Positions 1-64,000 of a stretch of DNA of 64,000 nucleotides are shown here, in pieces. Source of the DNA: a virus. Position 1 is the stretch's first letter. Every line of letters begins with the position of its first letter. Location of the stretch: the IMG/VR virus record IMGVR_UViG_3300008952_000009, positions 62,001 through 126,000 of that record; one strand, written 5' to 3'. The notes beneath the pieces were generated by a model. It saw only the letters and a program-made list of their open reading frames with translations. It made no database searches and had not been told where the DNA came from. A program made the translations under genes and the position numbers.

Positions 1-511
1 CAATACCTTTGGTGAACCCTTCTAATAGACCTTTGCCTGATAAATTCTCCCAACCTTTTGATAATCCAAAGGTAGCTTGCAACAACCTCTCGGCAGCTGC
101 TTCACCTTTAGCTAATCCTTTATCGTAGTCTTCTTGAAGTTTGACTATTTTCTTGATTTCTTTATATCTCTTTCTGGCGGTTTCAAGTTCCTTTTCATCT
201 ACCTCATCCTGCGTGACCATAAACTCAATCTTTCTTTTTAGATCATATGCCTCTTGGCCCAAGAGTTCTAGTTTCTTCTTTTCAAGATCGATAACGCCTT
301 CTATCTTATCTTTCTGTTCTGATAAGAGTCTATCTATGTCTTGGTATCTTTTTGAAAGTTCTTCTACACTTACTTTTCGGACATCAACTAATTGATCGCC
401 CATCACTTCGGTAATTGCCTCAAGTAGTGTTTGGGCAAGTGCTGGATCTATTCTAGAGTTTGCAGCAGCTGCTTTGAGTTGCTCTATAAGTCTTTTACCC
501 TGATCGCTCAT
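1..511 (-). CDS. Second tape-measure-like tail protein (partial, runs off the window)
   Basis: The first 170 codons of a gene that continues beyond the left edge. The ATG at 511-509 overlaps the stop of the tape measure gene (ATGA), so translation is probably coupled. The visible part is almost entirely helical and charged, with a predicted coiled coil over residues 45-130. It then carries LAKGE at residues 133-137, followed by a Q..xG.S and GF.KG pattern. The tape measure protein just upstream has the same order, with LAKGE at 153-157 after a coiled coil and then Q..xG.S and GFGKG. I infer that the two are paralogs. The role (second tape measure, or a chaperone-like or inner-tail protein) cannot be settled from this fragment. 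Confidence 0.75.
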   Translation of the reverse strand, partial: MSDQGKRLIEQLKAAAANSRIDPALAQTLLEAITEVMGDQLVDVRKVSVEELSKRYQDIDRLLSEQKDKIEGVIDLEKKKLELLGQEAYDLKRKIEFMVTQDEVDEKELETARKRYKEIKKIVKLQEDYDKGLAKGEAAAERLLQATFGLSKGWENLSGKGLLEGFTKGI

Positions 512-3135
512 GCACTGCCCCCATTAATGGCATAGACCCTACTTCCAACCTCTAATGAGACTGAAGGGTCTATGTCTCTTAGTTTAATTAGACCTTTCCG
601 TAAATTATCTAACTGCTCCAAAAGCACGCCGTCATGTTTTGAGTTCTCAAACTTTGCCTTCTTCATCGGAACTGGACTCATGGCAGTTAAGGTATCCTCG
701 AACCCCATCAATTGTGATTGTGTCATCTCTTCAGCAACAAACTCCCCTTTTGCTCTTGCGATATCCTTCGGGGACATGCCAGACTTCTTCATGTGCTGTT
801 CATCCAACTTCAATTTCATACTTCCGTCTTCAATCCCCATCTTTACAAACATCGGAACAAGGACGTTGTCGGCGAAGGCGTGCCCAATACTAGACGAAGC
901 GAGCAATCGACCAATGTAACTTCCCAGGAGACCACCTGCCATATAAGCAAGAGGTGTCAAGGCGACACCGAGACCAGGAGCAACATTTGCTAGTTGCACA
1001 ATCCAACCGCCTGCCATGCCACCCAACCATCCGCCGAGAGCACCTGCAACTGCCTCTAGTACCCCTCTGGCTTTACCTTTCACATCCAAAGTATCATCAT
1101 TCAGAACCATTGCAGACTCACCTATTGCAAAAAGGGTTTCAACAATTGGGTACTTAGCGAGGGCAGCGAGCATTTTGCTGTTTGCTAATGCTTCACCCAA
1201 CTTTGATCCATATTTAGCAAGAAGTCCACCGCCCGATTTCGCTCCCGCTTCGACTGCTTCGCCTGCAACAGTAGCTCCTATACTTGATGCTGCGCCTTTC
1301 GCGACATCATCAATACCACCTGCGGCCGATCCGGCTACCGAAGATGCGGCTTGAGTGGCTGCCTCGACGCACCCTGCTGCGCCTTTTGCTGTACCTGCTG
1401 CCCTTGCTGCGGCGAGCTGAGCCTTAAGTGTACCAATTTGTAACTTCATCCTTGGTATTCGCACGAAGTTATCGAATTTTGATTTCATGTATGCTGCGCT
1501 AACTGCCATCCCTGCCAAGGCAAGTGCTGGTATAGTTATCTTGGCATGCCTGGCCAAGAATCCGACCGTTTTGGCAATAGCTGGCATGTGCTTGTTGATC
1601 TGGTTGTTAAGTTTTTGGATCAGTTCTGCCATTGCAGCATCGATTCGCTTGCTTTGGTCTAGTGTTTTTTCTGTATCCTTCTTAATCTCTTCATCCGTTG
1701 CTGCTTCGTCTAGATTAGCTACCTTAGCATCAAAATCTGCGAATTGCCCTCTAACTATCTTTTGAAAGTTTTCTGCACTCACCCCTGCAGACCCAAGATA
1801 ACCCTGCATTGCGCGTTGAACGCGTTGATGTGGTACCCCGAACTGTGCTTCTGCTCTCTGATATGCTTCTGCAATCAATCTCACCTTGCCAGATGCATCT
1901 GCAGCAAGAAGGGCAACCCCATTAACAAAAGATCCGCCCAATAATGAATTTAGTTTGGCAGCTGTCTTCAGGGCGTTTTCTGATGTGTCCAAATCTTCAG
2001 TTAAAGACATCAAATCTTCGATCTTTACATTTGTTGCTCTCGCTGTTGCGGCAAGTCTAGCAAACATTTGCGGTGCACGTTTCCCGAATCGAGCATATGT
2101 TGGTAAAGTTTTAGCAAAGGACCCAAGAGACTCTTTCTGAGTCATCCCATAGTCTTTGCCCATCTTATAAAGGGCCCTTACTGTATGGTCCATCTCTTCG
2201 GCATCCATCCCGATACCCTTTGACATGGCTTGGTATGAACTCCCCATTGCCGTAACAGACACTCCAAGGGATTTTAACCTACCAGACATATTGGCCATTC
2301 TAACGATCTCTCCAGAGTCTCTAAAATCCTTAAAAACCTTCATCTCGCTTTGAAGATCCGCTAATATTTCACCAGCAGCTGCTGGAGACCCAGGACCATA
2401 CACTGATGCCAACTCTTGGCCAATATCCATCATCTCTGTTGTGAGTCCCGACAATCCAGTCTTCTGATACAGTTTTGCTCTTGCTTCATCTACTGCCTTA
2501 GCTTGTTCAAACATTTTCGTAAACACAGCAACCAGGATATTTGATGAGTTGACGGTTTTCTTGAGTCCTTTCCCAAATCCCTTGATCGAACCAATAATGC
2601 CGTCTGGGCCTGAAAAGGAATTACTAACGCCGAGGACTGACTGGGTCATCTTTACTGCTATGGATTCGCCTTTTGCTAGCGACTTCAGCATGCTGTCATT
2701 TTCGTCTATTTCTTGCTTTAACAGTTTGTACTTTTCTTGTGCTCTTTTGGCAGCTTCTGTGTTCAACTCTCCAGCTATAGCATATTCTTCTATTTTGCTC
2801 TTTATTTTAGACATTTGAGATTGTGCGATCTGCTTCTTTACTTCGGAAGCCTCTTGAGTATCCCACTCCAGATATTTGCCCGCTTTTTCACTATATTCTT
2901 TATCTTTCTTGAATTTCTCTAAGAGATTTCTGAAGTATTCACCTGATGATGTACCTCCAGTGGTGCCTCCAGATTTTCTTGATAGTATCTTTTCGTATTC
3001 GGATATTAAATCACTCAATAGAGCTTGATCAGAATCGGAAATCTCAGGAGAGGTTCCGTCGCCAGGGTTGTACTCACCCCCTTGTTCGAATTTCTTAAAT
3101 AATTCTTTTAATTTTTGAGGGTTTATGAATGCCAT
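508..3135 (-). CDS. Tail tape measure protein
   Basis: An 875-residue helical protein that I read as the tape measure, which sets tail length inside the tail tube. Residues 1-150 are charged and coiled-coil-like with a Gly/Ser/Thr linker near 55-65. The middle (about 200-500) resembles the helical core of phage tape measure proteins. Residues from about 515 to 770 are rich in Ala and Gly with several hydrophobic stretches, as in tape measure proteins that insert into the host membrane at DNA delivery. It lies downstream of the sheath, tube and gp26-like baseplate genes, the expected tail context. It would act as the functional counterpart of T4 gp29, though sequence similarity to gp29 itself is not evident by eye. 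The ATG is preceded by GGGGA. Confidence 0.72.
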   Translation of the reverse strand: MAFINPQKLKELFKKFEQGGEYNPGDGTSPEISDSDQALLSDLISEYEKILSRKSGGTTGGTSSGEYFRNLLEKFKKDKEYSEKAGKYLEWDTQEASEVKKQIAQSQMSKIKSKIEEYAIAGELNTEAAKRAQEKYKLLKQEIDENDSMLKSLAKGESIAVKMTQSVLGVSNSFSGPDGIIGSIKGFGKGLKKTVNSSNILVAVFTKMFEQAKAVDEARAKLYQKTGLSGLTTEMMDIGQELASVYGPGSPAAAGEILADLQSEMKVFKDFRDSGEIVRMANMSGRLKSLGVSVTAMGSSYQAMSKGIGMDAEEMDHTVRALYKMGKDYGMTQKESLGSFAKTLPTYARFGKRAPQMFARLAATARATNVKIEDLMSLTEDLDTSENALKTAAKLNSLLGGSFVNGVALLAADASGKVRLIAEAYQRAEAQFGVPHQRVQRAMQGYLGSAGVSAENFQKIVRGQFADFDAKVANLDEAATDEEIKKDTEKTLDQSKRIDAAMAELIQKLNNQINKHMPAIAKTVGFLARHAKITIPALALAGMAVSAAYMKSKFDNFVRIPRMKLQIGTLKAQLAAARAAGTAKGAAGCVEAATQAASSVAGSAAGGIDDVAKGAASSIGATVAGEAVEAGAKSGGGLLAKYGSKLGEALANSKMLAALAKYPIVETLFAIGESAMVLNDDTLDVKGKARGVLEAVAGALGGWLGGMAGGWIVQLANVAPGLGVALTPLAYMAGGLLGSYIGRLLASSSIGHAFADNVLVPMFVKMGIEDGSMKLKLDEQHMKKSGMSPKDIARAKGEFVAEEMTQSQLMGFEDTLTAMSPVPMKKAKFENSKHDGVLLEQLDNLRKGLIKLRDIDPSVSLEVGSRVYAINGGSA

Positions 3136-3146
3136 TTAGAAGTCCC

Positions 3147-3455
3147 CTACTTAAAAGGCCAAACTAAACCCGTATCTCTTTCAAAAGATTTGATTGACCT
3201 ATCTAACTTGAATTTGTCTTTAAACGTCTTTGGATTGTTTAAACCATATTGAGACAAAGAAGAGAGGTACCTTTTTTCGCCTGCAAGCGTCCTGACAAAG
3301 GAATCCACCTGTGCTGGTGATCCTTTAACAGATACAGGAAAATATTCACCCGTAAATAGAGCGTCCAAGACCATTCTCAACCTTGCGCCCATAGCGACCA
3401 AAAAACTTTCGTCGATCTTTGTGAAGTCTATTACAATTGGTTCTTTCTTATTCAT
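3147..3455 (-). CDS. Small tail-region protein, function unknown
   Basis: A 102-residue protein between the baseplate gene cluster and the tape measure. Two in-frame ATGs lie 12 bases apart. I chose the second, at 3455-3453, because GGAG at 3465-3462 is well spaced before it. The sequence is basic and amphipathic without membrane segments or Cys motifs, and ends in a Trp-Pro-Phe-Lys tail. It includes a segment that reads like a mixed alpha/beta fold (VSVKGSPAQVDSFVRTLAGE). Its position suggests a tail assembly factor or small structural protein. I do not recognise the family. Confidence 0.7.
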   Translation of the reverse strand: MNKKEPIVIDFTKIDESFLVAMGARLRMVLDALFTGEYFPVSVKGSPAQVDSFVRTLAGEKRYLSSLSQYGLNNPKTFKDKFKLDRSIKSFERDTGLVWPFK

Positions 3456-3507
3456 AAACGTCTCCATTAGTAATTAGTTTGGCAAGTCAAAAGAGGATAT
3501 TGTTTGT

Positions 3508-3669
3508 TTATTTCTTGATCTTTTCAGCTTCCTTGTTCCTTTCTTCAAAGTACTTGGAGAGTCTTTCCACAAACCACCTTCTAATGGTTATAGGTAGGTC
3601 ATAAACATCGAAATAGTTCCAATTACCGTGCTGAACTAGATAAAATATCTGTTCGTGCACATGTAACAT
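3508..3669 (-). CDS. Small baseplate-assembly candidate (T4 gp51-like position)
   Basis: A 53-codon ORF. The ATG at 3669-3667 lies 4 bases after the TGA of the gp26-like gene, so it is probably translationally coupled. The open frame extends further upstream inside that gene, to a TTG at 3750, but that part only mirrors the overlapping gene. The peptide is aromatic and amphipathic: YFDVYDLPITIRRWFVERL, then a charged tail. T4-like phages commonly carry a short protein of this kind after the gp26-like gene, probably acting in baseplate hub assembly. That role is inferred from position and general composition only. Confidence 0.55.
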   Translation of the reverse strand: MLHVHEQIFYLVQHGNWNYFDVYDLPITIRRWFVERLSKYFEERNKEAEKIKK

Positions 3670-3673
3670 ATAA

Positions 3674-4540
3674 TCAGAGGTCAGGCCAAAAAAACGTCGC
3701 CTCCAGGGGTACCTCCGTTTCGGCTTCGGCACCGCAATACATACACTCAAAATCTTCCTTGAGTCTTACAGTTGGAACAAGGGAAGCATAGTTCTTTCTC
3801 AAGAACCTAGAATCTCTCGCTGGCATTTCACCTATCATCTCATTCAAATCAGCTGGGTTTGCGATTTCGTCAATAGATACAATGATCATCTTTAAGAAGT
3901 CCGTCGTATTGGTTTCTGCCAACTTGTTCTTCTTCTTTGATGACATTCTACTGGCCATCCTAGATTCATCCCTAGACGTCAACAACCTAACAACAACATT
4001 TTGCCCTGACATAGGGAGAGTTGTCTCGAAGTGCCCTTGATGATTTGTCTTAAAATTCTCTGACTGTTCAAACTTCTCAAAATACTTATGATATTCTGAT
4101 AGGTCAACTGTGATGTCACAGTCTGTATTGCACTCTGGGCAGGTTATCTTTACTTCATAATCAGGCCCATACCCTGTTACTCTTGCAGCGACCATAATTG
4201 CTGACTTATCACCGATAAGCAGATCTGCTACCTGAATGCTTTGATCGACCATAATGTTCTGAATGAACTTATCAATTGCCACTCCCTTTCTTAAAAGAGC
4301 GGGAGATGTTAAGATATCTTCATCCCTGGCTGTCATGAATCTAATCTCAACTGTCTCTTGACCGTGGAGAGGGTGATTCTGTGGATAAAACAGACCCCTA
4401 GACGGCAGTTCGACGAATTCGGTGTTTGCCGTTCTTCTTACTGCTTGTACTGGGGGTTGTGGACTTTGTAACTCCTCTGGAGCTGTTTGTTTTTTGGCAG
4501 GAGGCGCTTTGCGCGCCATCCTGTTCGAATTTCTACTCAT
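3674..4540 (-). CDS. Baseplate hub protein, T4 gp26-like (T4_baseplate family)
   Basis: A 288-residue protein that I place in the T4 baseplate family (gp26-type hub subunit). The supporting stretch is the N-terminal core: a PSRGLFY-like entry, then TARDEDILTSPALLRKGVAI and the DLLIGDK segment, a conserved order in these proteins. It has two Cys clusters, CPECNTDC at residues 134-141 and CMYC at 266-269, which probably bind one zinc. Residues 1-35 form a basic, Pro-rich extension. It follows the tail tube gene by 52 bases and is tightly coupled to the small ORF at 3508-3669. It would act in the central hub of the baseplate during tail assembly. Confidence 0.8.
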   Translation of the reverse strand: MSRNSNRMARKAPPAKKQTAPEELQSPQPPVQAVRRTANTEFVELPSRGLFYPQNHPLHGQETVEIRFMTARDEDILTSPALLRKGVAIDKFIQNIMVDQSIQVADLLIGDKSAIMVAARVTGYGPDYEVKITCPECNTDCDITVDLSEYHKYFEKFEQSENFKTNHQGHFETTLPMSGQNVVVRLLTSRDESRMASRMSSKKKNKLAETNTTDFLKMIIVSIDEIANPADLNEMIGEMPARDSRFLRKNYASLVPTVRLKEDFECMYCGAEAETEVPLEATFFWPDL

Positions 4541-4592
4541 TTAAACCTCACTTTACTAAAACTATTATAAACCAAAATAAATATTTTTTTTA

Positions 4593-5219
4593 TTAAACTC
4601 CTGGTGCTAATCCAGTAAGTCCTGCCTGTGCGCCTTGCCCAGACTGTTGAACCTGACGAAGTGCGCCCTTATCTGAAACGCCCTTAGTATCAAGTCCTGC
4701 CCAATCAAATCTCATCGTAAGTTCAACGTTTACAAGATCGTCAGACTCATAATCAAGATCACCAAAGTTAACACTCTTAATCCAAGGATTATATAGAGAC
4801 CAGGTCTCGATCGGAGATCCATTCTCATCAATCGTGTGAATATACACTCTACCACCCACTGCGCTTGTTGCCTGCTTCTTAGAGAAGGTAACAATATTGC
4901 TCGCCTTACCTCTACCCAGAGGGTCATTCAAGAAGTTGTGCGGTGCAACGTAACCAGACAATTCAATCAAGTCCAACATGGTCTTTGATGCATCTGGATC
5001 AACTGGATCAACAAGAGTCATACTGATCTCTTCCCACTCCAATCTCCCAGGGTAATAAAACTTATAGTTAATAAAACTATGCTCAGACTCCGATACCGAA
5101 AAATTGGGTTTACCCGTTGTCTTCACGATCCACTGCGGGATACCATTAAACGATAACAAAAATCTGTATTTTCTCTTTGGCTCAATTGAAGCATCTGACC
5201 AAAATTTCTGACTTGCCAT
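4593..5219 (-). CDS. Tail tube protein, T4 gp19-like
   Basis: A 208-residue protein of the size and pattern of contractile-tail tube subunits: an N-terminal KYRFLLSFNGIPQW strand pair, the central LEWEEISMTLVDPVDPDASK segment, and the late SVNFGDLDYESDDLVNVELT segment ahead of FDWA, typical of gp19-type tubes. Subunits stack as hexamers around the tape measure. The gene sits directly downstream of the sheath gene, as in T4 (18 then 19). The C-terminal 25 residues are Gln/Gly/Ala-rich and probably disordered. AGGAGG precedes the start, and a candidate promoter motif lies 24 bases upstream of the ATG. Confidence 0.88.
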   Translation of the reverse strand: MASQKFWSDASIEPKRKYRFLLSFNGIPQWIVKTTGKPNFSVSESEHSFINYKFYYPGRLEWEEISMTLVDPVDPDASKTMLDLIELSGYVAPHNFLNDPLGRGKASNIVTFSKKQATSAVGGRVYIHTIDENGSPIETWSLYNPWIKSVNFGDLDYESDDLVNVELTMRFDWAGLDTKGVSDKGALRQVQQSGQGAQAGLTGLAPGV

Positions 5220-5236
5220 TATAAAAATCCTCCTAA

Positions 5237-5251
5237 CACTATTAAATAGTG
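5237..5251 (-). promoter_or_regulatory. Candidate late promoter (CTATTTA core) in a 15-base palindrome
   Basis: TAAATAG on the plus strand (CTATTTA on the coding strand) at 5243-5249, inside the palindrome CACTATTAAATAGTG. It lies in the gap between the sheath stop and the tail tube start, 24 bases ahead of the ATG. The same 7-mer occurs ahead of six other genes here. The role is inferred from recurrence and position only. Confidence 0.5.
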
Positions 5252-5262
5252 TCTATTATTTT

Positions 5263-8200
5263 TTAATCTTCAAATGATGCACCTGAATTGGTGATCATGA
5301 AGTCGATCGCAATGAACTCAATTGCTCTGGCAGGCTTCAAGAAGATCTTTGCGTACATGATATTTCTATCAATCAAATCTGGTGTCGTTGTTGTCTCATC
5401 AAGTACAACCTTGAATTCCGTCAAACCAAATCTAGACTTTACACCGTCCAGGAAAGGTTCTACAGAACCACGGAATCTATCCCATGTTGCTTGTACGTTC
5501 TGATCGAAAAGCAACGTTGCTGCTCTTCTTGACACCTCTTTCTTGATGTAGATCATCAAGCGACGTACATTAATTCTATCAAGTGCTGAAGGCGTTGCTT
5601 GAAGCGTCTTCTGACCAAACACCACAATGCCCTCTGCTGGGAACTGCGCGATTGGGTTAATATTCGCCTCATATAGATCGTCTCTCTCTTTCGAAGAAAC
5701 TCTCTGAGATACTGCAAGTACTGGCAGACCGCCAGCACCCTCTGACAATCCACCTCTGGTGAACCCTGCAGGTGCGAACCATAACTCAGATCTTGCCTGA
5801 GTGCTACCAAACGTTCCAAGTGCCACAACTGACGGTGGTACCCAAATCTGTCGGTCGCTGATCTGGTCAGAGACCTTAACCCAAGGATAGAAAGCACAAG
5901 CATAACTTGAGTTCAACCCTCTGTTCTCTATATTGTCAACTGCTGTTCTGACCTTTGAATTCTGAATTCGGGTCTTGAAGTCATCAGTATTCTCTGTTGA
6001 TGGAATATAACCGCCTGCCTCGATATCAATGACAGCGAGAGTGTCTGCGCGGTCCTCACACGTTCTAATCATGTGATTTGTTATTCTCGTGTTCGTGATG
6101 CCTGGGATGGCAAGAGCGTTCATCTCTACCACCTCTGGATCTGCGACAGCGTCGATGCCGCGCTTAAGTGTCGCGATTTCGTATGCTGTTGTCTCGTCAC
6201 CAGAAGAGAACTTGGAATTTCTAAATGGTTCCTTCTCCGTAATATCAAAACCATCAAACCCACCATATACTGGGCAAGTGAATTTTGCGAACCCTGCCTT
6301 AACTAGGTCCTTATATCCACCTCTCTTGGCGGTGTAGGACTTGTTGAGTGCTCTAGATCCACTGACATATACCGCTGTGCCAACATCTACTGGAGTGATT
6401 GACCCCTGGTTCTTACCAAGGTTAGATGCCAGAGATCCCGACTTACTTACTATGATAAGGTCATCCAAAGTGAACATGAATGAATTCTCTACCTTTGCGG
6501 ATGCTGCAGAGGCGTCATAAACACCTGCGCCCAAGAACCCACTACCCATGCGGCGAGTAATGTCGACGAACGAAGGATCGAACTTTGTATCTGTTGGTGT
6601 TCTGTATGTCGAAACACCAAAGAATGAGTTCTTCGGATTTGACAGACCCTCTTCAGATGCTGAAAGTCTCATTGGTAATGTTGGATAGACCAACGATGCA
6701 GTCAATTTCTGTGGGAATCCCAAATAAGGGATGTTCGTACTACCTGCTGACTTGATACCTGTTGCGCTTGTGCCAGCGACTACGTCTGACGATGCGGCTA
6801 AAATAGCGGACCCAGTTGCTGCGCCCATAAATTTACCTTCGCCATTACTTCCAGAATCATGTACGGTAAATGCGCCAAATCCAGTTGCAACCTTGGTTTC
6901 GCCTGTAGCGATTGTACCCGTCTTGTATCTAGGCGGACCATAGAAACCGAATGGCATACTGATCGGATCGGTAACACCGTTATCAACATCCTGATCAACC
7001 AACACTCTAAAGAATGAAGAGTTGTTGTCATAATTACCGTAAACCCTGTATCTCTTGTCTGTTTCGTCCCACTCTCTGTACTTGTCACCGACTTTACGTC
7101 CGATATAGTTACTAGAGTTAGGGTTTAGATTACACTGTGAGAATCTCTCCAAAACAACTGGCCTTGCATCGTTGTCAGAAATTCTTCTGACCAACACTGA
7201 AAATGTTCCGTAAGGATCTACGTCATTACCTGCCTTTACATCGGTAATTGAAACTTTTAAGTTTCTGGTGTTCCACCCACCGTCGTTAATACCAACAAAT
7301 CTAAACAACTTCTGCATCGCCGCTGCTTTGTATCCAGTACCAATAGCATTTAAATCCTGAGAAAAGATCCAAGGCGTTCTAGAGTCCTGGTGGGCGATTG
7401 CTCTTACCATGCCGCTTGTCGTACTATGAAGAGGTACAATCATAGCGCATAGGGAACTATCAGCAGATAACTCGCCTTTGTGAAGCGATCCACTGGTTCC
7501 TAAGAATCCGTGCGTGTCTTTAGCAAATCTGTCGAATGACTCTCCCAACCAGTATTTTGTTAATCCTGCTGCCTGAGTCGTGTCACCGTTTGTCAGTGTA
7601 GGGTTCGTGTTGAACACCTTTCTAATATATTTGTCCGAATTTCTATCAAAGTTGAAGGTTACTCTTCTTTCTGCCTTTGCGCCGTCTGTAAGAAGTGCTG
7701 AGAACTCCATTTTTGATGAATCCGTCGATTGTACAAGTACGTGAGAACCAGTGCCGTGGATACGTGCGCCTGGCCAGTGTGCTTTTTCACCAGCAAGGTG
7801 TCCAATGGTGCCCGTCAATGCCATTGCGCCCTTTTGGAAGTACCAAACAGCGGCAAGGTTACCTTCCATTGCTCTGTTTTGGTTTAGTTTCTCACCTTGT
7901 GATGTGATTGAGGCATTTTCCCCAACTAAACTGCTACGTCGGTCAACACCGCCCGTAGAAAAAAGATACAAACCATAAACTGCTGATTTGGTGTCATCGA
8001 CAGCAGATGCATCCAAAGACTGATCTAGCGTCCAACCTGCGGCGCCAGCTGAAGTTGCTTGCGGGTCTTCTGTGCCCAACAATCTAACGACATTAACAGG
8101 CCCCGCGTTTTTCAAAAATGCTTGGGCAGCATATGCGGCGTAAGTTGGCGCAGTTTCGTTGCCTTCTCTCCAAACATCACCACCCTTACCTCCTGGGATT

Positions 8201-8385
8201 GGGTTGCCAAACACTTCAATGAATTGTGACATGCTATCGACCCTAAGAGGGATCATACCTGGACCTTTTGCTAGGCGACCAACGATCGTTGGACCTACGT
8301 CCTCTGGCTCTCTTGCCAATTGTGAGTTATCGATCTCATTGAGAAAGATACCTGGGGATACAAATTTAAATCTCTTTACAGACAT
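5263..8385 (-). CDS. Tail sheath protein, T4 gp18-like (enlarged)
   Basis: A 1040-residue contractile sheath subunit. The N-terminus (KFVSPGIFLNEIDNSQLARE, then VGPTIVGRLAKGPG and a FIEVFG motif) is the typical sheath start. The last 350 residues carry the other hallmark: the GLPVLAVSQRVSSKERDDLY region, the IAQFPAEGIVVFGQKTLQ region, the RLMIYIKKEVS helix, FLDGVKSRFGLTEFKVVLDE, and the C-terminal strand through IEFIAIDF. T4 gp18 is about 660 residues, so roughly 350-400 extra residues lie in the middle, probably as surface-exposed insertions. It precedes the tube gene, as in T4. The start has AAGGAG upstream and a CTATTTA motif 56 bases before the ATG. Confidence 0.9.
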   Translation of the reverse strand: MSVKRFKFVSPGIFLNEIDNSQLAREPEDVGPTIVGRLAKGPGMIPLRVDSMSQFIEVFGNPIPGGKGGDVWREGNETAPTYAAYAAQAFLKNAGPVNVVRLLGTEDPQATSAGAAGWTLDQSLDASAVDDTKSAVYGLYLFSTGGVDRRSSLVGENASITSQGEKLNQNRAMEGNLAAVWYFQKGAMALTGTIGHLAGEKAHWPGARIHGTGSHVLVQSTDSSKMEFSALLTDGAKAERRVTFNFDRNSDKYIRKVFNTNPTLTNGDTTQAAGLTKYWLGESFDRFAKDTHGFLGTSGSLHKGELSADSSLCAMIVPLHSTTSGMVRAIAHQDSRTPWIFSQDLNAIGTGYKAAAMQKLFRFVGINDGGWNTRNLKVSITDVKAGNDVDPYGTFSVLVRRISDNDARPVVLERFSQCNLNPNSSNYIGRKVGDKYREWDETDKRYRVYGNYDNNSSFFRVLVDQDVDNGVTDPISMPFGFYGPPRYKTGTIATGETKVATGFGAFTVHDSGSNGEGKFMGAATGSAILAASSDVVAGTSATGIKSAGSTNIPYLGFPQKLTASLVYPTLPMRLSASEEGLSNPKNSFFGVSTYRTPTDTKFDPSFVDITRRMGSGFLGAGVYDASAASAKVENSFMFTLDDLIIVSKSGSLASNLGKNQGSITPVDVGTAVYVSGSRALNKSYTAKRGGYKDLVKAGFAKFTCPVYGGFDGFDITEKEPFRNSKFSSGDETTAYEIATLKRGIDAVADPEVVEMNALAIPGITNTRITNHMIRTCEDRADTLAVIDIEAGGYIPSTENTDDFKTRIQNSKVRTAVDNIENRGLNSSYACAFYPWVKVSDQISDRQIWVPPSVVALGTFGSTQARSELWFAPAGFTRGGLSEGAGGLPVLAVSQRVSSKERDDLYEANINPIAQFPAEGIVVFGQKTLQATPSALDRINVRRLMIYIKKEVSRRAATLLFDQNVQATWDRFRGSVEPFLDGVKSRFGLTEFKVVLDETTTTPDLIDRNIMYAKIFLKPARAIEFIAIDFMITNSGASFED

Positions 8386-8440
8386 ACTGGAAATCTCCTT
8401 ATAACGAAAAATTACAAAATATTATTTATTTTCTCTCTAT

Positions 8441-8447
8441 TAAATAG
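8441..8447 (-). promoter_or_regulatory. Candidate late promoter (CTATTTA) ahead of the tail sheath
   Basis: The coding strand reads GACTATTTAATAG here, 56 bases upstream of the sheath ATG and just downstream of the hairpin terminator at 8493-8512. A terminator followed by this motif is what a new transcription unit for sheath, tube and tape measure would look like. Confidence 0.5.
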
Positions 8448-8492
8448 TCTTTGAAAATTCCAAAAGTTAGTAAAAGAAACAAGAAAAGGAAG

Positions 8493-8512
8493 TGGGGGGC
8501 GTGAGCCCCCCA
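8493..8512 (-). terminator. Rho-independent terminator after the 1329-aa fibre gene
   Basis: A perfect 8-bp stem (TGGGGGGC with GCCCCCCA) and a 4-base loop. On the minus strand it is followed by a T-rich tract (CTTCCTTTTCTTG). It lies 15 bases beyond the fibre stop codon and before the sheath gene. The T-tract is imperfect, so termination may be partial. Confidence 0.75.
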
Positions 8513-8526
8513 TTTAGGTAGGTTTA

Positions 8527-11500
8527 TTATAATGTCTGTGATCCAGATAGGTACTGAACTACCACAACATCATCAGCGTCCATTGTAAGGGTTTCATGCA
8601 AGAAAACCTCGCCGCCGTTATAGTCGATTCTATAGTCACCGTCTCTTGGGTTACCTGCAACGCCGTTACTCTTCACAAGAAGAAGACCATTGAAGTAAAC
8701 CATCTCCGAACCAGACACCATTGAGATGTAAGATCCTGAAGGAGGTAGAGAACAGGTTGTATATAGCGATCCAGAACCCTGAGTTGGCTGTGATCTATTC
8801 ACAATCTTCTTAGAAGATCTACTGAATATTCTTCTGTGCCAACCGACGCTCAACTGACCATTGTTGAATACAAGTCCACCATGTGAATTGGTTGCGCTTT
8901 TAACGATATCGCAATTGAGATGCGCTTTCTTGATCACATCATTTGTAACAATATCATTCAACTGCAATTTATCAACAGTGAGCGTATGCGGTGTTGTTTT
9001 GGATCCAGACAATATATCTGAAGTTATCTTATGGATCGTTGCCGTTCCAGAACCAGAAATGGTTGACGTTGCCGTCAACGTTCTAACTTCAATCTTGTCA
9101 ACATCAAGTAAGTGTCCATCTACAGTAGAACCAGACACCGTACTAGTGATCGTCATTGACACGCCGTCAACATCGTTACCAGTAAGTTTGTCTGTATCTA
9201 GGGTATGCGCCTGAACGGTTGTACCCGAGACTGTTGTAAACGTAGCTGAGGTGCCATCCAGATCTCCAATGTTTGCTTGATTTGAATCAATTTCAAAGAT
9301 CTGTGCGAGAGCACCCGTTACAGTCTGCGCATTGAAGGTAGAACCACTCATAATCGAGTCCTGGTTACCGATCGCAGTGTTGATTGTTACAGTGTGGAAA
9401 ATACCCACTGAACCAGAGATAGATCCCGTGACACCAAATCTCTGACCACCATCACTGACAGAACCACTCAAGGAAGCACCCTGTGTTGATCCGATCTTTA
9501 ACAAGAGATCAAGTCCTGCTCCAGAACCAGCGTCACCCATAACAATACTTGCTACGCCAGCTGAACCAGTACCTGCTGTACCACCAATCTGAAGACCAGC
9601 GCCTTCGGCGGCCACGCCTGTTGAACCACTTGCGTACGCAATGTACTGCTTTTGTGGAACTTCGAAGTGTTCAGATGTTGTCACGCCAGAAGTAATCTTT
9701 CTAGCTGAAAGGTCATCTACCACAATCTTGTAGAACTTACCAGATGAACCTGATATGTCATTACCAGTAACAACATGGAGGTTCGAAGTTCCAGAAGATG
9801 TGATATTGGTTGCGACTACCTTGCGGAAATCACCCTCATCACCATCAATCTTGTGAATTACTGACGTTCCAGAAGATGTGACTACGTTTGCGGTTGCCTT
9901 ATTAAAGGTACCTTCGTCCACGTCTGTCTTATGGAATGTAGAAGTTCCAGAACCAGTAACGACTGTTGCAATAACCTTGCGGAAATCACCTTCGTCTGAA
10001 TCAAGTTTATGAATTTGTGCCGTTCCAGAACCAGTGATCATATAAGCAGCACTTGCTCTAGCAGTGGAGAATTTAACCCCACCGAACGTTCCCTCATCAA
10101 CATTAATCTGGTGGATCGATGCTGTACCTGAACCAGAGATCACAGAAGCGCCTGAATCTAGGTTTAATTTTCCTACTGTCAATGCATCAACATCACCCTT
10201 ATGAAGGGTAGACTCTGCTGTAGACGACGCGGTTAACACACTTAAGTATGTCGTTCCGTACTTGTTTCCAGCTGCACCAAGATTGAGTCCGCCATCAGTA
10301 GATGGTTGAAGTGTTGTTGCAGTTAGATCCAATTCGTCTGTTCCGTTAATGTTCAACTTAAGTGTAGTTTTTGCATTAACCGTCAAAGTAGTTTTGGCAC
10401 TAGAATAAATCTCGCCAGTAGATCCTGAAACACCAGTATAAGCAAAAACTACTTTACCAGCATTTGAAGCAGTCAAATGTACACCATCTGTGGTAATCTT
10501 AGCGATACCATCGAAACCACTTCCGTCGTTATACTGAATTGCTCCTTCATTACCTCTCGCTGCATTCGAGAGAGATAGTGCAGTCTTCAGTTGAGTAAAA
10601 CTAAATGCCTTGGTTTCATTGTCTGATGCGTCACCACAATAAAAATAATCACCATTCACAAAGTCAACGTGATCGTTTCTTGCCTGTGCTGATGTATCCA
10701 AATGAACAACCTGAACAGATCCAGATCCAATATCATCTCTCTGTACTGTACTCGAACCTAACTTAACTGTTGTTACGACACCATCTTTTATTAACTTGGT
10801 GCCTATCTTTGTTACTGCCATTGATGCTCCTCCTACGGCTATGTAATCGCTAAATGAGCTGGCGGTTACGTGTACCTGCCCGCTATCAAAACTATACTTA
10901 CTGGTGGCGAGTTCTGCCCATGCACTGGAAGCGTTCGACCTTCTAAAGATTCTTATTGCCGATGTGCTACCTGTGATGTTCCAAGATAGAATCGCAGGAC
11001 TACTAAAAGATGTACCGTGAGGAACAAATCTAATAATGTCTGACGATGCTCTTGGAGCAATAATCGCTGTACCTAATGCTGAAATATCCGTTGTCGCTGT
11101 GCCTTTGCCAGCACTTTGAGATAGAATCGCTACTGTTACAGTGGTGTTACCAGATAGCGCTCCAGCTGGGATATTTGCTTGAGCGGAAGGGTTAGTGTCA
11201 GTGTTACCTGCTTGTACCAATCCACCGTTTGCTGCCACAACAGAACTAGACACCTCGCCATCAATGGCGGTGGGTTCCACAGCACCTTCGGTTCCCAGAC
11301 CTGTTGTAAAGACATGAAAGTTTGTCGCAGACTGGTTAAGGGAAGCGTTTCTGCCTGGTTCCAAAGAAAGTATACCACCTCCAATAAAGATCTGCCCTGG
11401 GGCACGATCTTCTGGGTTGGTGTTGTAAATCTCTGCCATACCAGATTGAGTTAGAAACTCCGATCTCCACCCACCTGGATATCCTCCAGTGTTTGATCCA

Positions 11501-12516
11501 TTCTCTAGAACATACACAGAGTCAATCGTAAGTGTATCGTGGTAAGTCGCATCCATTCTGTAGAATATCGAACCCTTATAGTGCTTCGAACTGTAACCAG
11601 TCAAAGCTCCCGAACCACCGTCGAAAGAGGACCCAGTCAAAGTATATGCTGGTTGATTTTGTCCAGAATATCCCTGCGATGAAGATGCGTGAACTTCTAC
11701 TTGTGCGTTGTTGAAAATGAGAAGTGAATTACTTGCCGTATGCCACTCCATAGTCATACCAAAGTAAGAACTTGCCTGAGAACCAGTTATTGAGTATGCT
11801 GATGCTGCACCAGCACTTGGAACGTATGATGGCCATCCGTCCAAACTGGATCCTGTTCTTTGAACAATCCAAACTTTATTGTTGTTGGAATCGCCAACTG
11901 CGAATTCGTCATTTGTTCTCAACCATCTCGCAGAATAAACATCCTTTGAGGATTGGTTCGTAACTCGCACTGTTTGTGTCCAGTTCCAACCCGCATCGGC
12001 GTCGTCTGCAGAACCCGAGTTGAAGACCCAGACATACTGATCGCCAGCAGAACCAGGTTCATGGTATGCCAACAATGCGTCTTTGTCCGCACTTATCTCA
12101 AGTTTCCAATTTGTTGCGCCTGATGAGTTGTCATTTCTGGTTATGACCTTGTGAAGACCAAAGTCGACGCCGCCGGCTGATGCCGTGACAATCCCCATTT
12201 CTTCGTATGCGTCATTTGTTGTAAAAATAAACTCTTTGTTGTTAACCCACACAAGATCGATCAATCCACTTGTTGTTCTCTGTGGGACAGAGGATATTAG
12301 ATCCCAGACACCATTCGATCCAGACTTTCTAACATCAATACCGTGATTTAAACTTGAGTCGTTGTTCCTATACCTAGTAGGAATAATCATCAACTCCCCG
12401 TTTGGACTAACCAAACCTGAACGATAACTTCTGGCATCTGCTGAACTCAATGAAGAGGAAACTGGTCCTCTCGTGTTTAGCACTCCAGCCTTATTATCTA
12501 ATATTGTATAAGCCAT
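8527..12516 (-). CDS. Long tail fibre protein with an N-terminal extension (1329 aa)
   Basis: A fibre protein in two parts. Residues 1-565 include Trp-rich beta repeats that look propeller-like (to about 380) and a ZU5-like segment (about 430-560: ANGGLVQAG, then IPAGAL, then FSSPAILSWNI). Residues 566-1329 are a full-length relative of the 758-aa fibre encoded just upstream. They share the start (KIGTKL, then GSGSVQV.HLD), the KTTLTVNAKTTL block, 26-residue repeats around HK.D.DEGDFRKV at residues 794-905, and the C-terminal module (QGSGSLYTT, then SGSEMVY.NG, then LTMDADD). A strong internal ribosome binding site lies at the junction, so a 764-aa product may also be made. AAGGAG precedes the full-length start at 12516. 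A terminator follows. Confidence 0.82.
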   Translation of the reverse strand: MAYTILDNKAGVLNTRGPVSSSLSSADARSYRSGLVSPNGELMIIPTRYRNNDSSLNHGIDVRKSGSNGVWDLISSVPQRTTSGLIDLVWVNNKEFIFTTNDAYEEMGIVTASAGGVDFGLHKVITRNDNSSGATNWKLEISADKDALLAYHEPGSAGDQYVWVFNSGSADDADAGWNWTQTVRVTNQSSKDVYSARWLRTNDEFAVGDSNNNKVWIVQRTGSSLDGWPSYVPSAGAASAYSITGSQASSYFGMTMEWHTASNSLLIFNNAQVEVHASSSQGYSGQNQPAYTLTGSSFDGGSGALTGYSSKHYKGSIFYRMDATYHDTLTIDSVYVLENGSNTGGYPGGWRSEFLTQSGMAEIYNTNPEDRAPGQIFIGGGILSLEPGRNASLNQSATNFHVFTTGLGTEGAVEPTAIDGEVSSSVVAANGGLVQAGNTDTNPSAQANIPAGALSGNTTVTVAILSQSAGKGTATTDISALGTAIIAPRASSDIIRFVPHGTSFSSPAILSWNITGSTSAIRIFRRSNASSAWAELATSKYSFDSGQVHVTASSFSDYIAVGGASMAVTKIGTKLIKDGVVTTVKLGSSTVQRDDIGSGSVQVVHLDTSAQARNDHVDFVNGDYFYCGDASDNETKAFSFTQLKTALSLSNAARGNEGAIQYNDGSGFDGIAKITTDGVHLTASNAGKVVFAYTGVSGSTGEIYSSAKTTLTVNAKTTLKLNINGTDELDLTATTLQPSTDGGLNLGAAGNKYGTTYLSVLTASSTAESTLHKGDVDALTVGKLNLDSGASVISGSGTASIHQINVDEGTFGGVKFSTARASAAYMITGSGTAQIHKLDSDEGDFRKVIATVVTGSGTSTFHKTDVDEGTFNKATANVVTSSGTSVIHKIDGDEGDFRKVVATNITSSGTSNLHVVTGNDISGSSGKFYKIVVDDLSARKITSGVTTSEHFEVPQKQYIAYASGSTGVAAEGAGLQIGGTAGTGSAGVASIVMGDAGSGAGLDLLLKIGSTQGASLSGSVSDGGQRFGVTGSISGSVGIFHTVTINTAIGNQDSIMSGSTFNAQTVTGALAQIFEIDSNQANIGDLDGTSATFTTVSGTTVQAHTLDTDKLTGNDVDGVSMTITSTVSGSTVDGHLLDVDKIEVRTLTATSTISGSGTATIHKITSDILSGSKTTPHTLTVDKLQLNDIVTNDVIKKAHLNCDIVKSATNSHGGLVFNNGQLSVGWHRRIFSRSSKKIVNRSQPTQGSGSLYTTCSLPPSGSYISMVSGSEMVYFNGLLLVKSNGVAGNPRDGDYRIDYNGGEVFLHETLTMDADDVVVVQYLSGSQTL
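9802..10137 (-). repeat. Tandem 26-residue fibre repeats, 1329-aa fibre
   Basis: Four consecutive coding units, the first of 34 residues and then three of 26 (78 bases). Each begins with a (S/T)(G/S)SGT motif followed by HK or HQ and a D.DEG.F core. The units form part of the fibre shaft and match the array in the 758-aa fibre. Confidence 0.85.
10819..10834 (-). promoter_or_regulatory. Internal ribosome binding site and ATG inside the fibre ORF
   Basis: The coding strand reads GTAGGAGGAGCATCAATG. AGGAGG at 10834-10829 lies 7 bases before an in-frame ATG at 10821-10819, ideal spacing. The codons that follow (MAVTKIGTKL) match the first codons of the separate 758-aa fibre gene (MAKTKIGTKL). 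An internal start here would give a 764-residue fibre. The bases also encode Val-Gly-Gly-Ala-Ser, so chance cannot be excluded. Confidence 0.6.
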
Positions 12517-12578
12517 AATTTAATTATTCTCCTTTTGTTATTATGTAAAATAAAATAACAAACACATAAACGAAACAA

Positions 12579-12598
12579 GAGGGGGGGTTACCCCCCTC
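12579..12598 (-). terminator. Rho-independent terminator after the 758-aa fibre gene
   Basis: A perfect 8-bp stem, GAGGGGGG with CCCCCCTC, and a 4-base loop. The minus strand continues TTGTTTCGTTT. It sits 12 bases beyond the stop of the upstream fibre and about 60 bases before the next fibre start, separating the two fibre transcripts. Confidence 0.72.
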
Positions 12599-12609
12599 AA
12601 AACTAAGAC

Positions 12610-14886
12610 TTAAGAGATCGTTCCCGAGAGAAACTGAACGACAAGAATATCGTCAGCATCCATAGTAAGACTCTCGTGCAATTCAACTGTCACAGGACCA
12701 TTGCTGCTGTTGTAGTCAATGGTATAGTCACCGTCGACTGGCGGTCGCTGCGTTGCTGGTGCAGGGATGAGAAGAACACCATTTAGGTATACCATCTCGG
12801 AACCTGACATGATGATCGTCGGAGCCCCGCTTGTTGTTGCCAAAGATGCAGTCGTATATAGAGAACCAGAACCCTGTGCAGGTGCTGCTGCTCTGTTTGC
12901 AACAGATGTATCTCTAGAGAAAATCTGTCTCTGGTGTCCAATACTCAAAACACCGTTTGCAAAGTTAAGTCCACCGTTACCGTTGTCTATATCATAAACA
13001 ATATCTCTGTTTAAGTTTGCTGCCTTGACAACATCAGTCGAAACGATAACACCCACGTTCAATTTGTCTGTGTCCACATTGTGTGCGGTCAAGACTGAAC
13101 CAGATAATACATCTGAAGTTACCTTGTGGATTGTTGCTGTTGCTGAACCAGAAATGGTCGATGTTGCATCTATTCTTCTAACCTCGATCTTATCGACGTC
13201 AAGAAGGTGAGCATCAACGGTCGAACCAGATACTGTTCCCGTGAATGTTGCAGAAGTTCCGTCAAGATCCTGAACGGTTACCTTGTCTGCATCAGTCGTG
13301 TGAGCCTGAACAGTTGTACCAGATACCGTAGTAAAGGTAGCAGATGTACCGTCCAAGTCAAGGATGCTTGCCTGGTCTGCATCAATCTCGTGATACTGTA
13401 CAATCGTACCTGACAAGGTGTGGAATGTACCCTTAGAACCAGAGAATGATGTTGCCGTCAATCCCTTCGCTACGTCCAATTCCTGGAAAATACCAAGAGA
13501 TGCTGAAAGTGTACCAGACACACCAAATAATACTGCGTCATTCTTTCTACCACCTGTGGTTGAAAGCGAGAGACCCTGTGTGGAACCAATCTTGAAAAGA
13601 AGATCAGAACCAGCGCCGCCGCCTGCGTTACCCAAGATTACACTTGCGATACCGCTTGAACCAGAACCTGCAGTGCCACCAATCTGAAGGCCTGCGCCCT
13701 CAACAGAATCACCTGCGGATCCTGATGCCGCAGCAATGATCTGCTTATTAACGATTTCAAAATGCTCTGAAGTCGTAATGCTGGATTTGTACGTTCTTGC
13801 GTCAAGAACATCTACAACCAACTTGCGGAACTTACCAGAAGAACCAGAGAGTTCATCTGCCGTTACGACATGGAGGTTTGATGTACCAGAAGACGTAATG
13901 TTTGTAGCAACTACCTTACGGAAGTCGCCTTCGTCGCCGTCAATCTTATGGAAGAGCGATGTGCCCGAACCAGATACGACAGTACCGATAATCTTGTTAA
14001 AGGTACCTTCGTCAACATCAACCTTGTGAAAGAGTGAAGTGCCTGAACCTGTAACCACAGGTGCGATAACCTTATTGAAAGTACCCTCATCTACGTCAAC
14101 CTTGTGAATCTGTGCGGTTGCCGAAGCAGAGAGGTTTGTTGTCTTTACAACATTAAATGTTGCGTCATCTACGTCCAACTTGTGAAGCGTAGAGGTACCA
14201 GAACCAGTGATGGTTGTTGCTGTTACCTTTCTTGCGTCAAGACTATCTACATCCAACTTGTGGATTGTGGAAGTTCCTGAACCAGATACTGCATCAAGAT
14301 ACAGTGTTCCGTATTTCTTTGCTGCTGCACCGAGGTTGAGTCCACCGTCCGAAGAAGGCTGAAGTGTTGTTGCATTTAGGTCCAACTCATCGGTTCCGTT
14401 GATATTGAACTTTAATGTCGTCTTTGCATTGACCGTCAAAGTGGTTTTAGCGCTAGAATAAATCTCGCCAGTAGAACCTGAAATTGCAGTGTATGCAAAC
14501 ACTACCTTACCGCCGTCAGAAGCGGTCAAGTGAACACCGTCTGTTCTAATCTTTGAGATAGCGTCCATCGCATTTGTGCCGCCTTCGCCGTGAAACTGAA
14601 TGTGTCCTTCGTTACCGACAGCTGCATTAGATGCTGAAACCGCTGCTTTGAGGTGTGCGAACGTGACCGTCCTCATGCCACCGCTTTTGCCCTTAGATGC
14701 GGATACGATTAAGACGTCGGCATCCTCAAGATGCGCCACGTCGCTACGTGCTTGGAATAGGTCTAAGTGACCGACTTGAACTGAACCTGATGCGATCTTA
14801 TCGCGAGTTACTGCGGAAGTATTTAACTTCGCAGTTGTGATGGCACTATTTGCCAATAGTTTTGTGCCAATTTTTGTTTTAGCCAT
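12610..14886 (-). CDS. Tail fibre protein (758 aa), paralog of the downstream fibre
   Basis: A beta-rich fibre of low complexity (Ser, Thr, Gly, Asp, Val) with few aromatic residues, as in trimeric phage fibres. Order: an N-terminal attachment-like segment (MAKTKIGTKLLANSAITTAK), a KTTLTVNAKTTL block near residue 145, five exact-length 26-residue repeats at residues 201-330, a second group of SGT.V..H..D.DK repeats (about 470-600), and a C-terminal module with GSGSLYTT, SGSEMVYLNGVLL and LHESLTMDADDILVV. The same order recurs in residues 566-1329 of the next gene, so the two arose by duplication. AAGGAG precedes the start, and a strong terminator follows. The pair probably forms parts of host-binding fibres. 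Confidence 0.82.
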   Translation of the reverse strand: MAKTKIGTKLLANSAITTAKLNTSAVTRDKIASGSVQVGHLDLFQARSDVAHLEDADVLIVSASKGKSGGMRTVTFAHLKAAVSASNAAVGNEGHIQFHGEGGTNAMDAISKIRTDGVHLTASDGGKVVFAYTAISGSTGEIYSSAKTTLTVNAKTTLKFNINGTDELDLNATTLQPSSDGGLNLGAAAKKYGTLYLDAVSGSGTSTIHKLDVDSLDARKVTATTITGSGTSTLHKLDVDDATFNVVKTTNLSASATAQIHKVDVDEGTFNKVIAPVVTGSGTSLFHKVDVDEGTFNKIIGTVVSGSGTSLFHKIDGDEGDFRKVVATNITSSGTSNLHVVTADELSGSSGKFRKLVVDVLDARTYKSSITTSEHFEIVNKQIIAAASGSAGDSVEGAGLQIGGTAGSGSSGIASVILGNAGGGAGSDLLFKIGSTQGLSLSTTGGRKNDAVLFGVSGTLSASLGIFQELDVAKGLTATSFSGSKGTFHTLSGTIVQYHEIDADQASILDLDGTSATFTTVSGTTVQAHTTDADKVTVQDLDGTSATFTGTVSGSTVDAHLLDVDKIEVRRIDATSTISGSATATIHKVTSDVLSGSVLTAHNVDTDKLNVGVIVSTDVVKAANLNRDIVYDIDNGNGGLNFANGVLSIGHQRQIFSRDTSVANRAAAPAQGSGSLYTTASLATTSGAPTIIMSGSEMVYLNGVLLIPAPATQRPPVDGDYTIDYNSSNGPVTVELHESLTMDADDILVVQFLSGTIS
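13897..14286 (-). repeat. Five tandem 78-bp coding repeats in the 758-aa fibre
   Basis: Five in-frame units of exactly 26 codons (residues 201-330), each opening with (S/T)GSGTS or SASATA, then HK(L/V/I)D.D and a hydrophobic V.. ending. They form a regular shaft segment. The related array in the 1329-aa fibre makes recombination between the two genes plausible. Confidence 0.88.
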
Positions 14887-14966
14887 TTTAATTGCTCCTT
14901 AGTGTATGTTTTTTATTTTTTCACTAACAAAAACCAACAGCACATTAAACGGACTGGGTTTGTGAA

Positions 14967-15182
14967 TTACGAAAAGAGAACCTTCTTCAGATTTCTAACG
15001 TTATTATCAAACTTACAAAACTCACTATTCAAGAACTCTAACGAAAGAGCTTGGCACTCACCTAACCTATCATCAAACTCAAAATGAAACTTTCCTGAAT
15101 CTAATCGCCTACATCTAATCAGGTTAATACCCTTTAACTGCAAGTAAGCGGCGATTCCTATATCAGATGTTGTAAAATTCAT
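14967..15182 (-). CDS. Small DUF5659-like protein
   Basis: A 71-residue protein opening with TTSDIGIAAYLQLKGINL, then a basic beta-hairpin and a C-terminal helix ending NLKKVLF. That order (a short T.D..LA..L...G strand-helix, F.F.D strand, then a helix) fits the DUF5659 family as I know it, small proteins of unknown function found in phages and bacteria. The ATG at 15182 has GAGAGG just upstream, and a CTATTTA motif 19 bases before it. It sits between the tail-terminator cluster and the fibres. It is not obviously structural. Confidence 0.65.
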   Translation of the reverse strand: MNFTTSDIGIAAYLQLKGINLIRCRRLDSGKFHFEFDDRLGECQALSLEFLNSEFCKFDNNVRNLKKVLFS

Positions 15183-15200
15183 ATTATACCTCTCTCACTT

Positions 15201-15207
15201 TAAATAG
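15201..15207 (-). promoter_or_regulatory. Candidate late promoter (CTATTTA) ahead of the DUF5659-like gene
   Basis: The coding strand reads GAGACTATTTAAAG in the 28-base gap between the stop of the 146-aa gene and this gene's ATG, 19 bases upstream of the start. It could drive the DUF5659-like gene and the fibre that follows. Confidence 0.45.
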
Positions 15208-15210
15208 TCT

Positions 15211-15651
15211 CTACTGCTTAACAAACGCTAAATTTCCTGTACCGTTGGAATCTAATTCCAATGTGTATCCTGCGTTTGGATCTAACTTATACTTTTCTCG
15301 AAGAAGTTGTAAGATTTGCTCATTACCTTCCCTGATTCTCTCAATCTCTTCTAACATTAGAATTTTTTTCACCTCATGATCTCTCATGTAGATCCCATAT
15401 TCAGTAAGTTTACCATTCATATTATCCCTACCATCGAGCAATGATTGGGTATCATCTGGATATAAAACAACATAAGAGTCGTCAAAGGGTTCCTCTTCTT
15501 CCTCTTCTTCTTCTTCCCATTCTTCCTCAAGATCGTCGGGATCCATACCCGCCTTAAGGGTTTCTGCGGCAAGTAACGCCTTGTTGGCCAATTCTGGATT
15601 TTCTTCTTTCAAATCATCCAGCATTCCCAATAATTTATTTAAAACTGACAT
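15211..15651 (-). CDS. Acidic protein of unknown function
   Basis: A 146-residue protein with an uninterrupted acidic tract around residues 41-55 (mostly Glu, one Trp), a helical N-terminus and a helical region (about 95-125: ILMLEEIERIREGNEQILQ), and a beta-like C-terminus. There are no Cys clusters, membrane segments or catalytic motifs. AAGGAGG sits 8 bases before the ATG. It is coupled to the tail-terminator-like genes just upstream (17-base gap), so an assembly chaperone or small tail protein is possible. I do not recognise the family. Confidence 0.72.
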   Translation of the reverse strand: MSVLNKLLGMLDDLKEENPELANKALLAAETLKAGMDPDDLEEEWEEEEEEEEEPFDDSYVVLYPDDTQSLLDGRDNMNGKLTEYGIYMRDHEVKKILMLEEIERIREGNEQILQLLREKYKLDPNAGYTLELDSNGTGNLAFVKQ

Positions 15652-15668
15652 TCTCGCATCCTCCTTCT

Positions 15669-16892
15669 TTAATCAGCAATATAACTAAATAGTATGTTCG
15701 CCTCATTCTGGGGCGCTTCTTCGAAAGTAACCACCCTACCAGACAAAGTATAGTCATTATCTGCCCCGATAAGCATCAAAAGACCTTGGTTAAACACCAT
15801 AAGTGTTCCTGCAACAAAATCCTCTGGTACTGTAAATTGTGTAGTCGATCCGTCAGCTGTCTCGGTGGGTGTTTGGGCAACTTTGTAATTAGTAGTTGTC
15901 ACAGAGTCTGCAGAAGATGACGATCCTCCACCTCCACCACCGCCTGTGGTAGCTTCCGTTGTTGTTGCGCCTGGGTTTCTAACTTGCTTATAGTTTGCAA
16001 TATTGTCATCAACCTTTGGTAACAACAAGTCTGATTTAAGTCCTTCAAGTCCATACAATCTCCCGTTTACAGTATCTAGGTCATCACCAGTAATTATCCT
16101 CTCCCTCGGTATCTTAACTTCAACAATGTTTTCTCGAATAGAAACATTTGGTTGAAGTCTATTGACATTCTCTCCAGTTAGCCACCCAAGAACCTCAATG
16201 TTGAGTTTTGTCTCAAACTTTCTTTCTTCGTTTGAAAAGTTGCTTATATTGTTGTTCTGAGAGAAGTCCTCCTGTATAAACGCTTCATACCTTAATCTCC
16301 CCTCTTCAATTATTACGTAATTGATGCCACCTGGTCTTGTTATGAAGGGTGTCACTATTTGATTCATTTGTTGTTGATATTCCGTTCTTAGGGTTATTTC
16401 ATACTGGACCGTGACATAGACTGGTAGTGGGATTGTTAATGTCTCATAGACTATCTTGCTATTCTTCTTTGAGAAATTTAATTGTCCTGCCCTTTTATAC
16501 ATCGAAGCATTTGCAAAATTAGAAGTCTTATCTTGCTTAATTCGCCTGGAAACTGATATGGATCCGCCCTTTACTTTATCAATAGGTGGAATATTTGCAA
16601 ACACAGTACCCTTCCTCGAAGGATCCTTGGTGATGTTAGATCTCTCTATTGTTATAACTGGCAGAACCAGGGTACCGTCCTTGTCCCTGAATCTACTATC
16701 CTTCTTACTTTGAAATAACCTTTCAGATGAAGTCCATACCACTGGCACTTTCTTAAACCCAGTTGGCGTAATGCACCTAATGTCTAGCGTTTCTTCTATA
16801 AATTTATGCATTGCTAGATCGATCGTTTCCATCGTGGACGGGGGAAAAGGAATATCTTCCAATCTTCTAGATTTTGTGACTGATAATACCAT
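15669..16892 (-). CDS. Tail terminator / sheath stabiliser-like protein with C-terminal beta module
   Basis: A 407-residue paralog of the next gene upstream. The two align from residue 24 through about 270, sharing TGFKKVPV, SKKDSR.RD, GGINY and ISNFSNEERKFETK. The pattern (virion protein with conserved VPV strands, a PLPVYVTV.Y.ITLRTEYQQQMN helix, gene order after gp13/gp14-like neck proteins) suggests the tail terminator or sheath stabiliser role of T4 gp15 or gp3. This copy adds a Thr/Gly linker with a run of Gly near residues 318-325 and a C-terminal beta module (STTQFTVPEDFVAGTLMVFN, then a VVTF strand and ILFSYI) resembling the end module of the fibres. The assignment rests on synteny. 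Confidence 0.6.
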   Translation of the reverse strand: MVLSVTKSRRLEDIPFPPSTMETIDLAMHKFIEETLDIRCITPTGFKKVPVVWTSSERLFQSKKDSRFRDKDGTLVLPVITIERSNITKDPSRKGTVFANIPPIDKVKGGSISVSRRIKQDKTSNFANASMYKRAGQLNFSKKNSKIVYETLTIPLPVYVTVQYEITLRTEYQQQMNQIVTPFITRPGGINYVIIEEGRLRYEAFIQEDFSQNNNISNFSNEERKFETKLNIEVLGWLTGENVNRLQPNVSIRENIVEVKIPRERIITGDDLDTVNGRLYGLEGLKSDLLLPKVDDNIANYKQVRNPGATTTEATTGGGGGGGSSSSADSVTTTNYKVAQTPTETADGSTTQFTVPEDFVAGTLMVFNQGLLMLIGADNDYTLSGRVVTFEEAPQNEANILFSYIAD

Positions 16893-16900
16893 GCCCTACC

Positions 16901-17746
16901 TCACAACCCATATTTTGCCAACTCATCTGGGTCGACAATGGTCCTTTCTTTTGGAATCTTAACTTCTACGATTGTCTCATTAACTACCTTGTGAGGTGTC
17001 TCTTGATTTATGCCACTTCCAATCAGGTGCCCAAGCACCTTAATATCGAATTTTGTTTCGAATTTTCTTTCTTCGTTTGAAAAGTTGCTTATGTTGTTTT
17101 CATGTGAATAGTCCTGCTGGATAAATCCTTCATACCTGTGATTACCATCTCTGATGATGATATAGTTAATGCCGCCTGGAACTGTCATAAAAGGCACTAC
17201 AAGGTCGTTCATTTGCTGCTGGTACTCCGTTCGGAGGGTAATCTGATACATCACCGTAACATAGACTGGCAAGGGGATAGAGACCGTCTTATACACGGTT
17301 TTTTCAGTTTTATCTGGAAAGTTCAATTGCCCTCTCCTTCTCTTGGAGTGGGCGTTCTTGTAGTTGGAAGTCTTATCTTGCACGATCTTCTGCATAACGG
17401 GGATGGTGCCACCCTTTATCTTATCTGTTGATGGTATGTTTGCCCACACTGTGCCCTTCTCGCTAGGACTTTTTGTCATCGAGGTCCTCTCGATAGTGAT
17501 AACTGGCATGATTAGAGCGCCTTCAGCATCCCTAACACGACTATCCTTTTTGCTCAACACTGATCTTTCAGCTGATGACATTATAACTGGTACTTTCTTA
17601 AACCCAGTTGAGGAATTTACGTGTAGATTCATTTGCTCATCCACGAACTTATACATAGCAGTATCTATATTCTCAATTCTTGAATCGAAAATACGCTTGC
17701 CTTCGTAGTCGTTAAGTTGTTCGCTGAATGGTTTATGACGTTCCAT
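16901..17746 (-). CDS. Tail terminator / sheath stabiliser-like protein (first of a tandem pair)
   Basis: A 281-residue protein closely related to the next gene over its whole length: MYKFVDEQMN, TGFKKVPV, SKKDSRVRD, MPVITIERTSMTKSP, PLPVYVTVMYQITLRTEYQQ, PGGINY and ISNFSNEERKFETK. It overlaps the end of the gp14-like gene by 14 bases. In T4 the neck is followed by gp15, which caps the sheath, and structurally related gp3 caps the tube. The tandem pair here may divide those two jobs. It is a single globular domain without the extra C-terminal module of its neighbour. The function is inferred from gene order and size, not from a recognised motif. Confidence 0.6.
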   Translation of the reverse strand: MERHKPFSEQLNDYEGKRIFDSRIENIDTAMYKFVDEQMNLHVNSSTGFKKVPVIMSSAERSVLSKKDSRVRDAEGALIMPVITIERTSMTKSPSEKGTVWANIPSTDKIKGGTIPVMQKIVQDKTSNYKNAHSKRRRGQLNFPDKTEKTVYKTVSIPLPVYVTVMYQITLRTEYQQQMNDLVVPFMTVPGGINYIIIRDGNHRYEGFIQQDYSHENNISNFSNEERKFETKFDIKVLGHLIGSGINQETPHKVVNETIVEVKIPKERTIVDPDELAKYGL

Positions 17747-18224
17747 TAAATAGACCCTCTCTTGCCTTTATGCATTCGGCACTTATTTCCATCATGTGGT
17801 CGCGCTGACCAAAGATTTGAGTTGGTTCATTTAAAGTCGCGATCTCATAATAAGTTTCACCATACAAAATAAAATCACCCTCTCTAACAAACAAATTCTG
17901 ATCCTCTGTCAGTCTGCGTTTATGAAAATGCACTACAATTTTTGACAATCGATCTACGCCTAAGTTGGTCGTTTCCGTCTCATACCCTTGCCACTCCACA
18001 AGAGCATAGACCATAATTGGATTGAGAAAGGTCTTGTTCATTGCTTCGCCGTATATTGGATGAAAATTTGTTTCCTCAATAGACACTGGGTAGTAGACCA
18101 CCTGTTGCCCAATGACTCTTTCGATAATTTCATCACTAACCTGTTTTACAAGGTCTCGTTCCTTCTTACCAGTAAAGAGCGGTGGTGGTGGCGCTTCTGG
18201 TTGATTCCACTTATTATCTCCCAT
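17733..18224 (-). CDS. Neck protein, T4 gp14-like candidate
   Basis: A 163-residue protein starting with a Pro-rich segment and then the helix KKERDLVKQVSDEIIERVIG with QQVVYYPVS, which matches the start of head-completion/neck proteins. Near the C-terminus comes FVREGDFILYGETYYEI followed by a Glu-Pro and FGQ..H, the pattern of the neck protein fold (strand-Gly-Asp-loop, Tyr strands). T4 gp14 is longer (256). It would form the neck ring that closes the portal after packaging and meets the tail. It lies 6 bases after the gp13-like gene and overlaps the first tail-terminator-like gene. Confidence 0.62.
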   Translation of the reverse strand: MGDNKWNQPEAPPPPLFTGKKERDLVKQVSDEIIERVIGQQVVYYPVSIEETNFHPIYGEAMNKTFLNPIMVYALVEWQGYETETTNLGVDRLSKIVVHFHKRRLTEDQNLFVREGDFILYGETYYEIATLNEPTQIFGQRDHMMEISAECIKAREGLFNGTS

Positions 18225-18230
18225 AGTATA

Positions 18231-19484
18231 TTACCCCACATACACCGAATAGGGTATTCTCTGCAAGACTTTTTCAGCTGCTTCGACCTCCAGTGCCTCC
18301 TTTTCCGCAATCTTTTGATAAGTAAGTTCGGAAAGAGTTGTTTTAAGTTCTTCTCTGAGAGCGTTCTGTTCTTCTTTGCCCTGTGATACTAAATCAGTTC
18401 CGTTGAGGGTTATACTATCACCAGGAATGGGCAATGAAGCAAACTTGGATCTGACCTGTCCTAGTGTTTCCTTGGATAGAGCGAGCGCGAATCTCCTGAT
18501 CCACTGCTTACCAATTGAATTGATAGTGTCATAAGGCAAGTTAGAGAATGGCAATGTATTCATGTTATTAACCCCCTCTAGTTCGCCTCGACCATTAGTG
18601 TCATCGTCCAAGTTAGATGAGGGGACAGAGAATTCTACCCACATTTTAGTAGGTCCGCCACCATATGGAATCGGAAACAATCTTATCTTATTGTTCCTAA
18701 GTTCATATGACCAATGAGACATTCTAGTGTATATGGCGTCCTCGAATGCAAGTGCTTGTGCCTTGTTTTGCCATGCTGGTACAAGCTGGAAAGTGGAATC
18801 ATCCGAGAATTGTCCATAATTGTGAAAATTGCCAATCACATTCAACCCACCGTAGTACCCATAGAATCTCCACATTGCACTAGGCGTCTTGTAATACACT
18901 TTTTTAATCAATATCCTTTTGCCATTAATCTTGCCAGTGTATGGTGCGCCTGATTCAGAGGAAATTATGTCCTGTAGATCATAATCTTGCTGCCCTACAG
19001 TGACATCAAATGACGCGGAGTATTGTACAGAATCCTTTAATCCTATTTCTGATCCAATTTTCTCAGAGACGCGTCTGGAAAAACCATAATCAAATTTAGG
19101 ATACTTCAAACTACCCGAGGCTGCGCCTGAAGTTAGTTCACCCTTATGATCGAATGTCCCTGTTGCATGACCCAAAAAACTAGGCAATGCATTGTTTGCC
19201 TGATGTATGTTTATAAGATATGAATACTCAAGTACTGCTTCTTCGTATGCAGCATATATGTTTCCATCTGAAAGTTCTATATCCAGCACATCACCGCCAA
19301 GTTTCTTATATGTGTGTGCAACCTGGTCGACCGCACCTGAAATAAAGTTTCTAGAATACAGCACACTACTGTTTAATGAATATATTTTATATGGTAAAGA
19401 TTTATTCACATTACCATGACTACCAGTCTCTGGCAAGATGCTCTTGCTAGAAGTGCTAGCTGGTCTTAATGTTGGTAAAGACAT
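18231..19484 (-). CDS. Neck protein, T4 gp13-like candidate
   Basis: A 417-residue protein of the head-tail connector region. The middle has SVQYSASFDVTVGQQDYDLQ, then RILIKKVYYKTPS, then a long beta stretch ending in LRLFP-like IRLFPIPYGGG and KMWVEFSV. This order (strand Q-Y-D-L, then a W/Y-rich region, then P-K-x-W) is typical of gp13-type neck proteins. The C-terminal third is helical (LREELKTTLSELTYQKIAEK). It follows the head genes and precedes the gp14-like gene, matching T4 order 13, 14. Longer than T4 gp13 (309). The start has GGAGGA upstream. Confidence 0.62.
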   Translation of the reverse strand: MSLPTLRPASTSSKSILPETGSHGNVNKSLPYKIYSLNSSVLYSRNFISGAVDQVAHTYKKLGGDVLDIELSDGNIYAAYEEAVLEYSYLINIHQANNALPSFLGHATGTFDHKGELTSGAASGSLKYPKFDYGFSRRVSEKIGSEIGLKDSVQYSASFDVTVGQQDYDLQDIISSESGAPYTGKINGKRILIKKVYYKTPSAMWRFYGYYGGLNVIGNFHNYGQFSDDSTFQLVPAWQNKAQALAFEDAIYTRMSHWSYELRNNKIRLFPIPYGGGPTKMWVEFSVPSSNLDDDTNGRGELEGVNNMNTLPFSNLPYDTINSIGKQWIRRFALALSKETLGQVRSKFASLPIPGDSITLNGTDLVSQGKEEQNALREELKTTLSELTYQKIAEKEALEVEAAEKVLQRIPYSVYVG

Positions 19485-19551
19485 TTAATTGGTCCTCCGT
19501 GTCTAAGTAATTAGTCTTAAACTTAACAAAACGCTAGGACTTCAAATTTCT

Positions 19552-19917
19552 TTACTCTTCAGTCTTCTTTGTAGTTCTTCTTGTAGTTGTTGTTTTTTTT
19601 CTTGTTGTGCGCTTCTTTCTGGGTTTTGGCGTCTCAACATCAACAACCTCATCTTTAACTGGTTCTTCGATTTGGACTACCTGAAGTTCTGGTTCGGGAA
19701 TCCGTGGAGGTGCTTGGACCTCTTTCTTTTCTTCAACTGGTTCGTTTGTTACAACTTGAACCTGCTCTTCTTGCTTGATCTCTTCACTGGTGTTCATGTC
19801 AATTTCGATCAATTTGTTCTCAACCTCTCTCTTGTCAAAACCAAGTGCTGATCGCTTTGCAGCATACTTCTTGGCATATCTTGTCATTGTCATTCTTTTT
19901 CTACGTTTACCCATCAT
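19552..19917 (-). CDS. Basic/acidic low-complexity protein with a Lys-Arg-Thr tail
   Basis: A 121-residue protein in three parts: a basic N-terminus (residues 1-30, RYAKKYAAKRSALGF), an acidic and Pro/Val/Glu-rich middle (about 45-95) and a C-terminus of Lys, Arg and Thr repeats (about 98-118), which resembles DNA-binding tails. It is probably unstructured. The start is ATGATG with AAAGGAG upstream, and a CTATTTA motif lies 31 bases before it. It stands alone between a terminator-ended gene and the gp13-like gene. An internal head or DNA-associated protein is possible, but not shown. Confidence 0.68.
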   Translation of the reverse strand: MMGKRRKRMTMTRYAKKYAAKRSALGFDKREVENKLIEIDMNTSEEIKQEEQVQVVTNEPVEEKKEVQAPPRIPEPELQVVQIEEPVKDEVVDVETPKPRKKRTTRKKTTTTRRTTKKTEE

Positions 19918-19947
19918 TAAACTCCTTTAACTAAAACGATTATAACA

Positions 19948-19954
19948 TAAATAG
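19948..19954 (-). promoter_or_regulatory. Candidate late promoter (CTATTTA) ahead of the Lys-Arg-Thr protein
   Basis: The coding strand reads CCTATTTATGTTATAATC, 31 bases before the ATG at 19917 and just downstream of the hairpin terminator at 19968-19998. Confidence 0.45.
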
Positions 19955-19967
19955 GTTTTTAATAAAG

Positions 19968-19998
19968 AAAAACCCCCAACCAAATTGGAAGGGGGTTT
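19968..19998 (-). terminator. Rho-independent terminator after the 144-aa virion protein
   Basis: An 8-bp outer stem AAACCCCC / GGGGGTTT, an AA/AA mismatch, then a CC/GG pair and a 5-base loop. The minus strand runs into TTTTTCTTTATT. It lies 26 bases beyond the stop codon at 20024. Confidence 0.85.
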
Positions 19999-20023
19999 GA
20001 CTTGTAGTAAGGCGAGTTACTTT

Positions 20024-20458
20024 TTACTGGTCAGCAAATGCTGGTGCTGTTTCGCTAACCACGCCGCCAGACAAGTACCAAAGGGTTCCATCAGAAACAC
20101 ATTCAATTCTTGTGCCTCCTGCTGGGTCATTTAAGGTTAACTTACTGTTACTGCTGCCGTTTGGTGCAACAGATGCGTTGTCTGCATTTGTATCTAAGTG
20201 AACCACGCCGCCCAAAAAGTATCTATCATCTGAACCCGTGTCAATAATCAATTCATCATCACCTGCCTGTGAGGTTACAATAAATGTAAACACGGTGCCG
20301 TTCTCTGGAGCGGAAGGAAGTGTAATTGTACAATCTGCCGCTAGTGCAATTGCATAAATCTCTCCACTTTCTGCAAGTGTTAAAGTCTTGCTCGTTGCTG
20401 TAATCTTTTCTAGTCTTCTTCTAGAAGCATCATATGCTGCTCTACCTACTTTTGCCAT
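20024..20458 (-). CDS. Small beta-rich virion protein, head decoration candidate
   Basis: A 144-residue protein that starts with a basic helix (AYDASRRRLEKI) and then is all short beta strands (TLTLAESGEIYAIAL, ITLPSAPENGTVFTFIV, and the C-terminal TLWYLSGGVVS). It resembles the fibre/knob type of small phage beta-proteins, and immediately follows the major capsid gene as a separate unit with its own promoter motif and terminator. That isolation fits a protein made in high copy, such as a head decoration or head-fibre protein. This is inference. AAAAGGAG precedes the start. Confidence 0.6.
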   Translation of the reverse strand: MAKVGRAAYDASRRRLEKITATSKTLTLAESGEIYAIALAADCTITLPSAPENGTVFTFIVTSQAGDDELIIDTGSDDRYFLGGVVHLDTNADNASVAPNGSSNSKLTLNDPAGGTRIECVSDGTLWYLSGGVVSETAPAFADQ

Positions 20459-20510
20459 TTTATAAATCTCCTTTTAATTAATAAAGGCTATCGCCTTACC
20501 TTTTATATTA

Positions 20511-20517
20511 TAAATAG
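20511..20517 (-). promoter_or_regulatory. Candidate late promoter (CTATTTA) ahead of the decoration candidate
   Basis: The coding strand reads AAACTATTTATAATATAAAAGG, 53 bases before the ATG and directly downstream of the terminator that ends the capsid transcript. That placement supports an independent transcription start here. Confidence 0.52.
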
Positions 20518-20540
20518 TTTAAACTAAACCAAACTCACAC

Positions 20541-20575
20541 AAAAAAACGCCCTACCACAATATTATGGTAGGGCG
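20541..20575 (-). terminator. Rho-independent terminator after the major capsid gene
   Basis: A perfect 10-bp stem, CGCCCTACCA with TGGTAGGGCG, with an 8-base loop, followed on the minus strand by seven T residues. It begins 25 bases beyond the capsid stop. This is the strongest terminator in the window. Confidence 0.93.
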
Positions 20576-20600
20576 AATCTTTTAGTTGTCGGACACTTTA

Positions 20601-22352
20601 TTAAGCGCCTGCCTCACCAAGGAGACCTCTTACGACAACAAGACCATACATATCTGGTCTAACCATCTTCTTAGCGTAACGGGTCATGACACCCTTACGT
20701 GGTACGAAGTCTTCCGTACCGAAAATGGTAGGTGTTACCTGGAGTGGTACATATGGAGCGTACACATAACCGCTTTCAAGGAAAGAGTTACCTCTACGAC
20801 CTACAAGAAGAATGTTTCTTGGGAAGTATGGATCAACCATAACATCAAACTTCTTGCTCAATGAACCAGTCTTAACAGCACCAATGTCACCACGGTCAGC
20901 GTCTGCCGTAACAGATGCGCGGAAACCGCTTGTGAACTCAAGGATGTTAGCAACCTCTGGACCACAAACAACAAAGTTTGCGCCACCACGAAGTGTCTTT
21001 CTGTGGATCTGAGCGCTCACGTCATTGATTGTCTCAATGAGAGTCTCATACCACTCGCTAACAGTACCTGTGAAGTCAGGTGAAGCACTGGTTGCACCAA
21101 GTTCACTGCCGTTGCTATCAACGAAAAGACCTGGAGCGCGTGACCAGTAGCGTGTACCTGCCTTAGCACCCTGGATCAAGTCAGAGAGAATCTCCTGGTC
21201 GATTTCAAGAGCAATTTGCTCAGAAAGAATACCAGTTAATTCAACCTCTGCGTCAAGGTTGTGATAAGCATTGAGGTCCTGACCTAATTCAGGAGTCCAC
21301 TTTGCCTTCAACTTCTTTGTAGCAGCTGTGACCGCTACGCTGTCGACCTTGATGTCGATTTCTGGGATGTTTCTTGGGTTGCTATTGTTAACTGTTGATC
21401 CACCTGTGGTATCACGACCAGCACCTTCAAGCTCCCACGGCTCTCCACCAACGACTGAACCAAGTCCGCCGCCAGCTGAAAGCGTATCTGCTATCGGGAA
21501 CGCTAGAGATGCATCATCTCTGGTAGGCGCGAACACGTCCGAAGCATGTCCGGTGAAAGTCAAAAGCAAGACCTCCTGGCTAGCACCTGTACCACCAGAG
21601 CCGGTGATTCTCGTCAAACGGCGGACCAGCTTTGCATGTCCGTAGTTTCCAGAACCGTTAGATGCCGAAATTGCCGAAGCATTGACCGCACCAGATGGGA
21701 AAGTAGTCGGCAAGTGATTTCTATAAATAGAAACAACCGAAACTACGTCGGTGCCCGAAAGAAGATCAGGATCCCAGCGAATCAACTTCTTCTGTGCGGC
21801 AGTCATTGACGAAGGCGCTACGTTAGTAAGCCCCGTGCTCATGACCTTTGCCTGGCTCTGTGAACCAGTTGCGCTAGTGTAACCATTCGCCAGGTCATAA
21901 AAACCACCTGCTCCAACGCCCGTAGCAGGATTAAGATCAACACCGTCAATCAACCCCTTCGCTACAACGTTACCACCATAGATAGATTGTCCTGCTAGAC
22001 CGCGAAGGCGATCATCAGTCATTGTAAAGTCCAAGAAGAAGATAAGTCCACTTGGAAGACTCATTGGCTGCACGCTAACGAGTTCATTTGCAATCAACCC
22101 ACCGAATACACGACGGACGATTGGGAAAGCAACTGATGCGAAACCTTCAACATCACCTGCTGCCATTGAGGACGCTTCACGAAGAAGCTCCTTTGCTTGG
22201 TTCTCAAGGAGAACCGCCATACCATTCTTGGATTGCTCATCAGTAATACCTTCTAAGAGACCAGTCTTTTCCCACTTCGCAAGAAGTGCTTGACCTTCCT
22301 TAGACACGTCACGTCGAACAATACCTTCAGTTAATTTTTCTAATACAGACAT
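20601..22352 (-). CDS. Major capsid protein, T4 gp23-like
   Basis: A 583-residue capsid subunit of the HK97 fold. It has the N-terminal acidic/helical segment, then VEGFASVAFPIVRRVFGGLI and ELVSVQPMSLPSGLIFFLDF, the central beta and insertion region, and the C-terminal PYVPLQVTPTIFGTEDFVPR, then GVMTRYAKKMVRPDMYG, which are hallmarks of gp23. The prohead protease probably removes an N-terminal piece. Candidate sites of the (L/I)xE type are LRE59-A60, LLE50 and LLE34, with 59-60 nearest to the T4 site. TAGGAGG precedes the ATG. A perfect terminator follows, and the scaffold gene lies 21 bases upstream, as in T4 (22 then 23). Confidence 0.93.
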   Translation of the reverse strand: MSVLEKLTEGIVRRDVSKEGQALLAKWEKTGLLEGITDEQSKNGMAVLLENQAKELLREASSMAAGDVEGFASVAFPIVRRVFGGLIANELVSVQPMSLPSGLIFFLDFTMTDDRLRGLAGQSIYGGNVVAKGLIDGVDLNPATGVGAGGFYDLANGYTSATGSQSQAKVMSTGLTNVAPSSMTAAQKKLIRWDPDLLSGTDVVSVVSIYRNHLPTTFPSGAVNASAISASNGSGNYGHAKLVRRLTRITGSGGTGASQEVLLLTFTGHASDVFAPTRDDASLAFPIADTLSAGGGLGSVVGGEPWELEGAGRDTTGGSTVNNSNPRNIPEIDIKVDSVAVTAATKKLKAKWTPELGQDLNAYHNLDAEVELTGILSEQIALEIDQEILSDLIQGAKAGTRYWSRAPGLFVDSNGSELGATSASPDFTGTVSEWYETLIETINDVSAQIHRKTLRGGANFVVCGPEVANILEFTSGFRASVTADADRGDIGAVKTGSLSKKFDVMVDPYFPRNILLVGRRGNSFLESGYVYAPYVPLQVTPTIFGTEDFVPRKGVMTRYAKKMVRPDMYGLVVVRGLLGEAGA

Positions 22353-22373
22353 TGTATTGTAACCTCCTAATAT

Positions 22374-23453
22374 TTAATTGTCTTTATTAATACCAGCTAA
22401 TCGCTGCATTCTTTCAGCAAAAATATCTGCTGAAGTAGCTCGTTTCTCTTCACGAGAACGAACCAGTAAGCTAGATCTTCTATTGTTAACTGCCTCACTC
22501 AGCGATTCTGGACTCTTCTTTTGACTAGTCTCCACTGTGTTTTGAAGGGTTTCATAGATAACCTTTGCTTGTTTTGCATCTTCGGCCTTAGCGATTGCTT
22601 CAACAATACTCTTTTTCTGTCGCTCATTCAGGGAGCCACAATCCAAAGTCCGATTGATATAAAGTAACTTTGCGTTTGATGTATTAACAGCATCAAACTT
22701 TTCTTTTATTTGTGAGACAACAGACTTATGAGCATTAATCTCGTCTGTTTTCATCTCATTTTCTTTAATTAAATCTTTATTTTGTTTATTGAGATTCTTG
22801 TTGGATTCTTCCAACTTACCAAGTGCTGCCTTGAGTGCCTCAAGTTGCTCCTTGATATCGTCATCTTGTAATCTGGCAAGTTCTTGCTCAACTGCAAGAT
22901 CCAACTCTTCATTGGAAGTCCCCATCCATCCACTCTTTTGTGGCTTGATGTCAACCTTAAGAGATTCCATGATCTCATCAACGAATAATTCTTCCATCTC
23001 TTCTTCTAATTGAGTGAGTGTTTCGGTCGCAAGAGAACTTGCGTCAGCAGAAGCTTGAATTTCATCAGACATACCAGCAGCAAGATCATCATGATCTACC
23101 TTATCTGCTTGAAGTACATCCGTTGCTTCAATTCCCTCTTCGTCTTCAATTTCTTTAATTCTTTTTTCGATCGCGTCAAGATCTAACTCGACCTGACCCG
23201 ACTCAGATGAGGGGATATCATCCATTGCCTCTTCATCAGACTTTGCAGATACAGTATCGTCAGACCCCTCATCGCTAGATGGTTCAAGATCTAACCCTAA
23301 GTCCATCTCTTCTTCCTCTTGCTCAAGAAGAGATGACACGGCATCCTTAATTTGTTCTGAATACTTTTCAATTACCATTTGTTCTGCATTTTTGAGCGCA
23401 GCGGATTTAAGCGCCTTGGCGTCAATGATTGCTTGTTCTAGAAGTGATGACAT
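22374..23453 (-). CDS. Prohead scaffold protein, T4 gp22-like
   Basis: A 359-residue, strongly acidic, helical protein with a coiled coil (about residues 175-250, with ALKAALGKLEESNKNLNKQN) and Glu-rich tracts. These are the properties of gp22-type scaffolds, which are degraded by the prohead protease. It directly precedes the capsid gene. The open frame extends 20 codons further, to 23513, but those codons read through the promoter-like motif CTATTTATTA. The ATG at 23453 with AAGGGG upstream is the better start. The C-terminus is basic and Arg-rich (RSREEKRATSADIFAERMQ), fitting a capsid-binding end. Confidence 0.8.
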   Translation of the reverse strand: MSSLLEQAIIDAKALKSAALKNAEQMVIEKYSEQIKDAVSSLLEQEEEEMDLGLDLEPSSDEGSDDTVSAKSDEEAMDDIPSSESGQVELDLDAIEKRIKEIEDEEGIEATDVLQADKVDHDDLAAGMSDEIQASADASSLATETLTQLEEEMEELFVDEIMESLKVDIKPQKSGWMGTSNEELDLAVEQELARLQDDDIKEQLEALKAALGKLEESNKNLNKQNKDLIKENEMKTDEINAHKSVVSQIKEKFDAVNTSNAKLLYINRTLDCGSLNERQKKSIVEAIAKAEDAKQAKVIYETLQNTVETSQKKSPESLSEAVNNRRSSLLVRSREEKRATSADIFAERMQRLAGINKDN

Positions 23454-23486
23454 AGTTTGCCCCTTATATAAAAATATGTTCAATAA

Positions 23487-23493
23487 TAAATAG
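23487..23493 (-). promoter_or_regulatory. Candidate late promoter (CTATTTA) ahead of the scaffold gene
   Basis: The coding strand reads CAACTATTTATTATTG, 34 bases before the chosen scaffold ATG. Just upstream on the same strand is a weak hairpin around AGGTGTT/AACACTT (about 23500-23520). The two together could end the previous transcript and start the scaffold-capsid unit. Confidence 0.5.
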
Positions 23494-23550
23494 TTGAAGT
23501 GTTCTCTAAACACCTGAAATTTATTATACTACAATGTAGGAGTGTTTTTT

Positions 23551-24135
23551 TTAATTTGCTACTGGGTTCGTTCTTAGGGAGGATAACCCTGGTATGGTCA
23601 TCCTGAGAGGGGTGTACCCAGATGGGTTTATGCCCCCAGAGAAAGCGATAGTTGGCATACCATGTATGTTGGAAGTTATGATCTCGTGTCCAGCGGTGCC
23701 GATGGGTCCAGTCTTTGTTATGGTTATTGTCGCGCCATCCCTAGTAGCGGAAATAGTATGGTCGGACTCCGAAGCACCACCATTGATGGCGGTTGTTAAA
23801 ACTGTTGCTAAGTGAGTAGAGTTTGTGGCGTCGGATGTGCATACTGTGACAATTCCACTAGAGGGTCCAGTTCCGTCGGTGGCGGACATGTTGGCAGAAT
23901 CGTTAATTCGATACTCTACAGTTCCAGTACCTGCCGAAGTTCGAACATTATTAATTGTTAAGTGCTGATTAGTTGCAAGTTGCGATATGTCTGTGACATT
24001 TACAGTGAATGTTACCTTAGATCCTGTGCCGCCGACATTACCAGCAGGAGTGTTGTTGACCACTAGAGGATCTTCTTGTAGATCTCTTATGTTATCAATC
24101 ACAAAATCAGGTCTTATGGTGTGCTTTCTCTTCAT
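23551..24135 (-). CDS. Beta-rich virion protein with a dispersed FxGG-type module
   Basis: A 194-residue protein. The ATG at 24135 lies 2 bases after the stop of the upstream gene. An extension of the frame upstream (to 24186) only overlaps that gene. After a short N-terminal part (residues 1-30) it consists of one beta module of about 130 residues: VTFTVNV, then LTTAINGGAS, then ATITITKTGPIGTAG and AFSGG. The same order of elements occurs in the 4178-aa protein (about residues 1380-1495) and in the partial protein at the right edge. It lies among the head genes, ahead of the scaffold. The function is unknown. I infer a virion surface protein. Confidence 0.62.
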   Translation of the reverse strand: MKRKHTIRPDFVIDNIRDLQEDPLVVNNTPAGNVGGTGSKVTFTVNVTDISQLATNQHLTINNVRTSAGTGTVEYRINDSANMSATDGTGPSSGIVTVCTSDATNSTHLATVLTTAINGGASESDHTISATRDGATITITKTGPIGTAGHEIITSNIHGMPTIAFSGGINPSGYTPLRMTIPGLSSLRTNPVAN

Positions 24136-24137
24136 GG

Positions 24138-24557
24138 TTAGAATGTGGAACAGGCAGCATATACTGCATCGGGTGCATCTCCCCAAGTGCCAGCATCTCT
24201 TACGAACGCAACACGATCAACACCATTTATTTCAATCTTATAAGTTGTGGGGACTGTAACAGCATCACAATCAACTGTCTGCGAGTACGACCAAATACCT
24301 GTTGCGTGCATATAAAACCACAATTCAATATCCCGATCGGGAGCGCCAGCGTCAGCGGGATCTACGGTCAGAAACAAGTATCTTTGATTTTCTGTCACAT
24401 ACCCAGTAGTACCGTCCCTAGCGGCGGTTCCTGTTGAAATGCCTGTTGTAACTGGAAGGGCGTTGTGTGCCAACACTACTATCGCTGTACCATTGGCGCC
24501 TGCTAAATTTTTGGGTCCTCTTGTTCTGCCCCAACTTGTATTCTTAAAAGTACTCAT
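24138..24557 (-). CDS. Small beta-rich protein in the head operon, function unknown
   Basis: A 139-residue protein with a basic N-terminus (KNTSWGRTRGPKN) and alternating Gly/Thr/Ala-rich strands: GTAIVVLAHNALPV, QRYLFLTVDPADAG and DIELWFYMHATGIW. There are two Cys and no signal peptide. It is immediately followed by the FxGG-module protein, and both lie between bS21 and the scaffold gene. The fold looks like a jelly-roll-type virion protein such as a decoration or portal-associated protein, which is speculation. A motif GATATTTATTAATGG, close to the CTATTTA promoter candidate, sits about 20 bases upstream of the start. Confidence 0.6.
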   Translation of the reverse strand: MSTFKNTSWGRTRGPKNLAGANGTAIVVLAHNALPVTTGISTGTAARDGTTGYVTENQRYLFLTVDPADAGAPDRDIELWFYMHATGIWSYSQTVDCDAVTVPTTYKIEINGVDRVAFVRDAGTWGDAPDAVYAACSTF

Positions 24558-24579
24558 TTTAAATCTCCATTAATAAATA

Positions 24580-24804
24580 TCAATCTTTAAACTTTTCATT
24601 AAATTTTCTAGTTGATTCTTGAGAAAGTTTCTTCTTTCTCTCCTTCTTCAACTTTCTAATTTCAGACTTTGGAGTGAATTGCATTCGTTTTCTTACCTTG
24701 TCGATCAACCCTTCCTTCTTTGTCTTCTTAACGAATCTTCTGATCATTCTCATCTGATCTTCGTTGTGCCTTGGTCTTACATCAAAATTAACTGCTTTAG
24801 CCAT
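24580..24804 (-). CDS. Ribosomal protein bS21-like
   Basis: A 74-residue, strongly basic, helical protein. After an N-terminal beta-like piece (VNFDVRPRHNEDQ), residues 18-60 follow the bS21 pattern: a helix M-I-R-R-F-x-K-x-x-K-K-E-G-L-I-D-K-V-R-K-R with F-x-x-P, then a long Lys/Arg-rich helix. bS21 sits near the Shine-Dalgarno/anti-Shine-Dalgarno duplex of the 30S subunit, where it helps messenger selection. Phage-encoded bS21 is known from marine phages. It sits between a head-operon gene and the capsid genes and is expressed with them, so it may bias ribosomes toward phage messages late. AAAGGA precedes the ATG. Confidence 0.78.
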   Translation of the reverse strand: MAKAVNFDVRPRHNEDQMRMIRRFVKKTKKEGLIDKVRKRMQFTPKSEIRKLKKERKKKLSQESTRKFNEKFKD

Positions 24805-24814
24805 TATAAATCCT

Positions 24815-25237
24815 TTATTTTAGTGCGTCCCACTTTTTGCCAAAGGCGCCAAGTAGTCCGTCAATGTCAACTCCCTTATCACTAGGGTCCATATTCGCAA
24901 GAGGAGAATGAGAGGGCGTAGTGCCACCAGCTGATGACAATGGCGTCGTACCCTCAAAAACATTCACTCCACCATAGGCATCCTTACCAATCGCTTCAAG
25001 CATTTGATTCTTGGATTCCTGTAGTCTTTTTGAAACTTGCGCTGTTCTATCGTCAGAAGTGCGAGCAGAAGATCTTTCGGGCGTTTTGTTTTCTACTATC
25101 GGTTGTTGTCCCATACCTGAAAAGATCTCGGCAACCAATGTCGATAACACACCTTCTTCAAAAATTGCCTCTTTTATGCAATCCATCACAAGCGGTTTCA
25201 ATACTTTCTTTAACTTATTTAATTCTTGTTCTTTCAT
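24815..25237 (-). CDS. Conserved-looking phage protein next to the prohead protease
   Basis: A 140-residue protein with a helical N-terminus (residues 1-50, MKEQELNKLKKVLKPLV, then IKEAIFEEGVLSTLVAEIF), a charged middle and a Gly/Ser/Pro-rich region (about 90-120) that looks flexible. It overlaps the protease gene by 4 bases and is followed by bS21. The place between the protease and the scaffold is where T4-like phages keep small prohead-core proteins (such as gp67/gp68), so a core or internal head protein is possible. No specific motif supports that. Confidence 0.62.
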   Translation of the reverse strand: MKEQELNKLKKVLKPLVMDCIKEAIFEEGVLSTLVAEIFSGMGQQPIVENKTPERSSARTSDDRTAQVSKRLQESKNQMLEAIGKDAYGGVNVFEGTTPLSSAGGTTPSHSPLANMDPSDKGVDIDGLLGAFGKKWDALK

Positions 25238-25839
25238 TTGTTCCTCAAAATATCATTCATTATACTATTAATTCTATCTTCTTTTGTTAGCGGCCTGCTC
25301 ATATCTCTGGATTCGTGCACCTGAGACATGATCGCACCTGGTGTAGATGGGTCCGAAACCATGTCGAAACATATCAACTGAAAGTCATCTTCAACTAAAG
25401 TAATACCGTTTCGCTCTGTAACAGATCCCATGCCTCTAGACGATATACCACAAGGAATATTACACTCTACAAGATTCTTGAGTATTTGTCCCGCTGGTGT
25501 TGGTAATACTTCAATTTTACCCATTACCTTGTTTTCATCCATCCAAATCTCAGTCACTAGATGTGAGGCATTTTGCAAGTTAATGACAGACGACTCTGGA
25601 TGGTCCAGTTCACCCAATGCTCTACGTTGTTCTACTAGTTTACTATATCTGGAGACTTCTCTTTCCAAAAGAGCATGAGGATACATCCTGCCGTTGGCGT
25701 TCTTGGTTTCAGACATTTGCATGACACCTGTAAGGATTGTCACCTTACCTTCAGCAACTCTTCTTTTCTCATCTTCGGTGAGCAGGTCCTGACAGACACC
25801 ACCCTCACATAATTCAAAATACTCTCTTAATAGTTTCAT
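25234..25839 (-). CDS. Prohead protease, T4 gp21-like
   Basis: A 201-residue serine protease of the herpesvirus/T4 prohead type that cleaves scaffold and capsid proteins at (L/I)xE sites after assembly. Counting from the GTG at 25863, the active-site-like His is in ELDHPESS (about residue 88) and the Ser in GISSRGMGS (141-142). The earlier GVMQMSETKNANGRMYP block is also typical. I place the start at the ATG at 25839, where GAGG lies 6 bases before it. The frame remains open to a GTG at 25863. It acts in the prohead, in the same operon as the portal, scaffold and capsid genes. Confidence 0.88.
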   Translation of the reverse strand: MKLLREYFELCEGGVCQDLLTEDEKRRVAEGKVTILTGVMQMSETKNANGRMYPHALLEREVSRYSKLVEQRRALGELDHPESSVINLQNASHLVTEIWMDENKVMGKIEVLPTPAGQILKNLVECNIPCGISSRGMGSVTERNGITLVEDDFQLICFDMVSDPSTPGAIMSQVHESRDMSRPLTKEDRINSIMNDILRNK

Positions 25840-25872
25840 AACCTTCCTCATTGCGGGGGTCACCCGCGTCAG

Positions 25873-25923
25873 TTACTTACCGCTGCAACAACGTCTAACT
25901 CTCTGTATCATCCAACGTTTCAT
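25873..25923 (-). CDS. 16-codon mini-ORF upstream of the prohead protease
   Basis: A tiny ORF encoding MKRWMIQRVRRCCSGK, too short for usual prediction. The start has a strong ribosome binding site, GAGGAG, 5 bases before the ATG. Those bases also encode the last Glu-Glu of the upstream membrane protein, whose TAG overlaps the site. The peptide is basic, with a Cys pair. It ends 33 bases before the protease start, with a short GC hairpin (GCGGG/CCCGC) between. It could be a leader peptide that tunes protease translation. A real product is not shown. Confidence 0.4.
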   Translation of the reverse strand: MKRWMIQRVRRCCSGK

Positions 25924-25925
25924 AA

Positions 25926-26225
25926 CTACTCCTCACAATTGTGCTTTATTTGAATTCCATCATCCCCAACGATCATGCTACCATAATAACACACGATTGA
26001 AGAATAACATCCCAAAATAAAAGCAGTGACCACAGAATGATCAAATATAAATAGTTCTGTAAACGGACTTAACGCCCACAAAAACACACCTGTCCAAAAC
26101 CCAGTACACATAGGGCACTTGAGGAGATCCCCAAACCACCCCGTAGTGGGTCTAATTTTGTTAAATATTTTTCCATAGACAAGGATTTGGGTCATACCAA
26201 TGCAGGCAATCGTGTAGGTAAACAT
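25926..26225 (-). CDS. Small membrane protein, DUF1360-like
   Basis: A 99-residue protein with three hydrophobic segments (about residues 3-19, 44-60 and 64-86). Between the first two is FGDLLKCPMCTGFWTGV, the signature of DUF1360-type membrane proteins (a Cys-x-x-Cys followed by G-F-W-x-G). It ends with two Glu, and its stop overlaps the ribosome binding site of the mini-ORF. Its stop-start junction with the 187-aa gene is tight. The family has unknown function. A membrane protein inside the head operon is uncommon, and could link assembly to the host membrane, though nothing here shows that. Confidence 0.68.
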   Translation of the reverse strand: MFTYTIACIGMTQILVYGKIFNKIRPTTGWFGDLLKCPMCTGFWTGVFLWALSPFTELFIFDHSVVTAFILGCYSSIVCYYGSMIVGDDGIQIKHNCEE

Positions 26226-26788
26226 TACTTCTCCAAGATTTCCCTCAAAATCGAATACATATACTGATATCCATACGGGCGGACTTGATGGTCAGCTGAT
26301 CCTTTCTTTTCCCTGTGAGGGACCTCACCGAGTTCTGTAGAGTCTTCATCCTTTGGATCAAGAAAGAAGTTCTGTAGAGTATCTTTGTATATCTCTCTCG
26401 ACTTAATGTTTGGTTCCTCCTCTTGAAGGAAGTTAAACACCTCTAACAAAGTTAACTGAAACGGGGAAATGTCCTCGTCTGGAGATTCCAAAATTTCTGC
26501 TTCCAACGATGAAAAAACAGCACCAGAGCGGATCGTTGAGCGATCAAGCACCCCATTCTTAGCGAGCAATTTCAATAATGCTTCTTGAGTATGATAAGTC
26601 TCCTCTGAAATGACTTCCTTTGGGAATGTGGAGATTTTTAATTTCTCGCGTGAAACAACAATATCAATTAGGTCGTGATCAAATATCATAAGATCACCAT
26701 TCACTGCCTTGCGAGCCTCTGCAAAAGAGATCTGCTTTACAGTAGGTTCTTGATCCTTGGTACCCCTAATTATGTTGATTTTAAGCAT
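26225..26788 (-). CDS. Head-operon protein of unknown function
   Basis: A 187-residue protein with a mixed alpha/beta N-terminus (LKINIIRGTK, then AVNGDLMIFDHDLIDIVV) and a helical C-terminus (FQLTLLEVFNFLQEEEP). Acidic in the last third. It overlaps the upstream gene (26781-27593) by 8 bases and the membrane protein by 1 base, so the four genes from the portal down are translated as one coupled unit. The region between portal and protease usually carries small prohead proteins in T4-like phages. I do not recognise the family. Confidence 0.65.
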   Translation of the reverse strand: MLKINIIRGTKDQEPTVKQISFAEARKAVNGDLMIFDHDLIDIVVSREKLKISTFPKEVISEETYHTQEALLKLLAKNGVLDRSTIRSGAVFSSLEAEILESPDEDISPFQLTLLEVFNFLQEEEPNIKSREIYKDTLQNFFLDPKDEDSTELGEVPHREKKGSADHQVRPYGYQYMYSILREILEK

Positions 26789-27593
26789 TCTCTAACTCCC
26801 GTACTAACCCTTGAATTTTTAGTACCTCGGTAATCATAACGTCGTCCACTTCCATGTCCTTATATGACTCTAGCTTCAGCATGATTTCTCCGTATTTACC
26901 CTTCAAATCCTCAGATTTGAGAACCGTACTTGATTCAAAGTTCTTTAATTTTTCCTTCAATTCCGACACCTGGTCATTTAAGTATATCTTAAGTCCCAGC
27001 GAATTATCGGAAAAAGAAGCAATATAATTAGTCAACAATTCCTTTTGGTTGTCTGGGAGTTCTGAATATTTCTTATTAAAACTTTCCACAAATGTCTTAT
27101 ATGTCAAATTGTCGATGTGCTGCTTCTCTTCCTCCGTATTGGTGGTTGTTAGGGATTCGATCATCTTCTCCTCTAACAGCATCTTTTCCTTAATTGATGT
27201 TTTATCATTAAAGATATTATAAATCGTAGCAAGATTCTTATAGTTTGGTACAAAATTTCCAAATACTTCAGAAGATAATGTATAATTTATTTCCTTTATA
27301 AGTCTATTCTGACTCGAAAAAACATTCTGCTTTCCCAATGTTCCGTATCTCTGCTTCGCTTCACCCAACAAACCAACTGCCGTTTCTCTATCCAAATTTT
27401 TCGATTCAAGAACTTCTTTATAGATTGAAAGTTCTTCATTCAAAATACTACCTTTAGAAAAATGCTCTTTTATGATCTTCTTAACAAGAGACTGTCTAGC
27501 GGAATTCTTTTTTACAACCGATTTAACATACTCTCTGGTAAGTGCTTCAAATAAAAATGCAGTATTTCTCTTCTTGTTGTGTTTTAATCTCAT
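26781..27593 (-). CDS. Helical protein downstream of the portal, function unknown
   Basis: A 270-residue, nearly all-helical protein, charged and rich in Lys, Glu and Asn, starting with a basic stretch (MRLKHNKKRNTAFLFEALTR). No Cys, no membrane segments and no motif that I recognise. It overlaps the portal stop by 4 bases (ATGA), so expression is coupled to the portal. Position and helical content suit a prohead core or portal-associated protein, but the sequence alone does not show it. Confidence 0.65.
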   Translation of the reverse strand: MRLKHNKKRNTAFLFEALTREYVKSVVKKNSARQSLVKKIIKEHFSKGSILNEELSIYKEVLESKNLDRETAVGLLGEAKQRYGTLGKQNVFSSQNRLIKEINYTLSSEVFGNFVPNYKNLATIYNIFNDKTSIKEKMLLEEKMIESLTTTNTEEEKQHIDNLTYKTFVESFNKKYSELPDNQKELLTNYIASFSDNSLGLKIYLNDQVSELKEKLKNFESSTVLKSEDLKGKYGEIMLKLESYKDMEVDDVMITEVLKIQGLVRELENA

Positions 27594-29539
27594 TTTTTGG
27601 TTTTCCTATTGTTTAGTTCTTCGATGAGGTCCGACACTTCCTTACTTCTCAAGAAGATCTTCTCCTCCTCTTTGATATAACTAGTAAGTTTAGACTCGGA
27701 AAGTCTCTGCTTATCTTCAGCAACGACGCCTCTAGATAAAGATTTTAACTTTTTATATCCAGGAACGGTCCTATAAGACTGTGTGCGGCCGCCAGTATCT
27801 CTCTGGTCCCTCTCTCCTGTTTCGGATTTTGTAACATGTATCTTGCCCTTGGCACGTTTCCACTTTGCATCAGGAGTGTCTTCTCTTGATCCAGGTGCTG
27901 CCAATAGAGCACCAGCATCTTCACCACCCTCATCGCCTCCAAGATCTGCGCCCAAATCGTCGCCGCCTTCGAGTCCGCCAGTGGTATCAATTCCTTCGCC
28001 GCCTTCGCCGCCTGTGCCAAGGTCACCTCCGAGCATATCTTCCTCGCCACCAGCTGCGCCAGTGGCGTCTGCCTGGGCCTGTTCTGCAGCTGCCTCAAGG
28101 CGGGCGTCGAACTGCCTATCATAATACATCTGCCTCTGATTTTTGACAAACTCTTCCTCAGTCATGTTGAACAATCGAGAAGCAATCCACTGTCGACTAA
28201 AGAAACCTTCCGTTGCAGTACTTGCAACGTCGAACTTGGTCTTCCAGTGCTCCAATTCCTGCAGTTCTGCAATCTTAGATGGACTGTTGAGACTTAGTTT
28301 AAAATTAACAAGATCTTCGCCTCTGTACCCCAATGTATAAAGGTGAACAATTCCGATCTTTTCCAACTCTGTGACGATGGACCTTTGCAGTCTCTGCACT
28401 GTTCTAGCAAATCTAATGTCTTTTTGTGCAAGAGTTGTTGCGTCTTCTCCACCTGCAGCATCGGCATTCGTGTTGGAGATATATGATCCAGGCACCTTCA
28501 AGGCAGAAAATAACTTATCCCTCAAATATTTAACGTCATCAATGTCTCCCGTATATGTACCACCTGGTAGACTTTCGACCTTCGAACTAGATCCAGCGCG
28601 GGTGGGGATGAAATAATCCTCATCAACAGACATTGGATTGTATCTAAGATCCACTCGTCCCGTATTAGCATCCACAATTTGGTTTCGCTTCATCGAAGTC
28701 ATAACTCGCTGCATGTATTGCTCGATGTCTTGAGGTGGAATGTTGCCCACATCAATATAAAATACTCTACGCTCTGGTGATCTGACTATTCGATATGCCA
28801 TCATAGCATCTTCGAGAAGGGTCAGTTGTCTCCAAATACGTCGAGCAGGTTCGAGCACAGAAGTTCCATAAGGCGCATACTTGTCATTACCCAAGATACG
28901 GAAATGTCCTATTTGCCAATTTTCAAACGTCAATCCAGCGGAATTCCACTGAAACTGGCAATAGTTTGGATTAGTCTTATCTTCACCCTCTAGTCTTTCA
29001 AGTTCTTGCCCAGGAAGACCAATAACGCTCTTGATTCCAAGCGTTTCGTCAATATCCAAGTATAAGAAAAAGTCACCATACTTCACCATGGTTCTGCACC
29101 ACCCAAAGATATTGTATTCAAGATTCATTATACTGAAATATAACGCTGACAAGATTCCCTTAATTTCCTCGTTGTTGCAATCGATTTTCATCAAAGGTTG
29201 TAATGCACTGTGGGTGGTCATCTCATCTGCATATATATCTAACGCAGATGCAATTTCAGGTGTGTATTCCATCTGATCGAAATCTACGCACCTTTCCAAT
29301 CTATTCTGATTATTCTGAGCACTACCATACAATCCAGCAAATGGGTTGTAATCCATTCTCTTAAACTGTTTGCCACTCGTAGATAGGAACTTGTTGGCGT
29401 ATTTGTCCAGCTGTCGCCTGCGTAATCTTCTTGCAGTTTGTGTTCTGTAGTTTACAATTGGCCCAGATAACAATCTTGTCAGTTTTTTAAACAAACTATT
29501 CTGATCGTTCTTAGGGTTTATCTTTCTTCCGCCTGCCAT
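27590..29539 (-). CDS. Portal protein, T4 gp20-like
   Basis: A 649-residue portal. Typical gp20 signatures are RCVDFDQMEYTPEIASALDIYADE near residue 85, the GRVDLRYNPMSVDEDYFIPTR block near 300, GSSSKVESLPGGTYTGDIDD, and AGGEDATTLAQKDIRFARTVQRLQ. It forms the dodecameric channel for DNA at one vertex. The C-terminal part (about 480-560) is a Gly/Asp/Glu-rich low-complexity stretch unusual for the core family, followed by a basic tail. It directly follows the terminase gene. Longer than T4 gp20 (524), mostly through the C-terminal extension. Confidence 0.9.
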   Translation of the reverse strand: MAGGRKINPKNDQNSLFKKLTRLLSGPIVNYRTQTARRLRRRQLDKYANKFLSTSGKQFKRMDYNPFAGLYGSAQNNQNRLERCVDFDQMEYTPEIASALDIYADEMTTHSALQPLMKIDCNNEEIKGILSALYFSIMNLEYNIFGWCRTMVKYGDFFLYLDIDETLGIKSVIGLPGQELERLEGEDKTNPNYCQFQWNSAGLTFENWQIGHFRILGNDKYAPYGTSVLEPARRIWRQLTLLEDAMMAYRIVRSPERRVFYIDVGNIPPQDIEQYMQRVMTSMKRNQIVDANTGRVDLRYNPMSVDEDYFIPTRAGSSSKVESLPGGTYTGDIDDVKYLRDKLFSALKVPGSYISNTNADAAGGEDATTLAQKDIRFARTVQRLQRSIVTELEKIGIVHLYTLGYRGEDLVNFKLSLNSPSKIAELQELEHWKTKFDVASTATEGFFSRQWIASRLFNMTEEEFVKNQRQMYYDRQFDARLEAAAEQAQADATGAAGGEEDMLGGDLGTGGEGGEGIDTTGGLEGGDDLGADLGGDEGGEDAGALLAAPGSREDTPDAKWKRAKGKIHVTKSETGERDQRDTGGRTQSYRTVPGYKKLKSLSRGVVAEDKQRLSESKLTSYIKEEEKIFLRSKEVSDLIEELNNRKTKK

Positions 29540-29544
29540 TATTT

Positions 29545-31131
29545 TTATCCTTTAAACAACCAAGGGAATTGCTCGTATGTCTGGTCGTGTTTTCTCTTTT
29601 TCTCGAAGACACTATCGCCATCATACCCGTGCATGCCCTTTATGGTTGTGTTCATATTAGTTTTTGCTGACACCATTGTAGCAAGAAATGCCTTATTATA
29701 TTCTATATTTCTCTTATTTTCAATCAAGGCCGTATCCCTAACCCAACAACCAATTGCGCATGCCATAATTAAGTCATCATTATAAGATCGCATAGCTTCT
29801 GGTCGTCCGTTATTCCAAATAAAAGTTTTCATCTCATTATATAAACGAGGCGAATTTATGGTAATTAGTCCATTTCTTACAAATTCTTCCAACTTTGCCA
29901 CAATCAAAGGTCTCGTTTTTTGACTGGTTGTGAATCCAGGCACTGCGTTGGTAGCTGCTTCGGCAGTAACTTGATCGACATATTCGTGAGTTGACTTAAT
30001 TGAGTGATATACATTAGGGTAATTCATATCTCTTAATTTGCCCAAAACAGCAAATCCAACCGTATTGTTTTCGACCACGATCATGCAGTCTCCATACTCC
30101 CGTCCCGCATCAAAGAGTATTTTAGAAAACAGATCTGGAGTCACTCTTCCTTGATATTCCGCAACAATCTCCATTGTGAGCGTATTGAATACGTGAAAAA
30201 CCGAATAGTCCTTACCATCACCCCTTGCTACGTCAGCACTTAACAGATACGGTACGCCTGATTCAGCTTCTTTCCAAATCCAATAATTTCTATCGAACCC
30301 TGTCCTGTATTTTGGATCATGAACAAAATTCGATAACATCTTCATTTTATCTGGATGGAATACAGTTTCGCCCGACATATTAAAATTACACTCCAATTCC
30401 TGTGCAATCTGGCGGCGAGACATGTTCTTTGTCTCCTTATCGAACCATTCCTGATCCCTGTCAGGATGGACCTGCCATGGGAGTGTCATTGGCATAAAAT
30501 CATTAGAGTTGGTCTCTGCATCGGTGAATGTCTTATGAAACCAGTTACCGACGCCATTAGGTGTAGACAGTGCTATACAGCGACCACCAGTTGAAAGAGT
30601 GGGGTATAAACCAGTCCACAACTCATCCAAACCCTCTACGTGCGCTGCTTCGTCTACAACCAACAAGGACAATGCTTCTGAACGACCTGCATCGCCCGAA
30701 GTGGACGATGCTTTAATTTGCGATCCGTTAGTTAATTCAAACGAAGTTCTATTGTCGATCGATACATCCGAGATACGGATCCATTCTGGACAATTTCGCA
30801 ATATAGATTTCACCTTCTTTACAAGGTTTGCAGCGGTACCGAACTTAGTCGCTAACACTAAAACATTCTTTTCTTTGTGAAAGAGCATCAACCAAACAAC
30901 ATATGCCGCCGTTACCGTAGAAAGACCCAGCTGGCGTGCCTTCAAGACGATATTAAAGCGATTATCCTGAAAGTTCTTTAATGCGTCTTTCTGAAATGGG
31001 TAAGTCTTAAACGGTATAAGACCCTTAAGAGGGTGGGTGATCTTTGCATAATTTGTTATGAAATAGTCTGGGTCTCTCCCTGATTTAACTATTTCTCTCA
31101 TGATCTCTTTCTTGGAGAGAACTTGCTTCAT
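29545..31131 (-). CDS. Terminase large subunit, T4 gp17-like
   Basis: A 528-residue DNA-packaging motor with an N-terminal ATPase and a C-terminal nuclease. Visible motifs are the Walker A-like ARQLGLST (residues 65-72), the Walker B LLVVDE (156-161), a coupling-type STPNG (189-193), and in the nuclease domain SADVARGDGKDYS (Asp300), MIVVENN near 355, and YNDDLIMA near 475. This order matches gp17 terminases. It sits just before the portal and follows the lipoprotein gene, whose stop it overlaps by 4 bases. No small subunit is recognised nearby. Confidence 0.94.
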   Translation of the reverse strand: MKQVLSKKEIMREIVKSGRDPDYFITNYAKITHPLKGLIPFKTYPFQKDALKNFQDNRFNIVLKARQLGLSTVTAAYVVWLMLFHKEKNVLVLATKFGTAANLVKKVKSILRNCPEWIRISDVSIDNRTSFELTNGSQIKASSTSGDAGRSEALSLLVVDEAAHVEGLDELWTGLYPTLSTGGRCIALSTPNGVGNWFHKTFTDAETNSNDFMPMTLPWQVHPDRDQEWFDKETKNMSRRQIAQELECNFNMSGETVFHPDKMKMLSNFVHDPKYRTGFDRNYWIWKEAESGVPYLLSADVARGDGKDYSVFHVFNTLTMEIVAEYQGRVTPDLFSKILFDAGREYGDCMIVVENNTVGFAVLGKLRDMNYPNVYHSIKSTHEYVDQVTAEAATNAVPGFTTSQKTRPLIVAKLEEFVRNGLITINSPRLYNEMKTFIWNNGRPEAMRSYNDDLIMACAIGCWVRDTALIENKRNIEYNKAFLATMVSAKTNMNTTIKGMHGYDGDSVFEKKRKHDQTYEQFPWLFKG

Positions 31132-31406
31132 TTAAGATCTAGTGCCTCACATGCTGCTTCAAAACTCTGCAAACTAGATTCATTTGAACACTCCTCGGTC
31201 TCAAGGATCCAACAAAAGGCACCTGTGTCACCTTCCTCAAAACACTCATCTGTACATTTCTGTCCGTGATGGTCTGGGTTTTCTGGGTTGTGACAAACCC
31301 AAACGAGTTCGTTATATACCTCTTCCCGCTCAGGGTGTGCACACTCTACGTTAGAATCCAATTGACATGCCATAAGAAAGGGAACTAAAACAAAAAGAAG
31401 TCTCAT
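31128..31406 (-). CDS. Small Cys-rich lipoprotein candidate
   Basis: A 92-residue protein with a short N-terminal hydrophobic segment ending in FLMAC, a plausible lipobox with the acylated Cys at residue 14. The mature part is acidic and carries seven more Cys (near 22, 39, 50, 54, 65, 73 and 85), suggesting disulphides in the periplasm. The start overlaps the preceding stop (TAATG), and it overlaps the terminase start by 4 bases. It could be an outer-membrane lipoprotein for superinfection exclusion or part of lysis. This is inference. I do not recognise the family. Confidence 0.65.
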   Translation of the reverse strand: MRLLFVLVPFLMACQLDSNVECAHPEREEVYNELVWVCHNPENPDHHGQKCTDECFEEGDTGAFCWILETEECSNESSLQSFEAACEALDLK

Positions 31407-31954
31407 TACTTCCCCCTGTTGCTAAAACTGTACGCCTTGAAAGCCTCATATGGGTCAGACTTTCTCTTGTCGTTGGGTGTCTTCTTTGCTTCTGGCGTTG
31501 ATGGGATGTCCAACCCTGGTCTATCAGGTTTTTGTTCTTCAATGCTACCAATCTTGAATTTTTGGACCGCTGTAACAAGAGTTCTCACTCTCGATACGGG
31601 TTGTACAAGAACATTTACTTCACCTTCAGAAGTAAGAGTGAGTCCGCTCTTAGTCAGAGACTTGTACTCTTTCTTGATGAATGTTGCGATATCGGAAATC
31701 TTACCAGACACGTCATTCTCCAAAGATCCACCATAAACTTCCTTAAGTTTAATTTCGCTTGAATAGGTGATACACAACTTGTTGCCTTCGAATTTAACCC
31801 CAAACCCATCAATAACTCTTGGATCCAGGATTGGGTCACCCTCTTCTCTCTTCAGTCCAATTTTGACTAGTTCGTCGTTTTCATCCAATGCTCCATCGTG
31901 CCCTTTTGCAAGGACTTGTGAAATACCATTAATAATTTCAAGTGTTGTTGCCAT
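31406..31954 (-). CDS. Protein upstream of the terminase, function unknown
   Basis: A 182-residue protein with an N-terminal helix (MATTLEIINGISQVLAKGHDG), a mixed middle ending in VQPVSRVRTLVTAVQKFKIG, and a basic, Pro-rich C-terminus. There are no Cys clusters or membrane segments. AAGGAG lies 7 bases before the ATG. It precedes the lipoprotein and terminase genes, so terminase small subunit or packaging accessory could be asked, but no DNA-binding motif is visible, and I leave it unassigned. Confidence 0.62.
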   Translation of the reverse strand: MATTLEIINGISQVLAKGHDGALDENDELVKIGLKREEGDPILDPRVIDGFGVKFEGNKLCITYSSEIKLKEVYGGSLENDVSGKISDIATFIKKEYKSLTKSGLTLTSEGEVNVLVQPVSRVRTLVTAVQKFKIGSIEEQKPDRPGLDIPSTPEAKKTPNDKRKSDPYEAFKAYSFSNRGK

Positions 31955-32342
31955 TTATTTGCTCCTTTGACGGACGCCAACCAGATTCCCATCTTTCTTC
32001 TCTACCTTCGACCCACTGTATATAACAATCAAAACAACATTCAAATTTTGCCATGTACAGGTCGTCTTTAATAGAAAAAGAATAAGAACTACAGACTGGA
32101 CATTCTCGTTCGTTTTCTTTACTAAGTAGTTTTTTGCTTATCAAAAATCCTTTGTACTTTTCTTTAGAGTTTTTGGCCTGTCTGAAGGCGATCCTTTTAT
32201 AAAACTCCTTCACTTCTTCAGAGTGTTTCTTTTCCTTTTCTGGAGTCCAATATTTCTTGGGGTTTTCGATTGTCTCTTCACCCCAGCGCTTTTCAATCGC
32301 CTTCTCCAGTTTCACTACAAAGTGTGGATCCTTTTCACTCAT
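31938..32342 (-). CDS. Zinc-ribbon protein, function unknown
   Basis: A 134-residue protein. The ATG at 32342 overlaps the upstream stop (TAATG), so I chose it over the longer frame, which only reads through the upstream gene. The N-terminal half is charged and helical (KLEKAIEKRW, then EVKEFYKRIAFRQAKNSKEK). The C-terminal half has CPVC followed about 20 residues on by CCFDC, a likely zinc-binding pair, and ends Trp-rich (ERWESGWRPS). It could bind nucleic acid or protein. The gene overlaps the following one by 17 bases. Confidence 0.66.
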   Translation of the reverse strand: MSEKDPHFVVKLEKAIEKRWGEETIENPKKYWTPEKEKKHSEEVKEFYKRIAFRQAKNSKEKYKGFLISKKLLSKENERECPVCSSYSFSIKDDLYMAKFECCFDCYIQWVEGREERWESGWRPSKEQINGNNT

Positions 32343-32785
32343 TACTTCACCATGACAGACCAAATACTCAATACCGTTGTGGCACCAATAACAAAACCAC
32401 CTGCGGTCCAGAGGTACCAATAGTTATTCGGTTTCTCTAGTGCTACCTCTTCTAATCTCTTGATTTCTTCGTTTTTTATTTTCATCATAGAAAGATGCTC
32501 GCTGTGTACAGAGGCAACTCTCGCCTGTAAAATATCAAGATTAAGTTTATACCTTGCGCCCAGTTCTTCTGATAGTTTATCCAACTTCAGTTTGCATCGC
32601 TCACCCTCTAGTTCCTTGTCGGCGACGATCTTTGCCATAGCAGTATCAGTGAGACACCACCCATCATATGGCGCGGGTTCACCTTCATAAATCCTCAAAA
32701 CACTAGGTCCAGCAATAGCGGTAGACCCAAAACTAATCAAGGTCAGATAGATTAAAAAGTTTCTCAATTTTCTCCCTAACTGCAT
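32342..32785 (-). CDS. Envelope protein with signal sequence and C-terminal membrane anchor (spanin-like candidate)
   Basis: About 147 residues. An N-terminal hydrophobic segment (RNFLIYLTLISFGSTAIA) looks like a signal peptide cleaved before Gly-Pro. Then comes a charged coiled-coil-like stretch (residues 55-115) and a C-terminal hydrophobic segment (YLWTAGGFVIGATTVLSIWS). I place the start at the ATG at 32785, where GGAG lies 7 bases upstream; other in-frame starts are possible. The gene overlaps the previous one by about 50 bases in another frame, an arrangement typical of spanin pairs. Lysis is a hypothesis; a structural membrane protein is the alternative. Confidence 0.55.
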   Translation of the reverse strand: MQLGRKLRNFLIYLTLISFGSTAIAGPSVLRIYEGEPAPYDGWCLTDTAMAKIVADKELEGERCKLKLDKLSEELGARYKLNLDILQARVASVHSEHLSMMKIKNEEIKRLEEVALEKPNNYWYLWTAGGFVIGATTVLSIWSVMVK

Positions 32786-33119
32786 CCGGCTCTCCATTTG
32801 TCTCTTCAACAATTTTCTTAACTCTCTCTTTTTCTTTCTTTGATAGTGCTAAAGATTTCTGTGCGTACTTCTTCTCTAACTCTTCTATTGTAACATGATA
32901 CTGTTTAACAAGTTTGTCTCTTTTTGATAATTCTTTCTTGTGGTTCTCTTTTAGAGAAACAATTTGTTTGTCATAGGAATCCTTCTTAGCTTCAAGCACA
33001 TCCATCGCTGCTTCGGCATTCTTTCTAGATATAGCCCAAACAATAATAGACCATATAACTAAAAAGGGAATCTTCCAGTTTTCCCTTAACCAGATCCATG
33101 CTAATTTTATGTGAAACAT
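32733..33119 (-). CDS. Inner-membrane coiled-coil protein (i-spanin-like candidate)
   Basis: A 128-residue protein with a single hydrophobic segment at residues 14-30 (WKIPFLVIWSIIVWAIS) and then about 90 residues of charged heptad-like helix. This is the topology of an i-spanin (Rz-type), with a cytoplasmic N-terminus and a periplasmic coiled coil. It follows the holin-like gene with only a 5-base gap, and the next gene begins inside its 3' end. No o-spanin partner with a clear lipobox follows directly, though a lipoprotein lies about 1.3 kb further on. Confidence in the role is moderate at best. Confidence 0.6.
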   Translation of the reverse strand: MFHIKLAWIWLRENWKIPFLVIWSIIVWAISRKNAEAAMDVLEAKKDSYDKQIVSLKENHKKELSKRDKLVKQYHVTIEELEKKYAQKSLALSKKEKERVKKIVEETNGEPDAVREKIEKLFNLSDLD

Positions 33120-33124
33120 TTTGG

Positions 33125-33325
33125 TTATTTCTTCTTACCGTGCTTCCATTGTGTTGCTAAATCAACTAAAGCCTGAGAACCAATATAGGCAAGAGTTACT
33201 GCTACCCAATCACTCGAAGTCACCGTACCGTAAACACACAAACTGGTTGCCGTAATCCAGGCAAGGAACTTGCGAGATATGAATCGCTCTGTATATTTGT
33301 CAGCAAATGATTTTAGTGCTGCCAT
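33125..33325 (-). CDS. Holin-like small membrane protein
   Basis: A 66-residue protein with two hydrophobic segments (about residues 19-35, FLAWITATSLCVYGTV, and 39-55, DWVAVTLAYIGSQALV), a short charged N-terminus and a basic C-terminus (QWKHGKKK). That size and shape fit class II holins, which form lesions in the inner membrane to start lysis. I chose the ATG at 33325 because AAGGAGG lies 8 bases upstream, directly after the preceding stop. A frame open from 33376 only overlaps the SbcC end. No endolysin gene is in the window. Confidence 0.6.
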   Translation of the reverse strand: MAALKSFADKYTERFISRKFLAWITATSLCVYGTVTSSDWVAVTLAYIGSQALVDLATQWKHGKKK

Positions 33326-33338
33326 AATATTATCCTCC

Positions 33339-36300
33339 TTAGACGCTGACATGTGCAAATCCTCTTTTCTTGTCAATAACGATCTGCGTATCCACTGCGT
33401 CTTTAAGAGTATCTAGGTGCGAAATGAGTATAACGGTCTTAAAATATGACTTCACCATATCGATAATTCTTACAAATCCCTCCATATTATCCTCATCTAA
33501 GGCGGTTCCTGGTTCGTCCAAAATGAAGATATCTGGCTTCGGAAGACTTGATACAGACAACAAAGATAACCTTATGGCCATTGAAGCAATCGTCTTCTCG
33601 GCACCTGAACCCATCTCTAATGGTCTGGGTTCAAACTTGGGGTGTTTAATGAAAATATCCAACTTCTTTTCTTCGTTAAGAATAAACACTTCAAAGTCAA
33701 CAATACCTGTTAAAATCTTTGCAATCTCATCATTGATGACTGGTAGTCTGTTCTTAATTACGTCGTAAGAAATACCATTTGTGTGGAAACATGTCATGAA
33801 AAGTTCGTACGCCGCAAACTCAGTTCGCAATGACTCCAACTCTTCCTTGTCTTCTTGCAAGTTCTTTATTTGCTGCTCTGCAGAACCCACCTCTCTGAAG
33901 AGATTGTTTGTCTCCTTTTGGCAAGACTTGCATTCTCTACTTGCCTTGCTGGCTTCTTTTTCTAGTCTTGTCTTTTCACTAATCAGTTCCTCCAGGTTCT
34001 CAATTGCTTCCCTGTTGTCTTCGTATTCTTTAAGTTTCAATTCCAGTTTTTCTAAAATCGTTTTTTGTTTAAACAATTCACCCTTGTTCTTATCAACATT
34101 CAGCTGAGCGCTGGTAATATCTGACGACAGATTGTTTCTCTTCTCAATCAGTTGATCAAACTTCTCAACATATTCCATCACCTTAAAAGGATCTAGGGAT
34201 AAAGTATCCTCCCCCAACTTGTTGAGTTTAGCGCTAATGTCCCTCATTACGTTAGATTTAACCTTTACCAGTCCCGTAGCCTCGTGTGCATCTCTTATAA
34301 ACTTGCACTCTGGAAAGGAATCTCCACAAGGAACTTCAGATAATAGATCCGTCTTTCTCATCAATCTAGATTTTTCGTTAGATCTTTTCTCAAGATCTTC
34401 CAACAAAACGTCGATTTGTTTCTGGTTTGCGTCTAACCGCTCTTTCTTTTCGTGATAAGTATCGATGTCAAAGTCCGAGATAAAGACTTCGATCTTTTGA
34501 AACTTGTCTTTGCCTTCCTCGATCTTAATAAGGAGTCCTTCTGTCTCTTTTTTAAGGCCCGAAATAGCATTAATCCTGGTCTCTCTTTCCATTCTAATTT
34601 TGACGGGATCGATAATCTCTGTCGGTGCAGATTCAATCTTGTCCTGAATAATATTGACTTCCTTCTGGATGCTCTGGGTTTGTTCTTCCAGTTCTTTGCA
34701 TCGTTTTTGATTTGTCGCAAGTCTCTCATTCTTTTCGACCAAGACTTGGTTTGCCTCTTCAATTTGTTGATCAAAATCATTTCCCTCCAATCTTCGCAAC
34801 GCGCCTCTGGTGTCAGCAGATTCGTCTTTTGCCATTTTAAATTTTCTATCAAATACCTCTAAGTCTAAAAATTTAGCAAGTATTTCTTTTCTTTTTGTTG
34901 ACCCCTCATTAATAAAAGTCAGAGAATCCAACTGAGATGCCATGGATGTCATCAAGAAATCTTCCAAGTTACCAAAATATTTTCTGATGTTCTTATCTGT
35001 ATCTTGTCTAGATGTACCATTTAAACTTTCAACATTTCCAATTGCATCACTGGAATAGAAGTTCACATCTGTCTTAGCTTCTTCTGTCTCGATGCCTTTA
35101 AGTTTTTTAATGTACTTTTCAGACACACGTTCAATGCTCAACTCTTTATCGGCAATCTTAATTGTTGCCTTGGCAGATCCAACATCCATATTCTGATTGA
35201 TCATGTTCAAATTTTTTCTGACAGATTTGGATGTAGAATTATATACAGCATACAACAAACTATCAATAATAGAAGACTTGCCTGAGAAGTTCTTTCCGAA
35301 AATGCCTACGATACCTTCAAGCTTTGCAAAGTCTATCTTATTGTTCGCACCATAATTGAAAAGACCATCCCACTCCAGAGACTGCATACTCCAGTTGATG
35401 TTTCTATAAACCTCCTCTGTGTCTTCAATTGTCTTGTTTAATCTAGAATTAAGGGAGATGACCTTTTCCATAACGTCATCTGTAACCTCATAATCCTCAA
35501 GATATTCTCTTATTAATTGATTTTGAACATTTATATTTCTCAAATCCTTTTGCTTGGATGCATCACTATCAACATCCAGTGCCTTACTTGCAGCACGATT
35601 TAAATAAGTTATACTCTCTGGTCTGTATTTAAACTTTGCGACGTCGACACTTCGTCGCATCACATCAAGCGAAATATTCGAATCTGCTACCAAACGTAGT
35701 CTGGACCCTTCCGAAACATCAATTTCTGGTAGTGTACCGTCCTTGTTCAGTGCGACTGTAACAAATGGTTTTGGATTTTTGAACGTTATTAACTTACAAG
35801 TAAAGTCATCCTTGTTCTCAATATCCCACAACAAATACCCTTTGTCCAGTGTTTCTCCGAAGTTTTGTTGGACTGTTGATCCAGCATATCGTATACGCCC
35901 CTGAGTGTCTAGGATTTGCGTCTTGTGGATATCGCCAAGAAAAGCAAAGTCAAACTTATTAAAGATGCTAATATCATGATCACCTCCCAGGGTCCAATTC
36001 AAATCTGTCTTGGACCTGTCAATGGCACCGTGATAAAGTGCAATATTAACTATATCTTCATTTGTTGGATCAATCCAATTTTCTTCATCGAACACCGATA
36101 AAACATTCAAGCAAAACCCGCCTTCTAAGCGATGTTCTTGAGCGTCTTTGAGTAACACTATACGTTCGTTGTTTAACGCCTTCACAATGGGCGATATCGC
36201 ATCCTGACGACTACTATTTTTCAGGTTTCCGTCGTGGTTTCCCAAAATTATATAAGTTGGTGCGATTTTAGCAAGATTTTCAAAGAAATCTCTTGCCATG

Positions 36301-36473
36301 TCAACAAACTCTGGAGATATCTGCGTCTTGGTGTGTGCAATATCTCCACAATGAATAATATAGTCCACCTTCTCTTTTTTCAGAGAATCATATAATTGCT
36401 TAAATACTTCATTATATTCAAAGTGGAACTTAAGGTTGCGGATATGTGTATCCGCAATGTGAGCAAACTTCAT
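33339..36473 (-). CDS. SbcD-SbcC fusion: Mre11-type nuclease joined to Rad50-type ATPase (gp47-gp46)
   Basis: A single 1044-residue chain. Residues 1-190 carry the metallophosphoesterase motifs of SbcD/Mre11: DTH (8-10), GDIAH (43-47), GNHD (78-81), HG at 148 and GDIH (180-183). A linker and cap region runs to about 365. From about 365 the SbcC/Rad50 ATPase begins, with Walker A GKNFSGKSS (393-401), a long coiled coil with a Cys pair near 714 and 722 (a zinc-hook-like C-x7-C), the signature MGSGAEKTIA (about 952) and Walker B DIFILDEP (about 980). The enzyme processes DNA ends in recombination-dependent replication. In T4 these are separate genes 47 and 46. It is joined by 11 bases to the 62-aa gene. 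Confidence 0.9.
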   Translation of the reverse strand: MKFAHIADTHIRNLKFHFEYNEVFKQLYDSLKKEKVDYIIHCGDIAHTKTQISPEFVDMARDFFENLAKIAPTYIILGNHDGNLKNSSRQDAISPIVKALNNERIVLLKDAQEHRLEGGFCLNVLSVFDEENWIDPTNEDIVNIALYHGAIDRSKTDLNWTLGGDHDISIFNKFDFAFLGDIHKTQILDTQGRIRYAGSTVQQNFGETLDKGYLLWDIENKDDFTCKLITFKNPKPFVTVALNKDGTLPEIDVSEGSRLRLVADSNISLDVMRRSVDVAKFKYRPESITYLNRAASKALDVDSDASKQKDLRNINVQNQLIREYLEDYEVTDDVMEKVISLNSRLNKTIEDTEEVYRNINWSMQSLEWDGLFNYGANNKIDFAKLEGIVGIFGKNFSGKSSIIDSLLYAVYNSTSKSVRKNLNMINQNMDVGSAKATIKIADKELSIERVSEKYIKKLKGIETEEAKTDVNFYSSDAIGNVESLNGTSRQDTDKNIRKYFGNLEDFLMTSMASQLDSLTFINEGSTKRKEILAKFLDLEVFDRKFKMAKDESADTRGALRRLEGNDFDQQIEEANQVLVEKNERLATNQKRCKELEEQTQSIQKEVNIIQDKIESAPTEIIDPVKIRMERETRINAISGLKKETEGLLIKIEEGKDKFQKIEVFISDFDIDTYHEKKERLDANQKQIDVLLEDLEKRSNEKSRLMRKTDLLSEVPCGDSFPECKFIRDAHEATGLVKVKSNVMRDISAKLNKLGEDTLSLDPFKVMEYVEKFDQLIEKRNNLSSDITSAQLNVDKNKGELFKQKTILEKLELKLKEYEDNREAIENLEELISEKTRLEKEASKASRECKSCQKETNNLFREVGSAEQQIKNLQEDKEELESLRTEFAAYELFMTCFHTNGISYDVIKNRLPVINDEIAKILTGIVDFEVFILNEEKKLDIFIKHPKFEPRPLEMGSGAEKTIASMAIRLSLLSVSSLPKPDIFILDEPGTALDEDNMEGFVRIIDMVKSYFKTVILISHLDTLKDAVDTQIVIDKKRGFAHVSV

Positions 36474-36484
36474 CTAAACTCCGA

Positions 36485-36673
36485 TTAAATGTTTACGTTT
36501 TCGTTAATGTGGGTGAATAGTCTCTCTAAGAAGTTGATCTTCTGATTTTCGTTTAATTTTTCAAACTGTTTAATTGTTTCTTCCGCCATGGAAAAACCTT
36601 CAGCACTAGTATCGAAGGATCTCTCGATCTCCTCGCTAATTAATGATTTTAACTTTTTCTTATCAATAAGCAT
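36485..36673 (-). CDS. Small helical protein, function unknown
   Basis: A 62-residue, Glu/Lys-rich, helical protein (LKSLISEEIERSF, then FEKLNENQKINFLERLF). GGAGG lies 8 bases before the ATG and the gene fills the gap between primase and SbcD-SbcC. It may be a small replication accessory protein, but the sequence gives no specific clue. Confidence 0.6.
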   Translation of the reverse strand: MLIDKKKLKSLISEEIERSFDTSAEGFSMAEETIKQFEKLNENQKINFLERLFTHINENVNI

Positions 36674-36676
36674 AAT

Positions 36677-37633
36677 TTAACCTCCAAAGTCAAGCTTTTG
36701 TAGTAAGTAGTCTTCTCTCGTTATAAGAGATGCACGTTTCTTGTACTCACTTAACAGATGATCAGGGACTTCTCCCAGATCAGAATAATCATATAGTTCT
36801 ATTTTACAGACTTTAACACCAAAGTCAAGTAAATTCTTAACAATTTTTAATTCTTTTTGTTTTGCATCTTGATCTAGGCAAATATATACCGTTTTACATT
36901 TTTCAACTATCTTCATAAACAACTTAGTTCGCATGTTTAGAGTTGAACCAAGGATAGGTATACTGTTGTCATACTTCAGAGAGTCGAAAAATCCCTCGAC
37001 AAGGACAACTGGTCTAGACCAATCAACGTAAATGTCATTAAATATAATATCTTTTGTACAGGGAGGGTTCCTGTATTTCAAATAGGCATCGTCGAATGAT
37101 CTTGCAATATAATAATTAAGTTCCCCCTCACAGTCGAAAGAGGGTACTATTACGCGGTTCTTATAAGGTCCGTGAAAACAAAACCCCATCTTATATAATA
37201 GGATATCAGAATAGGACACGCCCCGATCGAACAAATATTGTTTGGCACGCTTACCAATCTGCGAAAGATTTGCAGCTGACAATGAAGTAAAGTGCTCTGG
37301 AAGATCTAGACTCTTTTCCAGCACATATGTATCCTTTGTTTTAAATAAATCATCAAACCTGGTTATGTCTATCTGATTTACTAGGGAATTCCATCGAGAT
37401 CTAAGTTCTCTATCTCTTATGAGAGATCCGAGATTATTTCCACGGAAATCACAAACCCAGCACTTAAATGCATTCTTGTTTATATTGACAGAAAGTTTTC
37501 TCTTGTGGTGCTTACACTTCGGACAATGAAACAACATCTCATCATTCGACTCGTAATATGACCCAAGACTCTGCTTTATAATGCTTAACTTTTCGCTGTA
37601 CAAAGTACGTAACCCGCTTTCGCTATTACCCAA
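36677..37633 (-). CDS. DNA primase, DnaG/T4 gp61-type
   Basis: About 318 residues. It has an N-terminal zinc finger (C37, C40, C58, C61 in CPKC and CWVC), a linker, and a Toprim domain with Glu213 in EGFFD and the Asp254/Asp256 pair in LDQD. This is the DnaG-type arrangement of phage primases that make RNA primers at the fork. T4 gp61 is similar in size (342). The start is uncertain: the open frame begins at a TTG (37633) inside the RuvC-like gene, another TTG lies at 37603, and no ATG precedes the zinc finger except one 4 codons before it. I keep the longest frame. Confidence 0.85.
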   Translation of the reverse strand: MGNSESGLRTLYSEKLSIIKQSLGSYYESNDEMLFHCPKCKHHKRKLSVNINKNAFKCWVCDFRGNNLGSLIRDRELRSRWNSLVNQIDITRFDDLFKTKDTYVLEKSLDLPEHFTSLSAANLSQIGKRAKQYLFDRGVSYSDILLYKMGFCFHGPYKNRVIVPSFDCEGELNYYIARSFDDAYLKYRNPPCTKDIIFNDIYVDWSRPVVLVEGFFDSLKYDNSIPILGSTLNMRTKLFMKIVEKCKTVYICLDQDAKQKELKIVKNLLDFGVKVCKIELYDYSDLGEVPDHLLSEYKKRASLITREDYLLQKLDFGG

Positions 37634-38115
37634 CTATCCGATTTATCCATAATACCTGGTTTCGGATTTCCATGTCTTGTATATTCTACTATGAAAGTAG
37701 GTTCATTTGCAACAACAAAATCAAAACTTTTTTGTTTTGAGTTTTCGCCCCTAGAAATTTTAATGCCTACCTGCTTTCTTGCTGAAGTAGCTGCAATCAT
37801 TTCTGGTTTTGTTTTGAATATCTTATAACAGTGCCAGGAGACGATGCCATTAATCCTGGACAATGTAGAGAGAGTCTGTGCTGAAGAGAAACCAGAGCGA
37901 AACGAGTGTAGTGACTGCTCTATAAACACATTGCCTATAGAGTATTCCATGGCAAGAGACCTAAGATTGTTGTGAATAAGGAGTGCTTTTTCATATATTG
38001 ACGGAAACTTGTTTTTATTCCTCGTATCCCAAAACTCATTATATACACACACGCCATCATCATCAAGGACGGTCGCCCCCGTGATACTCGTTGAAACATC
38101 TAACCCTAAAATCAT
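37585..38115 (-). CDS. RuvC-like Holliday junction resolvase
   Basis: A 176-residue RNase H-fold nuclease. The N-terminal strand MILGLDVSTSITGATVLDD holds Asp6, FIEQSLH holds Glu66, and MDKSDSWVIA holds Asp157 and Asp160, a set matching the acidic catalytic residues of RuvC. It would cleave branched DNA from recombination or replication. It begins in an ATGA overlap with the J-domain gene and overlaps the primase. T4 uses endonuclease VII (gp49) for this task before packaging, so a RuvC-type enzyme may fill that role here. Short for a RuvC but complete. Confidence 0.85.
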   Translation of the reverse strand: MILGLDVSTSITGATVLDDDGVCVYNEFWDTRNKNKFPSIYEKALLIHNNLRSLAMEYSIGNVFIEQSLHSFRSGFSSAQTLSTLSRINGIVSWHCYKIFKTKPEMIAATSARKQVGIKISRGENSKQKSFDFVVANEPTFIVEYTRHGNPKPGIMDKSDSWVIAKAGYVLCTAKS

Positions 38116-38783
38116 TTATTATCCAATAGGAAAGTTGCATACCCTTCTATGAGTTTACGCTTTTCTGTCTCTTCATCCATGTGGTACCATTCCCAAGCAA
38201 CACTCTTTGTGATGAGTTTTACTTTTTTACTAATATTATCTATTTTACCATTAATCTCCTCAATGTCAAGAGGAATCTCTTCTGGTATCTCTATATCCAA
38301 GAGCACTGCACATTCGACCAACTTAAAGTAATCCTCACTATCAACTGCGCTTGTGATTTTTTGAAAGATCTCCTTCTTATCATCGTCATCCTTTATTTTA
38401 TCTGGATGTGTCTTATTCGCTATCTTCCTATATAAAGACTTGTACTCCTTTGGTAATGGTTTTTTGGGTGATGGTGGTGGAGTCTCAATAACCTCTTCGT
38501 GAAAATCTGGTCTTACCTTTGTTCTGCCCTTTCGATACTGTGCCTGTTGCTTTGCACGCTTTCCAGTCTTGGTCATTGGTTTTTCATTTTCTCCTGCCAA
38601 TCCTGCTATTTGTTTTAATCTATGTCGAACACCCTTATTATCGACAGCATCAATATAATCTTTAAAGTAATCCGAGAATTGAGACATTGCTTGGTTGTTT
38701 ATTTTTTGGTGGATTTCCAACTTCTTAATTGCAAACTTAAGTTCATGGATCTTTAATTCAAAGATTTCAGTACCCTTCCTCAT
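38112..38783 (-). CDS. J-domain (DnaJ-like) protein
   Basis: A 223-residue protein. A central block (residues 117-150) has the YRKIANKTHPDKI sequence with the HPD signature at 126-128 and the following helix with F and L positions of a J domain. The N-terminal part is a helical, coiled-coil-like region followed by a Lys/Arg-rich linker (about 70-95) and a Pro-rich stretch before the J domain. It may recruit the host DnaK to phage assembly or replication complexes. It starts in a TAATG overlap with the gene before it and ends in ATGA with RuvC, so it is co-expressed with DNA genes. No Gly/Phe-rich or zinc region of a full DnaJ. Confidence 0.82.
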   Translation of the reverse strand: MRKGTEIFELKIHELKFAIKKLEIHQKINNQAMSQFSDYFKDYIDAVDNKGVRHRLKQIAGLAGENEKPMTKTGKRAKQQAQYRKGRTKVRPDFHEEVIETPPPSPKKPLPKEYKSLYRKIANKTHPDKIKDDDDKKEIFQKITSAVDSEDYFKLVECAVLLDIEIPEEIPLDIEEINGKIDNISKKVKLITKSVAWEWYHMDEETEKRKLIEGYATFLLDNK

Positions 38784-40096
38784 TAGAAGTCCATTTTGAG
38801 TTTGAAGGTATAGTCTCTATTTTCAGTTTTTCTAACTGGGTTTGCTAGTTTTGCCACGGCGATCAACCTTCTCTGGTCGTCATATATGCCGATCTTGGAA
38901 ACATATGTCTGTTTATTGTATGATCCCGTTGGATCTGGATAGGGACTGTGAGAAAGTTTTTCAAACAACAAGTCATCAAACTCCTGGTATCTGGATGAAC
39001 TTGTTACTGGAACTTTAGTTTGACTTTTCTTATAAACAGTTGGATTTGTCGAGTTGTTCAACTCGCCCTTTGGCATGTGCGCCATCATGGTGACAGTAGG
39101 TACATAATTCACACCCTTGAATGACATTCTAAACATCGCATTCTCTAGGATGTCTCTTGCTGGTCCACTGTCCTCGTTAGCGCCTTCAGCGAAGTCGACC
39201 CAGCGAGGCTCCTGTCCGTCATCTCCGTGGAATGTCTCAGTTTGTTGTGATACATCCCAACTCCCCGTTAAGGCAATAAACCCCTCATTATAGAGGACAG
39301 TGCCCACCACCTTGTTGTTGTGCTTCGCGGCATTATAAGTTCCAGAAACCTGGATTAGTTCACCGTTCTTGTTTATGTCTCTTGCCTCTGCAGCGAGTGC
39401 ACCCGTCATGAAAATCTGAAGTATTACGGACCCTTTCTTTATGCTTGATCCATAAAATATACTTGGTATCTCCACTAGTGACATTTCCTGGTTTGCTTTG
39501 TTCCATCCATTATTGCCCATATCGTGAGACATTGATGACCTTGGATTTGTGGTATCGTCAAATGAATAGTGGTGACTGTGTTTTACATATTCATTAAAAC
39601 TATTCTTCAAGGCAACTACAAACTTCTTGTTTCTCACCATTCTATTGTAAGTGCCATGGAATCTCTCATCAGTACTAGATTCCTGTATAGCGGAGACCCC
39701 TCCCGCAATCCTAGTTCTCTTTATACTAGAGGAAAGAGGATATTGTGATTTTACCACATCACCATAAGCAAACTGGGCAGCTGAATCAAAATCACTAGTA
39801 CTGACTGTCTTGAAGGATATGCGGGCGCCGTCTTTGGTAATAAATGGATAGATCGATGTTCCTGCTGGGGGCGCATCTGTTCCGCCAGTATTGATAGCTC
39901 TGTCTACATTTAATTCAAAGAGCGATACGAACCCCTGTTGTACTGCTAGGAGGTTTCCAAACTGACCTCCGCGAGCACCTTCGTTTTTAAAACTGTTGTA
40001 ATAAACCCTAGAACCATATATGACAAAATCAGACTCTGGAAAGGTTTTTACCTGATTGTAGATTAGATCGTATTTACCAAACTTCCTAAACGGCAT
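38783..40096 (-). CDS. Virion protein, paralog of the 415-aa neighbour
   Basis: A 437-residue protein. Its middle (EIPSIFYGSSIKKGSVILQI, then GTVLYNEGFIALTGSW) and C-terminus (ISKIGIYDDQRRLIAVAKLA, then a FKLKMDF end) match the corresponding places in the next gene upstream, so the two form a duplicated pair. The pattern is seen in T4-like phage baseplate or fibre proteins of unknown place. The gene ends in an overlap with the J-domain gene (TAATG). I infer a baseplate-associated structural protein. Confidence 0.68.
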   Translation of the reverse strand: MPFRKFGKYDLIYNQVKTFPESDFVIYGSRVYYNSFKNEGARGGQFGNLLAVQQGFVSLFELNVDRAINTGGTDAPPAGTSIYPFITKDGARISFKTVSTSDFDSAAQFAYGDVVKSQYPLSSSIKRTRIAGGVSAIQESSTDERFHGTYNRMVRNKKFVVALKNSFNEYVKHSHHYSFDDTTNPRSSMSHDMGNNGWNKANQEMSLVEIPSIFYGSSIKKGSVILQIFMTGALAAEARDINKNGELIQVSGTYNAAKHNNKVVGTVLYNEGFIALTGSWDVSQQTETFHGDDGQEPRWVDFAEGANEDSGPARDILENAMFRMSFKGVNYVPTVTMMAHMPKGELNNSTNPTVYKKSQTKVPVTSSSRYQEFDDLLFEKLSHSPYPDPTGSYNKQTYVSKIGIYDDQRRLIAVAKLANPVRKTENRDYTFKLKMDF

Positions 40097-40108
40097 AATA
40101 CACCGCCC

Positions 40109-41356
40109 TTAATAATCTAACCTTACTCTTAGTGTAAGTTCGTTTGAGGGATCCTTTTTGAGGGGCTCTGAGAGTTTCGCCGTTGCCATAAGTTCATTGT
40201 CTGGAGAATATAACCCAATTGACGTGACATATGCAACTGGAGAATCACTCGGTACATCTTTCACTCTGATCTTTGATGCACTGAGATAGGTTGGGTTGGC
40301 ACTATAATTAAACTCATTGTGATTTGCTCTACAGAAATAAACAGTTGAGTTAAGTTCCGTTGTATTGTTGAAAGAAACATTGTGAATTCTTCTTCGAATT
40401 CCATTTGCAATATGCTCAATCTTAGACCCCGTAAGCATCTGACTGATACTTGCACTAAAGGCAGAATGTCCATCTGCACCATACTGCTTGAACCCATCAC
40501 TATGTACACCATTGATACTCATAGAAACTGAAGTCATCAACATTCCCGTATCATTCGCAGTATCGTCGCCATCTGCGCCAGCAAGAACCGAAGCAGTTAA
40601 TACTGCTACGCCTGCTTGGTAAAAAATGAGACCTGCATGCTTTCCGATAGAAAGACTTCCAGTTACTCTACCTGTAATATCCTGCCCACCATCGGCAGAC
40701 CCAATTGACGCTGAAAGAATGCCATATTCGCCAGCTGGTGAATTAATTCTGTAGTCATTTTGTGCGTTAGTATCCTTAAGAGTGAGGATGTTTCTGACTC
40801 TGGATCTCAGACCCTTGTTAACCATAACTGGGTCAACCCCAAGATCTAGTTGAAAACTACCCTTCTTAATCTCGTCTTTCACAAGAAGTCTAGAGAAGTT
40901 AATAAATATAACCTCTCTCATTTTACCAAATGCGTCTGCAGTATCCTTGGGGTTTGCTACATTGCCATCATTGTCGAAGTCTCTGATGTTGCCAGATGTG
41001 TCGTGCCCCATTAGAACCTGAGCCATCTGGTTATACATAGCAATCTTCTTTTCTTGTTGCTTATAGTTCGTCCCTGCAGATGCGACACCAACGTTCCCTG
41101 AAAGTCCACTCCTAGAAGAGAACCCAACGGAAATATCAAAAATGTGATTAGCAGAAGAACTTAGGTAAGGATAGTCATAAATAGACTGAAACATTCCATG
41201 TGAATAATTCTTAATATTCAACTCCGTTCCGCCGCCGATGTCTCCTCCGTTATATGTACCTGATACGATTGCACCAGTAATTGGAATTGCCTCATGAAGC
41301 AAGGTCTTTGTTGTTGTGATGTCATTATTCAAAAATGTTTTAAATGTAGTTGCCAT
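40109..41356 (-). CDS. Virion protein, paralog of the 437-aa neighbour
   Basis: A 415-residue protein related to the next gene: KDEIKKGSFQLDLG, then HAGLIFYQAGVAVLT, and the C-terminal VTSIGLYSPDNELMATAKLS segment ending in RVRLDY. The N-terminus differs (KTFLNNDITTTKTLLHEAIP). It is rich in Ser, Gly and Asn, with beta-structure. AAGGATAAAAC precedes the ATG. It lies in the tail-baseplate module. Function unknown. Confidence 0.66.
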   Translation of the reverse strand: MATTFKTFLNNDITTTKTLLHEAIPITGAIVSGTYNGGDIGGGTELNIKNYSHGMFQSIYDYPYLSSSANHIFDISVGFSSRSGLSGNVGVASAGTNYKQQEKKIAMYNQMAQVLMGHDTSGNIRDFDNDGNVANPKDTADAFGKMREVIFINFSRLLVKDEIKKGSFQLDLGVDPVMVNKGLRSRVRNILTLKDTNAQNDYRINSPAGEYGILSASIGSADGGQDITGRVTGSLSIGKHAGLIFYQAGVAVLTASVLAGADGDDTANDTGMLMTSVSMSINGVHSDGFKQYGADGHSAFSASISQMLTGSKIEHIANGIRRRIHNVSFNNTTELNSTVYFCRANHNEFNYSANPTYLSASKIRVKDVPSDSPVAYVTSIGLYSPDNELMATAKLSEPLKKDPSNELTLRVRLDY

Positions 41357-41365
41357 GTTTTATCC

Positions 41366-42391
41366 TTACGCCTTCCTAATATACCTAATCGGAATGTCAA
41401 GCGAAACACCCGTGGTTGCAGAAGTAATCTTAATAATTGTATCAATCATATTAAATGAGGTCGAGTCAGACGTAAATCCTGCCTGAGCAGATCCCAAAAT
41501 TGTTGATCCTAACTTTTCAAACAAATACGAAGAAGCCCTCAAGTTAACGCTTGGTTCAATCTTGAAGTGCAACAAGGTATCTCTTGGACCGTTAATGTTG
41601 TGTATAGACAAGTCACCATCGGTCGATCCAGCGTTTGTCTTAGGAAGACTATCAACACTAAGTGGTGCACCGTTCGTGTTTTTTGATATTACGATCGGAC
41701 TACCCTGACCTGATACTGTATTTTCACTAATATAATATGAAGCGATTTGATCATCATCTATAAATGACACTGGTACCTGGTCCGCATTTGCTGTTACCAG
41801 GGATCCAAGTCTGTGATCCATTTCTATAATAAATTGCGTTTCCTGCAAAGTTGCTGGCATATTGACAGCGGGTGCAATCTCAGTGGTATCCAACCCTCTC
41901 TCCACAATGCAGGAAATATCAGTGTTTCTAATTTTTTCCGATGAACGACCTGTAATGACGCCAGTGTTGGACAGACTAGTGTCTAACTTATCTTCTGTGT
42001 TCTTGTCAACCGTTATGACAAAACCACCAGTTGTTGTGTTTGTTGCGCTTGCATCGACAACCGTAGTATTGATTGTAGAACTAGCGTTGCCTCCGTTGAG
42101 TAACTTCAACACAGGAAGATACAAAATATTCGTTCTGGTGATTGTAATTAATTTGCTCTTCATTGTAGAGGTGTTGTTTGTAAACGCCTCCAATAGTGGA
42201 GTCCTTAAGACTTCCAAATCATAATATGCAGAACCACTAGGGTGATTCTTGTTATATAATGAGTAATCGATCTCGTCGTCTCCGAGGGCAAACTTGGAAA
42301 TTCTAAAATCTCCGCGTGCCATTCTAAAGCGACCAGTGTCTGTCAATACGGCGTCTAAAATTATATCGCCAGAATTATCAAGAAATGCCAT
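41366..42391 (-). CDS. Tail/baseplate protein with an LD..LT..G module
   Basis: A 341-residue protein. Residues 8-45 (IILDAVLTDTGRFRMARGDF, then a FALGDDEIDYS strand) repeat the N-terminal pattern of the 350-aa protein at 49429-50481 (LDIELTQLGKYLLAKGKF, then FSDDEILYN). The rest is beta-rich with Ser/Thr/Asn and a long C-terminal strand region. GAGGAG lies 9 bases before the ATG, and a CTATTTA motif 28 bases upstream. The N-terminal module may be an anchor shared by two parts of the virion. Confidence 0.68.
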   Translation of the reverse strand: MAFLDNSGDIILDAVLTDTGRFRMARGDFRISKFALGDDEIDYSLYNKNHPSGSAYYDLEVLRTPLLEAFTNNTSTMKSKLITITRTNILYLPVLKLLNGGNASSTINTTVVDASATNTTTGGFVITVDKNTEDKLDTSLSNTGVITGRSSEKIRNTDISCIVERGLDTTEIAPAVNMPATLQETQFIIEMDHRLGSLVTANADQVPVSFIDDDQIASYYISENTVSGQGSPIVISKNTNGAPLSVDSLPKTNAGSTDGDLSIHNINGPRDTLLHFKIEPSVNLRASSYLFEKLGSTILGSAQAGFTSDSTSFNMIDTIIKITSATTGVSLDIPIRYIRKA

Positions 42392-42418
42392 GTACTAAAA
42401 CTCCTCAAACTTCACTTG

Positions 42419-42425
42419 TAAATAG
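42419..42425 (-). promoter_or_regulatory. Candidate late promoter (CTATTTA) ahead of the 341-aa gene
   Basis: The coding strand reads AATCTATTTACAAG in the 37-base gap between two structural genes, 28 bases before the ATG. It is the only copy of the motif in a leader in the right-hand 40 kb. Confidence 0.42.
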
Positions 42426-42428
42426 ATT

Positions 42429-45400
42429 TTAACATATTAAATTCACTTTTTTATTTTCTTGATCTTCAGACAATTTTAAGTTGAAAGTAACATCAATATC
42501 AATCTCTTTGCCAGTGTCCTTACTTCTAATTCTTATTTTAAACCTTTTCTTCCAAAGTTTTTCCTTTGTATTATCACCAATAAACGATTGAGAATCCAAT
42601 CCCCGCTTCCAGTCTGAGAACTTTCCCGTGCCTAGATTTAGTGTTTTTTGGTCAAAATTTGGTCTCAACATTAAGAATTGCCTGACATCGATCGTTGATT
42701 GCTGTTTAGCTGTCTTTAATGCTTCGAGATCTGCTGCGTTCACTATTTTATGCGAAAGTCTAACTGCTTCGTTAATTTTAATTAATTCTATCTCGTGAAT
42801 AAATCCTGGATTTGAAACCTTGTTGTGAATATCGATACATCTAAAGACGTAATAATATTTCACATTTGGTGAAATTCTGTCTAAAAATGTTGCATTATCT
42901 GCAGTTGATTCAATCGTAGCAATTTTTTTATCATAAAAGGATCCAATTTTTTCTGGGTATTCATCTGTCCTGAATACTTGAAATGTTTTTGTCGGGTCAT
43001 CTGATTTGTGCTTTATCATTTTTACATTTGCTGGATCATTCAGTAGTTGATCTTGCATCGACTCAAAGTCAAGATCCCCCTCGACGTCGATTAGTCCCTG
43101 ACTAAGTGCCACATTGACATACCTCATTCTATCTTCTTCCTCAAGTATAACTGGGGGTGAAAGGTATTCTCCACCGTTTGGTCTCAACGTAAACATAATC
43201 TTATCTGAAACATTCTTAAACGGTATCACTTCAACGTCTGGAAATACAGGCGGACTGTCTACAACCACTACTCTTTTCTGAGTTGTTGGAATAATCCCAA
43301 TCCTTAAGCACGGTTGGTTTCTAATACCGAAGGGCATATCAAACTGGCCAGTACTAGAATTCTCTTCTCTAGAGATCTCGTATGCTCTAGCAAAATTACT
43401 TACGCAATTATGGTATGTGTATCTATTGCCAACGATCGCTACAATCCTATTGATTCTATATTCGTAAACCTCTCCATATTTGACCTGACTGTCTACAAAT
43501 TTTTCAACTTCCCTGTCGTTATCAGACATTATGTAAAAATTAGATATGAGTTCTTCGTCCTTAAATTTTTGAATCATAAACCCCATAACCTCACTCTTGG
43601 CAGGCACACCATTCATGATCTGATCATAACTTCTCGCATGGTTGTTAACAAAATTGCTTATCTTCATTTTCATTTTCAATAATCTAAATATCGTTGCGAA
43701 TTTATCCACTGGACTTTGCTCAGGATCTTCTGTTGCTCTTTTAAAGAAAGATGCCCACCAATCAGAAATATCTATCATCCTTGTTTTCATTGGTATTGTA
43801 TCAGAATGCCTTATGAGGTCTCCTGGTATTACCTCTGCTGTTTGATTTAAGGATGTTTGTATTGCCTGATCGACATAACTTGCGAACGACTCTGATGATG
43901 GTCGATTCGAAAGAGTATTCATAAGATCGGTTATGATCACGTCTCCCCCGTCAGAGGTAAGGGCCGAAGCAACCTGAGATCTTTTTATTTTACCAAATTC
44001 CATCTCCACAAACATGGGATTCATATACCTTTGCTCGTACAAGTCATCTAGAGTCTCTCTGGGTATTGCTGAAAGGAGTATGTCTTTTTCCTCGTTTCCA
44101 GGATTCAGTCCGTAATATTCCGCCATATGCTCAACAAACGCTCTTTGAGACTCTGTTGACCCATCCATCATGTTTTGAATCAACCTGAACTGTTCATTTT
44201 GAAGTTCATAACTGGATATGTCAGAAGGTGTCGCATCAGATAGTATTGTCAGATCGTAAAATCTATCAGCTGCTAATAGTCGACTGAACCTCACTTCATC
44301 GAAATCTTCTGGTAAGAAGGTCGATACCCCTTCCTTTCTAGAGTTCGAAAGCGCCTTCATCAGCGTTGCCCCCTGGTATGGTGATGGTAACTCCAACTCA
44401 GAAACCACTGGGGTTATTATGTTCTCATAGAGACAATCATAATATGAATATACGGGTCTTATATCGAAATAAGCATCACTACCAACATCTACGAAGTCGG
44501 ACTCCTCCTTCGTCAGGAGATCTGTTACGTTTGTTGAATAATCAACAAAAACCTTTTTGCCTGTGTAAACAACACCTTCTGCTGGTGCTACTGTAATCGG
44601 CTCGGTAGAGTTCTGTTGAAAGAACCTATTGTCTCCATAAAAAGGAATTACAGGAAACAAATTCAAACTCTTCCCTTCTGCCACCTCCCTGTAGTGGGGT
44701 ACCGTATACATGTTTCGCCAGTGAAGTGGATTACCTACGGTTGTTGCTGACCTTCTAGCGTTTCTAATGAAGAGTTGATCAGGTCTGTCGCGCATTATTC
44801 CCATATCTTCCAATATTTGCTCTGGGACATGTCCATAAAAATAGTCCGACCATTTCCAATTATCTCCGCGATTTGCTTCGCATTCGATAACATAAACCTC
44901 ATTCTTTACCTTAAATCCTAAATTATTTCGTAGAGAGGGTTCGTTCTTTGCTTGATCGTAAAATCTCCACTTTGATGGGTCAGACGCTGGAACTGAATAT
45001 AGTTTAGATTCATCCACCAAACTCAAGTACGCTCTCTTTTTTGCATCAAAATAGAACATGCCCCATTGATATCTTCCCAGCCCCTGCCTTCTGTTTATAA
45101 AATAAAGATCCGCACCCCTTGCGGCGTGATATGCCTTCGCATCATCAATGCTAGTATATTCATGTGGGCCGCTGACGTGACCTGCATTGAACCAAATCTT
45201 ATCTGATACCCACCTTACATTATCAAAAACATCTAAATTACCATTTCCAACCTGTGGAAGAACGTTTGGAATATTACTAGGAAAAGAATATGGACGATAA
45301 AGCGGACTGAATGCCAGTAGTTCTTTTGGTTTTGATTTGAACTTTATCGTCTCTATGTCGATATTTTGAGTGCCTTCGCCCACTATTGTACCGTTTGAAA

Positions 45401-45836
45401 ACACCCACGTACTTTTTTCTGCAGAGAATAAGTTAGTCACAACTGGTGTTAGCGTTAGGTCGTCCTCTAGGAGGATGTCGGTTCCTGGTAGTCCAGGTCT
45501 AATGTCTTCTCCCAATTCTCTTGCAATGTTTGCGGCCGTGGAGGCGCGGTTAGAGTGCTCATATCCCAAGATAGGGGCATGCTCTTCTATCATTTCTGCG
45601 ACTTCCTCTGTGGTAACCTGTGTTCCTTCGTCAGTTATCATTGCAGCGTCAGCTTCGATCTGCGCTTGTGTCGTACCTGCAAGCAGATTCCCCGCTTCGG
45701 ATATTGGTCCGCTGCTCGGCTGGACGAACCAAGGCGGCACGAGAGCATACCCCAAATTTTGAAGTCCAGGATCTACTTCCTCTTCTTCTTCCTCTTGCGC
45801 GATCTGTTCTGTAATTTCACATGTATCTTCTGCCAT
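42429..45836 (-). CDS. Large structural protein (1135 aa), baseplate candidate
   Basis: A 1135-residue protein. It has an acidic start (CEITEQIAQEEEEEEVDPG), then a mixed Tyr/Trp/Asp-rich region that looks globular, and a segment (NVKYYYVFRCIDIHNKVSNP, about 1020-1045) resembling a fibronectin-type III strand pair. The C-terminal 130 residues include helices and a strand ending in IDVDVTFNLKL. No catalytic motif is visible. It lies inside the tail module and begins 37 bases after the stop of the preceding 1183-aa gene. By size and place it is likely a baseplate or tail-tip component. Confidence 0.6.
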   Translation of the reverse strand: MAEDTCEITEQIAQEEEEEEVDPGLQNLGYALVPPWFVQPSSGPISEAGNLLAGTTQAQIEADAAMITDEGTQVTTEEVAEMIEEHAPILGYEHSNRASTAANIARELGEDIRPGLPGTDILLEDDLTLTPVVTNLFSAEKSTWVFSNGTIVGEGTQNIDIETIKFKSKPKELLAFSPLYRPYSFPSNIPNVLPQVGNGNLDVFDNVRWVSDKIWFNAGHVSGPHEYTSIDDAKAYHAARGADLYFINRRQGLGRYQWGMFYFDAKKRAYLSLVDESKLYSVPASDPSKWRFYDQAKNEPSLRNNLGFKVKNEVYVIECEANRGDNWKWSDYFYGHVPEQILEDMGIMRDRPDQLFIRNARRSATTVGNPLHWRNMYTVPHYREVAEGKSLNLFPVIPFYGDNRFFQQNSTEPITVAPAEGVVYTGKKVFVDYSTNVTDLLTKEESDFVDVGSDAYFDIRPVYSYYDCLYENIITPVVSELELPSPYQGATLMKALSNSRKEGVSTFLPEDFDEVRFSRLLAADRFYDLTILSDATPSDISSYELQNEQFRLIQNMMDGSTESQRAFVEHMAEYYGLNPGNEEKDILLSAIPRETLDDLYEQRYMNPMFVEMEFGKIKRSQVASALTSDGGDVIITDLMNTLSNRPSSESFASYVDQAIQTSLNQTAEVIPGDLIRHSDTIPMKTRMIDISDWWASFFKRATEDPEQSPVDKFATIFRLLKMKMKISNFVNNHARSYDQIMNGVPAKSEVMGFMIQKFKDEELISNFYIMSDNDREVEKFVDSQVKYGEVYEYRINRIVAIVGNRYTYHNCVSNFARAYEISREENSSTGQFDMPFGIRNQPCLRIGIIPTTQKRVVVVDSPPVFPDVEVIPFKNVSDKIMFTLRPNGGEYLSPPVILEEEDRMRYVNVALSQGLIDVEGDLDFESMQDQLLNDPANVKMIKHKSDDPTKTFQVFRTDEYPEKIGSFYDKKIATIESTADNATFLDRISPNVKYYYVFRCIDIHNKVSNPGFIHEIELIKINEAVRLSHKIVNAADLEALKTAKQQSTIDVRQFLMLRPNFDQKTLNLGTGKFSDWKRGLDSQSFIGDNTKEKLWKKRFKIRIRSKDTGKEIDIDVTFNLKLSEDQENKKVNLIC

Positions 45837-45872
45837 ATACTAAGTATTCCTTTTAATTATTATTTCTCATAC

Positions 45873-48800
45873 TCAAAACCTATATGCCGAGGTTGTGGGC
45901 CCAGAAGATCTGGCGGTACTTGCTGGGGCACGGTTGTATGATGTACTTCTCGGCGTTGCTGTTCTAACTCTCGACGTGGCGCGTGAACTTGCACTGGGTG
46001 CCCTAGAGACACGCTGTGTTGAAGTTGCTCTCGATGCCCTTGATGCAGTAGACGCAGTGGTGCGCGTTGCTGTACGCACTGCTGGGGACGTCATAGTAGA
46101 TCGCATATCGGATCTAGGCGCTGCCGAACTTCGTGTTTGCATGCCTGTTCTTGGTGATGGACCTCTCTTTGATCCCTTTACCTTAACTGCACCCACATCT
46201 ACATTGGTTGAAATGCTCACTTGTTTTTGTAATTGTGGCGCAGCTGGGTTTGCCACTGGTGCTGGTGGCAACGGAAGAACTGTTGTCGGTAACGAAACTC
46301 GATCATTTCGAAAACTTCTGGCGGACTCTGCAAAAATTCTTCCAGTTGGAAAATTTGGTGCTGAAGTCTGTGGGATTTGCGGTATTTCTTCAACGGGCAC
46401 CTGTCGAATAAAGTTAAGCAACCCTGGGTACATCCCCTCCTCCCTATTAAATCTGCTATCTTCATTTACCACATCGTTGCCGTCGGGTCTGTTATCCATA
46501 AGTCCGCACGCGACGTTGGAACTGATGAACTCCTCAATACCAGTATCTGATAGAGTCCTGTTCGATTCTTCAAGTCCTTTAATTGAATTGGAGTATTTAA
46601 ACGATGCATCGGCCATCTCTTCTGTTACTGAACTCATAAAATTAAAATAAACGTTATAAGATGGTATCGAAGAATTTTCGCCTGAATCGGATGCGTGGTG
46701 ATTAGATTTATTCATAGCGCCAATGATACCATTTGCAGAAGGTGCGCCATACCTTTTCTGGTACATTTTGATTTCTTGTACAAAATTACTAATTAGCCTG
46801 CCTTGCTCTGGAGCAGCCAATATCGCTCGGCGTTTACGACGCTTTCTCTTCATTTTTGGTCTTGAGGGTCCACGGCCGAGGCGTTTTGCTTCGTGATGAG
46901 ATTTTGCTTCTTGTTGCCTTCTTAGGTCCTCTGCTTTCTCTCGGGCGCGAGCGGCTTGCTCTTCTCTATTCATCTCGTCTTCATCAAAAAACACTTCATC
47001 ATCGCCGATAACAATAGACATTGGGGTAATTCGGTCCATTGCAGCACCAACTGCCCCTCCTGGAAAGAACTTTGCTCTCTCCCTATTCAACCTATCTTCA
47101 TATGTTTCCTCGGAGACTTCAGGAATCCCCATACCTCTCTGTAGATCACCCTCTCCCCAAAATCTAAAAAACACCTTTTGAAGGGGATCCATTTCAATAT
47201 AATTATCGCTCTCGATAGCTCTCTCTTCATCTGTTGAACCATCTGGATTTTCTTCCACATTAGAGAACCATCTTTGCATACTCAACGTATTATCTCCCCT
47301 CGCTGAATATCCACTTCCTTCGTTAGATAGTGAGAACTTATATCCAATATCAAAATAATCCTCCAGATCCATAACAAGATCCTGGTATGTTTTAATAAAA
47401 GATTGAATTGTTTCTGGTCTGGCGTTGGAAGGATTAATCATATTATACATTGCAGTGTTGGCTGCATCCATAGACATCCCTTCTCTAGACATCAACAGAT
47501 CCTTTGGCCTAGCATTAATGCCAGCAAAGTTGCCCTCGTTCACAATACCTCTTTCGCCATCATTGCCCTGAACTGGATTTGAGAAATTGTACATACTAAC
47601 TTCAGACTTTGCAAAAGCAACATCTATTAACTCTATATAATTACCAACATAACCTTGAAGATTGTACTTTCTTCTTGCTCGTCTAACAAAATCAGTAACT
47701 AACAGTTTGGATACCGTATTGTAATTCCCTTGCTGCAATGTCTCCCCATATTGTGGAGGATCTCTAACTTCATCCATACCAACTGGTTGTGTTGGATCTG
47801 TTTTTCTAATCATCCTAGAATCAAAGACAGGAATTGAAGATTCTTGTAGGTATAAATTTAATTCTTTTAAGTTTCTTCTTGCCGTTTGCAACAAGTTGAT
47901 AAATCGATCTTTAGTTGGATCCTTTATTCTCAATTTAATTCCATACTGGAAAACTGCACCTGTTCCAAGATAATCCGCCACCTGTCTGTCTTCTATGAAA
48001 AACTTCCTTTTTACTACCCCTGCCCACCCTGGAACTGCCAACTCTACTATCTTTGAATCGCGGTCTTCCTTGGTGACAATATTTCTTGCACTCACCCCAC
48101 CTGTGGCTGCGGCGTTTTGCCCACTCGTAGCAACAACGAAATCCTCTTCTTCTATCTGATCAAACGGGATTCTTGTGGGTGCTCCGAGTTTGTTATGTCC
48201 GATCAACCTCTTGGTGACCCTTCTCCTCAGTACCGTTATTTCCAAAATATCTAAGAGAGCAGGGTACCCCAGCATCACGTTTGTTGGGTTTGACTTAACC
48301 AGATCATAGTACCTAGTTTGTTCGTATATCGATGCCATGTCAATAATGAATTCTATATTGGCAACCTTTTCAATCCTATCAAAATCAACAACGACTTCTT
48401 CTACATCGAAAAAATCTTTATAATTCTTTTCTATCAAATCAAGAGAGGGGATTGAATCGTCAAATGTTTGAAACTCCGATGGCTGATAGTTCGTCTCCTT
48501 CAATCTCTCCATAGATCGAAAGTCCTGTATCTTCGTCAATGGCACCTGGTGAGTGGTCAGCGCTCTACTGGAGTCTCGATGAGACAATCCTGTCATGAGT
48601 GTACCGTTTCCCATACTATGAACAGGTCCATAATAAGGCACTTTCGTTATAGCGTCCTTATAGACTAGTGCTGTAGATTCTACGCGGTTGCCTCTGGTTA
48701 TAACATCTGCAGTGATGTCGCCCGTCATGTAACCCAACCTTCTTACTTCTTCTGATGACAATTCATCCAGACTTAAAGAACTGAAGTCAAAATAAGTAAA

Positions 48801-49424
48801 ACAAATCATCGAAAGGTTTTCACAACGTCCAAAAAAGAGATTTTCAACTTTAAAGGTGTGTTCGTATGGAATAATGTTTATCAGGTTATTGTTGATATCA
48901 TACTCTTGGTACTGTGAGTTTCTAACCTCAAAACCCAAAGTATCGGGCCTGGCGTCTTTGATTTGAAGTACCACTTTTTCAGTTGTTCTGTTTAACAATT
49001 GTACTGTTTGTTGCAGGTAGTTCTCGAATGTCGGCATTATTGAAGGCAAATCCAACCGCCACCCAAACGCATTGAAAGATCTTATTGTATTCAACATGGT
49101 CTCAAATGCGGCATTATCACTAAACAGGAGTACAGCAACCTTCAAAGAAGACAGTATCTCGTCTTGTATTTGGTTTGGGTCCTCGTCTGGATTTTGATTG
49201 TTCGTTATAACGCCCAACCCCTCTTCGTTCAAAACGTCCCTAATTTGACAATCAACCGTTATTGCAGTTCCTGGACGGAACCTCCTGTCCTGAGATGCCC
49301 CCTCTGAAAGACCAGAAGCGAACCTGTTCGGTACCTTAGTATCCTCCAGTGTTATTCTGCGAGTGTATATCTTTGGGAGAAATTGTCCCACAATATCATC
49401 AGAATTTCTAAATCTTTGTGTCAT
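45873..49424 (-). CDS. Large structural protein with an Arg/Ser/Thr-rich C-terminal tail
   Basis: A 1183-residue protein. The N-terminal half is globular (VGQFLPKIYTRRITLEDTK, then LSSLKVAVLLFSDNAAFETM, a pattern seen in T4-like tail proteins of unknown fold). A middle stretch (about 840-900) is charged, with EEQAARAREKAEDLRRQQEA and a run of Lys/Arg (KMKRKRRKRRA). The last 100 residues are almost only Arg, Ser, Thr, Ala and Pro. The ATG at 49424 follows the preceding stop by 4 bases; a GTG at 49445 is an alternative. No enzyme motif is visible. Confidence 0.6.
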   Translation of the reverse strand: MTQRFRNSDDIVGQFLPKIYTRRITLEDTKVPNRFASGLSEGASQDRRFRPGTAITVDCQIRDVLNEEGLGVITNNQNPDEDPNQIQDEILSSLKVAVLLFSDNAAFETMLNTIRSFNAFGWRLDLPSIMPTFENYLQQTVQLLNRTTEKVVLQIKDARPDTLGFEVRNSQYQEYDINNNLINIIPYEHTFKVENLFFGRCENLSMICFTYFDFSSLSLDELSSEEVRRLGYMTGDITADVITRGNRVESTALVYKDAITKVPYYGPVHSMGNGTLMTGLSHRDSSRALTTHQVPLTKIQDFRSMERLKETNYQPSEFQTFDDSIPSLDLIEKNYKDFFDVEEVVVDFDRIEKVANIEFIIDMASIYEQTRYYDLVKSNPTNVMLGYPALLDILEITVLRRRVTKRLIGHNKLGAPTRIPFDQIEEEDFVVATSGQNAAATGGVSARNIVTKEDRDSKIVELAVPGWAGVVKRKFFIEDRQVADYLGTGAVFQYGIKLRIKDPTKDRFINLLQTARRNLKELNLYLQESSIPVFDSRMIRKTDPTQPVGMDEVRDPPQYGETLQQGNYNTVSKLLVTDFVRRARRKYNLQGYVGNYIELIDVAFAKSEVSMYNFSNPVQGNDGERGIVNEGNFAGINARPKDLLMSREGMSMDAANTAMYNMINPSNARPETIQSFIKTYQDLVMDLEDYFDIGYKFSLSNEGSGYSARGDNTLSMQRWFSNVEENPDGSTDEERAIESDNYIEMDPLQKVFFRFWGEGDLQRGMGIPEVSEETYEDRLNRERAKFFPGGAVGAAMDRITPMSIVIGDDEVFFDEDEMNREEQAARAREKAEDLRRQQEAKSHHEAKRLGRGPSRPKMKRKRRKRRAILAAPEQGRLISNFVQEIKMYQKRYGAPSANGIIGAMNKSNHHASDSGENSSIPSYNVYFNFMSSVTEEMADASFKYSNSIKGLEESNRTLSDTGIEEFISSNVACGLMDNRPDGNDVVNEDSRFNREEGMYPGLLNFIRQVPVEEIPQIPQTSAPNFPTGRIFAESARSFRNDRVSLPTTVLPLPPAPVANPAAPQLQKQVSISTNVDVGAVKVKGSKRGPSPRTGMQTRSSAAPRSDMRSTMTSPAVRTATRTTASTASRASRATSTQRVSRAPSASSRATSRVRTATPRSTSYNRAPASTARSSGPTTSAYRF

Positions 49425-49428
49425 TCTC

Positions 49429-50481
49429 CTATTCACACTCCCCACTTGTATCTGGACTCAGGGGTGGAAGTTCCAGCACAGATGTCTTAAATCTTCTTGC
49501 GTCTTCTATTCCCTGCTTTATTCCATTCTTTAGTTTATTTGGATTTGTTCCAAAAAAGTCCAAACCAAACTCATCTGCAACTTCTCTGTCGACGAGCAAC
49601 TCGAAATATTGTTCAATATAATCCCTGGAAATGACACCTCTAGTATTTTTTGTGGTATAAATTCTCTTGAGAGATTCTACTTCTGCACTCCCTTGTTTAT
49701 CTTTAACTTCTTTTGTTTCAACTTCAAAAAACTCTACTTCAAAGTTTTCCCGCTTGTAATCTGTAGCGCGCTCGATCAAACTAAGGACAAGAGCATTGTC
49801 CTCCACGGAAAGTCTCATATTGTCTGTAAACACTATCTCATCCTCGATTCCGCTATAGGTTACTCTGAACTCTTCGGGCGGTAGTGCATAGTCTGGGTCT
49901 GTTGATGGAATCGATTCTGCTTTCAGGTTATAATCCACTTCCATAGTAAGTACGGGTCTTTTTATTCCCACGTTGGGCGATGAGGAACTCACATTAAATT
50001 GCGTCATCGTACCATCCATTATGCTTTCCACATCCCAAGACGGGACAATCTGCTCGCCAAGGAGAGAGTTGCCGATCATGTTTCTTACGAGATTTCTATC
50101 ATCAGCACCCATTTTCTCTTCGGTCAGGAAATCATTACCGTACAGTTCGCCAGCTGGCAGTTCCTCGATCCGTCCCGTTTTGCGAGCTTGCCATCCGAGA
50201 CCCCTCTGTTTGTTAATTTCATGCCCATTCAAAGTAAGGATCCTAGTTTCTACACCATCATGCTCATAGTGAGTTCTTACTCTTTGTGTTTCTTTTTGAA
50301 TTCTTGTCGATGTCTCTTTTGCTTTTTCAGGCTCGACTCCAGCGTACTCTACATTGTATAATATTTCATCGTCGGAAAAAACATAATATACTGGTTTGAA
50401 TTTACCTTTTGCTAGCAGGTACTTTCCTAATTGAGTTAGTTCTATATCTAATACATCTTCCTTCTTATTAAAAAACGACAC
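49429..50481 (-). CDS. Tail/baseplate protein with an LD..LT..G module, GTG start
   Basis: A 350-residue protein. It starts with GTG at 50481, preceded by AAGGAG with 8 bases spacing, which decides the start. The first 45 residues (SFFNKKEDVLDIELTQLGKY, then LAKGKFKPVYYVF and a SDDEILYN strand) match the start of many marine phage proteins of this length that I recall as uncharacterised tail proteins. The 341-aa protein at 41366-42391 shares this module. The remainder is acidic, with strands and a helical C-terminus. It lies 5 bases after the giant protein's stop. Confidence 0.68.
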   Translation of the reverse strand: MSFFNKKEDVLDIELTQLGKYLLAKGKFKPVYYVFSDDEILYNVEYAGVEPEKAKETSTRIQKETQRVRTHYEHDGVETRILTLNGHEINKQRGLGWQARKTGRIEELPAGELYGNDFLTEEKMGADDRNLVRNMIGNSLLGEQIVPSWDVESIMDGTMTQFNVSSSSPNVGIKRPVLTMEVDYNLKAESIPSTDPDYALPPEEFRVTYSGIEDEIVFTDNMRLSVEDNALVLSLIERATDYKRENFEVEFFEVETKEVKDKQGSAEVESLKRIYTTKNTRGVISRDYIEQYFELLVDREVADEFGLDFFGTNPNKLKNGIKQGIEDARRFKTSVLELPPLSPDTSGECE

Positions 50482-50486
50482 TCTTA

Positions 50487-53400
50487 TTACTCCTTACTAA
50501 ATCCAACGAATCCAGATGACTGCAAATCAAGGGGTTTGTACTTAAAATCAATAGAAGTACCAATATTAACTAGTTCAATTAACGAAAAGTAATCATATGG
50601 CCAGTTAAAACCATACTCAAATATATCATTTTCCACACTAAGTTTCTTTTCAGGATGTCCGTCTGGAAGTTTGTCTAGTTTCTTTTTCTTAAAGTAATTC
50701 GTTTGTGCTTTCTGCTTAACCTTGAATACCATCCACTGGACGTCTTCATCAAACCCGCCATCCTCCATGAGGTCGGTTGGTCCGAATAGTTCATGATCAA
50801 CCACTTGCGAACTAATAATCCTAGAACCCTCTCCATAGTACGAATCCAAACCGACGTCGGGTGTCACATTTTGCCAAATATTTGCTACATCCTGACGTGA
50901 AAGCGTTACGGAAAACTCAAATATATACATTGCAAATGGTTCAATAAATTTTGAAGTCGGATCATTATATTTTAAGAAGTTAAAGTGCGGTGGAATATTA
51001 TAATCCATCATAGATTTAACCATCTTGAAAATGGATCTTCTTGGTGTAATTGCTCTAGGTGGATCACCCAACCTATCACTCGATGCATCACCTGGTAAAG
51101 ACCCTCCTGATCTGCGGGCAGCTGCATCGTCTAAAATATTCGCTGCTTCTCTCTGTTCACGGCGAGCATCTTCCGTGTCAAGTCTATATTCTGGGAATCC
51201 CAAATTTCTAACTGACTGGTATACTTCCTCTTTTGGAAGTTTGAAGAACTTCTTTTCTCCATTAACAGTCTTAAAAGGAACTGCGATAACCGCCTCTTTG
51301 ATTAATTTTGATGATGGGAGCGAACCGATTTTGTTATATTCACGTTCTATCCCAAGTCCTATAAGTTTAGATAGGTCTCCCTTTGATCGATCTCTAGGTC
51401 CACCAATCCAAACAGACGGGCGAGTCTTGCCTGTTATGCTGCCTGTCTGGTGCCAGATCCCTTTTATTTTCGGCAAAGTCTGTGTCGTTTTTGAAGTTCT
51501 TGGTTGATCAACATCTCCATCGGCGGTGCCAGTGAAGTTAAACGTAGGACACTCAAATCTAGTTTGAAGTACCAAAGAACTTCTATTTTCAATAATATCC
51601 CCTGTTTCAGAATTATATGATTGAACAAAACTATCTTCATTAAATCCAAAACCACTGAAACTGGCACTAAGGTGCATGGCATGATCCCTGTTTACAGAAG
51701 CTGGTATCATCATAGTCACTGACGAGTCTGTGGTGGATCTTCCAGATCCCTTAGAAGACATGGACCCCGTTGCTGATACGAATCTCTCAAATTCGACAGT
51801 AGTTTCTGAAAGGATTTGTCTTATTGAATTATATTGGGTATTTGAGTCTGGAGTAAATTTTAACGTCGCTTCTGCAAGACCGTCATAATGAGGCGGCAAA
51901 TATGGTGCAAACCCATACCCTAGTTTGTCATAATATCTTGGCAAGTTAATACCACCAGGCGTCTTGGTTTTGACTCGACCAACGTCGCACGGCGGGCCGA
52001 AAGCTGCTGGATTGTTATACATTGGATTATCACGACTTGTCCCGCGGCCGCTGCCAAGTATAACTCTTGCCTCATAGGTGCTCACACTGGAGTCGATTTC
52101 TTGTGGGACATCTGATGACCTTATTGTCACACCCTTACTGTTTTCAATAAACAAGTTCAAACATTCTGCATAGAAATTACTTGCGGCGCGGGTGTACATC
52201 GTTGTTGTCGATGCTATTGCATCAAGATCAAGTTTAGTTACGAGAGAAGACGAGTGCGCAGCGACACCACGGACGAAATCCGTATTTTGAACTGCACCCG
52301 TGACATTAAAACTGCCCGACCATACGGTTGGCCCAGACAAATCACCAGTCAATCTTCTCTTAACGGTATTGGCACCCAAGAGACTTGCGCTCGGATGAGG
52401 TTCCATTTCATAAAACAACGTCTGATTTCCATCTTCTGTAGAAACTGTGGGCGGAGTGTATATCGCAGGATCTACAATTGCCTCAAACGGTATTCTTGTA
52501 ACGGACTTTATCCCCGTGTCTATATTCAAACTCAGCGAAGTGGGTTCACTACCTATATCCATCGATCCAGTGTAAAAATGTTTATGATATTCTGGAGATC
52601 CTATTCTCGGGATCGAGGCGTCATCCGTAAAATTAAACTTAGAACCAACAACAAAAGTTGGAATAGTGTATGCCCCTGAAACAAAAGTGTTTGCGCTTCC
52701 AGATAGTCCAGCTGGGTGGTTGTCTCTCAAAGTAGACTCTACCATATAACCGTCTCGTGACCTGGTGGTTGTTCCAAGAACCTTCCAGTTGACACCTGCG
52801 TTGTCGCGGGCATTAGTCCACCAAGTTTTAAATGCTGGGGCGTCGTAAGTAGTTGATCCATTGCCCTCAATTTCGCCACCATTAAGAACATAATAGTATA
52901 GAGTATATTGTGCTGGATTTGTTATGTCAGTAATACCGTTCCACCTTCTTCTGGATCTGCTTGACCAACTCGGTGACTGATCCAGGGATCCAGACCAAGT
53001 CGAAAATCCATAAAAGGTGCCAGAAAGATGATTCGCCAATGTAGGGGCAGCAGTAGTGTCGGGGATCTTAGATTCGAAAGATCCTGATGAGGCAAGTATA
53101 GTTTTACCACTATACAATGGAGATGCATGATTAAACACTGGTAAATTGTTTGTCATGCTAGCATCCGTCAAATAATCTGATGATGCATAAAGGCTTGACT
53201 TTGCCTTCATATACCCAGTGTCATTTCCAGGTCGGTACCATGCCACTAGGTTATCGTGTAAGGATCGAGGCAAGACAGTATATGGGTTTCTTGGACCTAT
53301 TTGAGATCCGTGGTTTTTAGACTGAAACTTTGCGGATGAGGCGGTGTCGCCCTGCGATAGCGCACTGATCTGTGTTGCGCCAGCTGGTGGGTTGTCGGGA

Positions 53401-56400
53401 TTAGATCCCCCAAGTGCATAAACAGAATATTTGTCTAATTGCTTATTGAAAACTAAAACTTCAGTCATGATGTTTTCAGAGGGTTTGGTTGTTGCTAGTC
53501 CGCGCTTCAAGGTTGAATCAACTGTATTTCCGAGAAATCCGAGGTCTACATTACTATCGGCATTTAGGGATTTTACTGCTCCTAGATGCGACCCTAGATA
53601 ACAATTTCTTTCACCGTCCAAAACTACAGAAGCGGCGCTCGAACCATCAAGAGTAAACCCTGCTGACGAGGTTATTTCAGCGGCTGTGCTATATGGGCGA
53701 CCATTAACAAAACACTTAAAGTTGTCGACGTCGATCGTGTTTAAATCGAACTCCACATAATAATGGTTCCACCCAGGGTTGAATCTTGCTCCATCTGGTG
53801 GCGTGCACTTCATAACGAAAAAATCCTTTCCATTTCCGCCAGCAGCAACAAAGTGGGTCTTAAACTTTTTATTTGCTCCAGTCTGGGCCTGGGCTTTGTT
53901 TTCAAATCCCGAATAAGTGAGAGAATCATTATCAATAGCATACCCAAGGTGAAAACCCTTCTTGAATGCAGCCTGATCTTCTACTTCTCCACTACCAAGC
54001 GAAATCACGGTACCACACTGCTGGAGGGGGTAGAGCGAATCCATAGAGAAACTACGCCAATCCTGTTCTCGTCCTCGGGCATTAGTCATCGGCAAATACA
54101 TCCAAAACGATACACCAATCTTGTCATTGTGATTGCCGCTGGCGATGGACCCTGTCAGAGACTTAGCCCATTCGCTGCCTCCACCAATCTCAATTCTGTT
54201 TCTTGATAGATTGGGGTTTGCCTTCGGAAAATTATCAAAATCAGAACTTGAACCCGTCATCATATATGAAGTAACGCTGGCGGATTGGAACATGACACCA
54301 TACTGGTTATATATCTTGTCTTCGTGGGGTTCGAAAATAGGATAATCAACCGAGATGCCCGACTTGATTGTATTAAATGCAATACCTGGAGCGTAATAAG
54401 GCGCTAACACGTTTCTCCATAATCCATCAGCATGCTGACTGTAAGAGGAACTAAATTCTGATGCTAATTGAGTCATTCTATCCGCAGGGTACAATCCCTT
54501 GTAAGGTAAAAATTTCTTTAATGCCTTACACTTCAGCATTAACCGCTGTGGAGTAGCGCTCTTTATTTCCAGCATCTGCTCTTCAACGACTTCAAAATCT
54601 TTTACAAAATCAGTATGACTATAAATTTTATAAAAATTATCCATCGAACTATTGGATGGAGAGGCTGCTCCAGTGATGGTTAGGAAAGAGTCGTTACACG
54701 TAAAGTATGGATCGGCGCCACCTACGGTATTAATGTAGTGATCCATGTGCTCACTAATTCTGAATTCTGGCACCAAAGAAAAGTCCTTTGCTATCAACCG
54801 AGTCTGGTGGGCAAAATCATTATAGTTATCAAAATTAAACGGATTTCGACCAGAGTGTTCTGGGGTCTTAAAGAATTGAGATCCGAACAGGTGATGATCT
54901 ACCCTTTCGTCTTTCTTGTAGATATTTTGTATATGGTATCCGCCTGATTGATGTAGGAAATATGCGAACGTTCCACTTGCCTCTTCAAATCCATATGTAG
55001 GCGTGTTCGTATTGTTTGAGTTGCCAAACGATCCAGTGTAAAACCTGCCACGAAGATCTGCATAATTCGAAATCTTTGTTGTCGATATGACCGAATGGCC
55101 GGTTTCATCGAAAGGAGTAAACAATTCTTTCTTTGAATTTGTTGGCGTATATGTTCTTACTGAAGACGTTATAAACGATGCAGTCATGTCTGAGATGGCC
55201 ATCTCCAGAGTATTATTTACAACATTTAGATCTGCAAACGTATCACGTTCGATGGTCTTCATCTCAAACACATTCGGCGCCTTCATTGCCCATTGCCCAG
55301 AAATGTCGTTGGCAGCACTTGAACCCGTAACAACAGAAACAAATCGTATCTTCTGGTTAGTCAAAGACGCTGTAACTAGTACATCAACAAACTGATACGC
55401 TGTGTCGCTGGCGTATGTGTCAATATCTCCAGAGGACGACCCTATTGTTGCAACAGTTCGGTACCCCCTATCACCACGAGACTGATCTTCGTCGCCGATT
55501 TGTACATAAAATGGCGTTGTTGATTTGTGGACAATACCGCCGCCAGCAGCTGTTGTGCTGGCGCCAGTCCTAAGTAGGAACGTAATCTTGCCAGGAAAGT
55601 CATATGAAGAAGTAGTTCGAACCCATCTATACAGCGTATGTTCAGAACTCTTAGGAGGATCATACATTGCCGAAACCGCAACAGACCGCCCAACAAAAGC
55701 CATTGGCGAAAGTCCCGATGGGGTTCCAAAATCATCTGACATCACTCTTGGCCCAACCTGTGCTTCGGTGACACTGTTAGTTGGACCACTAGCTGTTCCA
55801 TAACTAGACCCATTATAAGTGTGTGTTTTCCATCCTGGTGGTAGTCCTGGACTTGTGTTGAATCCGCTGCCTCCTATTGAATTATAATTGGTCGTGTTTG
55901 CTGCTTGGAAAAAAAGATCATTTTCGGGAAATACGTTCGTAGTATTGAGACCTTGATCATAAATCTTTCCTGCCGAATATGATGCAGACAAAATAAATCT
56001 TTGAACTGTGAAAGAGTTAGGCAAACTAGATGTAGCTTGCATTGGGAACGGTCTCGCGAAGACGGCACTTGCACTAGGAAAGTGTAAGTTATTGTGGAAA
56101 ACAGAATAGTTCGCAAATAGCTCACCTGCGCCGTCAGCGCCCAAGTGATCAGATGTTGTCTTCAGCGCTGTTGTTCTAAAATTATCAGGTTCATCTAATG
56201 GCCAAATCGACATTCTCGGAATCGTATTTCCTTGTGAATTTGTTACGTTCGTTAACGTACGTTCGGATCGCACTGTTTTCCAAAAATCATCAGTTTTAAA
56301 CTCGGTTCTTTGTCTAGTTCTCTCAAGATATGCATTTTCCTCTTTCGGAAAAATGTCCATATCAAACCTTGCCCAGTCTGTAACTGGTTTACTTAAATCA

Positions 56401-59400
56401 AACCCTCTCAACATATTATTGTCTAGGAGATTTATCTTTTGATCGTCTGGAGTCTGCACTCTCAATAAGTTAGTTAAATTATCAGTTGCGAATTTACCAA
56501 CAATATTACTAAATACAAACTTGTTCACTGCAAGCTTTGGGATGCCCTTGGAATCTAACACCATTCCAAAAAGTTTAATCGGATACCTGTTTGATGTAAC
56601 AGGAGGGTCTGTAAATCTAAAACTAGAATTAGAAACATCCCTATCTGTATTATAGATCCTACGATGATTCGTACTATCTGGCCATGAATAGTTACCTAGA
56701 GTGTTCGTTCTTACGACGCGTCGGCCTTCGTTACTCGGACTACCGATCTCCATTGGAGGTGCATATATATTCTTTTTACGCAAATACCTACCCATTTGAG
56801 TTTGTCCTACCCTCAATTGTTTCCAAGATGGATAACCATACGGGCCTTGCTTGCTTAAAATCATTGTATGAAAGTGCGCTGGTGCAATTGCTTTAATTTC
56901 GATATTCCTAATAGACCACAAACCGTCCATCGATATGTCAGAATTTCTTACAATCCACCTTAATTCCAGTGGTCTTTCTGGTCCTTGTCCCAACCCTGAA
57001 AGTCTTACACTTTGTTGGACATACTCTGTGCGATCATGACGGTTGTTGGAGACGGATGCAACCAAGTCAGAATTGTTGGATGCCAGTTCCAATACTGTCA
57101 CATAAGAACCGCCAGACTTCTTGTATTGCAAATACATATTGTTATTGCTTCTGCTTGTTTGATTGATTACGTCAAAATTAATATCAATCGAACCTGGAGT
57201 TGTTATAGGGTTGAACAACGCAACCCACGACCAATAGTCTGACGATACTGGCGGGTTTGTGATATCGGTGTGGGGCAATCCCGTCCCGCGAAATGCTAAA
57301 GCTTGATATACGCCGTTGGTACTTGTCCATCCATACTGAAATGGCGTTGGGCCTGTGGAGACAGCTGTGGCACCTATAAAAGAATCCACAAAAGATTTTG
57401 AATACCCCGATCTATCAACAGCTTCGGCGGCGTACGTATTTGCTGTTGCTGTGGAGACCGCCGTTGTAAACCCTAACCCGATATTGAAAAGTGATGCAGT
57501 GAGCTGATGTCCTGGTCCGAGGGCGCCTAAATACCCACTGTCTCCAGTAATCGCTTTATCTGCGGCAAAATTATTCTTATATACAGTGATGGTCGACAAA
57601 CTCGAAGTTAAGGTCGATGTGTTTGACCCGACGTCAAGATCTTGATTTGTAAGTGTGTGCGGATACTGATGGAAATTGATTCCAGCATAGTTTACAATTG
57701 GGTTCCCAAATGCGGCAGCGCCTGGAAAAGGCGTACTTGCTGATAAAAACTCATAAGTTCTCTCATACCTCAATGACCCTGTAGTGTTGCCACCCAGAGC
57801 AGCCTGTGTAAATGAATGTAAGTGCCCTGCAAACTCTATCTTCGGTCTACCTGCGGTGTTTAAAGACGCCGTAATCCAAGCATACTGATAGTCGTTTTGT
57901 GGAATCGGATGCTGAACGAACAAGTTATCCTTATTGATATCCGTCTCTCCACTGTACTTCTGTCCTGACATTGACCTTCTGTGTCTTGGGTTCGCATTAA
58001 CCTTGTGGTTTGTTACAAGACTGTTGGAGTCTTTATTGCTAGCAGACTGAGGCAGTTTGCTCAAGAAATTCATCGGACCTCTAACAGAAAGATTTCGATA
58101 GTTTAAGGAATTGTAAACAGAATATTGGTTAGTTTCTCTATCCAACCCATGTCCGCCTCTACTATTTCCTGCCACCTCTGTGCCACCTGGCGATGCAAAG
58201 CGTGCTTTAAATACTGTTTTCCTGACTGGTCTGGCAAATCGAGCGAATTCTTTTACGCCTGGAATGCCTGTTGAATTTGACGATGTCATTTGTTCAAGAT
58301 TGTCTACGAGAAAATCTTTTCTTTGATCTTCCGAAGTATATTGCACAATATCATACATATGGTTATAATTTCCCAAGGAAATACTAGATGTTGTGCTTTG
58401 TATATTGTCAATATTGACAGGGCGTTTTGCGAGTGGTCCTCTTAAAACTTGCGCATGTTGAATGCTATGATCTATAATAGGCAGATTTGAGTCATCCAAT
58501 CCCGTTGCATTTGGAGGCAGAACATATAATCCATCAACTCCGCCAGTAAAATCCGTCTTTGTCAGACCTGGATCGCCAGAATCCGTAATCGTAATAGTTG
58601 TGTTACCGCTCGCACCTTCCACGTTTTGTGTCACCTGGACGACTGTAGAGGCAATTCTTGCAGCGGTCAGTCTGCTATTGCCATTTAAACATGCCGCGAT
58701 GGCCAGTGCGGTTGCAGCTGCGGTTCCTACTGCAAACGTCGGATTATTGATGTCCGTAGTTGTAGTTGTGGATCCATGTGCGGTTGCCGTTATTACAGTT
58801 CCGTCTGTAGCGATAACTTGAATAGTGTCAGATGTGTTAATCTCTGTATGATCACTGACTGTAATTGTTGCTGTCGCTGATTCAAAACCCGTTGCAATCT
58901 TGAACGCCTCGGATCTACTACGCCCATCCTTCTTGTTTTCAATATTACCCAATAAGGACCCAGATAAATCTTGATGCCTATGAGCGTTGCCGCCTACCCA
59001 GCGTTCTGTAAATGGAGACTGGAGTGTCACCTCTCTGTCGTCACCATACTCGTCAGAGTGTAAATTTGTTATATCAACACCCTTCTTAAAATTAAGATAC
59101 AGTGACGCTTTGTAATCAGTTGGTGCATCGATGGAACTACTGTATATCGTAAATGGAGCGATATCATTTATGTCCCTATCTTTATGCGTAAAAGCAATAT
59201 CAGCTGGTGCATGGATCTTATGCTTCTTGTGGGGGTTAATTACGTCCTTACACGCCGTTGAAGCAGCTTCTGATGCTGTGACCGCAATATGTGTTTTCTC
59301 GTGCGCAGAAGTGACGCCAGTGTAAAATCTTTTCTTTTTATTGCCAAAGGTGTTATCTCCACCCTTCGCATGGCGTTGGTCCTCTACTGTTAAACGATAT

Positions 59401-62400
59401 GGTCTGGATAGTCTTCTTGTTGCATAAGTTGATCCCGAAACAGAAGTAATTGATGCCCTTCTGATAATTTCTCTATCCGAGTCCGTCTCCAAAGTACCTG
59501 AAACAAAAAGGTCTGTATTTCGTTGTGCTCTCTCGCTTGTCCATAGACAATTCTTGTTGTTCGGACTTCCCAACGGAGCATGTCCACGATTCCAGTCGTA
59601 TAACAATTCATTAATCGCTCTTATCTGTCCGAGTGGTTCAACCTTTTTAAGTTCTAGGGTTGGATACTTAGACTGGAATTTGTTCCTTTCTAGAATATGA
59701 CTCTCTATGACATTTCTTATATCTTCAGATGCAGCAACAGATGCAGGCACAAACTGATCGATCATAACGGAAAGCGAGGAATCCAACCACTTGTAGTATT
59801 CCATAAACCTCTCAATGTCTGGTGAGTTACCCACTCTGTCAAAGAACATTTGACGCAACTTAGATAGACCCTTATAGTCCTGCCTGAACCTTTCTACTGG
59901 GGCGCCGATGGCGTTATTGAAATCGTTAATACCTGCAAAGAAGTTTAACATCTCATCCGAAACAACTGCATACATACTCTTCTCGAAAGAGAAATAATAA
60001 TCTGTTGGTTTCGTCTCTCTTGTGAAAACTACATCATCGTTAAGGGAGATATTGACCATATCGCCAGAGCGTACGTTCTCAAGTGGTTGTAACTTGGCTG
60101 CCTGGTCAAATTCAACGTCAATACTGCCTGTACCTATCGTTCCGAAAGATATACCCTTTGCAGGATGCATATACTTAATTGTATCTTCGATTGAACCACC
60201 GACAAGGTTTGAGTCTACGGAACCAGAAGATACGTCTGTCACCCACATCTCACCATTGGTATTGGATCCTGTCAAACTTTCAAAGTTCCAATTGATGGTG
60301 AGCAATTCCGATCTAGGAGTGTGACACCCACCTGCGTTTCCTAGAGGCAAGATATCCCTAGTTGGGTTGGTTACACCGAAAGATTTTGGATCAATCGTAT
60401 GCTGATGTAATTCATCATCACTTAAGAATGTCAACCAGTGTCTGAAATTTGTTGCTTTTATATCCGACCGTTGCAATATGCCGCCGTCGAAGTCTGTCCT
60501 ATGCGTACCCACATAAAACCTTCTGGATGCCTGCGTAAAGGCGGCGCCCACTGCCTGAGACATAGAACTACTAATTATGTGCTGCTGGTCTATCTGATTA
60601 CCGATTGCATTAATGCAAGCAAGTTCAATGAAATAAGATGTAGCAGATCCACTAACGTTCATCGCATCTGGGTTTAATCTATTTTCAAGCCTGGTGCGAA
60701 CTGCAACATGCCATCTTCTGGATGTGTACAGATCAGGAATAAACTCCGTTTCGATCGGATCGAATAGACCATTTCTACACGTCAAGACGAACTTGGCAGT
60801 TGTTGAATTCTGAGTGTCTTTGACTGCATATACTTGAAAGTTAGCATCATCGTCTCCGACAGCTGTCCAAGCATGTGAAGTGCCGTTCTGACCTGCAGTA
60901 TTGGTGCGGACTGCGTGACAACCAAACAAACTAGAACTCAACGGCGTACTGCGATAAAAATCATGTTCTATAGGGTATCTATTGGGGAAAAATATCTGTG
61001 CCTGAGTTGTCGATCCAGCTGGTAAAGCAGAAGATCCCGTCACATACCCTCTTGCATCCTTTTGTCTGTAAGTGCCTGGTAGACTAGCCGTTTGAAAAAC
61101 GGTTGCGTCTGTACTCGATTCGGAATCAAAGTTTACATACTTGTTCTTCACTGTTGAATGAATGTAACTGTTTTCGAGCGGATATACAGAATCTGTCGAA
61201 TAAAGATTCATCTTTATCAATTCACTATCTACACCAAAGCATCTGAACAGGTTTCTAAATGATCTTTCCGTTCCCTTCGATTTGTAAATACTGTTAATGT
61301 TATTGTATATGTTGTTGTATATAAAGTTTTTAACGTTGTGTAATTTTTCCCTAAATTTGTCTTCTTCATTCCGATCATTGAAAATGTTGATCGTATCCTT
61401 GTCCAAGAAAAGTTCTGGAGTGACAAGACCCAAAGACTCCAACTTTACATTGTTGAACGGGTGCGGTTTATATTTAAGGTCTGGGTATTTATTTTCCTTG
61501 ACGTCCTTCATTTCCTTTATTTGAATGAATAGACTGTCAAAATAGCTCGCCATGATCTGTGTTATTTTTCTTAATTCGTGTCCGTTCTCCTGACCATCTT
61601 CATCAACGATCCAATCTGGGATTGAATAATAAAGACTTGAATTGTTGGTTAGGTCAAAAGCATACCCCTCTTCCAATGAACTTGTCGTAAATGCCACCAC
61701 GTCTGGATGCGTGGAGTACAGAATAGGGTCTCTGAATTCCTTAAAAGAGGCAGAGGACTCCGTAATTGCCGATCCAGTGTGACGACCTACCGAAGCATAT
61801 CCAACCCAATCACCATTAGATACTCTACCAGAGTAGTCTAAAACTATATTGTCGATTCCAGAATCGCCTACCAGACCTTCATTGAATTTATAATAAACCC
61901 CCAATGATGAATTTTCCACATTCTTATTGGTGCCTGCGCCGATCTGATGATTGTAGAATCTGCCAACCTCTTTAGAGTTCCTTGCTGTTTTCCAAAATCG
62001 AAATTCATCCAAAGATCCAGACAACTTACCATACCCGCGTCCAGGGTATTGTGGCCTGTCACTAGCAGCGTTGCCTGCGCCCAATTCTCTGGCGTCTTTG
62101 TAAGCGACCAGGGATCCAATTGTTCCTACCATTGCAGTGTTAAGGGTGCCAACGGAACTGCCTGTCATTATAGTTTGATGCAATTCACCGTCGACATAGG
62201 ATCTAAGTCGCACCGAACTAGAAACATTTTGCATCGTAAATGAATAATGGTGCCATGCGTCATCTGAACCGCTCGTGTAAAGGGCAGGTTTACCAACTCT
62301 GACATCTTTAAATCCCGTGGTTCCAGACTGATATGTTACAAGAAATGGTGATTTAGCAGAATCACTACTGTCCAATTCTATAGTGAATCGACCATATTTG

Positions 62401-63023
62401 TGCTCACCCTCAACCGAACCAGTAGTAGTAAAGTCAAACACTACCTCTCTTTTGGTCTTTGACGTTCCAACAAATTCTGGTTTTTTCAACCAAAACTCTA
62501 CAGTATTTCCATTTTGTCCATTAATTTCAAGATTAGAAAACCTAGAACTTGCAGTGTGAAATATGTTCCCTACGTTCGGACCACCCTTGATAAAGATATA
62601 TTCCTTAGTTGCAGGATTGCCATAGTTGCCAGATACCGATGTTCTAGTGCCCCAACCACCGCCTGCTCTGTTTTCCGAAAGTTTAATGTACCCTGTTGTT
62701 CTTGGATATTCATTCTCAAAGAGATGTAGGTCGAAACCACTTGAGTCATTGAAGAATCTTAATTTCTCTCTTAAGGTACCATCATAAGGGTAGAGTTGCT
62801 GGATTCTTTTTATACCTGCATCATAGTATTCTTCCAGGGAACCATATTGAACAAATTCTTCTGGAACAGAAAAGTCTGTGTGAGATTTTACTCGAACTTT
62901 ATCCTTGATATATTCTTCAATATATCCAACGGACTCCACGTCCGATAGGTACGCCGAAAAATCTCTTTTGGATTCTGTTTTTTGAGAACCCCCACCTCTT
63001 CCAAATAAACTTTTAAGACTCAT
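50487..63023 (-). CDS. Giant LamG-containing virion protein (4178 aa)
   Basis: The largest gene, 12.5 kb. At least three concanavalin/LamG-like segments are visible: about residues 150-360 (TVEFWLKKPEFVGTSK, WHHYSFTMQN, SYVDGELH), 760-880 (RRWHVAVRTR, YVGTHR) and 2970-3200 (GVSFWMYLP, WNHYYVEFDLN, FVNGRPY). The beta module shared with two other genes lies near 1380-1495. Between these are large Ser/Thr/Asn/Gly-rich beta regions. Residues 470-560 look like a helical virion-anchoring region (ITQIMASYFDSLFIQIKEMK). It starts 2 bases after the preceding stop. The make-up suits a giant tail fibre, baseplate arm or adhesin that binds host glycans. No catalytic motif is seen. Confidence 0.72.
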   Translation of the reverse strand: MSLKSLFGRGGGSQKTESKRDFSAYLSDVESVGYIEEYIKDKVRVKSHTDFSVPEEFVQYGSLEEYYDAGIKRIQQLYPYDGTLREKLRFFNDSSGFDLHLFENEYPRTTGYIKLSENRAGGGWGTRTSVSGNYGNPATKEYIFIKGGPNVGNIFHTASSRFSNLEINGQNGNTVEFWLKKPEFVGTSKTKREVVFDFTTTGSVEGEHKYGRFTIELDSSDSAKSPFLVTYQSGTTGFKDVRVGKPALYTSGSDDAWHHYSFTMQNVSSSVRLRSYVDGELHQTIMTGSSVGTLNTAMVGTIGSLVAYKDARELGAGNAASDRPQYPGRGYGKLSGSLDEFRFWKTARNSKEVGRFYNHQIGAGTNKNVENSSLGVYYKFNEGLVGDSGIDNIVLDYSGRVSNGDWVGYASVGRHTGSAITESSASFKEFRDPILYSTHPDVVAFTTSSLEEGYAFDLTNNSSLYYSIPDWIVDEDGQENGHELRKITQIMASYFDSLFIQIKEMKDVKENKYPDLKYKPHPFNNVKLESLGLVTPELFLDKDTINIFNDRNEEDKFREKLHNVKNFIYNNIYNNINSIYKSKGTERSFRNLFRCFGVDSELIKMNLYSTDSVYPLENSYIHSTVKNKYVNFDSESSTDATVFQTASLPGTYRQKDARGYVTGSSALPAGSTTQAQIFFPNRYPIEHDFYRSTPLSSSLFGCHAVRTNTAGQNGTSHAWTAVGDDDANFQVYAVKDTQNSTTAKFVLTCRNGLFDPIETEFIPDLYTSRRWHVAVRTRLENRLNPDAMNVSGSATSYFIELACINAIGNQIDQQHIISSSMSQAVGAAFTQASRRFYVGTHRTDFDGGILQRSDIKATNFRHWLTFLSDDELHQHTIDPKSFGVTNPTRDILPLGNAGGCHTPRSELLTINWNFESLTGSNTNGEMWVTDVSSGSVDSNLVGGSIEDTIKYMHPAKGISFGTIGTGSIDVEFDQAAKLQPLENVRSGDMVNISLNDDVVFTRETKPTDYYFSFEKSMYAVVSDEMLNFFAGINDFNNAIGAPVERFRQDYKGLSKLRQMFFDRVGNSPDIERFMEYYKWLDSSLSVMIDQFVPASVAASEDIRNVIESHILERNKFQSKYPTLELKKVEPLGQIRAINELLYDWNRGHAPLGSPNNKNCLWTSERAQRNTDLFVSGTLETDSDREIIRRASITSVSGSTYATRRLSRPYRLTVEDQRHAKGGDNTFGNKKKRFYTGVTSAHEKTHIAVTASEAASTACKDVINPHKKHKIHAPADIAFTHKDRDINDIAPFTIYSSSIDAPTDYKASLYLNFKKGVDITNLHSDEYGDDREVTLQSPFTERWVGGNAHRHQDLSGSLLGNIENKKDGRSRSEAFKIATGFESATATITVSDHTEINTSDTIQVIATDGTVITATAHGSTTTTTDINNPTFAVGTAAATALAIAACLNGNSRLTAARIASTVVQVTQNVEGASGNTTITITDSGDPGLTKTDFTGGVDGLYVLPPNATGLDDSNLPIIDHSIQHAQVLRGPLAKRPVNIDNIQSTTSSISLGNYNHMYDIVQYTSEDQRKDFLVDNLEQMTSSNSTGIPGVKEFARFARPVRKTVFKARFASPGGTEVAGNSRGGHGLDRETNQYSVYNSLNYRNLSVRGPMNFLSKLPQSASNKDSNSLVTNHKVNANPRHRRSMSGQKYSGETDINKDNLFVQHPIPQNDYQYAWITASLNTAGRPKIEFAGHLHSFTQAALGGNTTGSLRYERTYEFLSASTPFPGAAAFGNPIVNYAGINFHQYPHTLTNQDLDVGSNTSTLTSSLSTITVYKNNFAADKAITGDSGYLGALGPGHQLTASLFNIGLGFTTAVSTATANTYAAEAVDRSGYSKSFVDSFIGATAVSTGPTPFQYGWTSTNGVYQALAFRGTGLPHTDITNPPVSSDYWSWVALFNPITTPGSIDINFDVINQTSRSNNNMYLQYKKSGGSYVTVLELASNNSDLVASVSNNRHDRTEYVQQSVRLSGLGQGPERPLELRWIVRNSDISMDGLWSIRNIEIKAIAPAHFHTMILSKQGPYGYPSWKQLRVGQTQMGRYLRKKNIYAPPMEIGSPSNEGRRVVRTNTLGNYSWPDSTNHRRIYNTDRDVSNSSFRFTDPPVTSNRYPIKLFGMVLDSKGIPKLAVNKFVFSNIVGKFATDNLTNLLRVQTPDDQKINLLDNNMLRGFDLSKPVTDWARFDMDIFPKEENAYLERTRQRTEFKTDDFWKTVRSERTLTNVTNSQGNTIPRMSIWPLDEPDNFRTTALKTTSDHLGADGAGELFANYSVFHNNLHFPSASAVFARPFPMQATSSLPNSFTVQRFILSASYSAGKIYDQGLNTTNVFPENDLFFQAANTTNYNSIGGSGFNTSPGLPPGWKTHTYNGSSYGTASGPTNSVTEAQVGPRVMSDDFGTPSGLSPMAFVGRSVAVSAMYDPPKSSEHTLYRWVRTTSSYDFPGKITFLLRTGASTTAAGGGIVHKSTTPFYVQIGDEDQSRGDRGYRTVATIGSSSGDIDTYASDTAYQFVDVLVTASLTNQKIRFVSVVTGSSAANDISGQWAMKAPNVFEMKTIERDTFADLNVVNNTLEMAISDMTASFITSSVRTYTPTNSKKELFTPFDETGHSVISTTKISNYADLRGRFYTGSFGNSNNTNTPTYGFEEASGTFAYFLHQSGGYHIQNIYKKDERVDHHLFGSQFFKTPEHSGRNPFNFDNYNDFAHQTRLIAKDFSLVPEFRISEHMDHYINTVGGADPYFTCNDSFLTITGAASPSNSSMDNFYKIYSHTDFVKDFEVVEEQMLEIKSATPQRLMLKCKALKKFLPYKGLYPADRMTQLASEFSSSYSQHADGLWRNVLAPYYAPGIAFNTIKSGISVDYPIFEPHEDKIYNQYGVMFQSASVTSYMMTGSSSDFDNFPKANPNLSRNRIEIGGGSEWAKSLTGSIASGNHNDKIGVSFWMYLPMTNARGREQDWRSFSMDSLYPLQQCGTVISLGSGEVEDQAAFKKGFHLGYAIDNDSLTYSGFENKAQAQTGANKKFKTHFVAAGGNGKDFFVMKCTPPDGARFNPGWNHYYVEFDLNTIDVDNFKCFVNGRPYSTAAEITSSAGFTLDGSSAASVVLDGERNCYLGSHLGAVKSLNADSNVDLGFLGNTVDSTLKRGLATTKPSENIMTEVLVFNKQLDKYSVYALGGSNPDNPPAGATQISALSQGDTASSAKFQSKNHGSQIGPRNPYTVLPRSLHDNLVAWYRPGNDTGYMKAKSSLYASSDYLTDASMTNNLPVFNHASPLYSGKTILASSGSFESKIPDTTAAPTLANHLSGTFYGFSTWSGSLDQSPSWSSRSRRRWNGITDITNPAQYTLYYYVLNGGEIEGNGSTTYDAPAFKTWWTNARDNAGVNWKVLGTTTRSRDGYMVESTLRDNHPAGLSGSANTFVSGAYTIPTFVVGSKFNFTDDASIPRIGSPEYHKHFYTGSMDIGSEPTSLSLNIDTGIKSVTRIPFEAIVDPAIYTPPTVSTEDGNQTLFYEMEPHPSASLLGANTVKRRLTGDLSGPTVWSGSFNVTGAVQNTDFVRGVAAHSSSLVTKLDLDAIASTTTMYTRAASNFYAECLNLFIENSKGVTIRSSDVPQEIDSSVSTYEARVILGSGRGTSRDNPMYNNPAAFGPPCDVGRVKTKTPGGINLPRYYDKLGYGFAPYLPPHYDGLAEATLKFTPDSNTQYNSIRQILSETTVEFERFVSATGSMSSKGSGRSTTDSSVTMMIPASVNRDHAMHLSASFSGFGFNEDSFVQSYNSETGDIIENRSSLVLQTRFECPTFNFTGTADGDVDQPRTSKTTQTLPKIKGIWHQTGSITGKTRPSVWIGGPRDRSKGDLSKLIGLGIEREYNKIGSLPSSKLIKEAVIAVPFKTVNGEKKFFKLPKEEVYQSVRNLGFPEYRLDTEDARREQREAANILDDAAARRSGGSLPGDASSDRLGDPPRAITPRRSIFKMVKSMMDYNIPPHFNFLKYNDPTSKFIEPFAMYIFEFSVTLSRQDVANIWQNVTPDVGLDSYYGEGSRIISSQVVDHELFGPTDLMEDGGFDEDVQWMVFKVKQKAQTNYFKKKKLDKLPDGHPEKKLSVENDIFEYGFNWPYDYFSLIELVNIGTSIDFKYKPLDLQSSGFVGFSKE

Positions 63024-63025
63024 AA

Positions 63026-64000
63026 TTATTCAACTCTAAATTTAAACTCATCCTTATTAACGATGTTTTGACCATAACTATCCGTAGAGACCTCTAGTGC
63101 GTACATGTACCCAGGCTCAAATAGAGACATATCAAGCTTGAAAAAACTTCCGCTTGAATCATATGACATCTTACTGTGTGGAATACTTCCTGAACCATAC
63201 GATACAACCTCCTCTCCATCAATAACCCTATACGCCCGATAATATACATTATACAACACTTCATTCTGTAATTTATTACTTGCTACAGTATATATGTTTG
63301 GTTGGTGATCTTTTCTTCTCACATTAAGTCTCAATGATGGATTATCCTTGGTTCTATACACAGGTTTTAGATTAGACAAGGACACCACATACTCTTCATC
63401 TGCATTGCTATATGGGAGAGGTGTGTGTGTCTTGACATATATTGCGGATCCTGTAAACAACTCATGCTTACCGCCATTGTGACTACTATCCGTATGAGAC
63501 CAGACATCATAAACCTTTGTGTGAGAACCTGTGGTTGCTAATGATGCGCTGTAAATCCCTGTTTCATGTAAGTAACATTCCGCAAAGTCTTGTGCCTGAC
63601 CGTCAGCAAAGGTATTGCTTGGCACTGATACGTTCGTCACCGATGCCATACTAAGCGCTTTGTTGCCTGCGGTTCCAATAGCGTTCTGGGTGACTGTCAC
63701 GGTACCGTCGCCGTTGTCTACTGCGGTAACTGCTAAACTGGTGTTCGCAATAGATTGTTGTATTCTTTCTGCAATTCCAGCATTGTTGCCAAGCACAGAG
63801 AAAATACCAACAGTGGACGTGGTTGAACTATTTGCTGCGACTGAATTGTTCCCCTGTTGGAATGTAAACGTAACGGATGCGTCAGCAGAATCGGTCATCG
63901 TAAAAGTCTCAGCATTTCCAGGATTACCAGCAACGGTTATAGTTGCCTTTGCGCGTCCATCCTGAACGCCGCCTCCAACTGGTAGAACAATTGCTTTTGA
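63026..64000 (-). CDS. Virion protein with an FxGG-type beta module (partial, enters from the right edge)
   Basis: The frame is open to the right edge; an internal ATG at 63898 is not the start, because the protein's strands continue upstream (ATITVAGNPGNAETFTMTDS). The left part (the C-terminal 200 residues visible) is Tyr-rich and beta-like, with LYEPGYMYAL-type end FEPGYMYALEVSTDSYGQN. The right part is the beta module also found in the 4178-aa protein and the head-operon protein: ATITV strand, then a TVTVTQNAIGTAGN signature. The gene couples to the 4178-aa gene with a 2-base gap. Likely a tail or fibre component. Confidence 0.65.
   Translation of the reverse strand, partial: SKAIVLPVGGGVQDGRAKATITVAGNPGNAETFTMTDSADASVTFTFQQGNNSVAANSSTTSTVGIFSVLGNNAGIAERIQQSIANTSLAVTAVDNGDGTVTVTQNAIGTAGNKALSMASVTNVSVPSNTFADGQAQDFAECYLHETGIYSASLATTGSHTKVYDVWSHTDSSHNGGKHELFTGSAIYVKTHTPLPYSNADEEYVVSLSNLKPVYRTKDNPSLRLNVRRKDHQPNIYTVASNKLQNEVLYNVYYRAYRVIDGEEVVSYGSGSIPHSKMSYDSSGSFFKLDMSLFEPGYMYALEVSTDSYGQNIVNKDEFKFRVE

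Follow-up and report, generated by a model that had tools for sequence, protein, structure and literature searches.

A module with a predicted ZU5-like domain added in frame at the former start of a phage tail fibre gene

The tail fibres and tailspikes of phages are modular: domains are swapped between related fibres, with conserved flanks as the points of recombination. Internal initiation within a phage gene has precedents in the endolysins LysIME-EF1 and CTP1L, as described in the relevant sections of PMC7098653 and PMC4777826. A second way in which one gene can yield two polypeptides is self-cleavage; excerpts of PMC8195603 state that ZU5/FIIND proteins are expected to cleave themselves, and the corresponding part of PMC3210808 places the cut in CARD8 and NLRP1 at SF/S, before the last beta strand. 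ZU5 autopeptidases of bacteria, according to excerpts of PMC3482391, lie near the N-termini of filamentous toxins, often together with beta-propellers, and are proposed to cut these toxins at the base. Among the literature matches listed, internal starts were represented by endolysins, with no case in a fibre or tailspike gene, and no paper placed a ZU5 domain in a phage fibre (ZU5 combined with phage, bacterial or fibre topics). Excerpts of PMC4728585 describe a single fibre protein replaced by two, LtfA and LtfB, and contain no internal start, and those of PMC7445788 mention internal initiation in T4 only in general terms. PMC9710869, considered as a precedent for dual starts, was set aside, its relevant section concerning a misannotated start.

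The locus described here lies in a window of 64,000 nt, the whole stretch of DNA that was analysed, which is part of a 146.6-kb virus record. The next gene downstream of the fused fibre ORF encodes a contractile-tail sheath (5263-8385), indicating that the locus belongs to the tail region of a myovirus. Its features are as follows.

8527-12516, minus strand: fused fibre ORF P0001, 1329 aa
11287-12516, minus strand: first part of the module, residues 1-410; no counterpart in the unfused orthologues, homologues in L005, L015 and L056/L057 (about 25% identity)
10822-11286, minus strand: second part of the module, residues 411-565, predicted ZU5-like domain (AF2 model and matches to ankyrin ZU5 structures)
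10849-10857, minus strand: Ser554-Phe555-Ser556, candidate self-cleavage motif before the last strand (sequence, model and the motif in excerpts of PMC3210808)
10829-10834, minus strand: AGGAGG, Shine-Dalgarno-like, in codons Val561-Gly562-Gly563 (sequence and pairing energy)
10819-10821, minus strand: internal in-frame ATG, Met566, the ancestral fibre start codon (relatives and paralogue alignment)
8527-10821, minus strand: ancestral fibre, 764 aa (alignment to the paralogue and unfused orthologues)
12517-12561, minus strand: leader containing AGGAG (12529-12533) and homologous to that of the unfused fibre gene (alignment and shuffles)
12579-12598, minus strand: terminator-like hairpin after the paralogue gene
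12610-14886, minus strand: paralogous fibre gene P0002, 758 aa, without the module

Several further observations concern the surroundings. The sheath protein has 1040 aa, and its family matches are confined to about the last 300-340 residues. GC-rich terminator-like hairpins lie 3' of both fibre genes (12579-12598 and 8493-8512), and the one after the paralogue gene is found at the same place in relatives in the leader alignment. The window also holds a 4178-aa ORF (50487-63023). PHROGs returned nothing useful for either fibre, and Rfam gave no match in 8400-15700.

A preliminary description of this DNA had pointed to a Shine-Dalgarno sequence and start codon within the 1329-aa ORF, and both are present: the minus strand reads ...GCC GTA GGA GGA GCA TCA ATG GCA GTA ACA..., with the hexamer at 10834-10829, a 7-nt spacer and the ATG of Met566 at 10821-10819. 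The paralogue also begins at this ATG, as had been noted, residues 566-1326 of P0001 aligning with P0002 from its residue 1 (BLASTP, 472 of 778 identical, 61%).

The fibre occurs without the module in nine records (L008, L009, L010, L016, L018, L019, L022, L026 and L055). In every one of them the counterpart of the Met566 ATG is the start codon of the gene, and in all eight that span the upstream DNA (all but L008) the gene directly follows the paralogue. An in-frame TAA directly precedes the fibre ATG in seven of the nine; L019 and L026 have GAA. The module precedes the fibre in nine records, namely the window's own, four that are 100% identical in protein, L005 (a 98% relative of the window), L015, L056 and L057. 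L015 contains only the start of the module, 60% identical over 142 residues, after which the contig ends. L056 and L057 are 99.9% identical in DNA, and each encodes a 1843-aa protein with a diverged module, about 25% identical to that of the window over the first 410 residues and 55% over the final 150. Because the fibre exists as a separate gene starting at the homologue of Met566, this codon is a relic of the old start, and the contrast between nine unfused and nine module-bearing records identifies residues 1-565, by sequence comparison, as a module added at the old start, in two lineages. The fusion of two genes, which the preliminary description had offered as its alternative, thus finds support in relatives whose fibre part is a separate gene beginning exactly at this ATG. 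As to whether the two parts are separate genes elsewhere, a check proposed there, the fibre part stands alone in the nine unfused records; the two as separate adjacent genes occurred in none of the records examined.

Trees of both genes, which rest on few and partly short sequences, suggest that the module has been gained or lost repeatedly. In the fibre tree, built without L018 (23 codons only), L056 and L057 grouped with the unfused L022 and L055 (support 0.91 and 0.95), apart from the window and L005. In the paralogue tree (all but four records labelled unfused; the sequence of L017, L021, L023, L024, L029 and L030 stops short of the fibre start), L015 fell weakly (0.74) beside a group containing the unfused L019 and three records that do not reach the fibre. 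Differences between the window and L005 are concentrated at the junction, with 18 of 84 falling within 123 nt (10765-10887), as against a maximum of 13 in 5,000 random placements. This cluster fits recombination at the junction, perhaps the exchange of a short tract. Three unfused orthologues (L008:50-3661, L009:7919-11530 and L010:4027-7665) have a related insert domain, with sequence like GTYRFTFTSGSTGG...ATVSYNATSSINGTASIE, in two additional copies, one within the first half of the protein and the other near the C-terminus; the window fibre has neither.

The second part of the module has a predicted ZU5-like fold. The AF2 model of residues 411-565 is of modest confidence (pLDDT 56, pTM 0.57), and its matches are dominated by ankyrins, which fill ranks 1-13 in Foldseek (best E, 4.7e-5; 4 matches at E ≤0.001) and ranks 1-9 in VIA (Z 9.8-11.6; 3f59_A with Z 11.1 and rmsd 2.9 over 124 residues). 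Sequence profiles do not detect this likeness: the Pfam ZU5 profile PF00791 gave no listed match at E up to 10 with HMMER filters on, and the domain is therefore termed ZU5-like only. The last strand is predicted at residues 558-563 and includes the Gly-Gly. Residues 1-409 have a weak match to RMC1_N (E 0.018, under the Pfam cut-off), a family that we take to be a beta-propeller, and such a fold for residues 1-410 is a guess; a model of the whole module from 3 sequences reached a pLDDT of 29.8.

Module relatives outside the fused records were searched for with scans that reach only sequences sharing short exact peptide patterns or falling within stated E-values. Within this reach, no free-standing relatives were found in viral contigs, in genome contigs or in phage records (tblastn with P0001 or P0007), and none by sequence in solved structures. 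The viral structure library contained no match to the ZU5-like model at E ≤0.001. The best viral match, BFVD A0A6J5SXR0, an 856-aa protein of an uncultured Caudovirales, is weak (Foldseek E 8.1e-3); other phage proteins may also contain such domains.

The fused ORF has a leader that can be aligned with its counterpart in front of the unfused fibre gene, sharing the terminator-like hairpin, a T-rich stretch, a GGAG-type Shine-Dalgarno and TAA-AT at the start; in most of the aligned fibre leaders AACAAA precedes the GGAG-type sequence. The mean alignment score of fused leaders to eight unfused leaders (L008 was left out, its leader being equal to that of L009) was reached by 1, 0 and 0 of 1,000 shuffles for the window, L015 and L056, respectively. 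Fused leaders scored 25-32 against the best unfused fibre leader, compared with at best 22 against 24 other window leaders. When the junctions were aligned with the fibre leaders, their scores were reached by 44, 15 and 7 of 1,000 shuffles (window, L056 and L057). With the hexamer masked, which would also hide much of what a short relic might have left, 140, 128 and 144 of 500 shuffles scored as high (the window being the first of the three junctions). Since a leader of the old type already stands upstream of the module and the masked junction is unlike the leaders, the hexamer is better explained by the codons for Val/Ile-Gly-Gly, and the internal Shine-Dalgarno is probably a by-product of coding. 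Given the residues Val-Gly-Gly and the codon usage of the window, the probability of AGGAGG is 0.072, and it is about 0.07 for Val and for Ile alike. The suggestion that the old start persists here as a relic therefore holds for the ATG, at which the unfused relatives start, and is not supported for the Shine-Dalgarno.

The same comparisons bear on a history in which the module was once a separate gene between paralogue and fibre, its stop codon being lost and the Shine-Dalgarno of the fibre becoming the Val-Gly-Gly codons, which we consider very unlikely. It would account for the similarity of the unmasked junctions to leaders and for the sequences of particular relatives: the L055 and L022 leaders read CAATAGGAGGT and TAATAGGAGGT, respectively, with the 7-nt spacer length of the window and a TAA in frame ahead of the ATG, and the L057 junction shares CAATAGGAGGT with the L055 leader. 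L055 is also the best leader match of the L056 and L057 junctions, and no unfused record lies nearer to L057 in the fibre tree than L022 and L055. However, a fibre-type leader is already present upstream of the fused ORF, masking removes the leader likeness of the junction, and the three-gene arrangement was not seen in the records examined.

The account that we favour, with moderate confidence, is that a 565-residue module ending in a ZU5-like domain was placed in frame at the start of a fibre gene, and that the full-length fused protein is made from the old leader. AGGAGG would encode the Val/Ile-Gly-Gly end of the last ZU5 strand and, by coincidence, put a strong Shine-Dalgarno ahead of the former start codon. 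The module would be a cassette that is exchanged through recombination, flanked by the leader on one side and by the conserved 5' end of the fibre gene on the other, and would have come or gone more than once. Because no free-standing donor of the module was found, we infer the direction and mechanism of transfer. Counted against this account are the presence of the hexamer in both lineages, with the ATG matched by a GTG able to start translation, the somewhat leader-like unmasked junctions and the position of L022 and L055 as the nearest unfused relatives of L056.

Under an alternative that is possible but doubtful, AGGAGG recruits ribosomes that begin translation at Met566, so that a short fibre of 764 aa is produced alongside the 1329-aa protein, giving mixed fibres or two kinds of fibre. 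A Shine-Dalgarno-like sequence and start codon, AGGAGG-N7-ATG, do lie at the boundary between module and fibre. An in-frame AGGAGG-N4-10-ATG occurs exactly once in the 42 window ORFs, whose start codons are those listed mechanically, as against 0.97 expected from shuffling; one further in-frame site is AGGAGG-N8-TTG (TTG at 21563). At least one AGGAGG-N4-10-ATG was present in 63% of 500 synonymous-codon shuffles, so finding one somewhere in the window is no surprise, and what is remarkable is its position at the ancestral start. AGGAGG is found 16 times on the coding strand of these ORFs, compared with 28.5 (sd 4.9) in synonymous shuffles; excerpts of the survey in PMC6107199 indicate that a scarcity of Shine-Dalgarno-like hexamers within genes can reflect a general shortage of G-rich words. 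The same excerpts argue that internal Shine-Dalgarno motifs may be inconsequential, yet note that internal AGGAG-AUG is slightly overrepresented, which could be a sign of dual starts.

The strength of the site argues for its use. The anti-Shine-Dalgarno pairing energy is -10.2 kcal/mol, a value reached by 3 of the 42 ORF starts and 5 of 387 internal in-frame ATGs (the Met566 site included) and better than at 39 of the 42 listed starts; the full ORF's own start has -8.7 kcal/mol and a 12-nt spacer. The accessibility of the site is less favorable. Opening the RNA at the internal ATG costs 9.4 kcal/mol, and 23 of 30 ORF starts (from the 42, doubtful or overlapping starts being left out) are easier to open, as is the start of the full ORF itself (3.6 kcal/mol). 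Internal ATGs have a higher median, 10.9 kcal/mol, 94 of 297 being as easy to open as the Met566 site.

Relatives that keep the residues while the Shine-Dalgarno bases have degenerated, named beforehand as the case against an internal start, were not seen: AGGAGG is intact in all four distinct junction sequences, which represent two lineages only. It is followed by ATG in the window and L005 and, in the diverged L056 and L057, by GTG at a 10-nt rather than a 7-nt spacer, a difference that weakens the argument for internal initiation (opening energies at the GTG, 8.9 kcal/mol in L056 and 11.6 kcal/mol in L057). The L056/L057 junction keeps Ile-Gly-Gly in a domain whose synonymous sites are almost saturated (matches at 13 of 40 fourfold sites). 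In codons 561-575, 10 of 15 third bases are shared between the window and L056 and 9 of 15 between the window and L057, against an overall third-base agreement of 40% from codon 411 on; another stretch reaches 12 of 15, so the junction is not the most conserved part, and no excess of synonymous conservation was found there in the comparison with L056 and L057. The window and L005 differ at one position in codons 560-569, which lie in a stretch that varies between these two. Internal initiation at Met566 is plausible from the sequence and the endolysin precedents, and some of it is likely at so strong a site, but nothing shows selection for it. Transcription signals were also considered. TATAAATA, which we take to be the T4-type late promoter motif, is matched exactly at 3 sites of the window, each on the plus strand, a number at chance level, and sigma-70-like promoters number 9 in 8400-15300, compared with 12.6 in shuffles. 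A weak sigma-70-like promoter (9/12, TGGGCA-18-TATAGT, minus strand, 10920-10891) about 70 nt before the internal ATG is probably a chance match.

The fold of the module raises another route to two proteins from one gene, this one needing no second start. The ZU5-like domain would cut its own chain between Phe555 and Ser556, leaving a 555-aa module bound through the last strand of the domain, and a 774-aa fibre, a tentative proposal that we hold to be rather unlikely. In addition to the predicted fold from Foldseek and VIA, the sequence directly before the last strand is Ser-Phe-Ser in the window and Thr-Phe-Ser in L056 and L057, with Phe and Ser invariant. Alignments of the model to the GAIN chains 4dlq_A (Z 5.1) and 7qu8_A (Z 5.9) and to the NLRP1 FIIND chain 7crv_A (Z 5.7) stop, in all three cases, at model residue 145, which is Phe555. 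These three chains presumably end at their own cleavage sites. The alignment to the ZO-1 chain 2kxr ends at residue 145 as well, however, and we know of no cleavage in that chain; the best structure matches are ankyrins, which are not known to cleave themselves. The model is of low confidence, and Z values of 5-6 to GAIN and FIIND chains may reflect only a common arrangement. In addition to the missing Pfam ZU5 match, the C-terminal CxH motif named in excerpts of PMC3482391 is absent, there being no Cys in TASSFSDYIAVGG, and equivalents of CARD8 His252, His270 and Glu279, as given in the relevant part of PMC3210808, could not be placed. Two His and one Glu are invariant between the lineages (alignment positions 90, 139 and 125) and are not equated with the CARD8 residues. 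The 774-aa cleavage product (79.36 kDa, computed) and the 764-aa internal-start product (78.44 kDa) are so nearly equal in mass that sizing on gels would hardly separate them; the calculated masses are 137.9 kDa for the full-length protein, 58.6 kDa for the 555-aa module and 78.3 kDa for a short fibre beginning at Ala567. Because the cleavage site lies 10 residues upstream of Met566, the N-termini distinguish the two, Ser556 from Met566/Ala567.

Self-cleavage and internal initiation are not mutually exclusive, and the likelihoods given to the explanations therefore overlap. An unlikely combination, drawn from the model and by analogy with the GAIN domains of adhesion GPCRs, would make the module a self-cleaving ZU5 cassette cut at F555/S556 and clamped to the fibre by the last strand, with the internal start adding a few bare fibres, so that the whole would act as a two-state or mixed adsorption device. 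If self-cleavage is true, a phage adhesion device would be using a clamp of the ZU5/GAIN type. Under the favored account of an inserted module, the locus provides a precise natural junction for adding or dropping a large domain before a tail fibre with the first residues of the fibre undisturbed. One gene could supply two fibre proteins, with two separable predictions, an N-terminus at Ser556 or at Met566/Ala567.

The candidate domain shares its predicted fold, the (H/S)F-S before the last strand and an N-terminal position ahead of a filament with the group formed by the self-cleaving ZU5/FIIND domains of PIDD, CARD8 and NLRP1 and the bacterial ZU5 autopeptidases. Unlike these systems, it has no Pfam match and no CxH, its catalytic partners are unplaced, its context is a phage fibre, and it is known from sequence and a model. 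Like the endolysins LysIME-EF1 and CTP1L, the fused fibre gene has, where two domains meet, an internal ribosome-binding site and an ATG in frame, such that its C-terminal part could be made alone. For the endolysins, both products have been demonstrated and, according to the relevant section of PMC7098653, all 36 relatives retain the site, whereas the fibre gene has the site in two lineages, one with GTG, and is known from sequence alone. In its apparent swapping of a domain between conserved flanks, the locus resembles the modular tail fibres and tailspikes, from which it differs in that the added part is N-terminal, ahead of what is otherwise the first residue of the fibre.
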